DNA from: Tubulanus polymorphus
Lineage: Eukaryota > Nemertea > Palaeonemertea > Tubulaniformes > Tubulanidae
Length of the DNA: 64,000 nt
Assembly (NCBI RefSeq): GCF_964204645.1
Contig: NC_134028.1
Coordinates: 20,000,153-20,064,152, forward strand
Direction of reading: 5' to 3'
A program made the position numbers and the translations under genes. Under the pieces are notes generated by a model. That model was not told the DNA's origin, made no database searches, and worked only from the letters and a program-made list of their open reading frames with translations. The first letter of the stretch is position 1. Every line of letters begins with the position of its first letter. Positions 1 through 64,000 of this stretch are shown here, in pieces.

Positions 1-63
1 AATTACAGTACACATTCATTCATTATGTACATACATTTTATATGTTCTAGATTCAATTCCTAC

Positions 64-2343
64 CTGGATATTGTATTTCATCTGCGTATTTGACACATCC
101 GACGGTGGTGAGTGGTCTACTGGACTGGCTGGCGCTGGCCGCATCTAATAACGGAGTCAAATCCCCTGGATTACACAACCTCCCTTCACTCATCACGTTA
201 AAATACTGGTCATATGTGGCGAAAGTTTCGCAGTATTTTTTGCAATACCAATCGAATTTCAACTTCGACATGTCTCTATCCGGATCGTCGGGATCGTAGG
301 TAGAATCACCGACGGACACCGTCACGTTAGCGAACCATTTCATAGTTGTCTCGTAGCCGCCTTTGATGTTGACGACTAACGGCGTTCTTATTACGAAAAT
401 ATCACCAGACACAACCTTGAAAATACCCTGCTCTTCGTGCATGGATACGTTCAATTCCAGCCGATAGTTCCCGTACGAGAAAAACCGAGGCGCGAAGTAA
501 ATCATACGCAAACTAGAAGACGATAGTACAGTACCGTTCAACTCGTCTTCGGTCATCTCGACGAACTCGCCGTTTTCCTGTTTGAAAATGGTCCAAGTGT
601 AATTGGCGATTTTCGACGAAGTACAATTCAGAATCGGGACGGAATTTACGACGAGACTCTCCGATCGTAGCACGCCGAAGGCGCCTGGGTATCTTCGATA
701 GTCCCCACAGTCAGGATATCGCATGTTCGCGCATACATCCGGGATTTGAAGAGTGACATTCGGGGGATAACACGGCCCGCGAGTAACCACTAAAGGGATC
801 GGTAAAGTCCGACGACTAACGACGTTTACCGCGTCCAGTATAACGGAATAAAAAGCGGCCGTCATCATTTTCATTTTCGGCAACTGTATACCGTTGCTAT
901 ATTGACTACGTTCATTGGCAGTGAAGAATTTCTTGCAATCAGGCGCTATAGCGGCTATTTTTGAACCGTGTTCGCCTCTCTGACAGGATGCGGCGTCGCC
1001 GTACATGTACTCCCGACAAGGCGTAGCAATTTTGAAATCTATATAATAGCAAGCTCCTTCGGCGTTATTTCCTAGTTTCAATGTCGCTGATATACTCGTA
1101 TTCCTGATAACGATTGGGTCCACGATTAGATTAATATCGCCCACGGGGTATCTCAGTTCTATGGTTTGCACCGGTGCTGTGGCAGCATTCAATACGTTTG
1201 AGGCCGAGAGCTCCACCGCGATCGTCTGCGGAGTGTTGAACACGTGTTCACTCGATGTTAGATTATTGTAGATGACGGCGTTGGTTTTTGCGCCGAATTT
1301 CCACGTTAAATGCATGTGCGAGCCCCAGTCGCGCGTGGCAATGCCATAGACTACATAACTAGTCGGGTAGGCATTCGGTTTACCGTTTAACATCCAGCCA
1401 CCGCGCAACTTGTCCGATCCAGGGATATAGGGATCGAGATACATGATCTTAAAGCCTAAGTTCACAATTTTTGCATATATGTTGGCCGTAATATTCAAAG
1501 ATTTCTGCGAGACAGCGTTGGTGAGGTTTGCCCGAACTTGGAATGGATTACCGTTTTTATAAACGTGTGGAATTTCTATCAAAACGCATCCACCAGCTAC
1601 TGTGCACAATGAAGGGCTTAAACTCCTTCTTTTCCTTCGACCGAGCGCGGCGTTTTGGCCGATCAATTCCGTTACATTTTCGCCGTCACCGAAATCAATC
1701 GCGCACGTTGAATTAGTCGGGAAAGGTTTATTTTCTGCCAGTTTCACTTGGAATTTTGCGTTGTAGGTGGCGCCTTGGGGTATTTCCTGGATCGGGGCGT
1801 TAGTTGTTGTAATGAAATGCAACCCCACGTGATCGATTGGGATTTGAATAACCATCGGGATGTTGTTCGTCGTTGATAACACACTGACGCTGTTAAAGGC
1901 CGTTACGTTGACGAGAAACTGGCCATCCGTTTGAAAAGCGTGTTGCACTTGCTTGAGTTTGCCGACTTCGGCGTCGACCGTTTCGTTCAATCCGTCTTGA
2001 AATTCGAAAATCAATTTTACCCGTGATCCCCCCATAACCGTCGCTCCAAACTTGAGGTTTATACCGATTTTGGCGATATTAACTCCAAAATAGGCGGATT
2101 TGACGCTGTCTATCTTTATATCCGCCTCGACTCGATGGGTGTAGTTGAGGAAACTAACTAGATTGGAAATATTCACGTGCACCAGGTAAGTTCCTGGCTT
2201 GTTTATGGTGAAGTTGATTCGACGGTCGTCGAGGGTGAAATGTCCGTTGTCTGTTAGATTATAATCGTCTACCCAAATTGCGTACATAGGATCCGTTGGG
2301 AACGGGATTCCAGCAGCAGCAATGAAGTTCGTCCCTACCATTC
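64..2343 (-). CDS. Exon 11: PKD repeats and start of REJ region
   Basis: One uninterrupted 2280-nt exon (759 codons) between CATCCATTTTAG and GTAGGAATT. It has PKD-like repeats (TINKPGTYLVHVNISNLVS; CAIDFGDGENVTEL; HLTWKFGAKTNAV). These are followed by a cysteine-bearing region (GACYYIDF, TPCREYMYGD, GPCYPPNVTL, NCTSSKIANYTWTIF) resembling the REJ module of polycystins and sea-urchin sperm receptors. A dibasic stretch RRKRRS lies inside one PKD repeat. The frame continues in phase 1 beyond the left edge. Confidence 0.85.
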
Positions 2344-5300
2344 CTAAAATGGATGGGTGCAAATGTCACCGTCAGATTCGTTAAGTTTCGTAAGATAGAT
2401 ACAATTGGAAAAAACGGTCAACATTCCATATTTGGTTTGCACGAATTAGCAGTTTTGATACACTTCATTTTGATAGAAAATTTATAAAAACACAAATCAA
2501 TTCGGCTGAAATATTTACCTTTTAGCGGTATCAGCATGTCGGTTTTTTTATCACGTTGCAAAACGAGCGGCGAATTCGACGAGAAATTGATCGCTCTCAC
2601 CGGATGTTGGACGAGAACCGCGAATTCCCTGAACACGCTTCCGAGCGGATTTTTCAGCGTAGCTTTGATCGTAAAGTTGCCCGGATTAGAAAATCGATGC
2701 AACGTAGAGACGGTCGTATAATTGTCGCTAGATTGGAACCAATCGTTTGCCGAGGGCGTCCCGTCTCCGAACTCGTATTGTGCAGTTACCCGGGTGGCTG
2801 TTACCGGCGCTACGGTAATATTCACATCCTCGGCCGTCGGAGCGAACGGACGGTCCACCGAAAGGACCTCCGTGTCCGTAAACGGCACGTCGACTTCTAT
2901 CACCGAAACGGCTGTTGAAACACTTATATCGTTGTAGACGGTCAAATTAAGTGTATAGTTGTGGACGTTTTTCTGGCCTGGAATAACAATTTTTCCTTTG
3001 ATGGTCGGGGTTGTTCGCAACAACGAAACATCGGCTATTGAAACGCCGTCGATAGTGGCGTTCAATATCAATTCTGTCCCGGTCTTTGTCGTGAAAGTCA
3101 GCGTTCTCGACGTATCAACAGCCACGTTTACTGGCGATTCCATCGTCAGTTTTCCGACAGGTGCCTGTACGTGTACGGTGAAGTTTGCCACTTGCCAGCT
3201 GACCATGTTAGTCGCGTTTACCACTACAGTTCTGCTGCCAGGTGTTGCGTATGTATAAACCAGTGTTCCGCCCATTCCTATGATACATTGAGATATTACA
3301 TATCATAATCCAGGAGCCCAGATCACTTTAGGGTAGACGTTCGAATGCAACTGGTAGTGATGGGTGCCTATGAAAATTTTGTTTTAATCAGTTTTTACCC
3401 CTTGTTTGGCGGGTCCCATGAGGTAAATACAGGAGTCATGAAATGCCAGACTCTGGTTTTTACCAATGGATCTTTGAAAGATTTGCCATGTATAATGGTT
3501 TCGGTCATTGGTAACCAGTTCGTCTATACGCTTAGTTTTCTGCTGGGCCCCGGGACTGTTAACGCAAAGATGATTTGCTGATTCCGAGATCCGAGATCGA
3601 ATCAAGCATTATGATTTTGTAATTAATGATATCTTCATTGTCGGAGTGCCTATTAACTAATATATTTATAATATCTACCGTTATGACTTTGTTGCGATTC
3701 TTTAGTTCCAGGTTTGATCCTAACCGTTTTATCAGCTTCCATTGTCATTACGCTTTCAACATCAGTACCTATATTTTGCCGAGCACAGATTGAGCACTCA
3801 TTCCTTGATGTAGTTAATTAAGATTTCAGGGATTTTTCACAAGAGATACATCAATAGTATATACCTTGAGAAATGTACCAGGCTACCTCAACGGAGTCAC
3901 CCAATTTGATGAATTGTTTACTTGCATTCACCGTCAACTGCAGAACCTCGTCTTGAATTATGATTTGTTTCTGAAAGGTAAAGATCACGTGACGATACTT
4001 TATTAGAGATATCCAATAAGATATATCCCTGGGCCCGATTTTATAGACCGGTATTACCTCGAACTCGGGGGCTAATTCAATTGAAAATGAATTAAGTTAG
4101 CCCCCGGGTTAAAGGTAATACAATTCTATAAGACCGGCCCCAGTAGTTTTTTCTAAATCCCCATATTAGGTAGCATATTATAGCCGCACGTGTGACGAAC
4201 CACTGGCCAATCAAATGACTGAAAATAGACATAGTGTTTTGTCGGGATATATAAGATGATGTGAGTAACTATTATGGAAATGTATAAAAGATTGTGGGCA
4301 TACCATAAATGGCATCAATTTATCTTTGTTTCACACTGCTTTCTGAGCGCAGGGACAAGATGGCGGGAAGTGCCGATTTTTATACTTACCGAAACTCCTT
4401 CAAAGCTGACATCATTCATGGCATTCAAAGACACGTCGTAGGTGCCTGATTTTGTGTACGAACGAGTAGTTTGATTTTCGGTAGTTTCATTCGTCGCTGA
4501 ACCGTTCGCGGAGAATTTCCAAACATATTTCACATCACTGCCATAATGAGGCGGTATTGAGAATGTCACTGTTTCGTTTGTTTTTGCTTCGATGAAAGAA
4601 AGAAATTAGGTTTTCTCAGTTCATGAACTGTTTGTAAGTAGACGAGAGAAATCCCACAATAATTCAGTCAAAGATGAAAAATTCTTGAATGGATGGGTAT
4701 ATATTTTGAGCAACGTTTAGCCATCATGAGGCGTACTGAGAAACAAAATGAAATATTAACAGAATGTATAAAAATTCTCAACATATATAATCTTCTATTC
4801 AAGAATTTTTCATCTTTTGAATGAATTATTGTGGGATTTCTCCCGTCATCCATCTTACACGGATAGTGTGTATCTGTTAGTAAGTAGGCCTGGTGATGAA
4901 TGCTGTTGGACTGTTATTTAATACTTATCGTCTGCGTGTAACCTACCGGCGGCAGGTGAATCAATCTTCACATTGCTAATCGGCACAAGAACGTTGACGG
5001 CCACCGTTGAATTTTCACCGCCGAACACCGAAGCGGTCACGTTGAACGTATCCTTCGTTGATTGTGGTGTATAGGTGTGAGCGAATCGCACTTCAAGAGC
5101 GCGAAGAAAATGAGCTTGAACCATTATCCGGTAATCGCGTGTTGCGTATTTCGATGCCGCGTTATTCAGTACGGAGGTATATGCAGTGATCGGAAACTTT
5201 CTCAGCGTCACACTCGGGCTTTGAACGACGATGACATCGCCCGGCTGAACGGTAGTGTTACCAGTCACTATCTGAAACGTCTGTCTACCGGTCTTCGATA

Positions 5301-8300
5301 TCGCTTGCGAAATAGAAACGACCGTCCTGAAGAATCTGTGTACTTTATCGTAATTCTTGAAATAGCTTTGAATCTTCACTTTCCCGGCGCTGTCGACGCA
5401 AGCTTTCTTTTGGAAACTGTACACCGATGGCGACTGACATTTCAAAGCCCAGACTGATTCAGATTTCGAGCATTGCGTTAAAACAGGGTCGATGCAACGG
5501 TACGATCGGAAACAAAACACCTTCCAAGGTTGACATCTGGGCCGCTGTATCTAAACGATAATATACACGCGGTGTGAAAATTCCTTCCAATATTCGCTTT
5601 TCAATCACTCATATTTCAGTATAATCCATCACTCATTAAAGGTAAAGTTTGTCAAGAATGGTTATTATGTATTTATGTAACATAATCTATCGTTGAAAAC
5701 AAAAGCTTTGAACATTTGAAATGTCAGCGCCATCAAAATTACATCTCGTCAGGATGTGTCACTGAAGAACAGTAGTATTTTTTTCAAATAAACTTAATTT
5801 TTCCTAAACCCTAAACCAAGTAGTTTCTAATTAGGGGATTTCAGCGCCCATTTTCCCTAATCAATTTTGGGAGAAATTTTGAATAGGTTAGATAAGAAAT
5901 GAAAAGTGATCATAATAACAGACAATTATGATATCGGGTCCTTGATTTCGGTTTTTCATCGATGATGGATTGCCGGGCATTGATAAAAATGTAAACCTCA
6001 CCTCGAATGTGAAATCCCCGATTTTTCCAACGTCTATCTCATATTGTCCTATGGTGCCGTGATATCTAATGATATCATTAAGTAGATAATGCTTTTTAGT
6101 GATGCTTGCAGTTGTGCAATTGCTTTCCGGACATTCGGTCGTTCCCACTGAGAACACGGTTGACTCTGCAATTTAGATCAGATAATGGAAAGAACATAAA
6201 ACAATAGAATTAGTTTGCTCTAGTCTCTCTGGCGTTGTTGAGGATTTGAGTGACCATGGGTTTGCTTAAGCACTAGCCGCCTCGGTACATGCTTTATTAG
6301 GCCATGTAGTTACTTAGACCTTAACTTTTGTGTCAAGTTTTTCTGAAGACGTTTTACGTTATTGAAATGATCGTATGTTCAACGCAATGTTCAAGTCAAA
6401 TTGTCAGTTAGTGAGTTTAGTTAGTAAGTTAGTGAATGATTTTCATATACCTAGGAACGGTTGCTCAAAGGTTGGTCAAACTTTTAACCGTCGGATAAAT
6501 TGGGTTGGTCAAGAATTAGAAAGCTAAATAAATCAATTTTCGGAAGAATGTTTATGAGAAAGGTTTCATTTTGTAAGAGAGGACCTTGGAAGAGGCACAG
6601 ACAGAAATCGCGCCACAACATTACCTTTCAAGTATTAAAAGCGTTGAATTTTTTTTTCTCTAAAATTGGATTCCCTTTTTTTCAATTTTCCTGTCATTAT
6701 CGATCAAAACAGACTCCATTCAAAGTGCGAGAGGGCGTATGAAAACTGGGCCAACGAGTGAATTAATGATTTAACCACTGGTTTAGGAACCTGAACCACC
6801 GATTGGCAAACCGAGGTTTTGGGGAACTGAATTTAACCTGTGGTTAACTAACCGATGGTTAGGGACTTATCCACCGGTTATTTTAACCAACCTTTGAGCA
6901 ACCGGTCCCAGTATCGATTGAGTTGCTGAAAATTTGTCATTTTCGGATACCTTGATTGTCGAATCTCAGTACGGTGCCGTCATCTAGATCAACTTCCAGT
7001 TTTCTAGCTTTGACGCCTTGAACAAGTTGAACGGTACATTCAAATCTCTGCGACTCGTTCACCGAAGATGGGCATTGCAAATGCGGTCTAAACGATATTT
7101 CCTCAACCTGATGACGAAATAGCTTTTTTACCCAATTGACAACAATATACGTATCGAAATAGAAAAAAAAGATCTTTTGGTTAAAAAGATGATCGTTATG
7201 ATCCCATCTCTTATAGTAAGATATAGGCTTATCGAATATCGATGCAAGGAAATATTATCTATTTTTACATTGCTTTTGAAAAAAGAGAAAAATGATAAGC
7301 CATATTCCGAATTCCAAAATTGATTAAGGCAAGCGACTATTTTTTATCTTTTAATTAGGGAAATTTAGGCGTTAACGACCATGTATCATGATGTAATGTA
7401 AAGCTGCACTTCGTTATCAAATTACTCCTTCTAAGTAACAATTGGGTAGCAACCGTGAAGCAAAAAAAGAAAAACGTGTGACCAGGTTGTTTATCGGGGT
7501 GCGTAGGGGAGAGTTTAAAAAAAGAAACGAGACCAGATTTCTGTCTGCGGGATGCGCATTTTTTTTCATTTTTATACCGACGAACTTTTTTGACGCGTGC
7601 GGAAAATGAAACTAATGAGAAACAAACAATTTTTGCATGGTTTTCTACAATTATTATTCCGAACTTATGCTATACGCGTTTTTATATTATGGTGGCTGAT
7701 TCGGGCCATACTAAAAAATTTCACATTGGCCCATTTTTTGGTTTTCTCTTGCGAGAATTCAAAACATTGTGGTTCTCTCGCGCGAGAAGTCAAAACTTTT
7801 GGTTTTCTCGCGTGAGACTTCAAAAAGAATTCTCGTGCGAGAAAATCAAAAAACGGGCCAATATGGAAATTTTTGTATCGTTGCTCTAGCCGTACAGAAA
7901 ATTTTATAGTATGGTCCGAATCAGCCACCATATTATATGGCCTAAAAAGGAATATAAACATTCAATACGCTTTATCTCTAACCCATGCAGCAAAAAGTTG
8001 TACAAGTTAAAATCTACGTTGTAATACGTGTGTGGTTTTTATATTTGTATCATTTATTACATTTCATGTAGTTCAACCGTCCATGCTCAGTTCATGGACG
8101 TATAAACTAAGAGTCTATAACTATATAAAGACGTATAAACTAATCTAGTTTATACGTCCATGCTCAGTCTAAGTGCGTAACTAACATCTCATGAATGAGA
8201 TCTAGTGATCTTTGTATTGAATCTCGCATTTGGTGTACTGACGCTGTGGTCATTTCATGTTCCTATTAATGATCTCAAATCTTATTTGTTCAATTTTTTT

Positions 8301-11300
8301 GTGGACTATTTTCTCTAGTTAAAACTAAGTGGATGATATCGTATGAATACGGTTGTGTATATATTCGAATTCCTGGTTATCATTAACTTGCGATAATGTG
8401 TAATTTTGTACATTTATTAGGGTTTTCTGTTATTTCACAGAAAACCCTATTGATATCCGCGTGATTATTATTATTATTATTTTCTTCCACACTATTTTTA
8501 CTAAAAGAACAAAGGCTTTGTTACCATGCCGCTGTTGTCGATACAATCCGTCTGATATCATTCAGCTCACTTCGATCTACAAATACCCCGTGCGTATTTT
8601 GAAGAATCATCGTAACAAAAGCACTGTCGGGCCGTAAAATTGAGCCCCATTCAAAGAGCCGACATGTTTTTCTAAGTCCTCTTTCCGAAATCTACCGCAC
8701 GTTTCTTGTCACATCAATTATCAATTCAAGCATAAATTAACAAATTTATTACCCAAAGATTGCACATTCTGTCGCGGTTTTTAAAAACTAATTTTAACAA
8801 TAGCCCATTTTCCTCATCAAATCGTATTACCGATATACAGGAAATTTACTACTTTAGATTTTAAAAGCACTTTCGAGCCGTAAACATCGACGAATCGACG
8901 TGTGTCACTACATCGTCGTTCCGGGGATCAGCTGCGAGTTTCACCTCATCATGAGAATCAAATCGAGTACAAATTAATTTATTACTACCAGTGATTTGGC
9001 TGCGGGCCTCATGCAATTAGTTCAGCAATACCTAGTTTTCTTTATCAAATTAACCGTGTATTTACTAAGATAAATCATACGTGTACCGGGGAGTCGTAGG
9101 CCTAAACGAAACACGCCGAAGAGATATAGCGGAGAAAAGCTGTTATGTCGACGAGGTATCAAAATAAAAGAGTATATTACTTTATTCGGCCGCGGGCTTC
9201 AACCTCTATATCAATACCATCAATACTCTATATTTCCTACAGTACATACCGATTATTGTCAAATGCACAAGGTATTTACTAAATACAAGTATATAACACA
9301 ATCCTTTCCGTATGCTGGACTCACACTTGACATTCGGAGTAAGCGTTCGTTGTGGGGGAAAGGGATCGTTCGCTGTGTCGCTTGAAGTGTTTATCGAGTT
9401 TGACGCGGCTTTAGGCCTACCGGTACTGAGCTTTACTGTCTCAAACAAACACAGTATAATTGTTGCGTTTATTAACGGACTCATTGGATTGAACTTCAAA
9501 ACAAAATTTACGATATTTAGGTGGGTTGTTATTCAATAGGCCTACGACCAATCTGTCCGGATGTTAGGCCTACGCATATACATATGCCTACATAGGCTAG
9601 TAGCCTCTACTAGGTTAAGCGTTCGCTGTGGGGGAAAGGAGATCGTTCGCTGTGTCGCTTGATGTGTTTATCGAGTTTTACGCGACCTTATGGCTTTAGT
9701 ATGGTGGCTGATAAGGGCCATGCGTAAAAAAAAAAACACGTATATGCAAATGAGGGCGACATTATGACAAAACGACAAAACTAAAATAACGCAACAAAAC
9801 AATAACTTTGGTTTTGTCGCCCGCGACAATTCATTATTTCGGTTTTATCGCCCGCGACAATTCATTATTTTGATTTTATCGCCCGCGACAATTCATTAAT
9901 TAGGTTTTGTCACCCGCGACAAATCAATATTTTGGTTTTATCGCCCACGACAATTCAATATTTTGGTTTTATCGCCCGCGACAATTCATTATTTTGGTTT
10001 TATCGCCCGTGACAATTCATTATTTTGGTTTTGTCGCACGCGACAATTCATTATTTTGGTTTTATCGCCCGCGACAATTTTTTTTTGTCGCGGTTTTATC
10101 GCCAGCGACAATTCATTATTTTGGTTTTATCGCCCGCGACAATTCATTATTTTGGTTTTATCGCCCGCAACAATTCATTAGTTTGGTTTTGTCGCCCGCG
10201 ACAATTCAATATTTTGGTTTTATCGCCCGCGACCATTCAAGATTTTGGTTTTATCGCCCGCGACAATTCATTTTTTGGTTTTGTCGCCCGCGACAATTCA
10301 ATATTTTGGTTTTATCGCCAGCGACAATTGATTATTTTGGTTTTATCGCCCGCGACAATTCATTATTTTGGTTTCATCGCCTGCGACAATTCATTATTTT
10401 GGTTTTATCGCTTGCGACAATTCATTAGTTTGGTTTTGTCACCCGCGATAATTCAATATTTTGGTTTTGTCACCCACGACAATTCAATATTTTGGTTTTA
10501 TCGCCCGCGATAATTCATTGTTTTGGTTTTATCGCCCGCGACAATTCATTAATTTGGTTTTGTCACCCGCGACAAATCAATATTTTGGTTTTGTCGCCCG
10601 CGACAATTCAATATTTTGGTTTTATCGCCTGCGACAATTCATTATTTTGGTTTTATCGCTTGCGACAATTCATTAGTTTGGTTTTGTCACCCGCGATAAT
10701 TCAATATTTTGGTTTTGTCACCCACGACAATTCAATATTTTGGTTTTATCGCCCGCGATAATTCATTGTTTTGGTTTTATCGCCCGCGACAATTCATTAA
10801 TTTGGTTTTGTCACCCGCGACAAATCAATATTTTGGTTTTGTCGCCCGCGACAATTCAATATTTTGGTTTTATTGCCAGCGACAATTGATTATTTTGGTT
10901 TTATCGCCCGCGACAATTGATTATTTTGGGTTTATCGCCCGCGACAATTCATTAGTTTGGTTTTGTCGCCCGCGACAATTCAATATTTTGGTTTTGTCCC
11001 ACGCGACAATTCAATATTTTGGTTTTATCGCCTGCGACAATTCAATATTTTGGTTTTATCGCCTGCGACAATTCATTATTTTGGTTTTATCGCCTGCGAC
11101 AATTCATTATTTTGGTTTTATCGCCTGCGACAATTCATTAGTTTGGTTTTGTCACCTGCGACAATTCAATATTTTGGTTTTGTCGCCCGCGACAATTCAA
11201 GATTTTGGTTTTGTCGCCCGCGACAATTCAAGATTTTGGTTTTATCGCCCGCGATAATTCAATATTTTGGTTTTATTGCCAGCGACAATTGATTATTTTG

Positions 11301-14300
11301 GTTTTATCGCCCGCGACAATTGATTATTTTGGGTTTATCGCCCGCGACAATTCAATATTTTGGTTTTATCGCCAGCGACAATTCATTATTTTGGTTTTAT
11401 CGCCCGCGACAATTCATTATTTTGGTTTTATCGCCCGCGACAATTCATTAGTTTGGTTTTGTCGCCCGCGACAATTCAATATTTTGGTTTTGTCCCACGC
11501 GACAATTCAATATTTTGGTTTTATCGCCTGCGACAATTCAATATTTTGGTTTTATCGCCTGCGACAATTCATTATTTTGGTTTTATCGCCTGCGACAATT
11601 CATTATTTTGGTTTTATCGCCTGCGACAATTCATTAGTTTGGTTTTGTCACCTGCGACAATTCAATATTTTGGTTTTGTCGCCCGCGACAATTCAAGATT
11701 TTGGTTTTATCGCCCGCGATAATTCATTTTTTTGGTTTTGTCGCCCGCGACAATTCAATATTTTGGTTTTATCGCCAGCGACAATTGATTATTTTGGTTT
11801 TATCGCCCGCGACAATTGATTATTTTGGTTTTATCGCCCGCGACATTTAATTTTTTTGGTTTTGTCGCCCACTTTATTAGCTTTTGAATAATTAGGCCAA
11901 TTAATAACGTAATAAAGACTTATGCTTTCGCCTATTTTGAAGTCGATTAATCTGATATAGTACGGAAGCGATAAAGGGCCTCGAGTTGTCGCGTTCAAAC
12001 TCTAGAAGTCGCCATATTTATGTCGATATATCGTGATATATCGCATCAAGATCACATGAATATGTCGACATATCGTGACGTTTTGACGACTTGAAACTCA
12101 GTCCTCATATCACTGGCATCCTCATCTTTCAGCAACGCCAGTCACATGGAGTCGTACGTATTCTACTTTCTGCAACGCGACACGACTGTCACAACCAACC
12201 GACGCGCTCTAGCGACTGGCAGAAACTAGTCGCACACAATCGTATTGCGACCGACTTGCACCGAAACTTGCGATGCAACGCAAGGATCGCATCGTGTCGC
12301 AAGACCAACCTATGTCCGGCTTTAAGTAACTGCGGAGCACCAGAAATATCTTTTTTTCATTCAAAAGACCTTTCACTTGAAAATTCGTTCGTCGGAACAA
12401 AATTTATTTCGTTCGAACCAATAATATTCTATACGATTGAACCAATTTGAAAAAATCGTTAGAACAAAGTTGAACAAACTTTTTTTTGTCCAAACGAAAG
12501 GTTTTTCGTTCGAACAATCGTTCAATTGAACAGAATCGTTTTAATTTGAACAGAATTTTTTTGTCAGAACATTAAGTTTTTCGTTCGAACAAGTATATTG
12601 AAAAAAGTTTTTTCTCGAACCGAAAGTATTAAGTATTTCGTTCAATCGAACAGAATTGTTTTCATTCAAACATTCGTTCGAAATTGTTTTCGCTCAACCA
12701 AATTTTTTTGCCGGGACTAAATATTTTTCATTTCAACAATAACATAGCTTTTTATTCGAACACATTTTTTGTCAGAATGAAGAAAATTTTTGGTTCAAGC
12801 AAAAAGCGTATTGTTCGATCAAACAGAATTATTTTCATTCGAACAAGATTTTCTTGTTGGAACATTAAGTTTTTGGTCGAACAGCGTGTTAAGGTCGATT
12901 TGGAAATTTACTCGGTCTGGTATATGTTGGATTACTGTGTATGTCATTTGTCAGGACATTAAACAGAAGACAACTTAGGATACTACCTTGCGTGACTCCA
13001 CTAGTTTGACCGACTTATTCCAAGATGAGGCGTTCCGTTGATTTCGGCTACAAGTTTTCGTTCAGAGATAACTGCTGAGCCATTTGGGCGACCTATCATT
13101 GATACTGTTTCCTAATAGCCTGTTTAGTAATGGCTGATGTTGCGCCTTATCAAATGCTTCGTCGAAATCCACCGTTGAACAGGATTCTAAGACTGTGCAG
13201 AAAACCCGTTATCGCTGCTTTGCAGCTATATTTTGGTTTGTTGTTTCCTGTTTTTTTTTGGAACGGCATTTATGACGAACGATGACTTATGTTTAGACAT
13301 TGAGCGTATATTTCAATTCGTGTTTGGTGTCTATATAACGTTGTGTTGTCGTCATTTTCCTTCAAAACGTACCTGAATCAATTTCGAAGATCGCTCGAAG
13401 TTAAGCGTGTCCTGAACAGTGACCCCTATCGCTTGTTTCCCGGCGCCAACGACTTGCGTTGTGATGTTACCTGTTGTCTGAGGTACACGTCGGGGCCGAT
13501 CGGAAAATACGAACGTAAAATTTACCGTAGAATTTACCAATGTCAGTGAAGATGGGAAGGGGTGCACGTTTGCGTCACTGAATAGGTCAAAATTTCCTGA
13601 TGAAAGAAAAGTTAACGAATTTTGAATTATTTAGAACAGGACCGTTACTGTTACACGTAATTCACGTTTCTCGAACATTAATATCATTGTGATTGGTTAT
13701 ACAGTTATTTTGAACTGCAGAGGGATCCTTAAACTTTTACTTTGGAACCCGCGTTCTATTCTTTTTCATATTGATTTCGCAATAATTGAAATACGTACCG
13801 TCTGGGCGACTACCTGTTACATTTAGTCCTATTGTCTTCAGGCTAACGGGCGCAGTGTAAACTGACCAAGCGTTTTTAGTTCCACCGCAATAAAAGGAGC
13901 TATTTCCCAGACACGGTATCGTGCATTGGGATGATCCATTGCCAGGTTGCGAGCGTCCGCACAGGCATACACTACCTTCTGTCACGCCCGCATATCTGTA
14001 ATATTTATAATTTATTTACACCGCTGTTTTATATGTGCATATCATTCTGATTCATGGGTATGAATAAAAAAGAAACAAACTGACGCGTAGCCAATCAAAG
14101 AACATTGCTGTTGGCAGATTGACGGCTCCATCTGAGAAAGGGAGGCTCCGATCCTCGCTACGGTAAGTGCGGTGTTTTCCGTTTCCTCAAAGCATCCGAC
14201 AAAGCCTGTGAAATAAGGAAAATAGGCCCCAGGTCAGATATACGTCAATAGCTTTTTCTATTGCATATAATATATTGTCACTATCGGACTCAAAATGTTC

Positions 14301-17300
14301 AGAACCTTCAGTTGTCGATTTAGCTCGGTTCCGTCGATACAAAAAAAAATTGATATATGAACAACATGTCAACAGACACTATTGCATTTTTCTGTGATGG
14401 CACTGGTTTGGCTAATATACGCATTCTTCCAAATCAAATCGTACGCTTGCTTCTCTAGACGATTAACGTATTCGATTTACATAACTTTTTAGCTAACTTC
14501 GTAATCGTAAAACTCAAATTCCCGGTTCTTTTCATGTTTGGTTATGATATGCACGCAGTTATGTATATTGAACACGGAACATTAGACCGGGACATAAGGC
14601 CTTATTGGCTTTTACTGGAAAGAAGATATCCTATCGTCAAACTATTAAGAACCGCAGTCAGTCGATAAACTTGATTTCGCCAGTAACCGGCCTGGCTCAA
14701 TTTTCACTGCCCTAAAATTTGACTAATTAACTTCCGATTGATTAAAATTTTTTCTATTAAATCTATTAGAATTATGAACATTCGTTGAATCTCCCATAAT
14801 CAATTTTTCGAATACATATATAATTCTAGAACTTGATTCTAGTAAAAGACAGTTTCATTAAAACTGACCAAAATCGAGTTCATTTTGATAAATATTTTTT
14901 GAGGCGCATAGTTCGCCTGGAGAAAAGGCTGCGCGTGTATTAACTAAATCGCTGTTACACTGAATGTTGATGTCGGATTATTTAAAATGAAAAATTACAT
15001 TTTAACTTTTCTAGCGTTAGTAAAAGCTACGAGCAACTGAGCCACAGGGGACTATTTTCTGACCACCCTTGACGGATTATTCCGTCGCAAATGATATGTT
15101 CACTTGACAATTTGCTGGTGTGGTGAGGCATCGCGCCGCTGGTGTGTAACCGTGGAGAACGTCGCCTTCAATATAGTTTCACTTATTCATAGATGACGAG
15201 CGCCTCAATTGTAGAATTGAATGATGCCATCGGGTTCGAATCCCGCCCAATGGAAAAAAATATCAACAAGACGTATATCTATAGTTAAATTGACAACTTC
15301 AATTTGAGTGGCAAACAAGTAGGCACTATGAATTAATTTTTTCTGTAGGTTTTAGCAGTATTTTGAAAACATGTCATGATCTACCAAGCCCATTGTTGAT
15401 CATGCACTAATGTTTATTTGTTCAATATTAGGTAATCAGTTTTAAGCAAGAAACCTATAGAAATCAGACAATCACAAGTGATCAATTCAAGCCATTCGAT
15501 CAAAATACAATGATCGATCCACAAATTGACCAATAATTACTGGTGAAAAATGTCTTGTTACATCTATTTGGTTATAAAAAAACCAACTGATAGCCCGACC
15601 TAAGCTTTCCAAATCGAATTTAAACTGATTATCACTATAGTCTAATGCCGTCGTTGGCCCCTTATTATGTCCTCCCCACAGGTGGAATCGACCTAGGCTT
15701 TCCCATTCGTATCGGACCTATTATTGACTGCATCTGCCCTCATTTACTAGGATTTAGTACCGTTAGAGATTTTAACTCCGCGCCGCTACGGTTTGGGGCG
15801 TGTATCAGTCGGTCAAGTAACAGTGGCCAATCAATGCGGATAGTGTTGGTTTCATCAGACATTTGTGACAAGCTTGTTTGAAGAAAATAAAGTCATACAT
15901 CGTTATCAAGAGTTTTAGAAGAAAGTATTGTTAACATTGTAAACTTATCATGACCCAACTTATAATGACCGTGTTACAACACTATTGCGTAGTACCATGG
16001 ACTCAGTCAATGGTAGTACGTAATAAAGATAAGTCGGTGAAAGATATTCCGAGCGATGGTGTTGTTTTCTACCAATGTCTGATATTGGTGATTGGTGTAT
16101 CTAACCGAAATGTCCACAAATACAGCCAAATCATCGGCACAACCGTGGTTACATTTGGCGTATTCTAAAAGGAATTGCCTTCAATTTACATCCTTCGGTT
16201 TTGAATAGACACAATTTGCTAGCATGGGACATTTTGCATCCAGGAGATTTTTTTTTTTAGAATTCACCTCGAACTAATTGGTAACTTCATAACTCAATAC
16301 CGAGTCAACATGTGTTACGTTTCATGAATTTAAAACTCGAAATCTTAGAGTATCGAATATACAATTTAAAAAGCTTGTGCTATCAATAGTATCAAATATC
16401 TCATCTAGAACCTGTAATTCAATGATAGAATATATAAGAGTTAATGCTCGTGCCAATATAATATATCTTGAATTCCTTCCAGCTGATAAACCTCGGGTCC
16501 TTCACTCAGTGATGACGTCTGTTACGAATTCATCTGACGTGTCGTGCGTAAAAACTTTACCGATACGAAAAGTTTACATCGATACGTTTTACGTCCATGC
16601 GATTGTACTATCGTTACGATCGAACGTTTGAAACGAAAATCATACTACGTATGCAAATTCGTAGCTTGTTTTGATTTATCGTTTCTCGTTTCGTTCGCGT
16701 TTTTGTACCCGATTCGGGCGTTGTACGTTTACGCGATTATGGGTGACGTCATGTTTCGTTTTTACGCGCTCGAATTCGGGGGTTGGATTTCGTTCATATT
16801 TTGATATATGTTTCTCTGGTTAGAGACATCGAGGAATTGGTCGGTTGTTTTGCTCAGTGTTGATCGGCTAGTGGTGATTTCATTTCCGTTGCGAGCGGTG
16901 CGATTTTGGACACAAAGAAAACTACTATCAATTATGATTTGTGTGGTTACCTTAAGCGCGTTGGCAAACTGGCATTATATCATACAAGGCTCATTCCCAG
17001 GACTTTATCACTTGCCTTGTCTTAGATTAGATATTCGTGTTTATACCCAGTACAGTGGTTATACACTCTTCAAATATACTGATTTTCTCACAAAACTCAT
17101 CACAAATTACACCAATTATGTTTACATGTTCATAACGTCAATATTCCCTACTTGTTTTTTGATAGTTGTCAATTTTCTGTTAATGTTTGTTTTATATCGT
17201 GCGACCACAGCTCGACGGTCTCTTCGTCGAAGTGATTCCGTCGCCCGCAACAATGTCATCGATATCCGCGCTCTCAGAAATGTCGTTGCGCTCGTCGCTT

Positions 17301-18086
17301 TCTTTCTAATTTGCGAAATCCCGGCCACAATGCCGCGACTTTTTGAAATAAACGGTTTTGTAATACGCGATTATAGATTGCGAGCAATGTTTTATCAATT
17401 CGCTCTCACTACAACGGTTTTCAATTCAGTCGGTAATTTTTTCATCCTTATTTCTACCGATGATAGATTCCGTAGTTTCACACGATGCCAGGCGTGTCGG
17501 GTAGACCGGTAGTTTCGGGGCTGTAGTACGCCGACTGAGAGACGTTCTAATCGAAAAATTTGTTCCATCATACACATTGAGGACACGTTAGATTTCCTAC
17601 TTATTATGAAAAATACTGCAGTAGATAGCAGCAATACAATATTATTCACTGATGTTGTGGCTCTATACCCCAGTATACCTATCGAAGATGTTAATAGAGC
17701 TGTTAATGAGTTTCTACACATGTGAAGCTATCGATAGTAGTTCTTAGTAATAATATCTGTAAATTTTTTACAACATGCATTTTGTGCTAATGTCGGGAAC
17801 GGCTATTGGTAAACGTATTCATGCACATATATTTTAGAATCGGAAGACTTCGACAAATCTACCCACAAACCTAAATTGTGGAAGAGATTCGTAGATGATA
17901 CATAAGTTTGGTTTGTGGGAACAGGGTCTTGATGAGTGTTTAACTAAATTTACTGAACGTCAGATTTACCCATGAATATACCTTTTTAGAAGCTAATCAT
18001 CTAGATGTTAGAGGCTACAAATCAAATTGGAAAATTGGTACTGACCTATACACTAAACCCACTGATACGCACCAGTATCTACATTT

Positions 18087-18181
<95 letters not shown>

Positions 18182-20895
18182 ATAATAATCTAGGATTCGT
18201 ACGACATTAATCAAGAAGATGTTAGCTCGAGAAACCATGCGCTCGTTACGAGGCCTATTTGTTAAAACCTATTAGATTAATAGGGTTCATATGTAATTTT
18301 CCTATTGTATTTTCAATAACAGTTGCGATCAAAATACAGTCACGAGAACTTAACTTTGTCTGTGGCCTCTCAATTAGAAAATCAATAGTTCCAACTTCGG
18401 CACGTGTCTAATCAAAGGGTGGGGTAAGAGAGATTTAATAAAGTTATTCTAATTGACGCAACGATTAAAATTTTGAGATGCTCCTTTAGTCCATTCATCA
18501 TTTAGTATAAGTGACAGTGAGAATGTTGAGTCAACACCTTGTGGCTACAAAAGATGTTAGATATGTCCTATTCTTAATCAAAGAAGAGGAGCTTGTGTAA
18601 ATTGTTATGCATAGCATGTTACAGCCTGGCACGTGGGGCTGTTAAGTAGACTTCCCTGGACATGAGAATGACCGATGCCCAATATTCATTGTTACCGTCA
18701 CTGCCATGGCAACTGTTTTATGTCCATATTCCAAAAAAGTGACCATATGGTCATTGGGGCTAGATTTTGGAATTCACATGATATATGTGTGGTATCTTAT
18801 TGTCGGAAATTGAAGTAAACTTTACACGGTATCAGATTTTCTCGGAAAAATCTGCATTTGTTGAGATTTATTGCCATGGCGACTGCAAAATCTTTGATTT
18901 TCTCATTTTGTGTGTGTCTTTTCGGCAAATATAGTTACATATTTGATTTGCCTCACAGGTTTAAACAATTTTTCTATAACATCTTCTTCACATAATTTGG
19001 TGTATTTTGAATATAACCTAAATTTAAATCACCCGTACGATACCAAAATATCCTCTCTTAAACACGGGAAACGAAGAGTCTGGAGTTACCATGTTTAGAA
19101 AGTTTTTTTTTATGGAAACAGAGTTCCTCTCTCAAAGTAACTTTCTCATATCAAGAATGAATCGTGTTACACTAGCACCAGTGGCAAGTGGACCTACCTA
19201 AGATAGTGACTGGTCACACTTCCCTGCTGGAACCAATCAAAGACTATCGCCGTCATTGCCATGGCAGCCATTTTGTTTGCAAAAGATTGAAAAGGCATTT
19301 ATATTCGTATCATTCTCTTTTCAGGCAAAATGTTTAAGTCTACTGAATAGCCCCACATGCGATGCCAAGCTGTAACATGCCATGCATAACAACCCAGAAT
19401 TCAAAACATAAGCTCCTCTACTATCAGGATGAAAGGTTTTACAGTACGGTTACAGTCGACAAATTCTACAAACTTTCGATTGTAATTCAAACAAGAGGTC
19501 CATGGGCGTTGAAGTTTCGGTTATAATGTTATGCATAGAATGTATAACCAGGTGACATCACCATTCTTGGAAAAATACCTTTTTCCATTCTGACTTAAAG
19601 AACACAGTGACCAAATGTGTAAAATCATTTCTATCGGTATACGACCGCAGTAACTTAAAAGAGACGTAACCGATTTTACCAGCATGCGTTTGTCTTTCCG
19701 GGGAGAAGGGCACTATACTAAATATTTGCGGCCTAGACAGCAAATAAAAGAAAACAGTCCAAAGATTATTTTTTTCAGGGCTAATAAACCGTTCGAACCT
19801 TCTGAACAGCCACAGCAAACACCCCTCAGAGTTGAAGAATATGGCAATTGAATAACTTATTGAAACTAATTATTGAAAATCTTTTTATTGCTATATTTAA
19901 TGTTTTTGACGAAAGTTTTTAACGAAAAGTTTACATTGCATATAGGCACAATGACAGGTAATCTGTCAACATTCTATGAGTTGTATAACAATATTGATAA
20001 AAAGATTTGAGCACAAACATAGGAACTTTTAGCTGTTTTATTAAGATAATGACCATTGCAAAATCTATTGTAGCGGGACGTTTCGACATAAAACAGTGTA
20101 GCCTCATCTACAATTACAATGTACAGCAGTTATTTTAATAAGCACAAAATTGCAATGAAATTTTTGAATATAGTGAGTACACTGAATTGATCCGCAGCTA
20201 GAATTTAAGTCGACACCAAAGAAAAATCGTTAAACACTTCGGACTATCAACAATACGTCAACATCGCTTTGTTATTTTTCACCACATCTAGTACATAGCA
20301 CCAGAACGAATTGATTAATGGTGGTGATAGGCATTCGTGTGTGAGGCATATTTAAACTATCTACTCCCTCTATGTGGTCGGACCAAATTCATGCAGTCTT
20401 TAGTTCTTTGGCAACTTGATGAAACATAATCTCTTTAACTTGATATTTGGTTGACCTGAGAATTATTTCGCATGTTACTGATGTGTATACTATTCAATTA
20501 TTTCGAGTCAATTATTTCAATTTACGATAAATTAAGAGTATATATTATCCTCTGCAAAAATGCATGCCCAATGCTACACAGCAGACGTCTACCCATGTTT
20601 TCAGCTTAGTGTCGGATATCGATCAGAACTACATTCGCAGAAAATTATTGAAATATGATATCAGATATTTGAACACTAACGTTTGAAAGTGGATTCAAAT
20701 TCCATTCACACAACGTGGCTGAATGAAATTAGAAAATTCAGTACGTACGCATTACATAGATAGATAAAGGCAGTCGATTATTTGATCTGATAATTTAATA
20801 ACTTTAGTGTCATTATCGATAAGATATGAAGACTTACCCGTTACTAAATAGATTACTGAAATCAACACAATCGTTTTAAAGATGTAATAATCCAT
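64..20895 (-). CDS. Polycystin-1-like receptor, 5' half (WSC-PKD-REJ), partial
   Basis: N-terminal half of a PKD1-family membrane protein; the 3' part lies beyond the left edge. Eleven coding exons were joined on the minus strand: 20838-20895, 14085-14205, 13799-13995, 13373-13596, 6951-7107, 6002-6165, 4947-5550, 4390-4568, 3865-3970, 2519-3277, 64-2343. All junctions have GT donors and AG acceptors, and codon phase is continuous throughout (4849 nt, about 1616 residues so far). Order: hydrophobic signal peptide, WSC carbohydrate-binding-type domain, a series of beta-sandwich PKD-like repeats rich in N-x-S/T sites, then a cysteine-containing REJ-like region. Family knowledge: such proteins are large surface receptors ending in GPS, PLAT and a channel-like module. 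The gene at the right end of the window shows that second half, but it is a separate, upstream gene in the same orientation. Ligand and function cannot be read from the sequence. Exon choice is strong; the naming as PKD1-like rather than another REJ/PKD protein is an inference. Confidence 0.85.
2519..3277 (-). CDS. Exon 10: PKD repeats
   Basis: 759-nt exon, acceptor GTATCATAG before 3277, donor GTAAAT after 2519. It contains the end of one PKD repeat (VYTYATPGSRTVVVNATN) and a further divergent repeat. It also holds a canonical repeat with TAQYEFGDGTPS followed by HRFSNPGNFTIKATLKN. Several N-x-T sites are visible. Confidence 0.85.
3865..3970 (-). CDS. Exon 9: PKD repeat, first half
   Basis: Acceptor ACCTTTCAG before 3970, donor GTATAT after 3865; phase 0 to 1. 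It encodes KQIIIQDEVLQLTVNAS and KLGDSVEVAWYISQ, the first strands of a PKD repeat completed by exon 10 (GTLVYTYATPGSRTVVVNA). Confidence 0.75.
4029..4143. repeat. Palindromic MITE-like element in intron
   Basis: 115 bp that folds end to end. The left arm CTGGGCCCGATTTTATAGAC matches the complement of the right end (CTATAAGACCGGCCCCAG), and the GGTATTACC and CGGGGGCTAA blocks repeat inverted towards the centre. It lies in the intron between exons 8 and 9 and has no coding capacity. Confidence 0.6.
4390..4568 (-). CDS. Exon 8: PKD repeat
   Basis: Acceptor ACGAAACAG before 4568, donor GTAAGT after 4390; phase 1 to 0. It encodes VKYVWKFSANGSATNE, then RSYTKSGTYDVSLNAMND. The V-x-Y-x-W-K-F opening and the Y-x-x-x-G-x-Y-D-V-S-L-x-A-x-N ending are classic PKD-domain features. 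Confidence 0.8.
4641..4847. repeat. MITE-like element with ~50-bp inverted arms
   Basis: The left arm starts GACGAGAGAAATCCCACAAT. The right end is its near-perfect complement, continuing through AAGATGAAAAATTCTTGAAT. About 100 bp of non-coding sequence lies between the arms. It sits in the intron between exons 7 and 8 of the polycystin-like gene. Confidence 0.65.
4947..5550 (-). CDS. Exon 7: cysteine-bearing segment plus PKD repeat
   Basis: 604-nt exon (201 codons), acceptor ATCGTTTAG before 5550, donor GTAGGT after 4947. The first part is cysteine-rich (RPRCQP, FCFRSYRCID, LTQCSKSE, LKCQSP, KKACVDS). The second part has long beta strands ending RFAHTYTPQSTKDTFNVTAS, the H-x-Y-x-x-P-G/S-x-F signature of a PKD repeat C-terminal half. 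The C-rich part matches nothing I can name. Confidence 0.75.
6002..6165 (-). CDS. Exon 6: PKD-like segment
   Basis: Acceptor AAATTGCAG before 6165, donor GTGAGG after 6002; phase 1 to 0. It encodes ESTVFSVGTTECPESNC and ends YEIDVGKIGDFTFE. The final G-x-Y/F-x-F strand (GDFTFE) is the usual end of a PKD repeat. Confidence 0.65.
6452..6909. repeat. MITE-like element in intron
   Basis: The left end GGAACGGTTGCTCAAAGG and the complement of the right end GGGACCGGTTGCTCAAAGG are inverted copies of about 35 bp, continuing TTGGTCAAA / TTGGTTAAA. The interior is non-coding, with additional inverted ACCGG / GGTTA motifs. Located between exons 5 and 6. Confidence 0.6.
6951..7107 (-). CDS. Exon 5: PKD-like segment
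   Basis: Acceptor CGTCATCAG before 7107, donor GTATCC after 6951; 157 nt, phase 0 to 1. It encodes VEEISFRPHLQCPSSVNE and KLEVDLDDGTVLRFDNQ. The DLDDG stretch sits where PKD domains normally have DFGDG. Separated from exon 4 by a 6.3-kb intron filled with repeats. Confidence 0.65.
7687..7934. repeat. MITE with internal hairpin repeats (TTCTCGCGCGAGAA type)
   Basis: Terminal inverted repeats of about 30 bp: ATGGTGGCTGATTCGGGCC at the left and GGTCCGAATCAGCCACCAT at the right. The interior is a run of short hairpins such as TTTTCTCGCGCGAGAA and TTTTCTCGCGTGAGA, spaced by AAAACTTTTGG-like sequence. The same left terminus occurs again at 9700 beside the 31-bp satellite. Confidence 0.65.
7935..9698. 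other. Non-coding intron sequence
   Basis: Part of intron 4 of the polycystin-like gene. I see no exon here. There are short hairpins: 17-bp arms at 8093-8109 / 8146-8162 (CATGGACGTATAAACTA), and a 13-bp stem at 8418-8449 around TAGGGTTTTCTGT. A block including CGTTCGCTGTGGGGGAAAGG is repeated directly at about 9345 and 9618. Confidence 0.5.
9700..9732 (+). repeat. Isolated left terminus of the 7.7-kb MITE family
   Basis: ATGGTGGCTGATAAGGGCCAT matches the terminal repeat of the element at 7687. It immediately precedes the 31-bp satellite, and I do not see the matching right terminus after the array. Confidence 0.55.
9806..11877. repeat. 31-bp satellite array (~66 copies)
   Basis: About 2.07 kb of tandem units close to TTTTATCGCCCGCGACAATT + CATTATTTTGG (31 bp). 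Variants alternate TTTTGTCG/TTTTATCG and CAATATT/CATTATT/CATTAGT. Many units contain the hairpin TTGTCGC-CC-GCGACAA. Longer-range periodicity is visible: similar variant patterns recur every 248 bp (8 units), and a block repeats at an offset near 403 bp (13 units). The unit lacks stop codons and is not a multiple of three, so long frames open in all three phases. These are artefacts of the repeat, not genes. It lies in intron 4 of the polycystin-like gene. Confidence 0.95.
12340..12895. repeat. Degenerate TTCGTTCGAAC-type repeat tract
   Basis: A run of short, irregular, partly palindromic repeats built on TTTTTCGTTCGAACAA and GTCGGAACA. Similar sequence occurs at 27005-27070 and 38140-38250 next to other mobile DNA. 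Non-coding; likely the interior of an inverted-repeat element. Confidence 0.5.
12965..13200 (-). pseudogene. Non-LTR reverse transcriptase fragment
   Basis: The minus strand reads CSTVDFDEAFDKAQHQPLLN, then PKWLSSYL. One frameshift later it continues ERKLVAEINGTPHLG, then a stop. This is the palm segment (V-D-F-x-x-A-F-D-x-x-x-x-x-x-L-L) and following region of a LINE-type reverse transcriptase. It is truncated and disabled, in intron 4 close to exon 4, and clearly different from the LINE at 40 kb. Confidence 0.6.
13373..13596 (-). CDS. Exon 4: PKD-like beta-sandwich segment
   Basis: Acceptor TTTCATCAG before 13596, donor GTACGT after 13373; enters in phase 1, leaves in phase 0. It encodes NFDLFSDANVHPF and then alternating hydrophobic strands (NSTVNFTFVFSD, GAGKQAIGVTVQDTLNFE) of the kind seen in PKD repeats, with N-glycosylation sequons NST, NFT and NIT. 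No WDFGDG motif is present, so this is a divergent repeat or linker. Confidence 0.7.
13799..14205 (-). CDS. Exons 2-3: WSC domain
   Basis: Exon 2 (14085-14205) and exon 3 (13799-13995) together encode one WSC domain. It begins GFVGCFEE and continues through SICQQQCSLIGYAYAG, then GSVCLCGR, SSQCTIPCLGN and FYCGG. The split falls inside the GYAYAG motif: exon 2 ends GC before GTCAGT, and exon 3 starts with A after TTACAG. The eight-cysteine pattern (C, C-x3-C, C-x-C, C-x3-C, C) fits the yeast/animal WSC family, found in polycystin-1 and in fungal cell-wall sensors, where it is thought to bind glycans. Confidence 0.85.
15190..15260 (+). repeat. tRNA-like / SINE-like remnant
   Basis: Contains CGGGTTCGAATCCCG, a textbook T-arm with pol III B box, preceded by GACGAGCGCCTCAATTG, which could derive from D and anticodon arms. 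No closing acceptor stem is found, so it is a tRNA pseudogene or SINE head rather than a tRNA gene. Located in intron 1 of the polycystin-like gene. Confidence 0.35.
16544..17512 (+). pseudogene. Rhodopsin-family GPCR, intronless, disabled
   Basis: A seven-transmembrane receptor sequence antisense to, and inside, intron 1 of the polycystin-like gene. Recognisable parts: ICL1/TM2 (RLKRKSYYVCKFVACFDLSF), TM3 with the DRY-equivalent SVDRLVVISFPL, TM5 (SIFPTCFLIVVNFLLMFVLY), TM6 (NVVALVAFFLICEIPATMP), TM7 (VFNSVGNFFILI, in place of NPxxY). The frame is interrupted by a TGA at 16802-16804 between TM2 and TM3. TM1 is not recognisable in the same frame; 16377-16631 is open in another frame, suggesting a frameshift. 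The pattern (R-x-x-R-K-S, D-R-L-V-V-I-x-F-P-L) resembles invertebrate FMRFamide/peptide-type class A receptors, but the ligand is unknown. A start at 16808 would lack TM1-TM2, so pseudogene is the best reading. Confidence 0.7.
17560..18092 (+). mobile_element. Penelope-like element reverse transcriptase fragment
   Basis: Broken reading frames on the plus strand give TDVVALYPSIPIEDVNRAVN, then LWKRFVDDT, GLDECLTKFTERQ, LDVRGYKSNWKIGT and TKPTDTHQYLHFN. These are hallmark stretches of Penelope-type reverse transcriptases (the DVxxLYPSIP and KPTDTHQYLH blocks). Frameshifts and stops separate the pieces, and the (AT)n tract cuts the 3' side. A dead fragment in intron 1. Confidence 0.75.
18092..18180. 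repeat. (AT)n microsatellite
   Basis: About 88 bp of uninterrupted AT dinucleotide at the end of the Penelope-like fragment. Confidence 0.97.
18590..19418. repeat. Fold-back element with inverted ends
   Basis: The left end carries TTATGCATAGCATGTTACAG, CACGTGGGGCTGTTAAGTAG and AGGAGCTT. The right end carries the same blocks inverted (CTACTGAATAGCCCC, CTGTAACATGCCATGCATAA, AAGCTCCT). Internally, GTCACTGCCATGGCAAC and GTCATTGCCATGGCAGCCAT recur. No coding sequence. Confidence 0.55.
19419..20837. other. Rest of intron 1, no feature recognised
   Basis: AT-rich sequence between the fold-back element and the signal-peptide exon. It holds one short inverted motif near 19520-19560 (GGTTATA...TATAACC). 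I see no exon or RNA gene. Confidence 0.4.
20838..20895 (-). CDS. Exon 1 of polycystin-like gene: signal peptide
   Basis: The ATG at 20893-20895 opens 19 codons: MDYY, then FKTIVLISVIYLVT, a typical signal-peptide hydrophobic core. A GTAAGT donor follows at 20837. The exon ends in phase 1 with a G that completes a Gly codon with exon 2 (GC TTT GTC), giving TGFVGCFEE at the start of the mature protein. Too short for simple ORF detection; supported by phase, donor and WSC start. The intron that follows is about 6.6 kb. Confidence 0.8.
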
Positions 20896-21866
20896 TGTAA
20901 TCTTTTAATCCTATGAGTGGTAATCCGTCATCATCGATTGAATGGTAATCCGTTAATCCCGCGTTTACTGATTATCCGCTAATTCAGTGGTAGTGATGAT
21001 GATGACTATAGTCATTGGCTGAACTGATTTATTGATGTCGCATCAGATTTTTTTATACCGGGATCATCTGTCACTCAAACCCGAGACGTTAGAGAGGAGC
21101 ACATCTCCTTAATTAAACACTGACGACTGGCATAAATTACCTGATTACATATTTTCGACTTCTGTGAAGGTAAACTAATTTAATGTTCTAATCATTGTAA
21201 TTGAAAGTCGATTAAGATCTGATCGACAAATTAAAATCAGCAACGAATTAACAGTGATATATAGATTAATTACCCCAGTAATTAGTTCTAAATTAGCATA
21301 GATACAATGGCACCAATTTGTATCACAAAAACACATCATCTAATCATCAACTCAAGAAGGCTTTTGCCCATATTGTCAAAATCTAGAATCCTTGTGACTT
21401 CATCCCTCAAACAGCAGGTCCCCGCAGCATCCAGGAATTTCGTATGAACCCATAAAAACCTTAAACACCTTCATACATGGTCAAATTGAATGGACATGAT
21501 AGTGTTCGTCGATATCATCAGAAAGGGCAGCATCTCATGCTGCTTTTGATATCGCGGATATTCGTCACCGTGAACTGGTGCAACCTTTGGGGGAAATCTT
21601 TTTCCCAATTGTTAACGGTCTAGTAAATGATTTAATATACATAAAAACTCTCATTCAAGTTGCCTAGACGGAACCTCATAGAACAACAACAACAGAATAT
21701 ACGAGTGACATGTATATCAAGGCAATCAATTTCTATAACCATCGAATGGGACAACGATGGTTGACCTAATAGTAAAATGTGTTTTCTGTAGAATTCATAG
21801 ACCAGTTTGGAAATTTTTGTCAAACGTCAAACGATTCAAGGTGGCTTTATTTGCAAGATACTAGAT
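20896..21866. promoter_or_regulatory. Divergent intergenic region, polycystin-like / BHMT
   Basis: The two start codons (20895 minus, 21867 plus) are 971 bp apart and point away from each other, so the region must contain both promoters. A minus-strand TATA-like site lies at 21048-21057. No clear TATA box was found for BHMT. A splice-acceptor-like TTTCTGTAG at about 21790 leaves open a 5' UTR intron. Confidence 0.45.
21048..21057 (-). promoter_or_regulatory. Candidate TATA box of polycystin-like gene
   Basis: On the minus strand the sequence reads GGTATAAAAAAATC about 155-165 nt upstream of the signal-peptide ATG. Spacing is plausible for a short 5' UTR. No other core element is evident, and transcription start is not shown. 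Confidence 0.35.
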
Positions 21867-23852
21867 ATGGCAGCTAAACCGAATATACTGGAGATATTAG
21901 CAAAACGCATAATCATTGGCGACGGTAGTTACATGAATACATTCGAAAAAAGAGGATATGTGACTGCTGGGCTGTATACTCCTGAATGCGTTCTAGAACA
22001 TCCTGACGCCGGTAGGTTTTACATGTTTCTGACTTATTTCTACCCACATCCCAACTTTACCCGATCAATTTTAGCACACCTTCCTGTCTGCAACAAAATC
22101 TATAGTTTTGTGGGCATCATTTTGAATTAAAACAATGACGAACTACGAGGCATCTGCCAGAAAAAATGTCCTTTAAAATAACCGTTGGGTTATCTTCAAG
22201 TCAAAACGGATTAGCCGATAAAAGAAAAATCATTAATTTGCCATTTTTCAGTCAGTGGTTTACATAAAGAATTTGCTCGAGCTGGAGCTGATGTAATGCA
22301 AGCATTCACTTTTCATGCGACGGATGGAATGCTTCAATGTAGTGAGTCGGCCAAAAATTATAACGTAGGTTGTGGTCTTTATCTATCTCACTCTTATTCA
22401 ACTATTCAGTATTTCTATTCAACTATTCAGTCATACAAATTGTACTGAATGGTTAGTGCTAAGGTATTGATGTACATATCTATAATTTATCTTAGACATC
22501 TGAAATAAACCGTGCGGCGTGCGATCTTGCACGTAATGTTGCCACATCATACAATCTACTAGTTTGCGGAGGTTTGTCGCCTACACCGACATATACAGCT
22601 GGAAAAGGGAAGGCAGCAGTTCAAGCAGAATTCGAAAAGCAATGCCAAGTGTTCAAAGAAAAGGATGTCGATTTCTTTATAGCGGAGGTAAAATTCTACT
22701 ATTCAAGACAAAGATGGTATTCATTGGTATTTTACATTGGAATTTCACTATCAACAAATCGAACATTTGCATAACACTGTAGTGTCGAATGTATACATGT
22801 ATTTTTCGAATCCAGTTTTTCTGTTCAATCGAAGAGATTGAGTGGGCGATTGATGTCATGAAGAAATACAACAAACCTATAGCGTGTACGATGAGAATAG
22901 GCCCAGTTGGGTGTATGGATGGAATCAGTGCAAAAGAATGTGCAGTTAGAATGGCTAAACGAGGTGTAAAATCATGCCCTCACTCTAGATACATCCCTCT
23001 TAATATACGTTATTTTTCAAACATGTTTCAATGTCGTGCAAAGTTTAGTAAATCATAATCGTAGGTGTTTGTTTTCAATCACACAGGGGCCGATATTGTG
23101 GGTTTAAATTGCCAGTTTGATTATAACGCGCAACTGAAAACGATGAAATTGATGAAAGATGCCCTGAATGAAGCTGGTTTATCTCCATTTCTGATGATGC
23201 AGCCAATCGGATTCCTTTCTCCTGAAACTGAGTATCTAGTTGAAGGATATTCTCAACTACCCGAGTACTTGTTAGGTGAGCTGAAATAACAATTGGATCG
23301 TCTCGATATTGAAATAAGTAATATTTAGATGCTTTTTCATTTTCAGCGATGGAACCACGCATTCTTACTCGTTGGGAATGTAGAGACTATGCCCGTAAAG
23401 CTTATGAACTTGGAGTGAGGTACATCGGAGGATGTTGCGGATTCGAGAGTTATCATATTCGTGAAATGGCCGAAGAGGTTTGTACACGAAATGTTGCATT
23501 GCATTTCGATATCCAAATCACATTGGGAAATCCATTCGCATGATAATTCACATTATAATTACAGTTGTCCGAGGAACGAGGATTCAGACCACCCGGAAAA
23601 GATCATAATTTACCATTCGCGGCTGGATATGGACAGAGTGTATATGAACATGATCGTCAAAAGTAAACTGATAGCCGGATAATCCTGACGTTTTTATACC
23701 AGTATCCACATTGCGCGGAAGCGTCTCTGTATATATCATGCTCTTTTATTTATTGCAGACACGGTAGAGATTATTGGATGAATCTAATCCCTAAAACCGG
23801 TCGTCCAAACAGCGCTGCTTACAACTCAGAAAAGGAACTCATTCATTTGTAA
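21867..23852 (+). CDS. BHMT: Betaine-homocysteine S-methyltransferase
   Basis: Transfers a methyl group from betaine to homocysteine, giving methionine and dimethylglycine; a cytosolic zinc enzyme. Eight exons: 21867-22011, 22252-22364, 22496-22687, 22816-22963, 23087-23275, 23347-23477, 23565-23662, 23759-23852. All have GT-AG borders and continuous phase. The protein runs from [11 protein letters not shown] through [26 protein letters not shown], the GG loop [31 protein letters not shown], zinc-ligand region [12 protein letters not shown], and [15 protein letters not shown]. The Cys of GLNC and the CC pair are the three zinc ligands of the family. It ends [13 protein letters not shown]...ELIHL, shorter than vertebrate BHMT, whose extra C-terminal tail is absent. 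An upstream in-frame ATG at 21807 would add 20 residues; the ATG at 21867 was chosen because family members start with a few residues before ILE-x-L. No frame damage seen. Confidence 0.92.
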
Positions 23853-24081
23853 CAACAAACCCATTATGTTTTTTGTATCGATTGTGTGATTATAGTATTG
23901 GTCCATTTGTAATCATGTAACGTTTTTGTTTTTTCATTCTATTTCTTTATCCTGTGAGTATCTTTCTTCTTAGTATGAACTGATACGATGAATAACTAAA
24001 TTAATGTACAACCTATGCCTTCATCTCCCAAATAACGATAGTGATCGCGCGAACGCCTAGTTTTCCCGATGATAACTTTTG

Positions 24082-24168
24082 ATCAGGCCTTTTCTGAATG
24101 TAATGAACTTTTTCCTTCTCTGATAGGGATATTTGGAGAAAATTCATTACATTCAGAAAAGGCCTGAT
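24082..24168. repeat. Perfect 26-bp inverted repeat with 35-bp loop
   Basis: The arm at 24082-24107 (ATCAGGCCTTTTCTGAATGT then AATGAA) is the exact complement of 24143-24168. It lies 230 bp after the BHMT stop, between two convergent genes. It could be a small MITE or a 3' end hairpin. Confidence 0.8.
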
Positions 24169-24713
24169 GATTAAGAGTCGAAACGATAGGTACAAGGAAA
24201 CAAGTCCCATCATTATCACTTTGGTGATCTGGTTTAATATCTGAGTATGCCGAACTAAGCCATCAACTGTCCTCATGTGTTGTCAAAAGTTGAAGATTCT
24301 CAATGCCGTCCTGGTCCAACTATACTTACATATGTAATCATTGGCAGGATCCCTCGCAATTTAGAGAATGAAATTAAACTAATTTAATATTAAACAGCTA
24401 TACTTCGTGACGGAAATTTCCCGGTCATTGGACACCGTCTGGAACAACTGGGAACTCGTTTCATCTGCCCACCGGTTTCTGGGGGCACTGCAAACTGCGA
24501 ACCGTCAATGAAATCAATACATCACTACATTCATTTATAATGCCGACTAGAATTATCTATTTGCATTTATTAACAAATAATTGACACAAATTTGAATCGT
24601 GTAGAACAAGGAAACCCGAAACCTAGAACTGAATTAGAATTAGAACATAGATCTTCTAGTATGATAGAATGTTGCTCGAATTATCCATCATTTCCGTGGC
24701 ATTTTCTAGTTTT

Positions 24714-25450
24714 CTAGTTTCCCATTTGTTTCAAGCCTGTTCTCGAAGATCTAAAATTTGTTCTTGGATCTTTCACATTGTTTCTTGCGAAATCATTAGT
24801 CAGCGATCTGTCCTTTCTAGAATTGAAGACCCTCGGCGAAAAGTCACCTTGTCGACCTGGTAGGTGCTTGATATCGCGTTTGACGATAGACTTGCAATTC
24901 AATTTGCTCAGTGGTCCCGATATGGCCTTGCCGTAACACTCGAAAGGACGAGATGATGCCTGCCAATCAAACAAACACAATTGAAAATGCATTTTCTTTG
25001 GTGAACCTTTCAAATACAACACTGATAATCGCTATTATAAGAATACTAAGAGGTTATAAATAATTGCGACTTTTTCCAGTCTTGAATTGCGTAAAAACCC
25101 ACAATATAGATCCAAAACAACAGCTTCTATTTCATTCTAACGTTTGGGGTGGGATACTTCAACCCATATTCAGAGATTTGTTTCAGATACCGAGAGTTAT
25201 TTCTGTTAATTCGTCTTTCCATGAGGAATATCAACTGCACATAGGACCAATGAGGTTTGTAGACTTTAGGTTCATAAGTTAAGCTACGATGGATTATTGG
25301 ATCATTATTGACGAAATGCTTCGACGATTAATAAACGGCGTTTCCTCACCATGGACATATATTTACCTTGCTACGTGTACTTTCATATATGGCATCGGTT
25401 GAAACCCAGAAAACCGCCACAAAAATCACCAAAAAACTTATCAATTTCAT
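24714..25450 (-). CDS. Small secreted protein, unassigned family, copy A
   Basis: Two coding exons on the minus strand: 25367-25450 (84 nt) and 24714-24959 (246 nt); 109 residues. Exon 1 is a signal peptide (MKLISFLVIFVAVFWVSTDA) followed by IYESTRSK, with a GTAAAT donor. Exon 2 begins after TTGGCAG with ASSRPFECYGKAISGPLSKL and ends GLKQMGN. A 5' UTR intron (donor GTAAGATC at 25561-25568, acceptor TTGATTGCAG just before the ATG exon) is conserved with the other copies. Relative to copy C the middle of exon 2 is diverged, the exon 1 cysteine is lost (STRSK versus STCRK), and the TATA box is changed to TACAAAA (25648-25654). It may be a decaying or a diverged paralogue. I do not recognise the family. 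Confidence 0.6.
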
Positions 25451-25999
25451 GTTGTTTCCAAAAACTGCAATCAAATCATTGAAATAGAGACTGGTTCCCG
25501 GCTAAGCCAGAACAAGAGACTGGTTCCCGACTTTGCCAGAACATGGATTTTTGCGTAAATGATCTTACCTGTATGATGTGTGTTGAGATTTAACGTGCTG
25601 TTGAAGCGACCGACGAATGTTTCATTTTGTCGATTAAATCTTGCGAGTTTTGTACATACATTGGGCTGAATAATATTTAAACAGAAGTTGCTGAACGGCC
25701 TCGGAATTAGCACTTCACTGTACTATAGATTTGATTCCAACTATTTACAGGATCGATTCGATTATTTTTGCCATGTTTAATCTGGGTGATTTGTTTACAG
25801 TCGTTGCTGGAAATTTGAAGTACGATGGAGGTTGTACATTTTTCATCCACACAATGAAATAAAATCCTGTAAAAGACTTAATATGAACTGTAGATTCAAA
25901 TATTAACCAAACTTCGCCCGGTTCCACAATTCCACAGAAGAGTCGACTTGACGAAAATGAATCCATTTTAACCCTTGAATCAAATTCAACCGAACTTTG

Positions 26000-26700
26000 T
26001 CCAGGACTGTGGAATTAGACCCTAGATAAGCAAGTCCAGAAGTGTTGAACTGGGTCCGAAGCTGCCGAAGTATGCCCAGCACACTTAGATCTTGATTCAC
26101 AACTTTCTGAATAAGTATAGGTCCAGAAGTTTGGAACTGTGTCCACAATTCAAGAAGTAGGACCAGGACTGTGTAACAAGGTCCACACACTGTAATGTAG
26201 GTCCAGAAGTTTTGAACTGGGTCCACAACTGTAGAAGTAGATCCAGAAGTTTTGACTGGGTCCATAACTGTAGATGTAGATCCAGAAATTTTGAACTGGG
26301 TCCATAACTGTAGATATATGACCCGAACTGAGGAATTAGCTCTGCAACTATAGAATTAGGTCCACAATGTGGAACTGGTTCTTCAACTGTATAAGCAGGT
26401 CCAAAACTGTGGAACTGGATCCAAAACTGTAGGAGTAGGTCCAGAACTGGGACTGGATCCACAAGTGAAGTAGGCCCAGAACTGTGGAACTGGGTTCACA
26501 ACTGTAAAGGTACGTCCACAACTGTGGAACTGGGACCACAACTATGGACGTAGGTCTCAGAACAGGCTAACTTGGTCTACAATTGCAAGTTCCATGCAGA
26601 ACTATGGAACTTGGTCAACAACTGCGGAAATGGACCCAGAACTATGGAGCGGTATACTGTGGAACTGGATCTAGTTTTATGGAACTTGGTCAAGGAATGC
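26000..26700. repeat. Minisatellite, ~20-bp unit (GTCCAGAACTGTGGAACTGG)
   Basis: Roughly 33 tandem, diverged copies that alternate GTCCAGAAGTTTTGAACTGG and GTCCACAACTGTAGAAGTAG forms. The same repeat in opposite orientation lies at 28800-29300, with a short piece at 45685-45790. In each case it lies upstream of one copy of the small secreted-protein gene. The open frames it gives on the minus strand (WTQFQTSG-type peptides) are repeat artefacts. Confidence 0.9.
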
Positions 26701-26879
26701 GGAACTATGTGACTGCAGAATTGGGTCTCAACCTGAAAAAGTTTTGAATTAAAAAGCTATTCGATATTGTGCATTTTCTGTATTCGCAGTTAAATCGACG
26801 AGAACTTGCTCAATTTGGTGAAAAAACTAATTACGCCAATTGTTGAGACAACTGGTGTTGAGACAAAATTATATTTTAA

Positions 26880-27400
26880 TAACGTTGATATTTGAGTTCA
26901 TACAGGTCACTTGTCCCTAACGCTAACGCAGTGTATATCCCATGAACAAACAAACGGCCATTCAGACTAAACGACACGTTGTATTGCAAGATCATATCGT
27001 TAATCTTTTCATTCTTTTCATTCGAACAAAATGTTTTCGTGGGGACGACACTTTTTTCGTTCTAACGAAATATGTTTTAATAGGAGGCATTCCGCCTGAC
27101 CCCTGACTCCATGGAGGGGGGGTCAAACAGATTATAAAAGAGATCAGTGCCATTTGTCAGTAAAAGACCAATTCCGTGACAACCTAATATCCATTTATCC
27201 TCCTAATATATGTTACTAACCCTTTATGTATAGAAAGTAGCAGAATAATTGTATGATTCTCATTTCGTCATATTTAATAAGTTGGTTATAACAGAATGTT
27301 ACCTGAACCCAGCATCAACTACTAGTGGGTCGATTACGAATTTGGAATTATAGTATTAAGTTTAACACCCCAATCAGGAATACCCCTCGAAAATCACATG
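26880..27400. repeat. Duplicated non-coding block (inverse of 37.8-38.3 kb)
   Basis: Sequence from about 26880 to 27365 is the inverted counterpart of 37820-38300 plus 43390-43440. Shared stretches include CCTAATATATGTTACTAACC, CCTTTATGTATAGAAAGTAG and TTGTCCCTAACGCTAACGC. It represents the state without the LINE that interrupts the other copy. It contains TTCGTTCTAACGAAA-type repeats at about 27005-27070. No gene seen. Confidence 0.7.
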
Positions 27401-28799
27401 ACCATAGCCCTTAACGTTCATACATGTATCATTCGAGTCAAAAATTGTAGCATTCCTCATTGTAAGAATAAAAATCCCCCCGCCTACTGGAGTAAGGGGG
27501 TTGGCAATCTCCATGAGTTGCCTGGGGGTTGTTATTCTGGGGCAATTTGAAGGTGAGGTGTTATTTTTGGGGCTCATTTTGCGAAGGGTTATTGTCTGAG
27601 GGGTAATTTTGCGAAGGCTTTTTAGAAGGCTTGGGGGTAAGAACACTTGAGTTGGGGCTAATATCGCATTGAGCGTTATGTTAGGATTTGAATAAGATCT
27701 ACTAATTCGCTAATCACACACATGATTATAACTAGTTACGAGCTTCCCGCTATCCGTGCAACGGTGGAGTGTCTGTGCCTTAATTAGGAGTGCGAGTAAT
27801 GGGCAAGACACCTCAAACCTCTTCTACTGATCCTAACCCACAGTGTTTAGTTAGAAACACAGTGTTTAGTTTGTTACAATATTTTCCACCATGTCACACA
27901 TTTTGGTTTCCACGAAAAAATTATTTAGTTTCTACGTCGCAAAACATTTCGATCGGACAAAAGTTTAAAAAAAACCACAACCAAACCCGACATAAACCGC
28001 AATCTTTAAAATCAACTTCATTTCACCTTGAAAAATTGCATTATACAATCGCCTTTCCGCATTTTTAAATACAAATTTTGTGATTCAGAAAATATAGACT
28101 ATTTTTACTGATCGAGCGCAATCAGGAACAAGGTCGAATTCTACACCAGCTATCGGGGTCATAGTATAATCGAAAACATGTGTAATAAGTGCGGCCTTGC
28201 AATACAATAAGTTTGAATGGTCGTGTGTTTGATGATACTCTGTCTGTTCGGGTTACGGACAAGTTATTATTATTTTTTTTCATTTTTATTATTCTTTATT
28301 TTGTGAACTGTGTAAATTCAAATTTCAGCGTCAGAAGATTATTTCGTCTTAACACCGTCCGCGGCGTAGTCAGACGGTACCCCTAGACTGTCATACAGTT
28401 AAAAATTCTTTACATTTTCTCAAGTTAAAAATTTTTATCATGCAGATTCTTTCGGGCTAATCAAAATGTCGCAGAAACTTTTACACATGACTTGGATGAT
28501 TCCTATGGAGGGTATCTGATCAAAGCCATCATCTACGAATAATCAATAGTCGGTTTGAATAGAACCTAACTCGTGATCAATACAATCAATGATTTTATTG
28601 ATATTTACTACTGTTAAAACGTTTGGCGTAATTAGTTTTTTCGCCGATTTTCCCCAAATTGAATTGAACAAGATCGCGTAAATTTCAACTGCATATACAG
28701 AAAACACACGATATAGAATAGATTCTTATGTCAAAACTTCGAACTTTTCCAAGAGAGCCAATCCCAAAGTTTTTCACAGTTTTCAGTTCGATACTCCTG
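27401..28799. other. Non-coding, repeat-derived
   Basis: A G-rich stretch at 27470-27660 repeats GGGG-TTATT-type motifs. The block 27960-28060 is the inverse of 30860-30940 (CCAAACCCGACATAAACCGC). The block 28310-28570 is a direct copy of 43430-43680 (ACACCGTCCGCGGCGTAGTC / ACACCGTCCGGGGCTTAGTC and CAGACGGTACCCCTAGACTG). No coding region recognised. Confidence 0.55.
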
Positions 28800-29300
28800 G
28801 GCCAAGTTCCATAAAACTAGATCCATTTCCACAGTTTTGGATCCATTTCCACAGTTTTGGACCAAGTTCTGAAAACTTTCTTAGTACAGTTGTCCCGGTT
28901 CCACAGTCTTGGTGTAGACCTAATTTTTGGAACGAGTTCCACAGGAATGCACCTTCCTTACTTGTCGACCTAGTTCCGTACTGGGCCCATTCTACGGTTT
29001 TGGATCCAGTTCCACAGTTTTGGACATGTTTCTACAGTTGTAGAGCAAGTTCCACAATTCTGGACCTACTTTCTTCAGTTGTCGACGCAGTTCCATTGTT
29101 CTGTACCTACTTTTACAGTTGTGTACCAAGTTCCACACTTCATGACCTACTTCTACAGTTGTTGATCCAGATACACCGTGTTTTGGACCTATATTTTATT
29201 CTACAGTTTTTCACACTTCAGGACTTGCTTACTAAGGAACCAGTTCCACAGTTACTAGATTTACTGTGGAATTGTGGAACTGTGGAACCGGATGCAATTT
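28800..29300. repeat. Minisatellite, ~20-bp unit, upstream of copy B
   Basis: Diverged tandem CCACAGTTTTGGACCAAGTT units, the same family as 26000-26700 in the opposite orientation. It ends about 250 bp before the TATA box of copy B. Confidence 0.85.
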
Positions 29301-29556
29301 GGTTAATATTTGAATATACAGTTCATAAACAAGCCTTTTACAAGATTTTATTCATGTGAGGATGAAAAATGTAAAACCTCCATCGTCCTCCAAATTCCCA
29401 GCAATATACAGTAGAAAAACAGGGGCAGACAGATTAAACAAAGCAAAAATAATCGAATCTATCCTGTAAATAGTTGGAATTGAATCTACTCAGTGGGATA
29501 TATAATGTGAAATCGTTCAGCAACTTCTGATCAAATATTATTCATCCCAAATTATG

Positions 29557-29563
29557 TATAAAA
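29557..29563 (+). promoter_or_regulatory. TATA box of copy B
   Basis: TATAAAA in the context ATGTATAAAACTGGCAGAATTC, equivalent in position to the TATA box of copy C. Confidence 0.5.
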
Positions 29564-29732
29564 CTGGCAGAATTCAATCGACAAAATGAGACATTCGTCA
29601 GTCACTTCAACAGCACGTTAAATCTCAACACACATCATACAGGTAATATCTGTAGTTCTGAAACAGCCGGGGACCAGTCTCCAGTTCTGACACTGCCGGA
29701 CACCAGTCTCTATTTCTATGATCTGATTGCAG

Positions 29733-30289
29733 TTTTCCAGAGACAACATGAAATTGATCAGTTTTTTGTTAGTTTTTCTGGCGGTTTTCTGGGTTTCAAC
29801 CGATGCCATTGATGAAAGTACATGTAGCGAGGAAAATAAATATCTGCCTATAAAGAGGAAACGCTGTATCGTCAAAGCGTTTCTTCAATCGTATGTCATA
29901 TGAAGTGTTAATCCATCGCAGCTACATTCATGAACCTAAAGTCTGCAAACATCCTTGGTCCAACGTGCAGTTGATATTCCTCATGGAAAGTCGAATTAAC
30001 GGAAATACCTCTCAGTATCTGAAACAAATCTCTGAAGATGGTTTTAAGTATTCAACCCGAAACGTTAGAATCAAATAATAACTGTTGTTTAAGATCTATA
30101 TTGTTACGCATCTATATTTTACGCAATTATATTCAAGACTGGAAATAGTGCCAATTATTTATAACATGTTAGTATTCTTATAATCATGATTTACACTGTT
30201 GTAACTTTATCGATTTCGCAAGAAACAATGTGAAAGATCAAAGAAAAAATTTGAAATCTTTGATAACAGCCTTGAAACAACTGGGAAAC
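29733..30289 (+). pseudogene. Small secreted protein, copy B, broken
   Basis: The 5' end is conserved: TATAAAA at 29557-29563, 5' UTR donor at 29643, acceptor TTGCAG before 29733, ATG at 29748, and the signal peptide MKLISFLLVFLAVFWVSTDA then IDESTCSE. The splice donor after exon 1 is destroyed (GAGGAAAATA instead of AAGGTAAACA). Only the last third of exon 2 remains (30215-30289, ending RKNLKSLITALKQLGN and a TAG). Relative to copy A, the end of intron 2 and most of exon 2 are deleted. Copies A and B share about 250 bp of intron that copy C lacks, so they are the closer pair, lying inverted to each other. Confidence 0.75.
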
Positions 30290-31089
30290 TAGAAAACCAG
30301 AAAATGCCATGGAAATGATGGATAATTCGAGCAACATTCTATCATACTAGAAAATTTATGTTCTAATTCTATAGGTTTCGCGTTTCCTTGTTCTATACGA
30401 TTACAATTTGTGTCAATGTTTGAAAATGCGAAAAAATAATTCTTAATCGGCATTAGAAATGAATGTAGTGATGTATTGATTTCATTGACGGTTCGCAGTT
30501 AACAGTTCCCCCAGAAACCGGTGGGCAGATGATAAGTACCCGCGAACCTGTTAGCAGGTGATGTTTTAACACTGGTATTTTAGTTTACACAGTTCACGTG
30601 TCCCCTAACGCTTACACGGTATATACGGTATATATCCCGTGATCAAACACACGATCATTTAGACAAACGTCATATTCTGTTGCAAGTCATAACAACTGAT
30701 TACACATTGTATTACACAATTATTCGATTGAGAGCTAGTGTAGAATTCAATCTTGCGCCTGATCGAATTCGATCTGCAAATATAGTCTAGATTTTCTGAA
30801 TAACAATAGTGCTGTAAAAGAATCTGCGCAAATGCAGGAACTGTTGAAATGCGATTGTATAATGCAGTTTTTCAAGGTGAAATGAAGGTGATTTTAAAGA
30901 TTGCGGTTTATGTCGGGTTTGGTTGTAATATCAACAGTATGCTCTGCCTTGCCCCCGGAGGTGACACGATGAAAAAATATCCTTATTTGATAGAACGATG
31001 ACCACACTCAAACGTGGTGAACAGATAATAATATAAAATCCCACTATTTACAGATTAAAAGAATTTAAAAACCAGAATTTATTAATTAA

Positions 31090-31145
31090 ATCTAGGTCAC
31101 ACCTGACGATGATCTCTAGGGTGAGATCGAAACGTCGTGTCTTTT
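31090..31145 (+). other. Penelope-type terminal motif, hammerhead-core-like
   Basis: CTGACGA (31103-31109), a GATCTC/GAGATC stem with loop TAGGGT, then GAAAC (31129-31133), flanked by ACAC and GTGT. This is the layout of the CTGANGA - stem II - GAAA core reported for ribozymes in Penelope-like elements. There is an extra T before stem II, so self-cleavage is doubtful. Confidence 0.35.
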
Positions 31146-32977
31146 GAATATTTTAATGGGATTTTATATTATTATCCTTATTTATTCTTACAAGAAGGAA
31201 TTCTCGAGAACGCAGTCTCAAATGTTTTTTGACTTTCTCAAAATGTATCAAAAATTTAAGTAATTTTTAGTTCATAAGTCTTCAAATATTCATAAATGAA
31301 CAGTTAAAAATTGTTGAAACATGTCGACTCAGCCGTAAAATCAACCCATTCACAGTCCCGAATGTGGGATAATGTCGGGCTTTAGAGAACATAATGCCCC
31401 CGAGGTCTTCACATTTACAGATAAGATTATGTAAGCGTGTCGCGCGTTACACCGGATAGGCACACAATAGAAATATGAGCCGCACGTTCATTTTGATCAT
31501 CACCAATTAAGAGGACCGCTATTGTGAAAATTGACTGCGGGAGGAATATTCCTCCCAAAGTCAATCGATGGAAACTTGACCAAGGGGTCTGATATTCAAA
31601 CAATTGACTTTGGGAGGAATATTCCTCCCAAGGTCAAACGAAGAGAATTTGACCTTCAGTTCTGATATTCAAAGTATCGACTTCGGGAGGAACATTCCTC
31701 CCAATGTCAATCGATCGAAACTCGACCAAGGGGTCCGATATTCAAACGATTCCTCCAAAAGTCCAACGAAGAGAATTTTACCTTCTGGTCTTATATTCAA
31801 AGTATACGTTATAACCTGAACTTTTAGAATTATAGGTATTAATGCGTTGGGTGTTATTTGTTTTTCTTTTTAAAAAACAGTACCCAATGAAGCCAGGTAG
31901 ATTTAGGAATTTCAAATGTTACGATACACAATATCCTAGAGCATGAGATGGTATGACGCTTACATATAATTTTAGAAAACTTAATAGATTTAGTATTTTC
32001 TTTCTCTAACAGTAAATCGCTGTAACTTTTTCGACAATCTGTTGAAATCAGATCTAATCAGTGCGCTTCTCATTATAGAATAAACACGAAGTTGAGAAAT
32101 CGTTATTAAATCACGTGTATAATATAGAAATTGAGTTTAGATTTTACAGGGGACTATATAAAGATTGGTTATAAATTTTCACAAGACAACGGCGATAAAT
32201 CTAAATAGTAATATGGCTCGAGTTTAGCTAATTTCATTTTCAATGGACGTAATTTGATAAATGCATTCTTTAAATGGAAATTTCATTTACCGATCGATAC
32301 AAATCATTGAGGTTACGCGTACATAATCATCATTCAATTATAAAGCTGATACATTTAATTCGTCGGAAGTTTTCGCTCATTATTAGAGTAATTAGGAGAT
32401 TCGCGTGTCGCGTGTGATAAAAGAAATTCGAGTCTTTCTTTCATTTTAAGGTCGCAAATTAGCCATTGTCCTAGTGTGCATTTTCTCATTTATACAAGTG
32501 TATTCGGTATAAGGGTTAATTTTTCACTCTTCACTCTTTTATATATAATTCCGAAAGTTAATTAGGAGGTTTATACTGCTAACCGAACCCAGTTTCAATT
32601 CAGTTCAGTTTTAGTTTATATGCAATGTGATTTATGAAATAAAGAGAAAATACAATCCAGCCTACTGGCCACTGAACGTTAGCACCCAGAAAACGTCCGC
32701 AATTAACGGAGAGAGAGAAGAGAGAAAAACATTGTTATAAAAATATCGGATAAAATTTATTCTAAACATAAGTTACTAAGCCCAGGACTCCGGATATCGG
32801 GATGAGATGTCTGAGGCAGATTTCTCCCATTGTCGCACACCCAATAATTACTCATGTGACCATTTTGTTTAAACAACTCTCACAATCAAGCTTTAGTTTA
32901 AGTGACCTGTGGTATACATGATTTCGTATTGATTCATGTAGCCTTATATAGTCCTTACATTGAAATTAGTGGATAGA

Positions 32978-33019
32978 ATCATGGACTCTAAACGAATCAA
33001 TCGTTTTAGAGTCCATGAT
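32978..33019. repeat. Hairpin, 18-19-bp arms
   Basis: ATCATGGACTCTAAACGA, then ATCAA, then TCGTTTTAGAGTCCATGAT. The arms are complementary except for one extra A. Confidence 0.85.
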
Positions 33020-34616
33020 AGAATGCATCTTACTTTTTTCTAGACGAAGATCTGTCTTGATTGACATACCATGGGTTCGGAAACTAGTTGACTTAAAAGC
33101 ACATACACATTAAGTCGCTATCCTAGTAATTAATTCGACTTAAAAATCGATTGATTATTATTGAAATAAAGAAAGATGAAAAAGAAAATCATCGTTTTTA
33201 AGGATAAATGTTTCGTTGTTCGTGATATTCAGCATACACCAATGTCCAGTTGAATTTGACAATTCAAAGTTATTACAAAAGGAGCAAATTCTAATATTCA
33301 TTTAGCGGCAATTTTTTCCCAATTTTTCCCTAGGCCATTTTTTCCGTTCACCCAAAGATTGATATACTTCATTAATACTAAATTAATACTAAAAGTTATC
33401 GCGCAGGACAAATATATCGCTAGGAAGTTCAAATATATTACACTAGCTTTGATTTAAGCGATTTCAAATCAAAAGTTTTATTATTTTCAATAATTTTTGC
33501 ATCGCACAGCGAAATATATTTTTGATTTACGGGTGCCTCATAGGCCTGTCATCGCTAGTACATTGCTCATCATAATGAATTCTCTTTAATTGAGCAATAT
33601 TTACTTAGGGCTTAATCACTGACTTTCTATAGATAAAGAGCTATACAAAGACTAACCCCATAAAATTCAGTGGCTTGTTATTGTCAGCCTGCTTGTATAC
33701 CAAGCTTCGCTAACATAAACGATAAAGTTGCCCTTTTTACTAAAATCTTGACGTATCAAACCATAGATAAATAATACTAAAAAATTGCGACAATCATTAT
33801 TTCGCAATCGGAATCTATCCTGATTTGAAAGGCACTTGTTGACATGTGGGGGAAAATTGAAATTTTCACAGAAATCAATTTAAAACGATTCCAGTTAGTT
33901 TGGACTAAATTTTGCAATACAAACGAAAAAACAGGCCAACAGCAGCAAATCATAACCTCTTCAATGGGATTTTTCGGGGGATTCTTAACGGGGAATTTCG
34001 ACCATTCCCATGTAAACGAGCCAGTAACAAAAACCCTTTGGAAACATCAATTATTCGCATGTATCAATTTACGCTACTTTTGATTATACTGCCTAATCCG
34101 CCTAATCAAATATTGCAATGCAGCTGATAATGTGTGATAGAAATCATGGAGATGACGAGTTGATTGAGCCCGAGGCGCACAGTCAATAGTAGTTGAATAG
34201 AAACTACAAACATAATGCATTTTCTTTAAAATTGTTTCATCTATAGAGATTTATTACAACTTGTCAACAGTTTAATTTCTATAATGCAATGACCTATGTA
34301 TGGATATATTTTTTTTTTGTTTTACGCGTGAAACTGGAGCATAATACCTCCGCCCAAACATTCCACGCCCATGATACCATTTAATGAATCCGAAATATAT
34401 CCAGGCCCAACATCTAGAGTTCATGCTAAATGATGAAGACTAGGAATATCTTAGCAATATAATTTTCGGAAAGAGTTTAGAATAGCAGGCCAGACTCATT
34501 GTTAGGATCCACCATAGTTCTATAGTGAATTGATTACAAGTAGTTAATTCAACAAAACAAAGTAAATTGTTCATAATTAGTGCATTGCCAAGACCATTAT
34601 TCAAAATTACAAACTA

Positions 34617-35346
34617 CATCTATGGTTAGCGGCAAAAATCATCTCCGTAAAAATCCCCGATTCTTTAGTGTAGGTAGAAATCCCCCTCCTTTTGAATGCA
34701 ATCTAAGTAGATACAATCTTAAGGTCAATTAATTCATATTATTGATACATATATCCAATTTATTCATATTTTACTGTGAAACACCATAATGATATCATGA
34801 GTATACAAACTATAGTATATACTATTTGAATTAAAACATACTACAAAATTAACATTGTTCATTACTACTAAATTGGTTAATAAAATGATCGCACAGCTTA
34901 ATGAAAGGGTTCATCGCACATTTCAAATATATTACACTAGCTTGAATCTGAAATATTTCAAATCAAAAGAACATTATTTCTAATAATTTTTGGCATCGCA
35001 CAGCTGAAATATACCACAGTTAACAAGAGTCCGCAGTTCAAAAATACTCCTGTTCGAATCTTTAGATATTACAAATAAAAATTTATTATTCTTATCAATT
35101 CTAACAATTTATTTTATGCTAAGAGTTTTACTTAAGAATTTATCGCAACGAAAGATTTCATTGCACAGTTCTAACATATTTCAGTCTCATAGCAAATTAA
35201 TAAAATTGGAGAAACATTTTGCTTTGAAATTTCTTTGAAAATCACCGAGTGGGGATTTTTACCTACTTTGAATATTTTCGGTTTTACACAGGGGATATTT
35301 ACCTAGGGGATTTTTACCAGGGAGATTTTTACCTACAACCATATTC
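34617..35346. repeat. MITE-like element with GTAAAAATCCCC repeats
   Basis: The left end CTATGGTTAGCGGCAAAAATC and the complement of the right end ATATGGTTGTAGGTAAAAATC are similar inverted termini. Both ends carry tandem GGTAAAAATCCCC-type motifs. No coding sequence. Confidence 0.45.
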
Positions 35347-36137
35347 CTATGTTTTTTAGAATGGTTGAAGGTTTTTTGAGGGAGATATTTTGTTTCAGAT
35401 ATTCTGGATATGGGACTCATTATCATCTCTAGCTACGGTAGATACTATTCTCATTGATTATTCGCTACGATACTTATTACATATCACGCAAATCCGCATA
35501 TACGCTTGAATTTATACTGTTAGCAGATATCACAAAGTTTGCTCATTTTGTAATAATTTGAAATCGTCAAATTTTATTGCAGAGATTCCCCGATATATCA
35601 CGAGTAATGAAACAGATATCTCATTTAAACGTAGATTTTTCTTTTATTTTGAAATCCATAGCAAACATTTATAGGAACCTTATGTTATTGAGCATAAAGC
35701 TTCTGACCCTCCTTGCATTTATACATCGAGAAATCCAACTCTAAACTATAAAAGGCTTTTCATCATAGTGTAATATAGCTTGTGCAACAGGACGCCACTC
35801 AGTCATTACGTAAATTGTGAGAGGTGTTTATACATAATAGTTCCATGTGCAATTCATATATTGGGATCACAATCGGACAAGATCTGCTTAAAACACTTTA
35901 TCACCTTAGGGAGTTTGTGCTTCTTGATTACTCGATTAGCAGTGACACCGGAGATAAAATTCCCCCTTCAAAATCGCCCTTTCCAATATTTAATTAAAAG
36001 CCATTCAAAGCAAGATATTTTCTCAATTCTTTTTGAATTTATTCATAATTAATAGCTTATTCTTAATAGTAATACATGTAATATCATAAGGAATCTGATT
36101 TTATGCACTTCTAGTTGTAAAACGTAGCTGTCGGATC

Positions 36138-36175
36138 TACGAGCAATTATCTCATTAATGAGATAATTGCTCGTA
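36138..36175. repeat. Perfect 38-bp palindrome
   Basis: TACGAGCAATTATCTCATT followed directly by its exact complement, with no spacer. The flanks carry TCGGAT on both sides. Confidence 0.9.
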
Positions 36176-37762
36176 TGTCGGATGGATGGACATATTGGTG
36201 TGTACCGGTCAACAGTGTCTGTAATCAAAGATGCCATTTGATATCTGTCGAATTTCTATGAAAGAGTACAAACAGAAATATAAACCGGCCTATACAGGGT
36301 ACAAATCAGAAGTTAAAACTAGGACAATGGCTAATTTGCAAATAAATTGGCTCGAATCAGGGTCCGACTTTAATTGTTTTCATGGCTTACCAAAGAGCGC
36401 GCTGATTTTCATGTTCAAATTTATTTCACATTCAAATGCAAACCCATTCATTCGATACTAAACAATGCTTGAAGAGACTCTAAAACGAGTCCATACTTAA
36501 GCAAAGCGAAGTGACTGACTTCCAGAACCAGTTTAAATTAACACGCTCTAATTTGACTCGGCTTAATTTGATTCAGGTCTGGTCGGACTATTTGTTCGGG
36601 CAATTAGGCATGGGTCAATTTGGCGCCCATATCGTTTGTTGTTTGTTTTCGTCAGATCTCTCCGCCCTACCTTCAACTTATTTTTTATTATCCACGTATT
36701 TCAAATTCGATTTCTTCAACTTGTGTTTATTTTATACCCATGAAAAGCACACTGGTTACAATTTGCAGCAGTGCGCTATATAATGATGAGTAATATTGAT
36801 TATTAATATCAATATAAAATGTGAATTGGCAGTTGAAACATAATTGATTTGATCAACAATATAATTTGATGTAGACCTCCCAGCGTGAATCAATCAAGAA
36901 AAAAATTTAACTAGTCGTCTCAGATCAAAACAAGAAAAAGGAAGATGCATTCTAATAACTGATTGCGATGTGAAGACTATATTAGGCTCATTATTAGAAC
37001 CTGTACTACAGCTATTTAACTTTCTAAAATTATTTGTCGCAGACCCTCAAATACAGTGTATATTAACAATCAAATTGCCTAAATATGTCTGGTTTCGTCG
37101 CTACAGTATACTATTTATTAAAAACAATTACATCAATATCATTTATGTAGACCTATCATTCTAAAAGCTCAGGTTTTTAGCGTTAGAGGTTTGGACGAAT
37201 ATTTATCCCAAAGTCAATATTTCGAATATCAGACCTAGGTCCATTTTCCTTCGTTTGACAGTCGGATGAATATTCCTCCCGAAGTCGATACTTTGAATAT
37301 CAGAACTGAAGGTCAAATTCTCTTCGTTTGACCTTGGGAGGAATATTCCTCCCAAAGTCAATTATTTGAATATCAGACCCCTTGGTCAAGTTTCCATCGA
37401 TTGACTTTGGGAGGATTATTCCTCCCACAGTCAATTTTCACAATAGCGGTCCTCTTAATTGGTGATGATCAATGAACGTGCGGCTCATATTTCTATTGTG
37501 TGCCTATCCGGTGTAACGCGCGACACGCTTACATAATCTTATCTGTAAATGTGAAGACCTCGGGGGCATTATGTTCTCTAAAGCCCGACATTATCCCACA
37601 TTCGGGACTGTGAATGGGTTGATTTTACGGCTGAGTCGACATGTTTCAACAATTTTTAACTGTTCATTTTTGAATATTTGAAGACTTATGAACTAAAAAT
37701 TACTTAAATTTTTGATACATTTTGAGAAAGTCACAAAACATTTGAGACTGCGTTACCGGAGT

Positions 37763-38330
37763 TTTCGACCGGAATGTCATATACATGACATGAACGTAAA
37801 GGGCGGTGCTCACGTGATTTTAAAGGGGGGTACTTCATTGGGGTGTTAGATTATAATTCCAAATGCGTGATCGATCCACAAGTAGTTAATCTTATGCTCG
37901 ATTCAGGTAACATTCCATTATAATCAACGTAATCATTGAAACAAAATGAGAATCATACAATATTTCGGCTACTTTCTATACATAAAGGGTTAGTAACATA
38001 TATTAGGAGGATTTAATGGATATTAGGTAGTCACGGAATCGGTCTTTGACTGAAAAATGGCGCTGATCTCCTTGATAATCTGTATAACCACCTCGTCCAT
38101 AGATTAAGGGGTTAGGGGAAATTGGCTACCATCAAAAAACAAGCATTTCGCTCGAACGAAAAACGTGTCGTTCCCACGAGGAACTTTTCGTTAGAACGAA
38201 AAAAATGCCGTTCCCACGAAAACATTTCGTTCGAATGAAAAAGATTAACGAAATAATCTTGTAACACAATATGACGTTTGTCTAAATGATCGCTTGTTTG
38301 CTCGTGATGATCTAACGGGTGTGGATTCAA
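37763..38330. repeat. Duplicated non-coding block split by the LINE
   Basis: Inverse copy of 26920-27365, continued after the LINE at 43389. It contains CCCACGAAAACATTTCGTTCGA-type repeats at 38140-38250. No gene. Confidence 0.65.
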
Positions 38331-38769
38331 TATGGCGGGTGCTGGTTCTTGAAATTTCTAGTGCTGCTAAAAACTCCGATTCTCGTCTGTCAGCGGTTGG
38401 AAATACAGTACCAAACGCGGTCAGTAGCGAGAACTCATAGGATACTACTGTACAACCGTGTTTCAGCGTCGTGGAAATTGAGTATGTACATTATTTTCGA
38501 TCGTAAAAGTTGTCGCAAATTGCTATAAATTTGAGTACTGGTGATATATAACCTGTGCACGACCGGTGAACCGTCACGCTCGAAGGATTACAACCCGGAG
38601 TTTTGTGGTCTAACTGCGTAGTGTGTATTAACTCGTTGTGTAACACTTATTCGGCTGCTTGACGTGCGACTACAAAATGGAACGAAACAACCGATGCTCT
38701 GGTGATAAACCAGAATCAGACTTAGTATCAGATTTTGAATCTTTTATGTAAAGCTCAGTCGCTGACATC

Positions 38770-39993
38770 ATGAAGCGCTTGAATGATATTCAACTTGAGC
38801 AGAAACAAATGACCGATAGTTTCGATTCTTTGAAAACCACAGTTCGTGTCCATGATACTGACATAAGTAGTATTAATGAAAAACTACAAAACCAATCAAA
38901 AACTATCGACGAGCTCGCTGACTCGGTTCAATACACCAGCAAATCCTACGACGACCTTCAAAATGAAAATCAAAAGTTGATCTCAGACTTGAACTTCACA
39001 TCAGGGAAAGTAAACAGCCTCACCACAAGCCTTAAAGCCGCAAGGGCAGATATAAAAAAATTAGAAAGCCTCTGCATAGAGCTGCAGTGCCAAGTGAACT
39101 CAGGCCTCACTGCAAACTGCCCCGACCCACTAGACTGTGCAGAACTCTGCATTATCGTGAGCGACTTGAAGAAAGAATTCCAATCTGATCTCCAAAAAAC
39201 ATGCGAAGAAATGTTTGACTATCTTGGCCATAAACAAGCAATCACAGCTCACAAGCAATTGCCGATTAGAAATGGTCAGAGAAATCCGCTTGTAAAGGTC
39301 GCGTTGAAAACAAAAGCCATTAAAATCGATGTCTTGCGAAAGAAACATAATCTTAGAAAAAATCCTAAGTTCACTGATGTCTGGTTGAGATCAAGCCAAT
39401 CACATGCGGAACGTCTCAATGACATAAACTTCCGAAGAGTTCTAGATTTCATACCAGAAGCCAAGAAAGAACTTAAAATAGCGAGTAATGGGCGATTGAT
39501 AAGTCGCTCCGTGCCACATAGGCAACCGATAAACCGCAACGCGCCGGCTCAAAGAAACCGAACCCCAGCGACAGAGCCCGATGTCACCCCTGCCCGCGAT
39601 GAAAGTAATGATGAAAAAAACCGAACCCCAGCGACAGAGCCCGATGTAACCCCTTCCCGTGATGAAAGTACTTTTTCTGGTTTTACGTTTCGAGCTTCAC
39701 CTACCCTGCCACTTCAAGTTGCTGTTAATAATGATGCAACATCTGGTGCGAACGAAACAACCAGCCGCAAGGAATACGCCACACTGACCAACTCTACGAA
39801 ATCGCGCACCCGTAAAACCGTGCCTGCTGGAAATCGTAAACGGGATACCGTTAGACCCCCGGAAAAAAGAGCCAGAGTAGCGTCTGAACCTGAACAATCA
39901 TCAGTAAACGAAGCGCTCCGAGACGCCAGGTTCGTCTTGGATATGGACAGTGGATTACATCTATCCCAACCGCTAGCAACAGCTCCAGAATAG
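38770..39993 (+). CDS. LINE ORF1 protein (coiled-coil)
   Basis: 407 residues. The first ~110 are a heptad-rich coiled coil (MKRLNDIQLEQKQMTDSF ... LQNENQKLISDL ... ADIKKLESLC). Then comes a basic central part (KTKAIKIDVLRKKHNLRKNP, WLRSSQSHAERLNDINFRRV) likely to bind RNA. The tail is low-complexity with a 20-residue duplication (NRTPATEPDVTPARDES / NRTPATEPDVTPSRDES). No CCHC knuckle. This organisation is usual for ORF1 of CR1/L2-like elements, where it forms RNA-binding multimers. ORF1 ends in TAG, and ORF2 continues in the same frame. Confidence 0.8.
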   Translation: MKRLNDIQLEQKQMTDSFDSLKTTVRVHDTDISSINEKLQNQSKTIDELADSVQYTSKSYDDLQNENQKLISDLNFTSGKVNSLTTSLKAARADIKKLESLCIELQCQVNSGLTANCPDPLDCAELCIIVSDLKKEFQSDLQKTCEEMFDYLGHKQAITAHKQLPIRNGQRNPLVKVALKTKAIKIDVLRKKHNLRKNPKFTDVWLRSSQSHAERLNDINFRRVLDFIPEAKKELKIASNGRLISRSVPHRQPINRNAPAQRNRTPATEPDVTPARDESNDEKNRTPATEPDVTPSRDESTFSGFTFRASPTLPLQVAVNNDATSGANETTSRKEYATLTNSTKSRTRKTVPAGNRKRDTVRPPEKRARVASEPEQSSVNEALRDARFVLDMDSGLHLSQPLATAPE

Positions 39994-42186
39994 GATTGCG
40001 CCGAGCCAGGAGAAATTAGTATCCTGTGTCTGAATATTTGTGGTTTGAAATCTAGATCATATACTCTAGAGTTTGATAGTTTATGCAAGTCAGCTGATAT
40101 TTTAGTTTTTTCTGAAACCAAACTTGATGATTCCGATGAATTGTGGGTAAAAGAGTATTTTAAAAGTGTCGGTTACGAAGTAGTCATGAATAACAGATCA
40201 AATCTAGCTATAAGGAAATCTGGGGGAATCCTGGTTGCTTTTAAGCAAAGTCTAAACAGATATATTAAAACTATTCATAAATCAACCAATATCATTCAAT
40301 GGATTGAAATTGATAAGAGATTCCTAGGGTGGAAAAAACATTTGTTAATTGGAGGAGTATATATTCCCCCAGAAACTAGTAGATATGGAAATATTAACTT
40401 ATTCGATGAACTCGACACTGACGTTATAAACCGAATGAGTTCTACCGATGCTTATTTTTGTCTATGTGGCGATTTCAATGCCTACACAAAGCAGTTATTA
40501 GACTATTTACCCCATGACGAAATACTCATGGAATTCCTAGGCCTAGACGAAGTTTTTGTGGAAGATCGTCATAACCTTGATGCACTAAAAATACAAGGTC
40601 TACTCAATAGGAAAAACAAAGACTCCTCTATCAATAATTGGGGTTATCGTTTGTTAGACTTTTGTAAAAATCACAACATGTTCATTGCAAATGGCAGATT
40701 AGGTAGGGATAAAGGAATCGGTGAGTACACGTGCATCAAAGGGGAAAATAACCATGTTATTGATTACTTTATTATGTCTCCCTATTTGTTGTCAAAATGC
40801 GTGAACTTCAATGTAAACGACTATGACCAAATGATTTCAGACGTACACTGTGCTGTTACGTGTTCCTTCTCTATTTCACACACGAGAAGTCCATATACAA
40901 ATGTACAAAACATGCCTAACATACCAGGTAAAATTAAATGGAACAGTGGTCGAAGCGATGTTTTTAGAGAGGCAATCAACCAAACCGAATTGAATAAAAT
41001 AAATATCGAACTTCAAAATGATATAATAGACAGCGCCTGTGCGAATAAGCGTATATGCGACATTTTAAATAAGGCGGCAGGGGCCACAATGGGCCGAAGC
41101 CGGGTTAACTTTGACAAACCAAAAACTTTGTTACATGACTATAAAGTGAAACGAGACCGTAGAATTTATAGGAAAGCGAAAAGAAATTATAAAAGATATC
41201 GATCCGTCCAAAATAGAACTAATCTGAATTCGGCGTATAAGAGGTATAAAACATCGATAAAGATATCAAAACAAAAGAAAGTTAAATTGCACAATGACCA
41301 AATAGGAAAGTTAGCAAAAGACGATCCAAAAGCTTTTTGGAAATATTTCCGAAAGGAAAAACCAAATGAATGTAAAGCGTCGCTAGATGATTTATTTGAC
41401 CACTTTTCCGTCATTAACCAAAACCGTAGTGCAGAAAATGATAATCGTAATTTTTTCAATGTGAATGACTTCCTTCATGACCACAATGATGATGCACTTA
41501 ATAGGCTAATCACTGAGGGAGAAATATCTAAATGTATAAAATGCCTCAAAAATAATAAAGCCCCTGGAAACGACGAAATTTTAAACGAATTCCTCAAAAC
41601 TGCAGAGAATGAAATCATGCCTACCCTCGTTTTGTTGTTTAACAATATTTTGAAAACTGGCTGCATTCCGGAAGAGTGGGCTGTAGGTATTATCACTCCA
41701 ATCTTTAAGAATAAGGGAGACCCTTCCAATCCGGATAACTACAGAGGAATTACTCTATTAAGCTGTATGAGCAAATTGTTTACGAGCCTGATTAATAAAC
41801 GTTTAGAGGAGTTTTTGATGGATAACCAATTACTGAATGAAAATCAAGCTGGATTTCGAAAAAATCGTAGTATCATGGACCATATTTTCACATTGCATTC
41901 CCTTATAGATATTCTGACTAGTAATAAGCGGAAGCTTTACTGTATATTTATTGATTACCAAAAAGCATTCGATACAATATGGAGAAAAGCACTGTGGCAT
42001 AAATTAATTTTAACGGGAATTACAGGAAATATCCTCCGAGTGATTCATAACATGTATCAACATATTAAATCTAAGGTCAAGGTAAACGATCGATTATCAG
42101 AAAGCATAGATAGTCAAATTGGGTTACGTCAAGGGGAAAATCTGTCACCAGTGCTTTTCTCCATATTTGTCAATGACCTCGAGTAG
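39994..42186 (+). CDS. LINE ORF2: AP-endonuclease and reverse transcriptase, truncated
   Basis: Directly follows the ORF1 TAG in the same frame; the first Met is at 40045, but homology begins earlier (EISILCLNICGLKSRSYTLE). Endonuclease motifs: VFSETKLDD, GGVYIPPET, CLCGDFNAYT, YTCIKG...HVIDYF and SDVHCAVTC. Reverse transcriptase motifs: KNNKAPGNDEIL, FKNKGDPSNPDNYRGITLL, NQAGFRKNRSIMDHI, CIFIDYQKAFDTI and IGLRQGENLSPVLFSIFVND. It stops at TAG 42184-42186, where a deletion has removed the YADD segment. 42200-43054 holds the shifted C-terminal part. Confidence 0.88.
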   Translation, partial: DCAEPGEISILCLNICGLKSRSYTLEFDSLCKSADILVFSETKLDDSDELWVKEYFKSVGYEVVMNNRSNLAIRKSGGILVAFKQSLNRYIKTIHKSTNIIQWIEIDKRFLGWKKHLLIGGVYIPPETSRYGNINLFDELDTDVINRMSSTDAYFCLCGDFNAYTKQLLDYLPHDEILMEFLGLDEVFVEDRHNLDALKIQGLLNRKNKDSSINNWGYRLLDFCKNHNMFIANGRLGRDKGIGEYTCIKGENNHVIDYFIMSPYLLSKCVNFNVNDYDQMISDVHCAVTCSFSISHTRSPYTNVQNMPNIPGKIKWNSGRSDVFREAINQTELNKINIELQNDIIDSACANKRICDILNKAAGATMGRSRVNFDKPKTLLHDYKVKRDRRIYRKAKRNYKRYRSVQNRTNLNSAYKRYKTSIKISKQKKVKLHNDQIGKLAKDDPKAFWKYFRKEKPNECKASLDDLFDHFSVINQNRSAENDNRNFFNVNDFLHDHNDDALNRLITEGEISKCIKCLKNNKAPGNDEILNEFLKTAENEIMPTLVLLFNNILKTGCIPEEWAVGIITPIFKNKGDPSNPDNYRGITLLSCMSKLFTSLINKRLEEFLMDNQLLNENQAGFRKNRSIMDHIFTLHSLIDILTSNKRKLYCIFIDYQKAFDTIWRKALWHKLILTGITGNILRVIHNMYQHIKSKVKVNDRLSESIDSQIGLRQGENLSPVLFSIFVNDLE

Positions 42187-42199
42187 CATTGGGGTAGCC

Positions 42200-43060
42200 T
42201 TGGATACAGTATCTGACTTTAGATATTTGGGAGTACACTTTAATTATACTGGAAATTTCGCTTAATGCAAAAAAGATATCTGTGACCAAGCAAAAAAAGC
42301 ACTATTTTTTGTTCTTAAAAAAGTACAGCAATACTCCCTAACTATAGACATTGCATTTAAAATTTTTGATGCAATGGTGGGATCGATCCTTACCTTTGGT
42401 AGTGAAATATGGGGTTTCTCGAACTTAGATGCAATCGAGAAAATACACCTAATGTTCTGCAAATACTTATTGAAATTGAAACGTGCAACTCCAAATGCTA
42501 TGGTTTATGGAGAATTAGGTCGTTTTCCTTTTGAAATACAAATAAAAGTCAGAATGGTTAAGTTTTGGGGACATCTGATCACAGAGAGCAACACTCATTC
42601 TAGTAAAATGTATCGTATCCTAATAAAAAATCATGTAAATGGTAAGACCAGTAAATGGATCACTTGTATTCAGTCTATCTTAGAAAACTGTGGTCTAGGT
42701 TACATTTGGTACGAACAATCTTTCCCGAATATCCGGTATTTATCAGAAACTGTTAAATTATGTTTACAAGATCAATTCAAACAGAAATGGCACCAGACTA
42801 TCGCAGCTTCAACAAAACTAGATACCTATAGCATTATTAAGCCGAATTGGGGGCGGGAAGTATGTTCATTAGCACTACCATTTGACCTCAGGACAAATGT
42901 AATACGGTTTCGTTGCTCTAATCATAATCTACCGATTGAAACAAGAAGATATGAAAATATCCCCCGAAATGAACGACTTTGTACCAAATGTAACCTAGGG
43001 CAAATCGGCGACGAATACCATTTTATAATGGAGTGTACTTTTTCGAAAGTTTAAGAAGTC
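42200..43060 (+). pseudogene. LINE ORF2 C-terminal remnant
   Basis: Resumes after the deletion as GVALDTVSDFRYLGVHFNYT. After a stop and frame change it continues KKALFFVLKKVQQYSL, TFGSEIWGF, TPNAMVYGELGRFPF, WITCIQSILENCGLGY, RFRCSNHNLPIETRRYE, and RLCTKCNLGQIGDEYHF, then IMECTF. It aligns block for block with the second LINE copy. Confidence 0.85.
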
Positions 43061-43388
43061 GGTACATACCGCAACAAATAGTAACGTTTCCTAATATAAG
43101 AAAATTTATGAACCTTTTTACGTCAGAAAACCCAAACGTCCTAAGGAATCTTGCAGTTTTTATAAAAAAGGCACATAGCCTTATCTAGCCTCACCTCATC
43201 GCTGTTCCTGGTATACACGAACTTTTCAAAATAACTTTTCAATTGTAAATATAACTAGTTATTGTATGACTAGCAACTGTTATTGTATAACTGCAAACTG
43301 TTTATTTTGTATGTATCCTGTGCTCGCAAAAAATGTACAATTTTCTGGAGCAATAAATTTAAATCTAATCTAATCTAATCTAATCTAA

Positions 43389-43875
43389 AACCGTGCTAGC
43401 GTTAGGGACAAGTGAACTGTGTGAACTCAAATATCAGCGTTTAAACATAATTTTGTCTCAACACCGTCCGGGGCTTAGTCAGACGGTACCCCTAGACTGC
43501 CTCAGTCCCTCCCGTTTTTGCAATTTTTAATCATGCAGATTTTCGGCAAATTCAAAATGTGGCAGAAACTTCTAGACATGACTTGTATTGTTTCCTATAG
43601 AGAGGGGATTTGATTAAACCTATCATTGTCATCTAATTGATACGAATAATTAATGGTGGATTTGAATATAACCTAGGTACAATATATATAACTGAGGTAC
43701 ATACAAAGTTGCTATCCCACCAGATGGCCTGACGAGCAGTAGGTTTCCGCTGTCAAAATAAGTTCATTTTCAATCTTTGAACTAAATTTTAGACTCCCTA
43801 ATCCATATGTTATCACAGCGCCCATCAAATATATAAAACTTTCATTCTTCAAATTGAACGACTTCTCATAGTCAT
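43389..43875. repeat. Duplicated non-coding block after the LINE
   Basis: 43390-43440 continues the interrupted block of 37.8-38.3 kb; 43430-43680 is a direct copy of 28310-28570. From about 43690 the sequence is unassigned up to the second LINE. Confidence 0.6.
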
Positions 43876-45198
43876 ATTGGTCTCAAGCAGGGAGATAATC
43901 TATCCCCACTACTTTTTAGTCTATATGTAAACGACCTTGAAAACTTTCTATTGAGTAAAGGCTGTCAAAGTGTATGTATTGATAATAATGATGAGGTAAA
44001 TTTCTGGTTGAGACTTTTAGTGCTTTTGTATGCAGACGATACCCTTATTTTATCTGACTCGATGGAAGGCCTACAATTAGCACTTGATTCTTTGTCTGAA
44101 TATTGTGACCTATGGAAATTGAAAATCAACCCAGCAAAGACTAAAATACTAATAATCCAAAAAAGAAAAACAAGATTAAAACCAACTTTTTTTATACACC
44201 AACATGAAGTCGAAGTTGTTGACGAATTTGTCTACTTAGGAATATTATTTAATTACACTGGTACATTTGCAAAATGTCGAAAGAAAATTGGGGAAAGTGC
44301 AAATAAAGCTCTATTTTTTGTCTTGAAAAAGGTCCAACAGTACTCTTTAGATACAGACGTAGGTTTAGAACTTTTTGATGCTATGGTCGAACCAATCCTT
44401 ACGTATGCATGTGAAATATGGGGTTACGAATCAACTGCTATTTTAGAGAAATACCACCAGCGTTTTTGTAAATATTTACTACATCTAAACCGGTCTACCC
44501 CAAATTATATGGTCTATGGTGAATTAGGTAGAACCCCGCTTGCGAAAATCATCAAGAGTAAAATGGTTAAGTTCTGGGCAAAGCTTTTATGGAATGATGT
44601 ATCGACATTATCGGGTCAAATGTATAAAATGCTTTTTAATATGCACTTGCTCCATGGAAAAACAACCAAGTGGTTAAGTTATATAAAATGCACCCTAGAA
44701 GAGTGTGGTTTAATGAACTACTGGGTAAATCACGAGCGAGTTAATCCTGAACTTATTGGTGAATTGATCAAACAGCGTCTTCAAGACCAATTTACTCAAA
44801 AATGGAGGGCCGATTGCCGTAACAGCTCAAAAGGACTAATGTATTCTATGATCAAAACTGAACTAAAGTTCGAACCATATTTGCATGACCTCCCTATTTC
44901 ATTGCGACGCACATTGTGCCGGTTTAGATGTAGTAATCACAATCTACCGATTGAAACCGGTAGATATAGTAATACACCTCAAAACCAGAGATTTTGTTTA
45001 AAATGCAACCAAAATGTAATTGGAAATGAATATCACTTTTTATTTGAATGTCCAGAATATACAATTCTAAGATCACAGTGCTTACCACAATTCTGTTTAA
45101 CAAGACCTAGTCATTATAAACTGATAACCCTTTTCAATTCCCCAAAAAATACTCTTGTCAAATTATGTAAGTTTCTGAAGCAGCCTTTGAACCTTTGA
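43876..45198 (+). mobile_element. Second LINE copy, 5'-truncated, reverse transcriptase C-terminal part
   Basis: Begins within the reverse transcriptase (IGLKQGDNLSPLLFSLYVND) and stays open to a TAA-type stop at 45198. It includes the catalytic LLYADDTLILSDS, thumb (KINPAKTKILIIQKRK), VDEFVYLGILFNYTG, TYACEIWGYES and YMVYGELGRTPLAK. A Cys/His block RFCLKCNQNVIGNEYHF-LFECPEY lies near the C terminus. It is clearly diverged from the first copy, so it belongs to a related subfamily. It lacks the 5' half and the (TCTAA)n tail. Confidence 0.88.
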
Positions 45199-45209
45199 TA
45201 TATATATGA

Positions 45210-45535
45210 GGTCGCCATGTTCATTTTTGATCCGCCGCTCTGATTGGCTGAAATTAGTTGTGGAGTCGGCAACTCATCGCAGAAACACGCACATCGACGA
45301 CGACGAGTCGGCGACTGGTTCCGTCGCGTCGTAGAAGTAGAACATGTTCAACTCCTGCGATTCAGTCGCCGATCGTGAAAAACTGTCGCACGACAGTCGT
45401 ATAGCTAGACTCAGATCGACTAGAATCGGCGACGAAAATCGTGCGACGATCGGCAGTAGTCGCCGGAAAACCAGTCGCCGATCAGTTGAGTCGCGTCGGA
45501 AGGTCGATCTGAGCCCCCTTTTATACGTGTGACGC
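45210..45535. repeat. GC-rich inverted AGTCGCCGAT repeats
   Basis: Many copies of AGTCGCCGATC and its complement GATCGGCGACT in both orientations. The 12060-12310 stretch, with ACTGGC/GTCGCA motifs, is similar in style. Likely a MITE-type fold-back; the open frames here are not credible genes. Confidence 0.45.
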
Positions 45536-46088
45536 AAGCATAAACGCAGGTTGTCTGATAATAGCGACACTGGCCATGAACTCCAGTTTCCGTACATTAC
45601 TTGTTGCTATAGTTTAACCACTGAAATAACTGAAGCTCAATAATATTCCTGAAAGCCCATAAATATAATTCATGAAAGCCGCATAATAGATCCAGTTCTG
45701 GACCTACTTCTACAGTTTTTGACCAAGTTCCACACTTCTAGACTTGTTTCTAGGATCCATTTACACTGTCCTGGACAAAGTACCTAAGTTCAGTTGAATT
45801 TGACTCAAGAGTTAAAATGAGTTTATCTTTTATGGGTTTAGTTAAAATGAGTTTATTATCAATAATTTTGACTCTTTTGTGGAATTGTGGATCGAAAATG
45901 TAAAACCTCCATCGTCCTTCAAATTTCCAGCAATATACAGTAGAAAAACAGATGCAGACAGATTAAACAAAGCAGAAATAATCGAATCTCGATCCTGTAA
46001 ATAGTTGGTATTAGATCTACTGAGTGGGATGTTTAATGTGAAGCCGTTCAGCAACTTCTGATCAAATATTATTCAGCCCAAAATATGT

Positions 46089-46095
46089 ATAAAAC
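46089..46095 (+). promoter_or_regulatory. TATA box of copy C
   Basis: TATAAAA in ATGTATAAAACTCGCATGAT, about 200 bp upstream of the ATG. The likely 5' UTR exon ends at 46172 before GTAAGATC. Confidence 0.55.
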
Positions 46096-46289
46096 TCGCA
46101 TGATTCAATCGACAACTGAAACATTCGTCAGTCGCTTTGATATCACGTTAAATCTCAACACACATTAAACAGGTAAGATCACTCATGATATCTGTAGTTC
46201 TGAAACAGCCGGGGACCAGTCTCCAGTTCTGACACTGCCGGAAACCAGTCTCTATTTCTATGATCTGATTACAGTTTTCCGGAGACAAC

Positions 46290-46821
46290 ATGAAATTGAT
46301 CAGTTTTTTGGTGGTTTTTCTGGCGGTTTTCTGGGTTTCAACCGATGCCATTGATGAAAGCACATGTCGCAAGGTAAACATCTGTCTATAAAGAGAAAAC
46401 GCTGTATAGTCAAAAAGCGTTTTTTCAATCCTATCACGTGTGTTAATCCATCGCAGCTACACTCACTATAACCTCTTAATATTCTTATAATCTCAGTATT
46501 GTATTTAAAGGGCTTTCCGGGAAATAGCAGTTTCAATTATGTGTTTGGTTTCATCGACAGGTATCATCTCTTGCTGTCGAACATTACGGCAAGGCCATAT
46601 CGGGACCACTGAGCAAATTAGATTGCGAAACTATCGTCAACAGCAAGATCTTGGACGATCTAAAGTTAAAAGGTTCACAACTACCTAGCGTTTTGGCGAA
46701 AGTATTTCAGTCAAAACAAGGCAAATCGCTGATTATCGATTACGTAAGAAAAAATGCCAAAGATCTAAGAAACAATTTGAAATCTCTGAAAAATGCATTG
46801 AAAAAAAATAAAGAAAACTAG
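46290..46821 (+). CDS. Small secreted protein, unassigned family, copy C (intact)
   Basis: Two coding exons, 46290-46373 and 46561-46821, plus a non-coding first exon ending at 46172 (acceptor GATTACAG before 46275). 114 residues. The signal peptide MKLISFLVVFLAVFWVSTDA is followed by a mature chain of about 94 residues beginning IDESTCRKVSSLAVEHYGKA, then ISGPLSKLDCETIVNSK. It ends in a lysine-rich, probably helical tail (KDLRNNLKSLKNALKKNKEN). Two cysteines could form one disulfide. All signals are intact: TATA box (46089), both introns, and poly(A) signal AATAAA at 46953-46958. I do not recognise the family. A small basic secreted protein could be an antimicrobial, mucus or signalling factor, but nothing in the sequence decides this. 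Confidence 0.78.
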
Positions 46822-47164
46822 AAAAAGTATTTAGAAATGATGGATAATTTGACCGGCATCGCATTATACTAGAAGATGTATGTTCTAATTCTGTAGGTTT
46901 CGCGTTTCCTTGTTCTATACGATTCAAATTTGTATCAGTGCTTGAAAATACAAATAAATAATTCTTTTAGCATTAGAAATGAATTTAGTGATGTATTGAT
47001 TTCATTGACGATTCGCAGTTTACAGTTCTCCAGAAAGGGGTGTGCGGATATTACTTACAAGTACCCGGGAACCTCTTAGCAGGTGATACTTACGAGCTTC
47101 CAGTTGTTTCAGACGGTGTCCAATACATAGGACAAGTTTATATTGCCGTAACGCCACCTAGCAT

Positions 47165-47400
47165 GTAATAAGAAGAGTTTTTCGTCCCAGCAGCTAGTAC
47201 CACTGTAACCCTAGTGGTTCTTAAGAGACGGCCAAGGCCTTTTTATAGGTTGTTAAGGCTCACAACCTGACAGAGTTACCAGAGCTGAGTCCATGCATGT
47301 GTCTCGACAGCCAACGCCAGGTGGTTTCGATCTAGGGACCTCTTGGTTCCCAGTCCTCCACTCAAACAACTGCATGAGACCCCAATCCCAACAATAACAA
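47165..47400 (-). repeat. tRNA-derived SINE-like element
   Basis: The minus strand has an A-box-like TGTTTGAGTGG followed about 30 nt later by the B-box match GATCGAAACC, then a conserved-looking body (GTCAGGTTGTGAGCC, AAGGCCTTGGCCGTCTC). This is the head-and-body plan of a tRNA-derived SINE. No poly(A) or other tail defined. Confidence 0.45.
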
Positions 47401-49092
47401 GTAATTCGGTTCATCTGGATAAGAAAAAAACAAATTAAGCAGTTTAGAAACGCCAGAAAAAAAGATATGACTTTCAACTTGACATGTTCAGTAAGAGAGC
47501 TGATACCTGTAGGTGTGACCGATGTGTGGGCGTGTCTTCCAGCTGTCGCTAACAGCTGTGTCTGGCTGTACGGCAACGAACGCCATTTTTTACATTCTTG
47601 TTCGCTGAGATATTTCTGACAGACGAGTGAATTAAACCTGAAGGCGTCCGGCCGGTATTAAATACTGTGACAGTGGTTTCTCTTTTGAGACGAGGTTTAA
47701 CTGAGCCCGACTGTAAATCAACTGTTATAAAATCTCCCACAAAGCAATGCGAACGGGAAATAAGTCTGAAAATCGAATTACCTATAAACAATATCGATAT
47801 CAACTCGCAAAACACTCAAATATGAAAATCTTTTCCTAGTTTCATCTTTCACGTCAAACATCGAAGCCATATCGAACGGGAGATTATTGTTCTGTCGCGT
47901 GCAATAGACATGCGCAATGGAACATACCGTAAACGGTTCGAATCCAATCATCTGAGGATTCCTCGGAAGTTTCCAATCCCGAATATAGACTTCCTACAAC
48001 AACTTTCCAAGTTCTGTCCATCCCATGTAAATAGTTTTCCTCGGGATTTTATGGGTTTTAGAATTATTCTTTAACCATTTTTGTTATCAATCCCATACCC
48101 TCGGCCAATCAAAATTAACGGCTTAACTATTTTGCAGATATACATTTCATTTTTACAATATAATAATAGGCGTACTAGCAAAGTAGATAGAGTGATAATT
48201 GAAAATGCCATTTAAAATAGGTAGAATTTCCCCCAATCTGTTCCAGGAGTCAACTTTGTCAAAAGCCGCCATCTTTTGTGTCCCGGACTTGTAGCCGCCG
48301 ATAATTGACCAGCTCCTGGCGCCACCTTTATCATCTTCGCCGTCGTTCCACCAAAAGGCAAGAAGTCAGGAATGTTGACCAGTGACCAGTCAGGTATGGC
48401 GTGAAATGTGGTGAAAATTAATGAATTGAGTCAGATCTCTGATGTTACACAGTTTACTCACTATGCGCTACAGGCATTTACTTTATTGAGTACAGATTAT
48501 ATAATCAGCATTTCAAATGAAAATTTTACAAATGAAATACATTTGTATTTTGAAGAACATCAACCAAATACTGGTAATTTACAGATCGATTATATGAAAT
48601 ACATTATAATTGGAAAGCATCAACCAAATACTGGTAATTAACCGATTGATGATATATAAGTGTTTTGGTGCAACTAAAAGATCTATTGATTGATTTCGTG
48701 TGTCAGTAATTCATGAATCCTATCACATGTACATTATAACTAGATCTGTGTTCAGTTGGTTCTTTTAGTCTACGAGAGGTAAACTGACTGGGTTGGTTGT
48801 GATTATTAGCGGCACATGCTAATTGGTCGGTATCTACGCCTTACAATAGAATAAGCGATTACGATACTTTGACAGTAACTGTTTGTAACTCTAAGCGAAA
48901 CTGCGTCTTGCATTTTGTTTCGCTGTCGCATCCGAAATTTGGATGGTAACACGAGATCAGCGTTCTCAATACACATCTATCCGAAAGTGTTTTGTAATTT
49001 TGCGGGTATAGCTTTGCTCTTCGTCGGGTACTATAATTTCCTATTCTTTTCACTGAGAAACACAGCTCTTTTGAAGGACGATTAACTATGAA
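47401..49092. other. Intergenic, no gene recognised
   Basis: Includes a short direct duplication at 48530-48650 (CATCAACCAAATACTGGTAATT twice, about 70 bp apart). Short open frames occur on both strands, but I see no domain, splice-supported exon or RNA gene. Confidence 0.4.
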
Positions 49093-49269
49093 ATGGACCC
49101 GCGCCATTTACATCCGTCGTTATTTCGATGTCTTAGTTTGATCGCATCCATGAAGAAAATTGATTTCAGAAAAATCCGTTTAAAATGTTGCAAACTCTGC
49201 ACCCTCTGTATTCTGATTGCTATTGTGGTAGTCAACTATAAACGTTATCGAGTGATGATGAACCAGGTT
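49093..49269 (+). CDS. Possible first exon or small membrane protein
   Basis: A 58-residue open frame with a short basic N-terminal segment, then RKIRLKCCKLCTLCILIAIVVVNYKRYR, one predicted transmembrane helix with basic flanks. This is the layout of type II membrane enzymes. CAG|GTTTGA at the end could be a donor instead of a stop codon. No downstream exon was found, so this may be spurious. Confidence 0.25.
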
Positions 49270-49323
49270 TGAAAATAAATAGTCAGCCTAAAAAGCAACC
49301 TAACTTTCAGTCTCGAATTTCAC

Positions 49324-50346
49324 TTATCTAGAAAACAACCAAACACCGGAAACAACCATAACGAATATTATCATATCTATACTATAGATGGGAGCGCTAT
49401 TGCATTCGTCGGTGGTGCAGCATTTCGGTTCAACAGACTTAGTGCTGTTTGGTAGAGGATATTCGCTTTTACAATTTTTGAAACAGCCCCGAATAAACAC
49501 TGAACTTTCGTATTGCAATTTCTGAAATGAAACGAACAGTAACGAATTCTGAAACCGATGAACGTATCAACGAAATTCACCGGGGTGATTACTGTAAATC
49601 ATTACTTACCCCGCACTGATAACCGCGGCTGAGGGGACACGTTGTGCTATGAACATCATCGCTGGTTTCACAGCCGTCGGTAAAATATGACCGTTTTCCG
49701 ATGTCGTTTGTGTTGTTTCTTTTCAAAAGAACTGAAACAGATGAAACAAATTAACTGTCGGGGGGCTCAACAGATTAGGCACGAATGACGCCAGTAAGTT
49801 TGTTTTTAAGTTGGGCGTCGTTATTTTGTCTCCGCTTGTTAGGAAGATGCGTCACAAGACTGCATTGAAAATGTCTACATCTATATTGATTTCGATTAAA
49901 AAATGCGAATAAAGATAAACTTACTACTGTCAATAGCAAATTGTTTCATCGCATCATATACTGCCTTATAACCGTCTTTATGATATTCACAATCGTAGCA
50001 TCTCATTACAGTTGCTGTCACTGAAAATAAGGATAACTGAGATTTAGAAAAAATTAGATGAAATACTTACCGTCAATAGCGAACTGTTTCATTGTATTAT
50101 ATTCTGCCTTATAACGGCTTTTATACACACGAGAGTGGCATGTCAGACTTTAAACAACTGTTGTCGAAAACGAAGATGATATGAGATGAAATAAAAAAAA
50201 CAATTGAGATGAAATGAGTTTTTACGAATTAAGCTGCATTTGAAGTGGACAGTATATTGTGGGGCTGGCTAAAATACAAACTCACCCTGAGCAAACAGAA
50301 CCAGTAAAGCTGTCGCGACCGTAAACATAATCTGTAACTGATTCAT
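49324..50346 (-). CDS. Ly6/uPAR three-finger protein, GPI-anchored
   Basis: Four exons on the minus strand: 50286-50346, 49925-50020, 49610-49731, 49324-49521; 158 residues with continuous phase. Exon 1 is a signal peptide (MNQLQIMFTVATALLVLFAQ). The LU domain starts MRCYDCEY and has ten cysteines (C-x2-C, then Cys in TDGCETS, TTCPLS, YQCG, RGCFKNCK). It closes with KCCTTDECN, the diagnostic CCxxDxCN motif. The C terminus is a hydrophobic segment (IDMIIFVMVVSGVWLFS) with no cytosolic tail, as expected for replacement by a GPI anchor. Such proteins act at the cell surface as receptor modulators or adhesion factors; the partner is unknown. A CATAAAA at 50416-50422 is a candidate TATA box. A degraded copy of exon 2 lies in intron 1. 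Confidence 0.85.
50080..50155 (-). pseudogene. Partial duplicate of Ly6 exon 2
   Basis: The minus strand reads YKAEYNTMKQFAIDG before a GTAAGTATT donor, matching the end of exon 2 (YKAVYDAMKQFAIDS). The first half, with the CYDC cysteines, is degraded, so the copy probably is not used. Confidence 0.6.
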
Positions 50347-50415
50347 CCTGCTATGTTCCGTCTGTCGTCTGTCACTTGTAGACCTGCTGTCGTCTGTCAA
50401 CATGGGTTTGCGCTG

Positions 50416-50422
50416 TTTTATG
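50416..50422 (-). promoter_or_regulatory. TATA-like site of Ly6 gene
   Basis: CATAAAA on the minus strand (GCGCCATAAAACAGCGC), about 70 nt upstream of the ATG at 50346. Confidence 0.35.
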
Positions 50423-53270
50423 GCGCTCTCTTCCCCCGGACACCATTTGGGCTTCGCAAAATATGTTTCTTTGAAATATGTTTCTTTATTCTTTGAAATT
50501 GGTCATTTAGAAATAAATGAAATTTCAGATTTGTTATCATTATCTTTTTTGGTAACAATTTGAGATCAATTGTAGCGAGAACAATAAAAGTTTAATTTAC
50601 CAAAGCAATTTTAGATTTAAAGAGAAAATTCCATAAACTGCACTACTCCTTATTGAAATTTAGAATAAAATATCCCCGCTGATTAAAAGGCAAAAATCTG
50701 TAATACATGAAAAAGTTAAAACGATTTTCTTTTCGTTCGACTGAAAAAAAAATTGATAGGACTCCTTGAAGATATTCTTGAAAATTAGCCTTTGAAGATA
50801 TAGATTTTTACCATTCGTCAAATTGAAATCTATATGTAATTTGATGATCTTGAATATTTTCTTCTTTGCACAACAGGATAAGATAATTCCATTTTTCTAC
50901 AAAGATTTAATCGTTGAAATGAATATATATATATATATTGGATTCAAACGTCGTGCAAGATTTAATTTGATTTCGTTGAGTCAGTAAACTAACTGTAGGA
51001 GTGCAAATAGGGAAATAAACTGAATGAAAAAAGTAAGATAAGTGTTCAAAAGAAACTATGCAGAACTTCAATAAGAAAATTACGGACTGTGAAAAGATCT
51101 CCATAGATATAAATATTATTGACCAACAACTGTAGAGATCTGAACACGAGTGTGTTCTGTGCCTATGTTGACTTCAAAATTAAAGCATTGATTCCATTTG
51201 TTTTCGAATAATTCAGCAGAGGAAATAAGTTGACGAAGAATACGTAGCAGTGTGGCCCCTACAAAAAATATTTGCCCTTCACGGGCAGTCCGACGATTGG
51301 TGTCACTATCATCCGAGTATCGAGTGGAAAAAAGCTTTGTGACATAAGATTGCACTAGCACGGCGGACAAAAGATAAAGATTACCTACTTGCCCTGGTGA
51401 GAATATACTTGTCCCGGGCAATCGGACAAGTGCTTAGATCGGACCCTGAAGTCGCTGGAGACAAAAATCGAGCAAGTTTTTCCGATTATTAACTAAATAT
51501 TCAGTGAAATCTGTAACATACACTGAGTGAGAAAAGGAATCGTATATCTATTCGATGCCTCGTTTGATAAATGTCGGGCACGGAAGCCTAAAAATCAACT
51601 AACTTTCATTGAAAATGAACTGATTTTCACTACGAATGACCCAATGTTTTTATGCGCCATCTGTTAGTGCCAGTGTCCCATTATTCTTTAGTGATCAGGG
51701 GCTTATCAATCACGTCGAATAGCCCAAACTGTTCAGGCGTGGAGAGAGGGGATGGCATTTTTATGTTCTCTTTATGTCCATGGACTATCTGGCCTGGTAA
51801 AAAGTTGCTTGGTCATTGTTAATTGCGCTTACGGTGCAGGAGGGAGTCACGAACGCTTAAAAACTCACAATCAATGATAAACAGCATTCCGGGAAATGTA
51901 TTCTTATCATAATCGGTGCGGAGCAGAATACAAATGGGAATAGTGTATATTTATGAAATCTATTTTGTATCTTATGGTGATATTTAGGGGTTAAGACCCC
52001 CTAATCAGTGGTATACTCCTGACCTAAAGGATGTATCGAACAAATCCTTACAGTGATGAATTGAAACTCTGCCCCGGATCGAAACCCTGCCATGGTGGGC
52101 ACATCCAACCTGTCAATATGTGATGGTGCGCACTAGACGCGGTACAAACAGCTATTAGTTTGTATGAAAAGTACCCCGTATAGACGGTTGAAGCGTTTTC
52201 ACACTAGATGAAAAACATATTCATTCAATTCCCTGTGTACTTAGTCGGATGTCTCAATTCAATTCTAGTTTTTCACTTATCATAATTATTAGATTGGTTT
52301 TCAATGTATAAACTATTCACGGAGATGTCTGTAGGTTGTTACGTATATTCTTAATATACATTTTATTTAATTTCAGTTAAAAAACCTCGAATAAAATCTC
52401 GTGGAATCCCTAGAAACTAGATCTCATAAGGCGTTATGTTGTTTATTTCATTGCTAGGGCTCTGTGTGATAACTGTGGTCAGTTTTTAACCTAAAAGACT
52501 TCATGAATCAAAGCAATTGGAGATATTACTAATTAAATCCTCAAGATGTTTATCAGATTTTAACACTAAACTAATGCAACAACGGTCCACGTAGTCTTGA
52601 CACATGAATCGCATAATACGCGAGTGCCTATAATGGGTGATATGAAATTCTACCCAAATATCAGAGATGTCTAATGGGTTATATTTATATGCTATTTTTC
52701 AACTTCGATAGGCTCCTTCTAGTTAGTTACCTAATCGTTGGTGGTAAGCTTTTTATAATCGGATGGGCTTATACCAACGTTAGGGATGACAAGGGCCAAA
52801 ACACGTTTGAAAAAAGTAACACTTCCAAAATATACTTTCTATTGAGTTCAGTCCACAATTAATGGCTTAAATCATAAACTAACACAGGTACCTTTTGAAA
52901 TAATCCAATATTATGTATGTTTCGAGCGATTAATCAACATTATTTCGAGAAATTAATTAATTTCTCCACAAATTTCGCCATTGGCCGCCATTTCTCTGTA
53001 TTGCATACATGTGGCATGATAGACTAGGTGACCTACAAGGATTTATATAAAACTTTCAAACGCTACGACAATTTTTATTTTTGTTAGTTTTCCAACTAAT
53101 ATTTCAAATCTTCGTGTTTTCCATAATAGATAATGAAAAAATAAATTCTGGTTGAAAAAATTTGAATTAGTGTTGATTTCTTAATTTTTTCAATTTCGTC
53201 GTTTCATTTCGTTAGTTTGTGTTATTGTGCTGGCCTCAGTACACAGGTGCCAGCACCCTCCATACGTTTT
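50423..53270. other. Intergenic, no gene recognised
   Basis: AT-rich sequence with only short open frames and a small (AT)n tract at about 50927-50938. No splice-supported coding exon or structural RNA seen. Confidence 0.4.
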
Positions 53271-53274
53271 CAAA

Positions 53275-53339
53275 ATGGCCGCCGTCGAATCGTTTACTCT
53301 CACTTTACGGCCGATTTTCACATGGATTAAGATCGTCAG
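53275..53339 (+). CDS. Possible orphan first exon
   Basis: AAAATGGCCGCCG is a good start context, followed by 21 codons (MAAVESFTLTLRPIFTWIKI then V) and a strong donor CAG|GTGAGG. I found no matching second exon before the convergent polycystin-like gene, so the gene is undefined. Could be chance. Confidence 0.25.
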
Positions 53340-53479
53340 GTGAGGTGTTGTAGGTATCAAACAAACTACGAATCTGTTGTGCGTTGATTACAACAAAAAT
53401 TAGACGGATATCTTAAGAGACAATGAAATGCCAGGCAAATTACTCAAAAAAATTTCATTGAAAAATGACCTTCCCATTC

Positions 53480-53568
53480 CTGACTGTGGTTTGTGAAAAC
53501 AGGGAGGTGGGAGTTCACTCCCACCTCCCTTGTGAAAATATCCGATCGTGAAACTAAACCACAGTCAG
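53480..53568. repeat. Nested hairpin, MITE-like
   Basis: The outer arms CTGACTGTGGTTT (53480-53492) and AAACCACAGTCAG (53556-53568) are exact complements. Inside them GGGAGGTGGGAGT (53502-53514) pairs with ACTCCCACCTCCC (53517-53529) across a 2-nt loop. Confidence 0.85.
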
Positions 53569-54402
53569 GTTACTGACTAGGCTCCTTCTTACTCGATATC
53601 GCTCAACCAGTTAGCCGGGGCGAACCTTGCCTTGTGTTTGTTGGACGATACAAATAAAAATACTCAATTGCTTTATAAGACCCTACTCGATAGAACAAAA
53701 AATTCGATGATATATTCTTTGAAAATGGTTAAATTATCTCATCATCCATGGTAAATTAAAATTCGACCTGGTATTCAATTGTGGATACATGAATCTTTAT
53801 GAACTATTCATAAGAGGCAAAAACAATGATATAATTCAGTTGTTGTATCGTCGGACGAATATTGATCGATTTAGCCCGATTCTAACGTGGAAAATCAAAT
53901 TCCAACATATTAAATTTCATGCATTTATTTCGAGAAGAAGCAAATTTTAAGAATACATTGCAATGAAAAATTAGTCATTGAGAATTGTAGATTGCATAAA
54001 TTATGAAAATATTTACACGACTCAAGAGCGATCAATAATCAAAACAGATTTTTAACGGATATGGACTCATACCGGTCCACTTAGAGCAAAAAAAACACTC
54101 AAGTTCAATGCAAATATAATGTTAATGGAAGGTAAAGTATGTTTTGTAAATGATTCGGGCCTCTTACACTACTGTCCGTTGTAGTGACTGACTGAGTATA
54201 ACGGCCGAGTCGGAGCCTTCTCAACGGATCCCTTCACACTACCATCCTGTAGCGAGTGACTGAGTCGAGGATCAGTCGAGTTATTGGATATCTCAGGTCA
54301 ACTTCACTTCATGGTTTTCGAGCAATGCAAATAGAATTATTATCAACATAATGTGCAGTAATTCAAACGAGACTTTAAGAAATGTCTTAAATCTTTCAGC
54401 GT
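53569..54402. other. 3' flank of polycystin-like gene, no gene recognised
   Basis: Probably includes the 3' UTR of the minus-strand gene. A repeated GTAGTGACTGACTGAGT / GTAGCGAGTGACTGAGT motif occurs at 54180-54270. A minus-strand AATAAA-like site lies near 53922. Confidence 0.4.
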
Positions 54403-54581
54403 TTAACTGATGATGATATTTCGTTTTTTAGATTTTTCCGACGACTTCTTCATTTCCTCCAGTTCGGCCATTACGTCTTTGCTGTCGGCTTGTTTTTTAA
54501 TGTAGTTCTCCAGCCTGTCGATGATCAAATCGACTCGGTTCGAAAGCTCGCGGCACTTCTCATCCGCGCTGTCTTGGGCTC
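54403..54581 (-). CDS. Last exon: cytosolic coiled-coil tail
   Basis: Acceptor CGGTTTACAG before 54581, stop TAA at 54403-54405. It encodes EGAQDSADEKCRELSNRVD, then LIIDRLENYIKKQADSKDVM and AELEEMKKSSEKSKKRNIII. The heptad pattern predicts a coiled coil, the part through which polycystin-1 proteins usually pair with polycystin-2. Confidence 0.85.
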
Positions 54582-57500
54582 CTGTAAACCGAACACATCA
54601 AATCCACATATACCTCAGTGTAAGGAGGAAGATCAACGGATATTTGGATGTTGTTTGAGGTTGAAAAACAGCAGAAACTGTTTATCAAATTCAAAGGATA
54701 TTCTGAAAAAAACTATGCAAGGAATCTGTGAGGGAAATGTATAAACATTCAGTTCATGAGGATAAGTTGCGTTGAAAATTAGATTATAAACTGAAATTTG
54801 TAGAATTGGTCATTATACTACTTTTGGTATAAATAACGAGACGAGTAGTAACTATATAGGTTATCTATTAATTTGACGCACAAGCTTTCGCTACTTAGCA
54901 TAGAAGCTTCATCAGGTGAATGAGAATGAATTGAATACTTTTGGTATATACGTATACGAATGTTGCATGTATTTGTTTACATTTTACGTATATTTACTGA
55001 TTTTAATAACTGGGGAATATTTCTTTTATATTTCACCAAGCTTCTCGAGGAATTAAACAACCTATAGTATAGGTATTTCGAAGCTAGTTCCTCGAGCGAA
55101 TAATTGATTGGTGAGACTCCATATATAAATAAAACCCACAACCGATAATCTAGGTTCTAGTCAAATTAGTTCAAGAACTGTGAAACTAGTCTCGAATAAA
55201 GCCAATCTGCAAATGTACTGTAGAACTTAAATCCTGTCTTACAAACACAAAATAACAAACCCAATTTCGCAAACAGCCGCGGAACGTGAAAAATTTGGGT
55301 TTATCGTTTGATTGTTATAGTTTTATTAATGTTGATGATATGCTATAAAGATTATACCATATATCAAGCTAGCATTATGTAGATAAATGTATCCAAGAAA
55401 TAAATAGATTAGTTTACCTTCCAAATATTCCAACCGGCATTCTGTGGGATTCCCTTCTATTCTAGTCATACCGATGGCTTTTTTGAGTGACTGCATCATA
55501 AAATCAACAATTTCATACTCGTTCGCTTGTCCAGCTATGCAATCCATCGCGTACGTGTAGCCCTCCAAAATGATCGCAACCATGAAGTTAACCATCATGA
55601 AATTTACGATGATAACGAATGCCACGAACATTAGCGGAGCCATCACGGGACTGACTGCCTGCATTCGTCGGAAATTGAATTTATCTAGAATGGAGGTATA
55701 TACTAGATTGAAACGTTATACAACTTAAATAATTTGGGCGTGAGAATGGTCGATTCGGAAACCTCAAAATGGACCCCCCTCCCCGTCACTTAAGCGCAAC
55801 GTACACGACGCGGTGAAACACAGAAACAGGAAGCACGTGTTTCCCGTGTTTCTCTGTTGTATTTCCCTTTTGTGTTTCAAGCCCAATACATACGACAAAC
55901 GAAAACACGTTTGACCTCGGAAACATCTTTTCCCGAAACAATGTTTATCGTTTCTTGTAAACGCTAGTGATCGAGAGAAACGCCCAGAAACACGTTTCTA
56001 TCACCTGTTTTCCCAGTGCTGCGTTCGTTGGGCTTTAATAGAGACCGAATGGGTGACACCCAAATCCGTAACGTCCGGATGGAACCCTCTGAACCTATAT
56101 CCCTATAGTAGAACATCATTCAGTGAGATCCTAGTAATAACACTTACTTAACATCATGTTCAATAATGTCTCCATACTAGCTATGAACGTTGAATATTCT
56201 CTTAAACGGACCATGAACTTCAGGTGACACAAACTAACAAATCCGAAAAACAGAACTAAGAACACGACCATAAATCGCATTAGTGGCCAGGACAACCACT
56301 TCATCATCAAGGCCAGGGCGCAAATTCTTTTGTTAAATCGCAGGAGTTTCAGCCCTTGAAGTGTCGATAGGAATACGATCATTGCGAGTAAATAAACCGA
56401 CAACTGTAAATATAGACAGATCTCTTTTAACATTATACAAACAGATAACAATCACAAACGTTACATAGTTTATCATTTCCTCATTTCGTTAGTTTTATTC
56501 TGTGAAAATTACCTCGTCGTACAAAACGACATAGTCAAGATTTATGAATTTGGTCCTGTCCACCATCATTTCAGCCATCGCGTACGCCCCGAAGAATCTC
56601 ACTATTTGCATGAATATGGCCACAAATCCCATGAGAATCACCGCAAACTCGTAAACATCCCAAAATGACTGTAAAGAAAACGAACTTGAACGTTTATTGA
56701 CGCCTTAAAATAACGCATATATTGCCTTAAATATTGTCGACAACAAATAATTCGTTATAAATTATACAATATCAATGATCAAGAAAGTTATTTCGGATTT
56801 TAATATATCGATTATTGAATTGAATTGACTGGCAACCAGTCTAACACCGATTTATTGATGACTTAGTCCGCATCTTCAAAAAACTATTTATTGAAATTTA
56901 TCAAAAATAAAATGAGAATCATGAAACATATCTAATCAGAAAGGAATTCCAAAATTCACAGTTTTAATTGTTATTTTGCAACGCCAATATTGATGACGTA
57001 GTACACATCGACTCAAAACAGAACGCCTTGTATAACGCAATCATATAAACATTATTGTAAAGGTTTTGACGGCGTCAAAAGCCAGATAACGAATAGTTAG
57101 ATAGTGAGTTATTCGAAAAAAAAGAAATTCAGTCAAATCCGATGCAAAAAATTTCGTCTCCGTTCTAATCTTCATATGTTCACGCATTTTATACTTACAT
57201 TAAAATATTGACGTCGACCGATTTTCCGCAGTCTCTTCGAAGCGCGCACCGCGAAGTAGATTAAGAACCCGAGAAAAATGAATTGGAAAAAGAACATCAC
57301 TGAGTTCGTCGGTGTCATTCCTTTCTCCAGGCGCATTACTGTCACTTTATACTTTGTAAACGCCCCTGAATTGAGAGCACGATTCTGAATCAAACAATTG
57401 CATCAAGTGATATGGATTTTTTAATTGGGAATACAATTGGTTTTTTTCGATATTTGTTCATCTCAACACGTTTTCAACGGGCTTCGTGATATGGTGGCTA

Positions 57501-60500
57501 CTACGGGCTCATACACATAGACAAAATTCGATATCTTTCAAATATGAAATAAAATATACTTATATAAAAATGCAATCAATGAATCTTGAATTTGATAGGA
57601 AAACAATATTGGAGTTTTTGTCGACAGATAACCTTGATTTACAACTGTCTATAGTCAGGACTGTAATGTAGTCCATTGATCGGGCGCAGCCATATTGCAT
57701 TAATAATCATAAGCTCCTCTTTATATTCACTATGTATGTGATTACCTCCACTATTTAGGAATTCCACGAGGAGAAACGCCACACCATACAAGCGAACGTT
57801 GTTGTTGTAAAGCAAAAACTCGATGATGATACATCTTGTATTCTTATCCAACCAGTTTCCAGCTTTAATCGTTTTTAGAGTGCGCAGAGCTTGTTTCGGC
57901 TGCGTTCCCAAATTCACTACGTAACCGCCACCGGAGTACGTGGCAAATTTCCCAGACGTAGGCGAACCCTTGAGTTTCCAGGCCGACGAGTAACCGAACC
58001 CATAATCCGGTTTATCGTTTGGATCTAGAATATCGAAATCTCTACATGTAAATTCAAGAAAATATAAACAACGTCCAAATCTAAAATTGACGTCGAGAGA
58101 ATTGATTTCATTCGAATCATTAATGCGGGCATTTTATACGGGGGGGGGGGGGGGGTTACGGCATCTGCCATCATTTCTCGAAGGAGCGATGGAATTCACT
58201 TTCAGGCTGGAACTACGCACTATGCATACATTAATATCTTATTTGCATATTGAATTAGATACTCATTTTCCAGATGGCGTGTATTCACCTGATTTATTAA
58301 CGGGAATCCATCCAGCTTTGTAATTCCCTTCTTCTTGGCTAAACATACTATAGCTAGGCCGGCACACATCACCAAATAACCGATCTAATCTCGAGTTACA
58401 TGCGACTAAAACGATATTTACTACTAAAATGAATGTATAAGTACGTAAAAAGTTTATTTGGAAACGAAATTAAAGCAACTGTTCTCGATTACCGATGAAC
58501 ATATGAGTTGTATCTTTTAGAACCAATAGCGATTTAGCCAAAACGGGAAAACTTACCAGGTTTTGTTCGTAACTGACGTAGACGTGGAACGCAGACTCTC
58601 AACGCCTGTCGATCAACGATGTAATTCTTATATTTGTACCAATCATCACCCGGGAACATATCGTACCCGAACATTCCAGGCACCAGCGATTTTTCGGCGT
58701 AATCCCAAAACTGATCGAAATTCCTCACCTGCAGAAACAGGCAACGAAAGTGACCGATGAAAACGTATCATAAGAAAATAAGAAATAAGATACCCCGAAA
58801 TGCTGAGTATTTCATAGTAGAGTATAGTATACTATAGTAGTTTACTTGTCACCATCAATATGTAGAAAATGAATACCTTAAAACAAAATAGGTTACAGAC
58901 ATTGAAGTGACAGGAGTCCGAGTAGAGCAATAAAGGTTGTATTTAAAAGGATGTTCAGGCACCTCGACATAAAAACGAACAAATAAAATAAAAGAAATGA
59001 AAAGGGATGAAACGATGAAAAATGAAGATAAATTTATGTCATGCGGAAGTCTCTCTGAATGAAAATATATTTTAAAGTGTACATCAATCAAGTAGCTTAC
59101 TACTTACGAGGGTGCTGATGGTTGGGGCGGATTTAATGAGTGCAGGTTGGCTTTGCCAAATTGGAGGAACTTTACAGAGGAACGGCTTATTGAAAATGCT
59201 AGTTTCGCGGGCCTAGATTCTGGGGTGGTTTCGAGCTCTGGTATTATATCTGTGATTAAATGAATTCCAATTAAATATATTTAAAATTTGTTGCGGAAGT
59301 TAGCTATTCACAAATCCGTATGCAAGTTTGATAAGTTCCAAGTTTATCATATCTTCGAATTTCGGAATCTGGATCTTTTTACAAAGAGGCATCTCATTAG
59401 TTTAAGGGTTTATTAGAGGGTATTAAAAACGATCAAATTGCTCACAACCATAAAAAACTCACGGCGGATAAGGCATAAGTTCCAACGGTGTTGTTTCTGG
59501 TGTATCTATCGTTGTAGAAGATGTTCTCTATGTCTTTATAGAAATAGTGAGATCTCGTATCTCGATTTTCATAAGACAAAACCATCAGAATTCCAACATA
59601 TATCGTGTAGAATATGATCTCCCAGATAATGTTCACCATTTCAATTTCCTTAAGCCTAAAAGAGATGAGAATTGACCATGTTAACACGACAAAGAACAAG
59701 GTTGCAGTTTTGCGGGTAGGATCGGGGAAAAGAACTGAAATATTTATGTATGTCATTCCAACCATGAGTTAAATTTCGCTTACGGCTGATGAACCACGTT
59801 TTAACTGGCTGCTTAGCGTTTAAACCAAACAACAAATGAACTGTTACTACGATTCCGACTAAAAAGCATTTGGTCCTAAGTGTGAATACCATGTATCTCT
59901 GCCTTTGTCATCTTTATTGGAACATGGATTCTTGATTCCATGATTGGAATGGCCTACAGTCTATTCCCTCTTATTCCAGGTAGCTTTTAGTTCCTCACCA
60001 TGTATATATGTCTTCAGTTTATCGAGGCTGTCATCTGACTTGATTTGTTTTGATTTATCTCTATTGCCTAAATTGTATTCATTCGTACGTACCTCTTATC
60101 CCTGGCAGCTTTAAGTTCTTCCTCGTCCGGCGGCAGTGGTATGGCTTTATATCGAGCGATTTTTTCTTTAATATCAGGCGAGTTGCAGTAAGGATCGTGC
60201 AACCACTCCTCGTTGTCCTTGACGCTGTTGTCGTACTCGCTCTCGTCCGGTTCCTCAAGGTCGGGTTTCTTGATGATCAGGGCGTAAAGAAGGGCCAAAA
60301 ACAAAACCTGAAAAATGTCAAGGGAAGTGAAATGACAATGAAACGATCATTCATCTACTGAATGAAAAAACGAAAAAAAGAGAAATATAATAATCTTTAT
60401 TTATCTAAGCATAATAAATTACATACAATTAATGTAAACATAATAATGGCAATCAATGCATAGAGATGTGATAACACTTCATCACAAAAGTAAAAAAAAT

Positions 60501-63500
60501 GCAAAAAGTTCGAACCCACGTGAGAATATACTATGGTGAATGTACTACGGTACCTTAATCGGTTGTTGAAGCATGATGGACTGGATGAGAGAAACTCCAA
60601 ATGATGCAATCCACTCCTTAGAGCCTGATAACCCGAGGTCTTTGGAGAACATGTTCGCGAAATAGAAGCTCACTGCCACGGCAATAAATGCAAGCGTATG
60701 GCCGACAATCACACACCACCACGGCAAAACCACTTTCTTCTTCTTCTTTTTCTGGTCGTCTTTTTTCGGTGATTCTGGTATTTTCCCGTAGCCCGATGCG
60801 TCCGTGTAGCTGATTTTCTGACTGGTTTGGGAGTTGTTCCAAGGTCGTCGCGATGGTGTCGCGGATTTTCTCTCGCCTGAACCGTAAATAAGTACAAATG
60901 ATTAGTAAGATAAGTAGCTAAATTCCAGTCAAAACGGGCTTGATTTAGGCATTTACGTGCCTGTATCCAGATACTCTTTTTCGTTTTGCAACTCTATTTC
61001 CATCGCCTCCGAAGCCTGGTCCGACTTCATTTCGCTGTATTTCGAGTCGCACACGCGTTTTTTGCGACAACATTTGCCACAGGCGTTCGGTGGCCAGGGA
61101 CCGGACATCCTGAACAGCAGCACGATAAACACATTCACCGGTACGATTATCAACGACGCCAGGATAGAAACGACCAGTTGCTCGAGCGTAAACTTGATCG
61201 GCCCGATGACAATTTGCGTGACGTTTTGCCGCATCGCCATCGCCTTGTAGAAGGTCAAACTGGCCATCATCGACACGTAGACGAGGGTTAAACAACACGT
61301 CAATCTCTGAACGCGGGTGAAGTTGCTTTTCGGAGGTCTTTTAAAAACCGATAACCAAATATGCCCGTCGGAGAGGTCTTTGCGAGTTTTCGACCAGAAT
61401 AGAAAGTTGAAGGCTTTCATCTCGATGTCTCCCGCTAGGGGAATTATTCTGTCGATCTGAAAAAACGCATCGACATATCTCAAGTAGACGATTGGTTCAT
61501 TAATGCTAGTGGTCCATTAAGGCCTACTAGTTTTTAACGTTATTACGTAGGTAGTAAATCATTAATTAAAAACGTTTATATTAACCATAACTTGCAAGGT
61601 CTGGCCCATTGCTAATTCTATCCGTACTGTTCACGTTTCAAAAAGCAATCTACGTATATTTCGGATCATTTATTGCTTATCAGTGCTTATTTGATGAGAA
61701 CTATTCCAGCAAAGAACATGTTTTGGTTATATCAGTATTTACAATGCTTAGGCAAAACAATACATAAGGTCCCAGTGGAAAAGAAGGAATTGGAATGACA
61801 CTCACCAAACCGTCTTCTTGTTCTACGGCCAACCATTTGTCACAAATGAACAGATATCTATCCAGAGTTTGAATATCGGTTACTTGCATCTGGTTGAAAA
61901 ACCAAGACGGATTCTTGCCACCATTATCGTGCCAAATACTGAATGATACATTTCAAAATTAACTTTCTATCATTAAGATTAAATTAAGAGAAACTAAATA
62001 AGACAGTATGGTATCGAAGATTTACACTTGACAGTAAGAAATACGTATTAGTTCTCCTAATTCAGATGTTGATAGAATTTCATTTAGAAATGTTTTAATG
62101 TATTAGTCAACGTATTACCGTAAATGCGCTAAGTTTCCCAGCGGTTTCGGCACTACCATAATGAACGAATTAACATCGCCTTTTTGAAGAACCTTCCTTT
62201 TCTCATCCATTAAAACTCTGGGACCCGTATCACCATCTTCACCGGTCAATACAAACGATACTTGAGCTGTCGTACCTGAAAATATAAACACATGAGGACA
62301 CGCAGGAAACACGTACGTAAGTCAGGTGATAGATCTAAGGAACTTTCAAAGGGAATACGAGTTGGATTTCGTTCACAATACCGGCTTCTTTCGCTTCTCC
62401 TGTAGTTACGAGTATTTCATAAATGTATTTATCTCGGGGATCGTTATCCGGCAGCGGCGTGGAACCAGCCTATCGAAAAATAGGTATAATGATGTTAATA
62501 CTATCCATTGATAATTCGTTAAAAAGCATTTTTACACAACATCATCTACAAATGTAAAACTATGCGTCAGTAACACAGTGAAGGGTTAGATACGACCATC
62601 AAGGCCATGTTGTCTCAAATACTCAAATAACATTTTTAGAGATTTTGACAGACATTTTTAGGGTTTTGACTGTGCAACTATCGGTCCAGAACATATCTTG
62701 TTATTGTAAATTTCTGAAACCTTACCCTTACGAGATCTTTTCTGTCGGCTTTAACAGCCCAGATCAGTAGAATTAAGTATAAACATAGTAGAGACACCAT
62801 CGTACCGAACACCACTGGATTGTCGTTAGGATTGAGAAATCCGCCGCTAAAATCTATTTTCGGTAGAGGAATCGTAAAAGACGACCCGAACGTCGTCAAA
62901 TGTGTGCATTTACACTGCGTGCTATCACTAGTAGTTAGGTCACCAACCTGTGGTAGAACATAGATACGATTAGCGCCAGAGATTTCAAACTACAGCCAAC
63001 CCCCGGTATACCGGCCACATCGGTTCAGAACGATTTTGACTATATGGAGAGTGAATGGCGGTATATCGGGGTGTTTTACAATGTATTTGTATTGAGATGT
63101 ACATTGGCGGTAGGTGGGGGCGGCGGTAAATGGGAGGGTTATTAAATTTGACTGGTGGCCAGCGCCTCGAGTCAAGAACGAAAGAATACTTCAAGTGGAT
63201 TTTACTCAAAACAAAGGAGGGCGGCCAGTCAAAACTAGATATTGATTATGACTAGGATCCAGAATGAATTTTGACCTCAGGGAGCTTCCTCAAAAATCGT
63301 ATTCCACGTCAGATGAAGTAAGAGGGGTTTCCAAGAGGATATTTTACCGTGCAGCCAGCATTCGACCATTCTTCGGTCTTTGTATTCCAGTACAAGCAAT
63401 CAGCAGTGAAAAATGATGCATTGTACATAGCCTCCTTGTAATCATCGACAGTTGCATTGGCAGGATCTGCAAACGAATCGTAGACGGTATCTTGAAGAAT

Positions 63501-63948
63501 TCGGAATAAATTTTCAAGAAATGCATGTTTGCGTCATAGAATCGGGCATCTAACCTATAGTTCCATTCAAAGCCTTGATGCCAACATAAACTGGTTTATC
63601 GGTTCTGCAAAAAAAGTCGTTCAGTATGATATGCAGGTTAAAATATCTGATTAAATCGAAAACTTACTCGCGCAAAGAATGACTTGAAATATTTTGGATT
63701 AAAACTGTTAAGCTTATGCAGAACAATCAAAACTTGGTGTCAATACATCGTTTACCCATTTAGAATGTTGTGGAACAAGCATGTATTCAGATCCCTTTCT
63801 GCTGCTGTAGAGCCATTCACATCAGTTTCAGCATGAAAGGGCAGCGTGCAGTTGAAATCATGTTTAGAAACAGTTGGACGTGAACCGACTTTGACGAAAA
63901 CGACGAATCTCGTTATATTCTCCGAAAGAACAAAACCACCAGGAGGAT
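54403..63948 (-). CDS. Polycystin-1-like channel-receptor, 3' half, partial
   Basis: C-terminal half of a second PKD1-family protein; the 5' part lies beyond the right edge. Nineteen exons on the minus strand: 63756-63948, 63555-63604, 63348-63466, 62726-62947, 62382-62469, 62119-62275, 61806-61938, 60961-61456, 60554-60876, 60093-60307, 59463-59655, 59108-59212, 58557-58728, 57746-58024, 57199-57365, 56513-56668, 56148-56403, 55418-55684, 54403-54581. This gives about 1255 residues with continuous phase. Order: GAIN subdomain and GPS, TM1, PLAT domain, TM2-TM6, extracellular polycystin (TOP) domain, TM7-TM11 channel-like block, cytosolic coiled coil. Eleven transmembrane helices match polycystin-1. 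Family members act at cilia or sperm/cell surfaces, often with a polycystin-2 partner. Intron sizes are small compared with the left gene. One junction (60961) needs a GC donor or a shifted acceptor. Confidence 0.9.
54884..54915 (-). other. CTGATGA...GAAAGC motif (hammerhead-like)
   Basis: The minus strand has CTGATGA at 54909-54915 and GAAAGC about 20 nt later, with an intervening segment that could form a short stem (GCTTCTATGCTAAGTAGC). Same general plan as the 31.1-kb motif; probably a retroelement relic in the last intron of the polycystin-like gene. Confidence 0.25.
55418..56668 (-). CDS. Channel-like exons TM8-TM11
   Basis: Exons 56513-56668, 56148-56403 and 55418-55684. TM8 is FWDVYEFAVILMGFVAIFMQ, TM9 LSVYLLAMIVFLSTLQGLKL, TM10 PLMRFMVVFLVLFFGFVSLC. 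The pore-helix equivalent is STFIASMETLLNMMLNKFNF. TM11 is LMFVAFVIIVNFMMVNFMVA. As in other polycystin-1 types the selectivity-filter glycine/acid pattern of polycystin-2 is not present, so independent ion conduction is uncertain. Confidence 0.88.
55791..56038. repeat. MITE-like element in intron
   Basis: The left end AAGCGCAACGTACACGACGC and the complement of the right end AAGCCCAACGAACGCAGCAC are imperfect inverted termini. The interior repeats GAAACACGTGTTTC-like palindromes. It lies between the channel exons at 55684 and 56148. Confidence 0.5.
57199..59655 (-). CDS. TM6, polycystin (TOP) domain and TM7 exons
   Basis: Exons 59463-59655, 59108-59212, 58557-58728, 57746-58024 and 57199-57365. 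TM6 is IIWEIIFYTIYVGILMVLSY. The extracellular domain contains SHYFYKDIENIFYND, VRNFDQFWDYAEKSLVPGMF, SAWKLKGSPTSGKFATYSGG and DKNTRCIIIEFLLYNNNVRL. The F-W-D-Y-A-x-x-x-L-V-P-G block is characteristic of the polycystin fold. TM7 is NSVMFFFQFIFLGFLIYFAV. Start sites of the exons at 58024 and 57365 were chosen to keep phase. Confidence 0.85.
58140..58155 (+). repeat. Poly-G run
   Basis: About 16 consecutive G in the intron between the exons at 58024 and 58557. It may form a quadruplex and is a likely site of length error in the assembly. Confidence 0.9.
60093..61456 (-). CDS. TM2-TM5 exons
   Basis: Exons 60961-61456, 60554-60876 and 60093-60307. Begins DRIIPLAGDIEMKAFNFLFW and GHIWLSVFKRPPKSNFTRVQ. 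Then TM2 (CLTLVYVSMMASLTFYKAM) and TM3 (VSILASLIIVPVNVFIVLLF). A cysteine- and lysine-rich loop (ACGKCCRKKRVC; KDDQKKKKKK) follows. Then come TM4 (VGHTLAFIAVAVSFYFA), TM5 (MLQQPIKVLFLALLYALI) and an acidic loop (KPDLEEPDESEYDNSVKDNE). At the 60961 junction, phase requires ACAG|GCACGT (a GC-AG intron) if the strong acceptor before 60876 is used. Confidence 0.85.
61806..62469 (-). CDS. PLAT domain exons
   Basis: Exons 62382-62469, 62119-62275 and 61806-61938. The domain starts KYIYEILVTTGEAKEAGTTA and continues VSFVLTGEDGDTGPRVL and VPKPLGNLAHLRIWHDNGG. It ends NPSWFFNQMQVTD and YLFICDKWLAVEQEDG. The W-H-D-N-x-G-x-x-P-S-W and C-x-x-W-L-A-V-E motifs are diagnostic of polycystin-1 PLAT/LH2 domains, which bind lipids and calcium beneath the membrane. 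Confidence 0.92.
62726..63948 (-). CDS. GAIN/GPS exons and TM1
   Basis: Exons 63756-63948, 63555-63604, 63348-63466 and 62726-62947. They encode the GAIN-type beta fold (GGFVLSENITRFVVFVKVG; KPVYVGIKALNGT). The GPS follows: CLYWNTKTEEWSNAGC, then QCKCTHLTTFGSSF. The HLT cleavage triad and the four GPS cysteines are all present, so autoproteolysis is expected from family knowledge. TM1 follows (FGTMVSLLCLYLILLIWAV). Confidence 0.9.
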
Positions 63949-64000
63949 CTTTAACAAAATTGAGAAACAATTCAGAAATGTGTATTCACACGCTTACTAC

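Follow-up and report, generated by a model that had tools for sequence, protein, structure and literature searches.

An expanding family of small secreted-protein genes, very probably functional and without a recognised relative, in the nemertean Tubulanus polymorphus

What is a small gene that encodes a putative secreted protein, has relatives close by and matches no known family: is it a working member of an expanding family, and if so, in what role? The question is raised by a window of 64,000 nucleotides of the Tubulanus polymorphus genome (C4:20000153-20064152), the whole stretch of DNA analysed here, in which an earlier note had described three copies of such a gene, called A, B and C. 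We take copy C and its relatives to be, very probably, a functional and expanding orphan family of secreted proteins. The joint reading, in which the family is functional and expanding and also has an effector role, falls a little short of an even chance, and the effector role considered by itself is a shade more tentative still.

Copy C and its relatives

All coordinates of copy C were verified. It is a two-exon gene for 114 residues at window positions 46290-46821, with its ATG at 46290, and the TATA box, 5' UTR intron, coding intron and poly(A) signal are present where they had been placed.

46088-46094, plus strand: TATA box TATAAAA (string search)
46173-46274, plus strand: 5' UTR intron of 102 bases (GTAAG...TTACAG)
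46290-46373, plus strand: coding exon 1, with the signal peptide and the first mature residues including Cys26 (translation)
46374-46560, plus strand: coding intron, phase 0, 187 bases (GTAAAC...CGACAG), with splice sites conserved across copies
46561-46821, plus strand: coding exon 2, with 86 mature residues, Cys50, a lysine-rich C terminus and the TAG stop (translation)
46953-46958, plus strand: poly(A) signal AATAAA (string search)

The signal peptide has the hydrophobic core SFLVVFLAVFWV, with T and A at -3 and -1 of the likely cleavage site, which was placed after residue 20 by eye from the -3/-1 rule rather than by a predictor. The mature part of about 94 residues contains 16 lysines and has a net charge of +9, and the two cysteines reported for the protein are those at positions 26 and 50. 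Most shuffles are less amphipathic than its basic C-terminal stretch, whose hydrophobic moment is matched by 134 of 5000. This C terminus had also been called helical. An AlphaFold2 model built on the exon 2 sequences of C and A does consist entirely of helices, but its mean pLDDT of 49.8 (pTM 0.28) is a confidence too low for use.

Judged from sequence comparison, the structure of copy C is not a product of chance, because the two-exon layout with its phase-0 intron recurs in the 13 intact members among 14 copies of the C type. TATAAAA is found in seven of the eight C-type copies with at least 200 bases of upstream sequence; the eighth, L016, has upstream sequence that looks unrelated in alignment. 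The same box occurs in two D-type copies and one E-type copy, those with enough upstream sequence. Apart from L016, every modelled copy of the C, D, E or A type with enough upstream sequence has the donor motif of the 5' UTR intron; in the 260 bases upstream of three paralogues on contig C10 it was not found in its exact form. The D, E and A types have a coding intron of 366-416 bases, of which that of C seems, by alignment, to be a version shortened by deletion.

The statement that copy C matches no known family holds for the libraries searched, since neither copy C nor a profile of the family has a convincing match in Pfam or the PDB. Pfam-A at the curated cut-off returned no family for copy C, and seven representatives gave eight weak matches, none with E below 0.02 and none shared by more than two of the seven members; no antimicrobial family was among the Pfam matches of copy C or of these representatives. 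Against PDB sequences, the best E was 0.16 for copy C as query and 0.15 for the profile of the family. Prokaryote genomes and viral contigs yielded no confirmed relatives (one scan used signal-peptide patterns only), which is expected for an animal gene and so says nothing on lineage restriction. Text searches of the literature, which do not work by sequence, found no paper that we recognised as describing the family. The family is new to these libraries, which is not proof of novelty, as it may still be described elsewhere.

Local expansion had been proposed from the window, and the whole genome bears this out on a scale far larger than is visible there. A single protein search of 267.8 Mb in 77 contigs gave 101 exon-level matches, merging into 59 loci, a lower bound as all our locus counts are. 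Within 0.85 Mb, at C4:19.855-20.704 Mb, lie 51 of the 59; the others are at C4:21.06 Mb (one) and on contigs C61 (three), C10 (three) and C8 (one). A second genome search with a C10 paralogue as query gave 53 matches and one new place, a match to the repeat tail. Orientation divides the C-type copies of the cluster: the five at 19.88-20.11 Mb all have the plus orientation, the eight at 20.46-20.70 Mb all the minus. Retained haplotypes or mis-assembly could account for some of the copy number; each half of the cluster taken alone holds several C-type copies.

The count of three copies in the window stands for C, which is intact, and for A, which is open, but B is a pseudogene.

24714-25450, minus strand: copy A, an open two-exon relative of 109 residues (exon 1 at 25450-25367, exon 2 at 24959-24714)
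29748-30292, plus strand: copy B, a pseudogene in which the donor GT is lost and exon 2 is without its 5' part

The lesion of B is identical in the other three B copies read (L020, L027 and L051). Copy A has lost Cys26 and has another cysteine at position 36, and its TATA box reads TACAAAA.

The sub-families were described from the sequence of all 14 C-type copies and of some members of each other type. Thirteen C-type copies are intact at 114 residues; in the remaining one, on C61, the start is lost and the frame ends early. The D type occupies eight places, with a stop at the normal end in the three exon 2 sequences read (L010, L011 and L036) and a model of 113 residues for L036. Five places are of the E type, about 66% identical; L011 and L037 have 113 residues and L039 a shorter frame of 100. 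The A type, about 50% identical, accounts for nine places. Its window copy, L020 and L042 have 109 residues, the exon-1 frame is broken in L009 and L027, and no exon 1 was seen in the stretch examined for L041. Cys26 is missing from all three 109-residue models, and TACAAAA stands in all three A-type copies with enough upstream sequence. The lost cysteine, the altered box and the two broken frames are signs that A-type copies are decaying. Smaller types, read in part, comprise three places at about 64% and three where a short part matches at 82%; a further seven, likely pseudogenes, retain only the 3' part of exon 2. The F and G types on C10 are longer (168-190 residues) and end in a C-terminal acidic repeat of the VDNSAES type. 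In every intact model of the family the phase-0 intron is kept.

A lysine-rich character did not survive as a family trait. Net charge is +9 in C, +7 in D, -1 in E, +13 in A, +4 in F and 0 in G, a range within which no single cationic mechanism suits all members. For the same variation between sub-families, we rejected the lysine-rich character as the key to function.

In L029, L030 and L031 (C10:3.01, 3.05 and 3.84 Mb) the coding sequence continues into 21-base repeats of the VDNSAES type, and the cluster copies seem, by eye, to have a single VDNSAES-like stretch in their 3' UTR. In L010 (C4:19.863 Mb, minus strand), exon 1 is tandemly doubled before one D-type exon 2, at 3065-3214 and 3689-3853, and the exon 1 copy nearer to exon 2 has a shifted start.

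Conservation within the C type and change between types

Among the 13 intact C-type copies (the C61 copy being excluded), exon 2 has a mean pairwise divergence of 0.0057, compared with 0.0192 for exon 1, 0.0263 for the coding intron and 0.0221 for the 3' UTR; the 5' intron, compared in 12 copies, gives 0.0231. The mature exon is thus about four-fold less divergent than the introns. Exon 2 has 8 variable sites among 258, and the three non-coding parts together have 31 among 418 (Fisher p = 0.013, in a test that treats sites as independent), and pooled dN/dS over the 78 C-type pairs is 0.26. These sequence comparisons suggest that the mature protein of C is probably under purifying selection, the alternative being gene conversion restricted to exon 2. 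Copy C is probably functional because 13 of the 14 copies are intact and because the mature exon is less divergent than the introns.

Change between types was followed with codon models on six representatives, one each of C, D, E, A, F and G. Omega of the mature exon is 1.14, not different from 1 (lnL -1160.90 versus -1161.12 at omega 1), and that of the signal exon is 0.46, not significantly below 1 (lnL -222.67 versus -224.25). Site models gave no significant positive selection among these representatives (M2a versus M1a, -1159.83 versus -1160.89; 2 delta lnL about 2.1), and an omega near 1 in the mature exon also fits relaxed constraint.

Non-coding sequence gives a second scale. In five of the six pairs among C, D, E and A, exon 2 exceeds non-coding divergence, with odds ratios of 1.40-2.04 and one-sided p of 0.00005-0.051 in pairwise tests that are not independent and whose p values are uncorrected. 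Pairs involving C leave out the coding intron, because that of C is a deleted form. In the sixth pair, C-D, exon 2 is less divergent than non-coding sequence (odds ratio 0.51), because its N-terminal half is near-identical, silent sites included: silent changes number 1.0 of 35 in this half and 5.5 of 23 in the C-terminal half. Exon 2 of this pair looks like a gene-conversion mosaic, near-identical in its first half (46561-46720 versus L036) and not in its second. Divergence in the promoter and the 5' UTR exon is among the lowest of all parts (JC 0.07-0.14).

Exon 2 has undergone at least 210 changes over the tree of the six representatives, and none of them is a stop. Since 3.7-4.8% of random exon-2 changes would give a stop, the chance of finding none is about 2e-4 at 4% and 2e-5 at 5%, in a test that is biased toward constraint, as the representatives were picked as intact and broken members exist.

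Possible roles of the family

In the model that we prefer, the family would grow and die by segmental duplication, in birth-and-death evolution. The signal peptide appears to be kept in sub-families C, D, E, A, F and G, and the promoter region and 5' UTR intron appear to be kept too in C, D, E and A, while between sub-families the mature exon appears to change about as fast as the neighbouring non-coding sequence, or faster. The shared promoter may lead to co-expression into one secretion route, and the mature domain may be a compact helical, cysteine-bearing extracellular effector that acts on a moving target. Microbes, competitors, prey or predators would be the favoured target, as for an antimicrobial or toxin-like secretion, and copy number would give dose where the sub-families would give variety. 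Among roles we favour such a secretion first, a structural one second and a reproductive one third.

Two known systems help to place this model. Cationic amphipathic antimicrobial proteins have a signal peptide and a basic C-terminal stretch with a high hydrophobic moment, and copy C resembles them in its signal peptide and its basic amphipathic C terminus. The family departs from them in that net positive charge is not conserved. Conotoxin mature peptides are short and disulfide-rich, and unlike such cysteine-rich peptides the mature part of copy C has 94 residues and two cysteines. According to the available excerpts of one account (PMC3862624), conotoxin superfamilies have multi-exon precursor genes whose introns are conserved within the superfamily, and the mature-peptide exon takes most of the point mutations and trinucleotide indels. 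As far as these excerpts go, any likeness would be one of evolution only: a conserved signal peptide and introns beside a hypervariable mature exon are seen in part, with an omega of 0.46 for the signal exon and 1.14 for the mature exon and with exon 2 above non-coding divergence in five of six pairs, but positive selection is not significant.

The alternative that survives best, though we consider it somewhat unlikely, is a secreted structural or housekeeping protein of mucus, cuticle, tube or egg coat, or a lipid carrier, which would have been amplified for dosage while its sub-families drift under weak constraint. High copy number together with strong conservation of C suits dosage, an omega near 1 and not significantly above it suits drift, and the acidic VDNSAES repeats of the C10 paralogues are of a design that we take to be one of matrix proteins. 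Against this, in five of the six pairs change in the mature exon tends to run ahead of that in the introns and UTR of the same genes, and a kept signal peptide and promoter are not predicted by weak constraint alone.

Less probable again is a reproductive protein, that is, a gamete or seminal-fluid factor shaped by mating conflict or species recognition in the manner of abalone lysin, which is secreted, helical and fast-evolving. Members of the family are small and secreted, are basic in C, D and A, have a fast-changing mature part and are tandemly amplified, and copy C is like lysin in being basic and secreted. However, the sequence searches of PDB chains, among which lysin structures are presumably present, gave no match to a lysin, and the E and G sub-families are not basic but acidic or neutral. 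In the excerpts available (PMC9265791), lysin itself is described as non-enzymatic; it has highly basic residues and acts on the egg coat.

The preferred model, an expanding family of secreted effectors, has some general interest. Local multiplication with a kept promoter and signal peptide and a changing mature part is a proposed origin of many venoms, antimicrobial secretions and gamete proteins. Here one genome offers near-identical C copies, the older D, E and A types, an unlinked outgroup on C10 and broken copies. With these together, the birth of such a family, its gene conversion, its diversification and its decay could be dated and tested directly. If the protein were made in a gland, in immune tissue or in the gonad, it would be a new effector without a relative in the libraries searched.

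The duplicons and their neighbouring genes

The small genes are carried within large duplicons. A comparison limited to matches of at least 600 bases shows 99.0% identity between window 45520-54873 and 20103930-20113271, and again 99.0% between window 24417-29251 and 19963594-19968424. Some duplicons further include a GPCR and a polycystin-1-like gene that has REJ, PKD and polycystin domains.

53-7473, minus strand: REJ- and PKD-bearing 5' part of a polycystin-1-like gene, duplicated together with the small genes in some of the cluster
16805-17512, plus strand: co-duplicated GPCR fragment (7tm_1 below cut-off, 7TM_GPCR_Srw above)
31095-45519, no strand: interval from B to C, about 14.4 kb here and about 1.6 kb in two neighbouring duplicons, as judged from matches of at least 600 bases
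55326-62989, minus strand: 3' part of a second polycystin-1-like gene (Polycystin_dom, with PKD_channel just below cut-off)

The interval from B to C contains open frames of a non-LTR retrotransposon, of which 39994-42186 has Exo_endo_phos and RVT_1 domains; by eye, the open frame at 43858-45198 resembles a reverse transcriptase. The non-LTR open frames upstream of C, at 38752-45198, apparently come from more than one element. The 5' part of the polycystin-1-like gene with REJ and PKD domains has two copies, one in the window (53-7473, minus strand) and one at C4:20071483-20079152.

The polycystin domain has six near-identical copies, five in the cluster and one on C61, against 14 C-type loci, so the small genes multiply also without a polycystin neighbour. 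This count bears on a reading that we regard as very doubtful, in which the family is decaying, most copies are passive passengers of polycystin-1-like segmental duplications and no copy is used. Such a history would suit the broken copy B, the decaying A, the seven places with only the 3' part of exon 2 and the large neighbours carried in the duplicons, yet it sits badly with the conservation of the mature exon of C relative to its own introns, with zero stops in 210 changes among intact representatives and with the 14 to 6 ratio itself. That the whole family consists of pseudogenes was rejected for C by its conserved mature exon and the absence of stops.

The polycystin-1-like neighbours also invite comparison with the s-Themis/v-Themis system of Ciona. 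There, in the excerpts available (PMC7018956, PMC9265791), a variable egg-coat gene is closely linked to a REJ-bearing polycystin-1-like gene, and a sperm polycystin-1-like receptor pairs with the linked egg-coat ligand (PMC7018956). In the same partial account, v-Themis is fibrinogen-like and its gene lies inside the first intron of the polycystin-1-like gene (PMC7018956). To the extent of these excerpts, the likeness is that C, a changing secreted-protein gene, lies near REJ-polycystin-1-like genes. Unlike v-Themis, copy C is without a fibrinogen-like domain (no Pfam match), and judging by the exons found it lies between two polycystin-1-like genes and not inside one. Between polycystin copies, dN/dS is about 0.15 for the REJ exon and about 0.98 for an N-terminal open frame at 4918-5550, a candidate exon with 91.5% protein identity. 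The polycystin frame at 60953-61516 gives a ratio of about 1 as well, based on 9 changes, so the N-terminal value does not stand out and lends little.

It is highly improbable that the 0.85-Mb cluster is a recognition locus of the Themis kind, with C and its relatives as fast-changing ligands and the co-amplified REJ-polycystin-1-like proteins as receptors: the REJ/PKD genes in the same duplicons and the N-terminal dN/dS of about 0.98 against 0.15 for the REJ exon would fit, but C is neither fibrinogen-like nor inside the receptor's first intron, the copy numbers of the small genes and the polycystins do not match, and the pairing is kept only as a bold case because no polycystin-domain match lies within about 1.9 Mb of the unlinked C10 paralogues (with one exon as query). 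If true, such a locus would follow the logic of the ascidian Themis pairs independently of them, and its ligand would be unrelated to theirs.

An Rfam search of the window gave no match. The GPCR fragment at 16805-17512 has five copies including that of the window, 94-100% identical, in and beside the cluster, and the GPCR-related set is very large genome-wide (859 first-look candidates, of which 150 were scored). At window 9807-11870 lies a 31-base tandem repeat of 66.5 copies, and the several long open frames within it probably do not represent genes.
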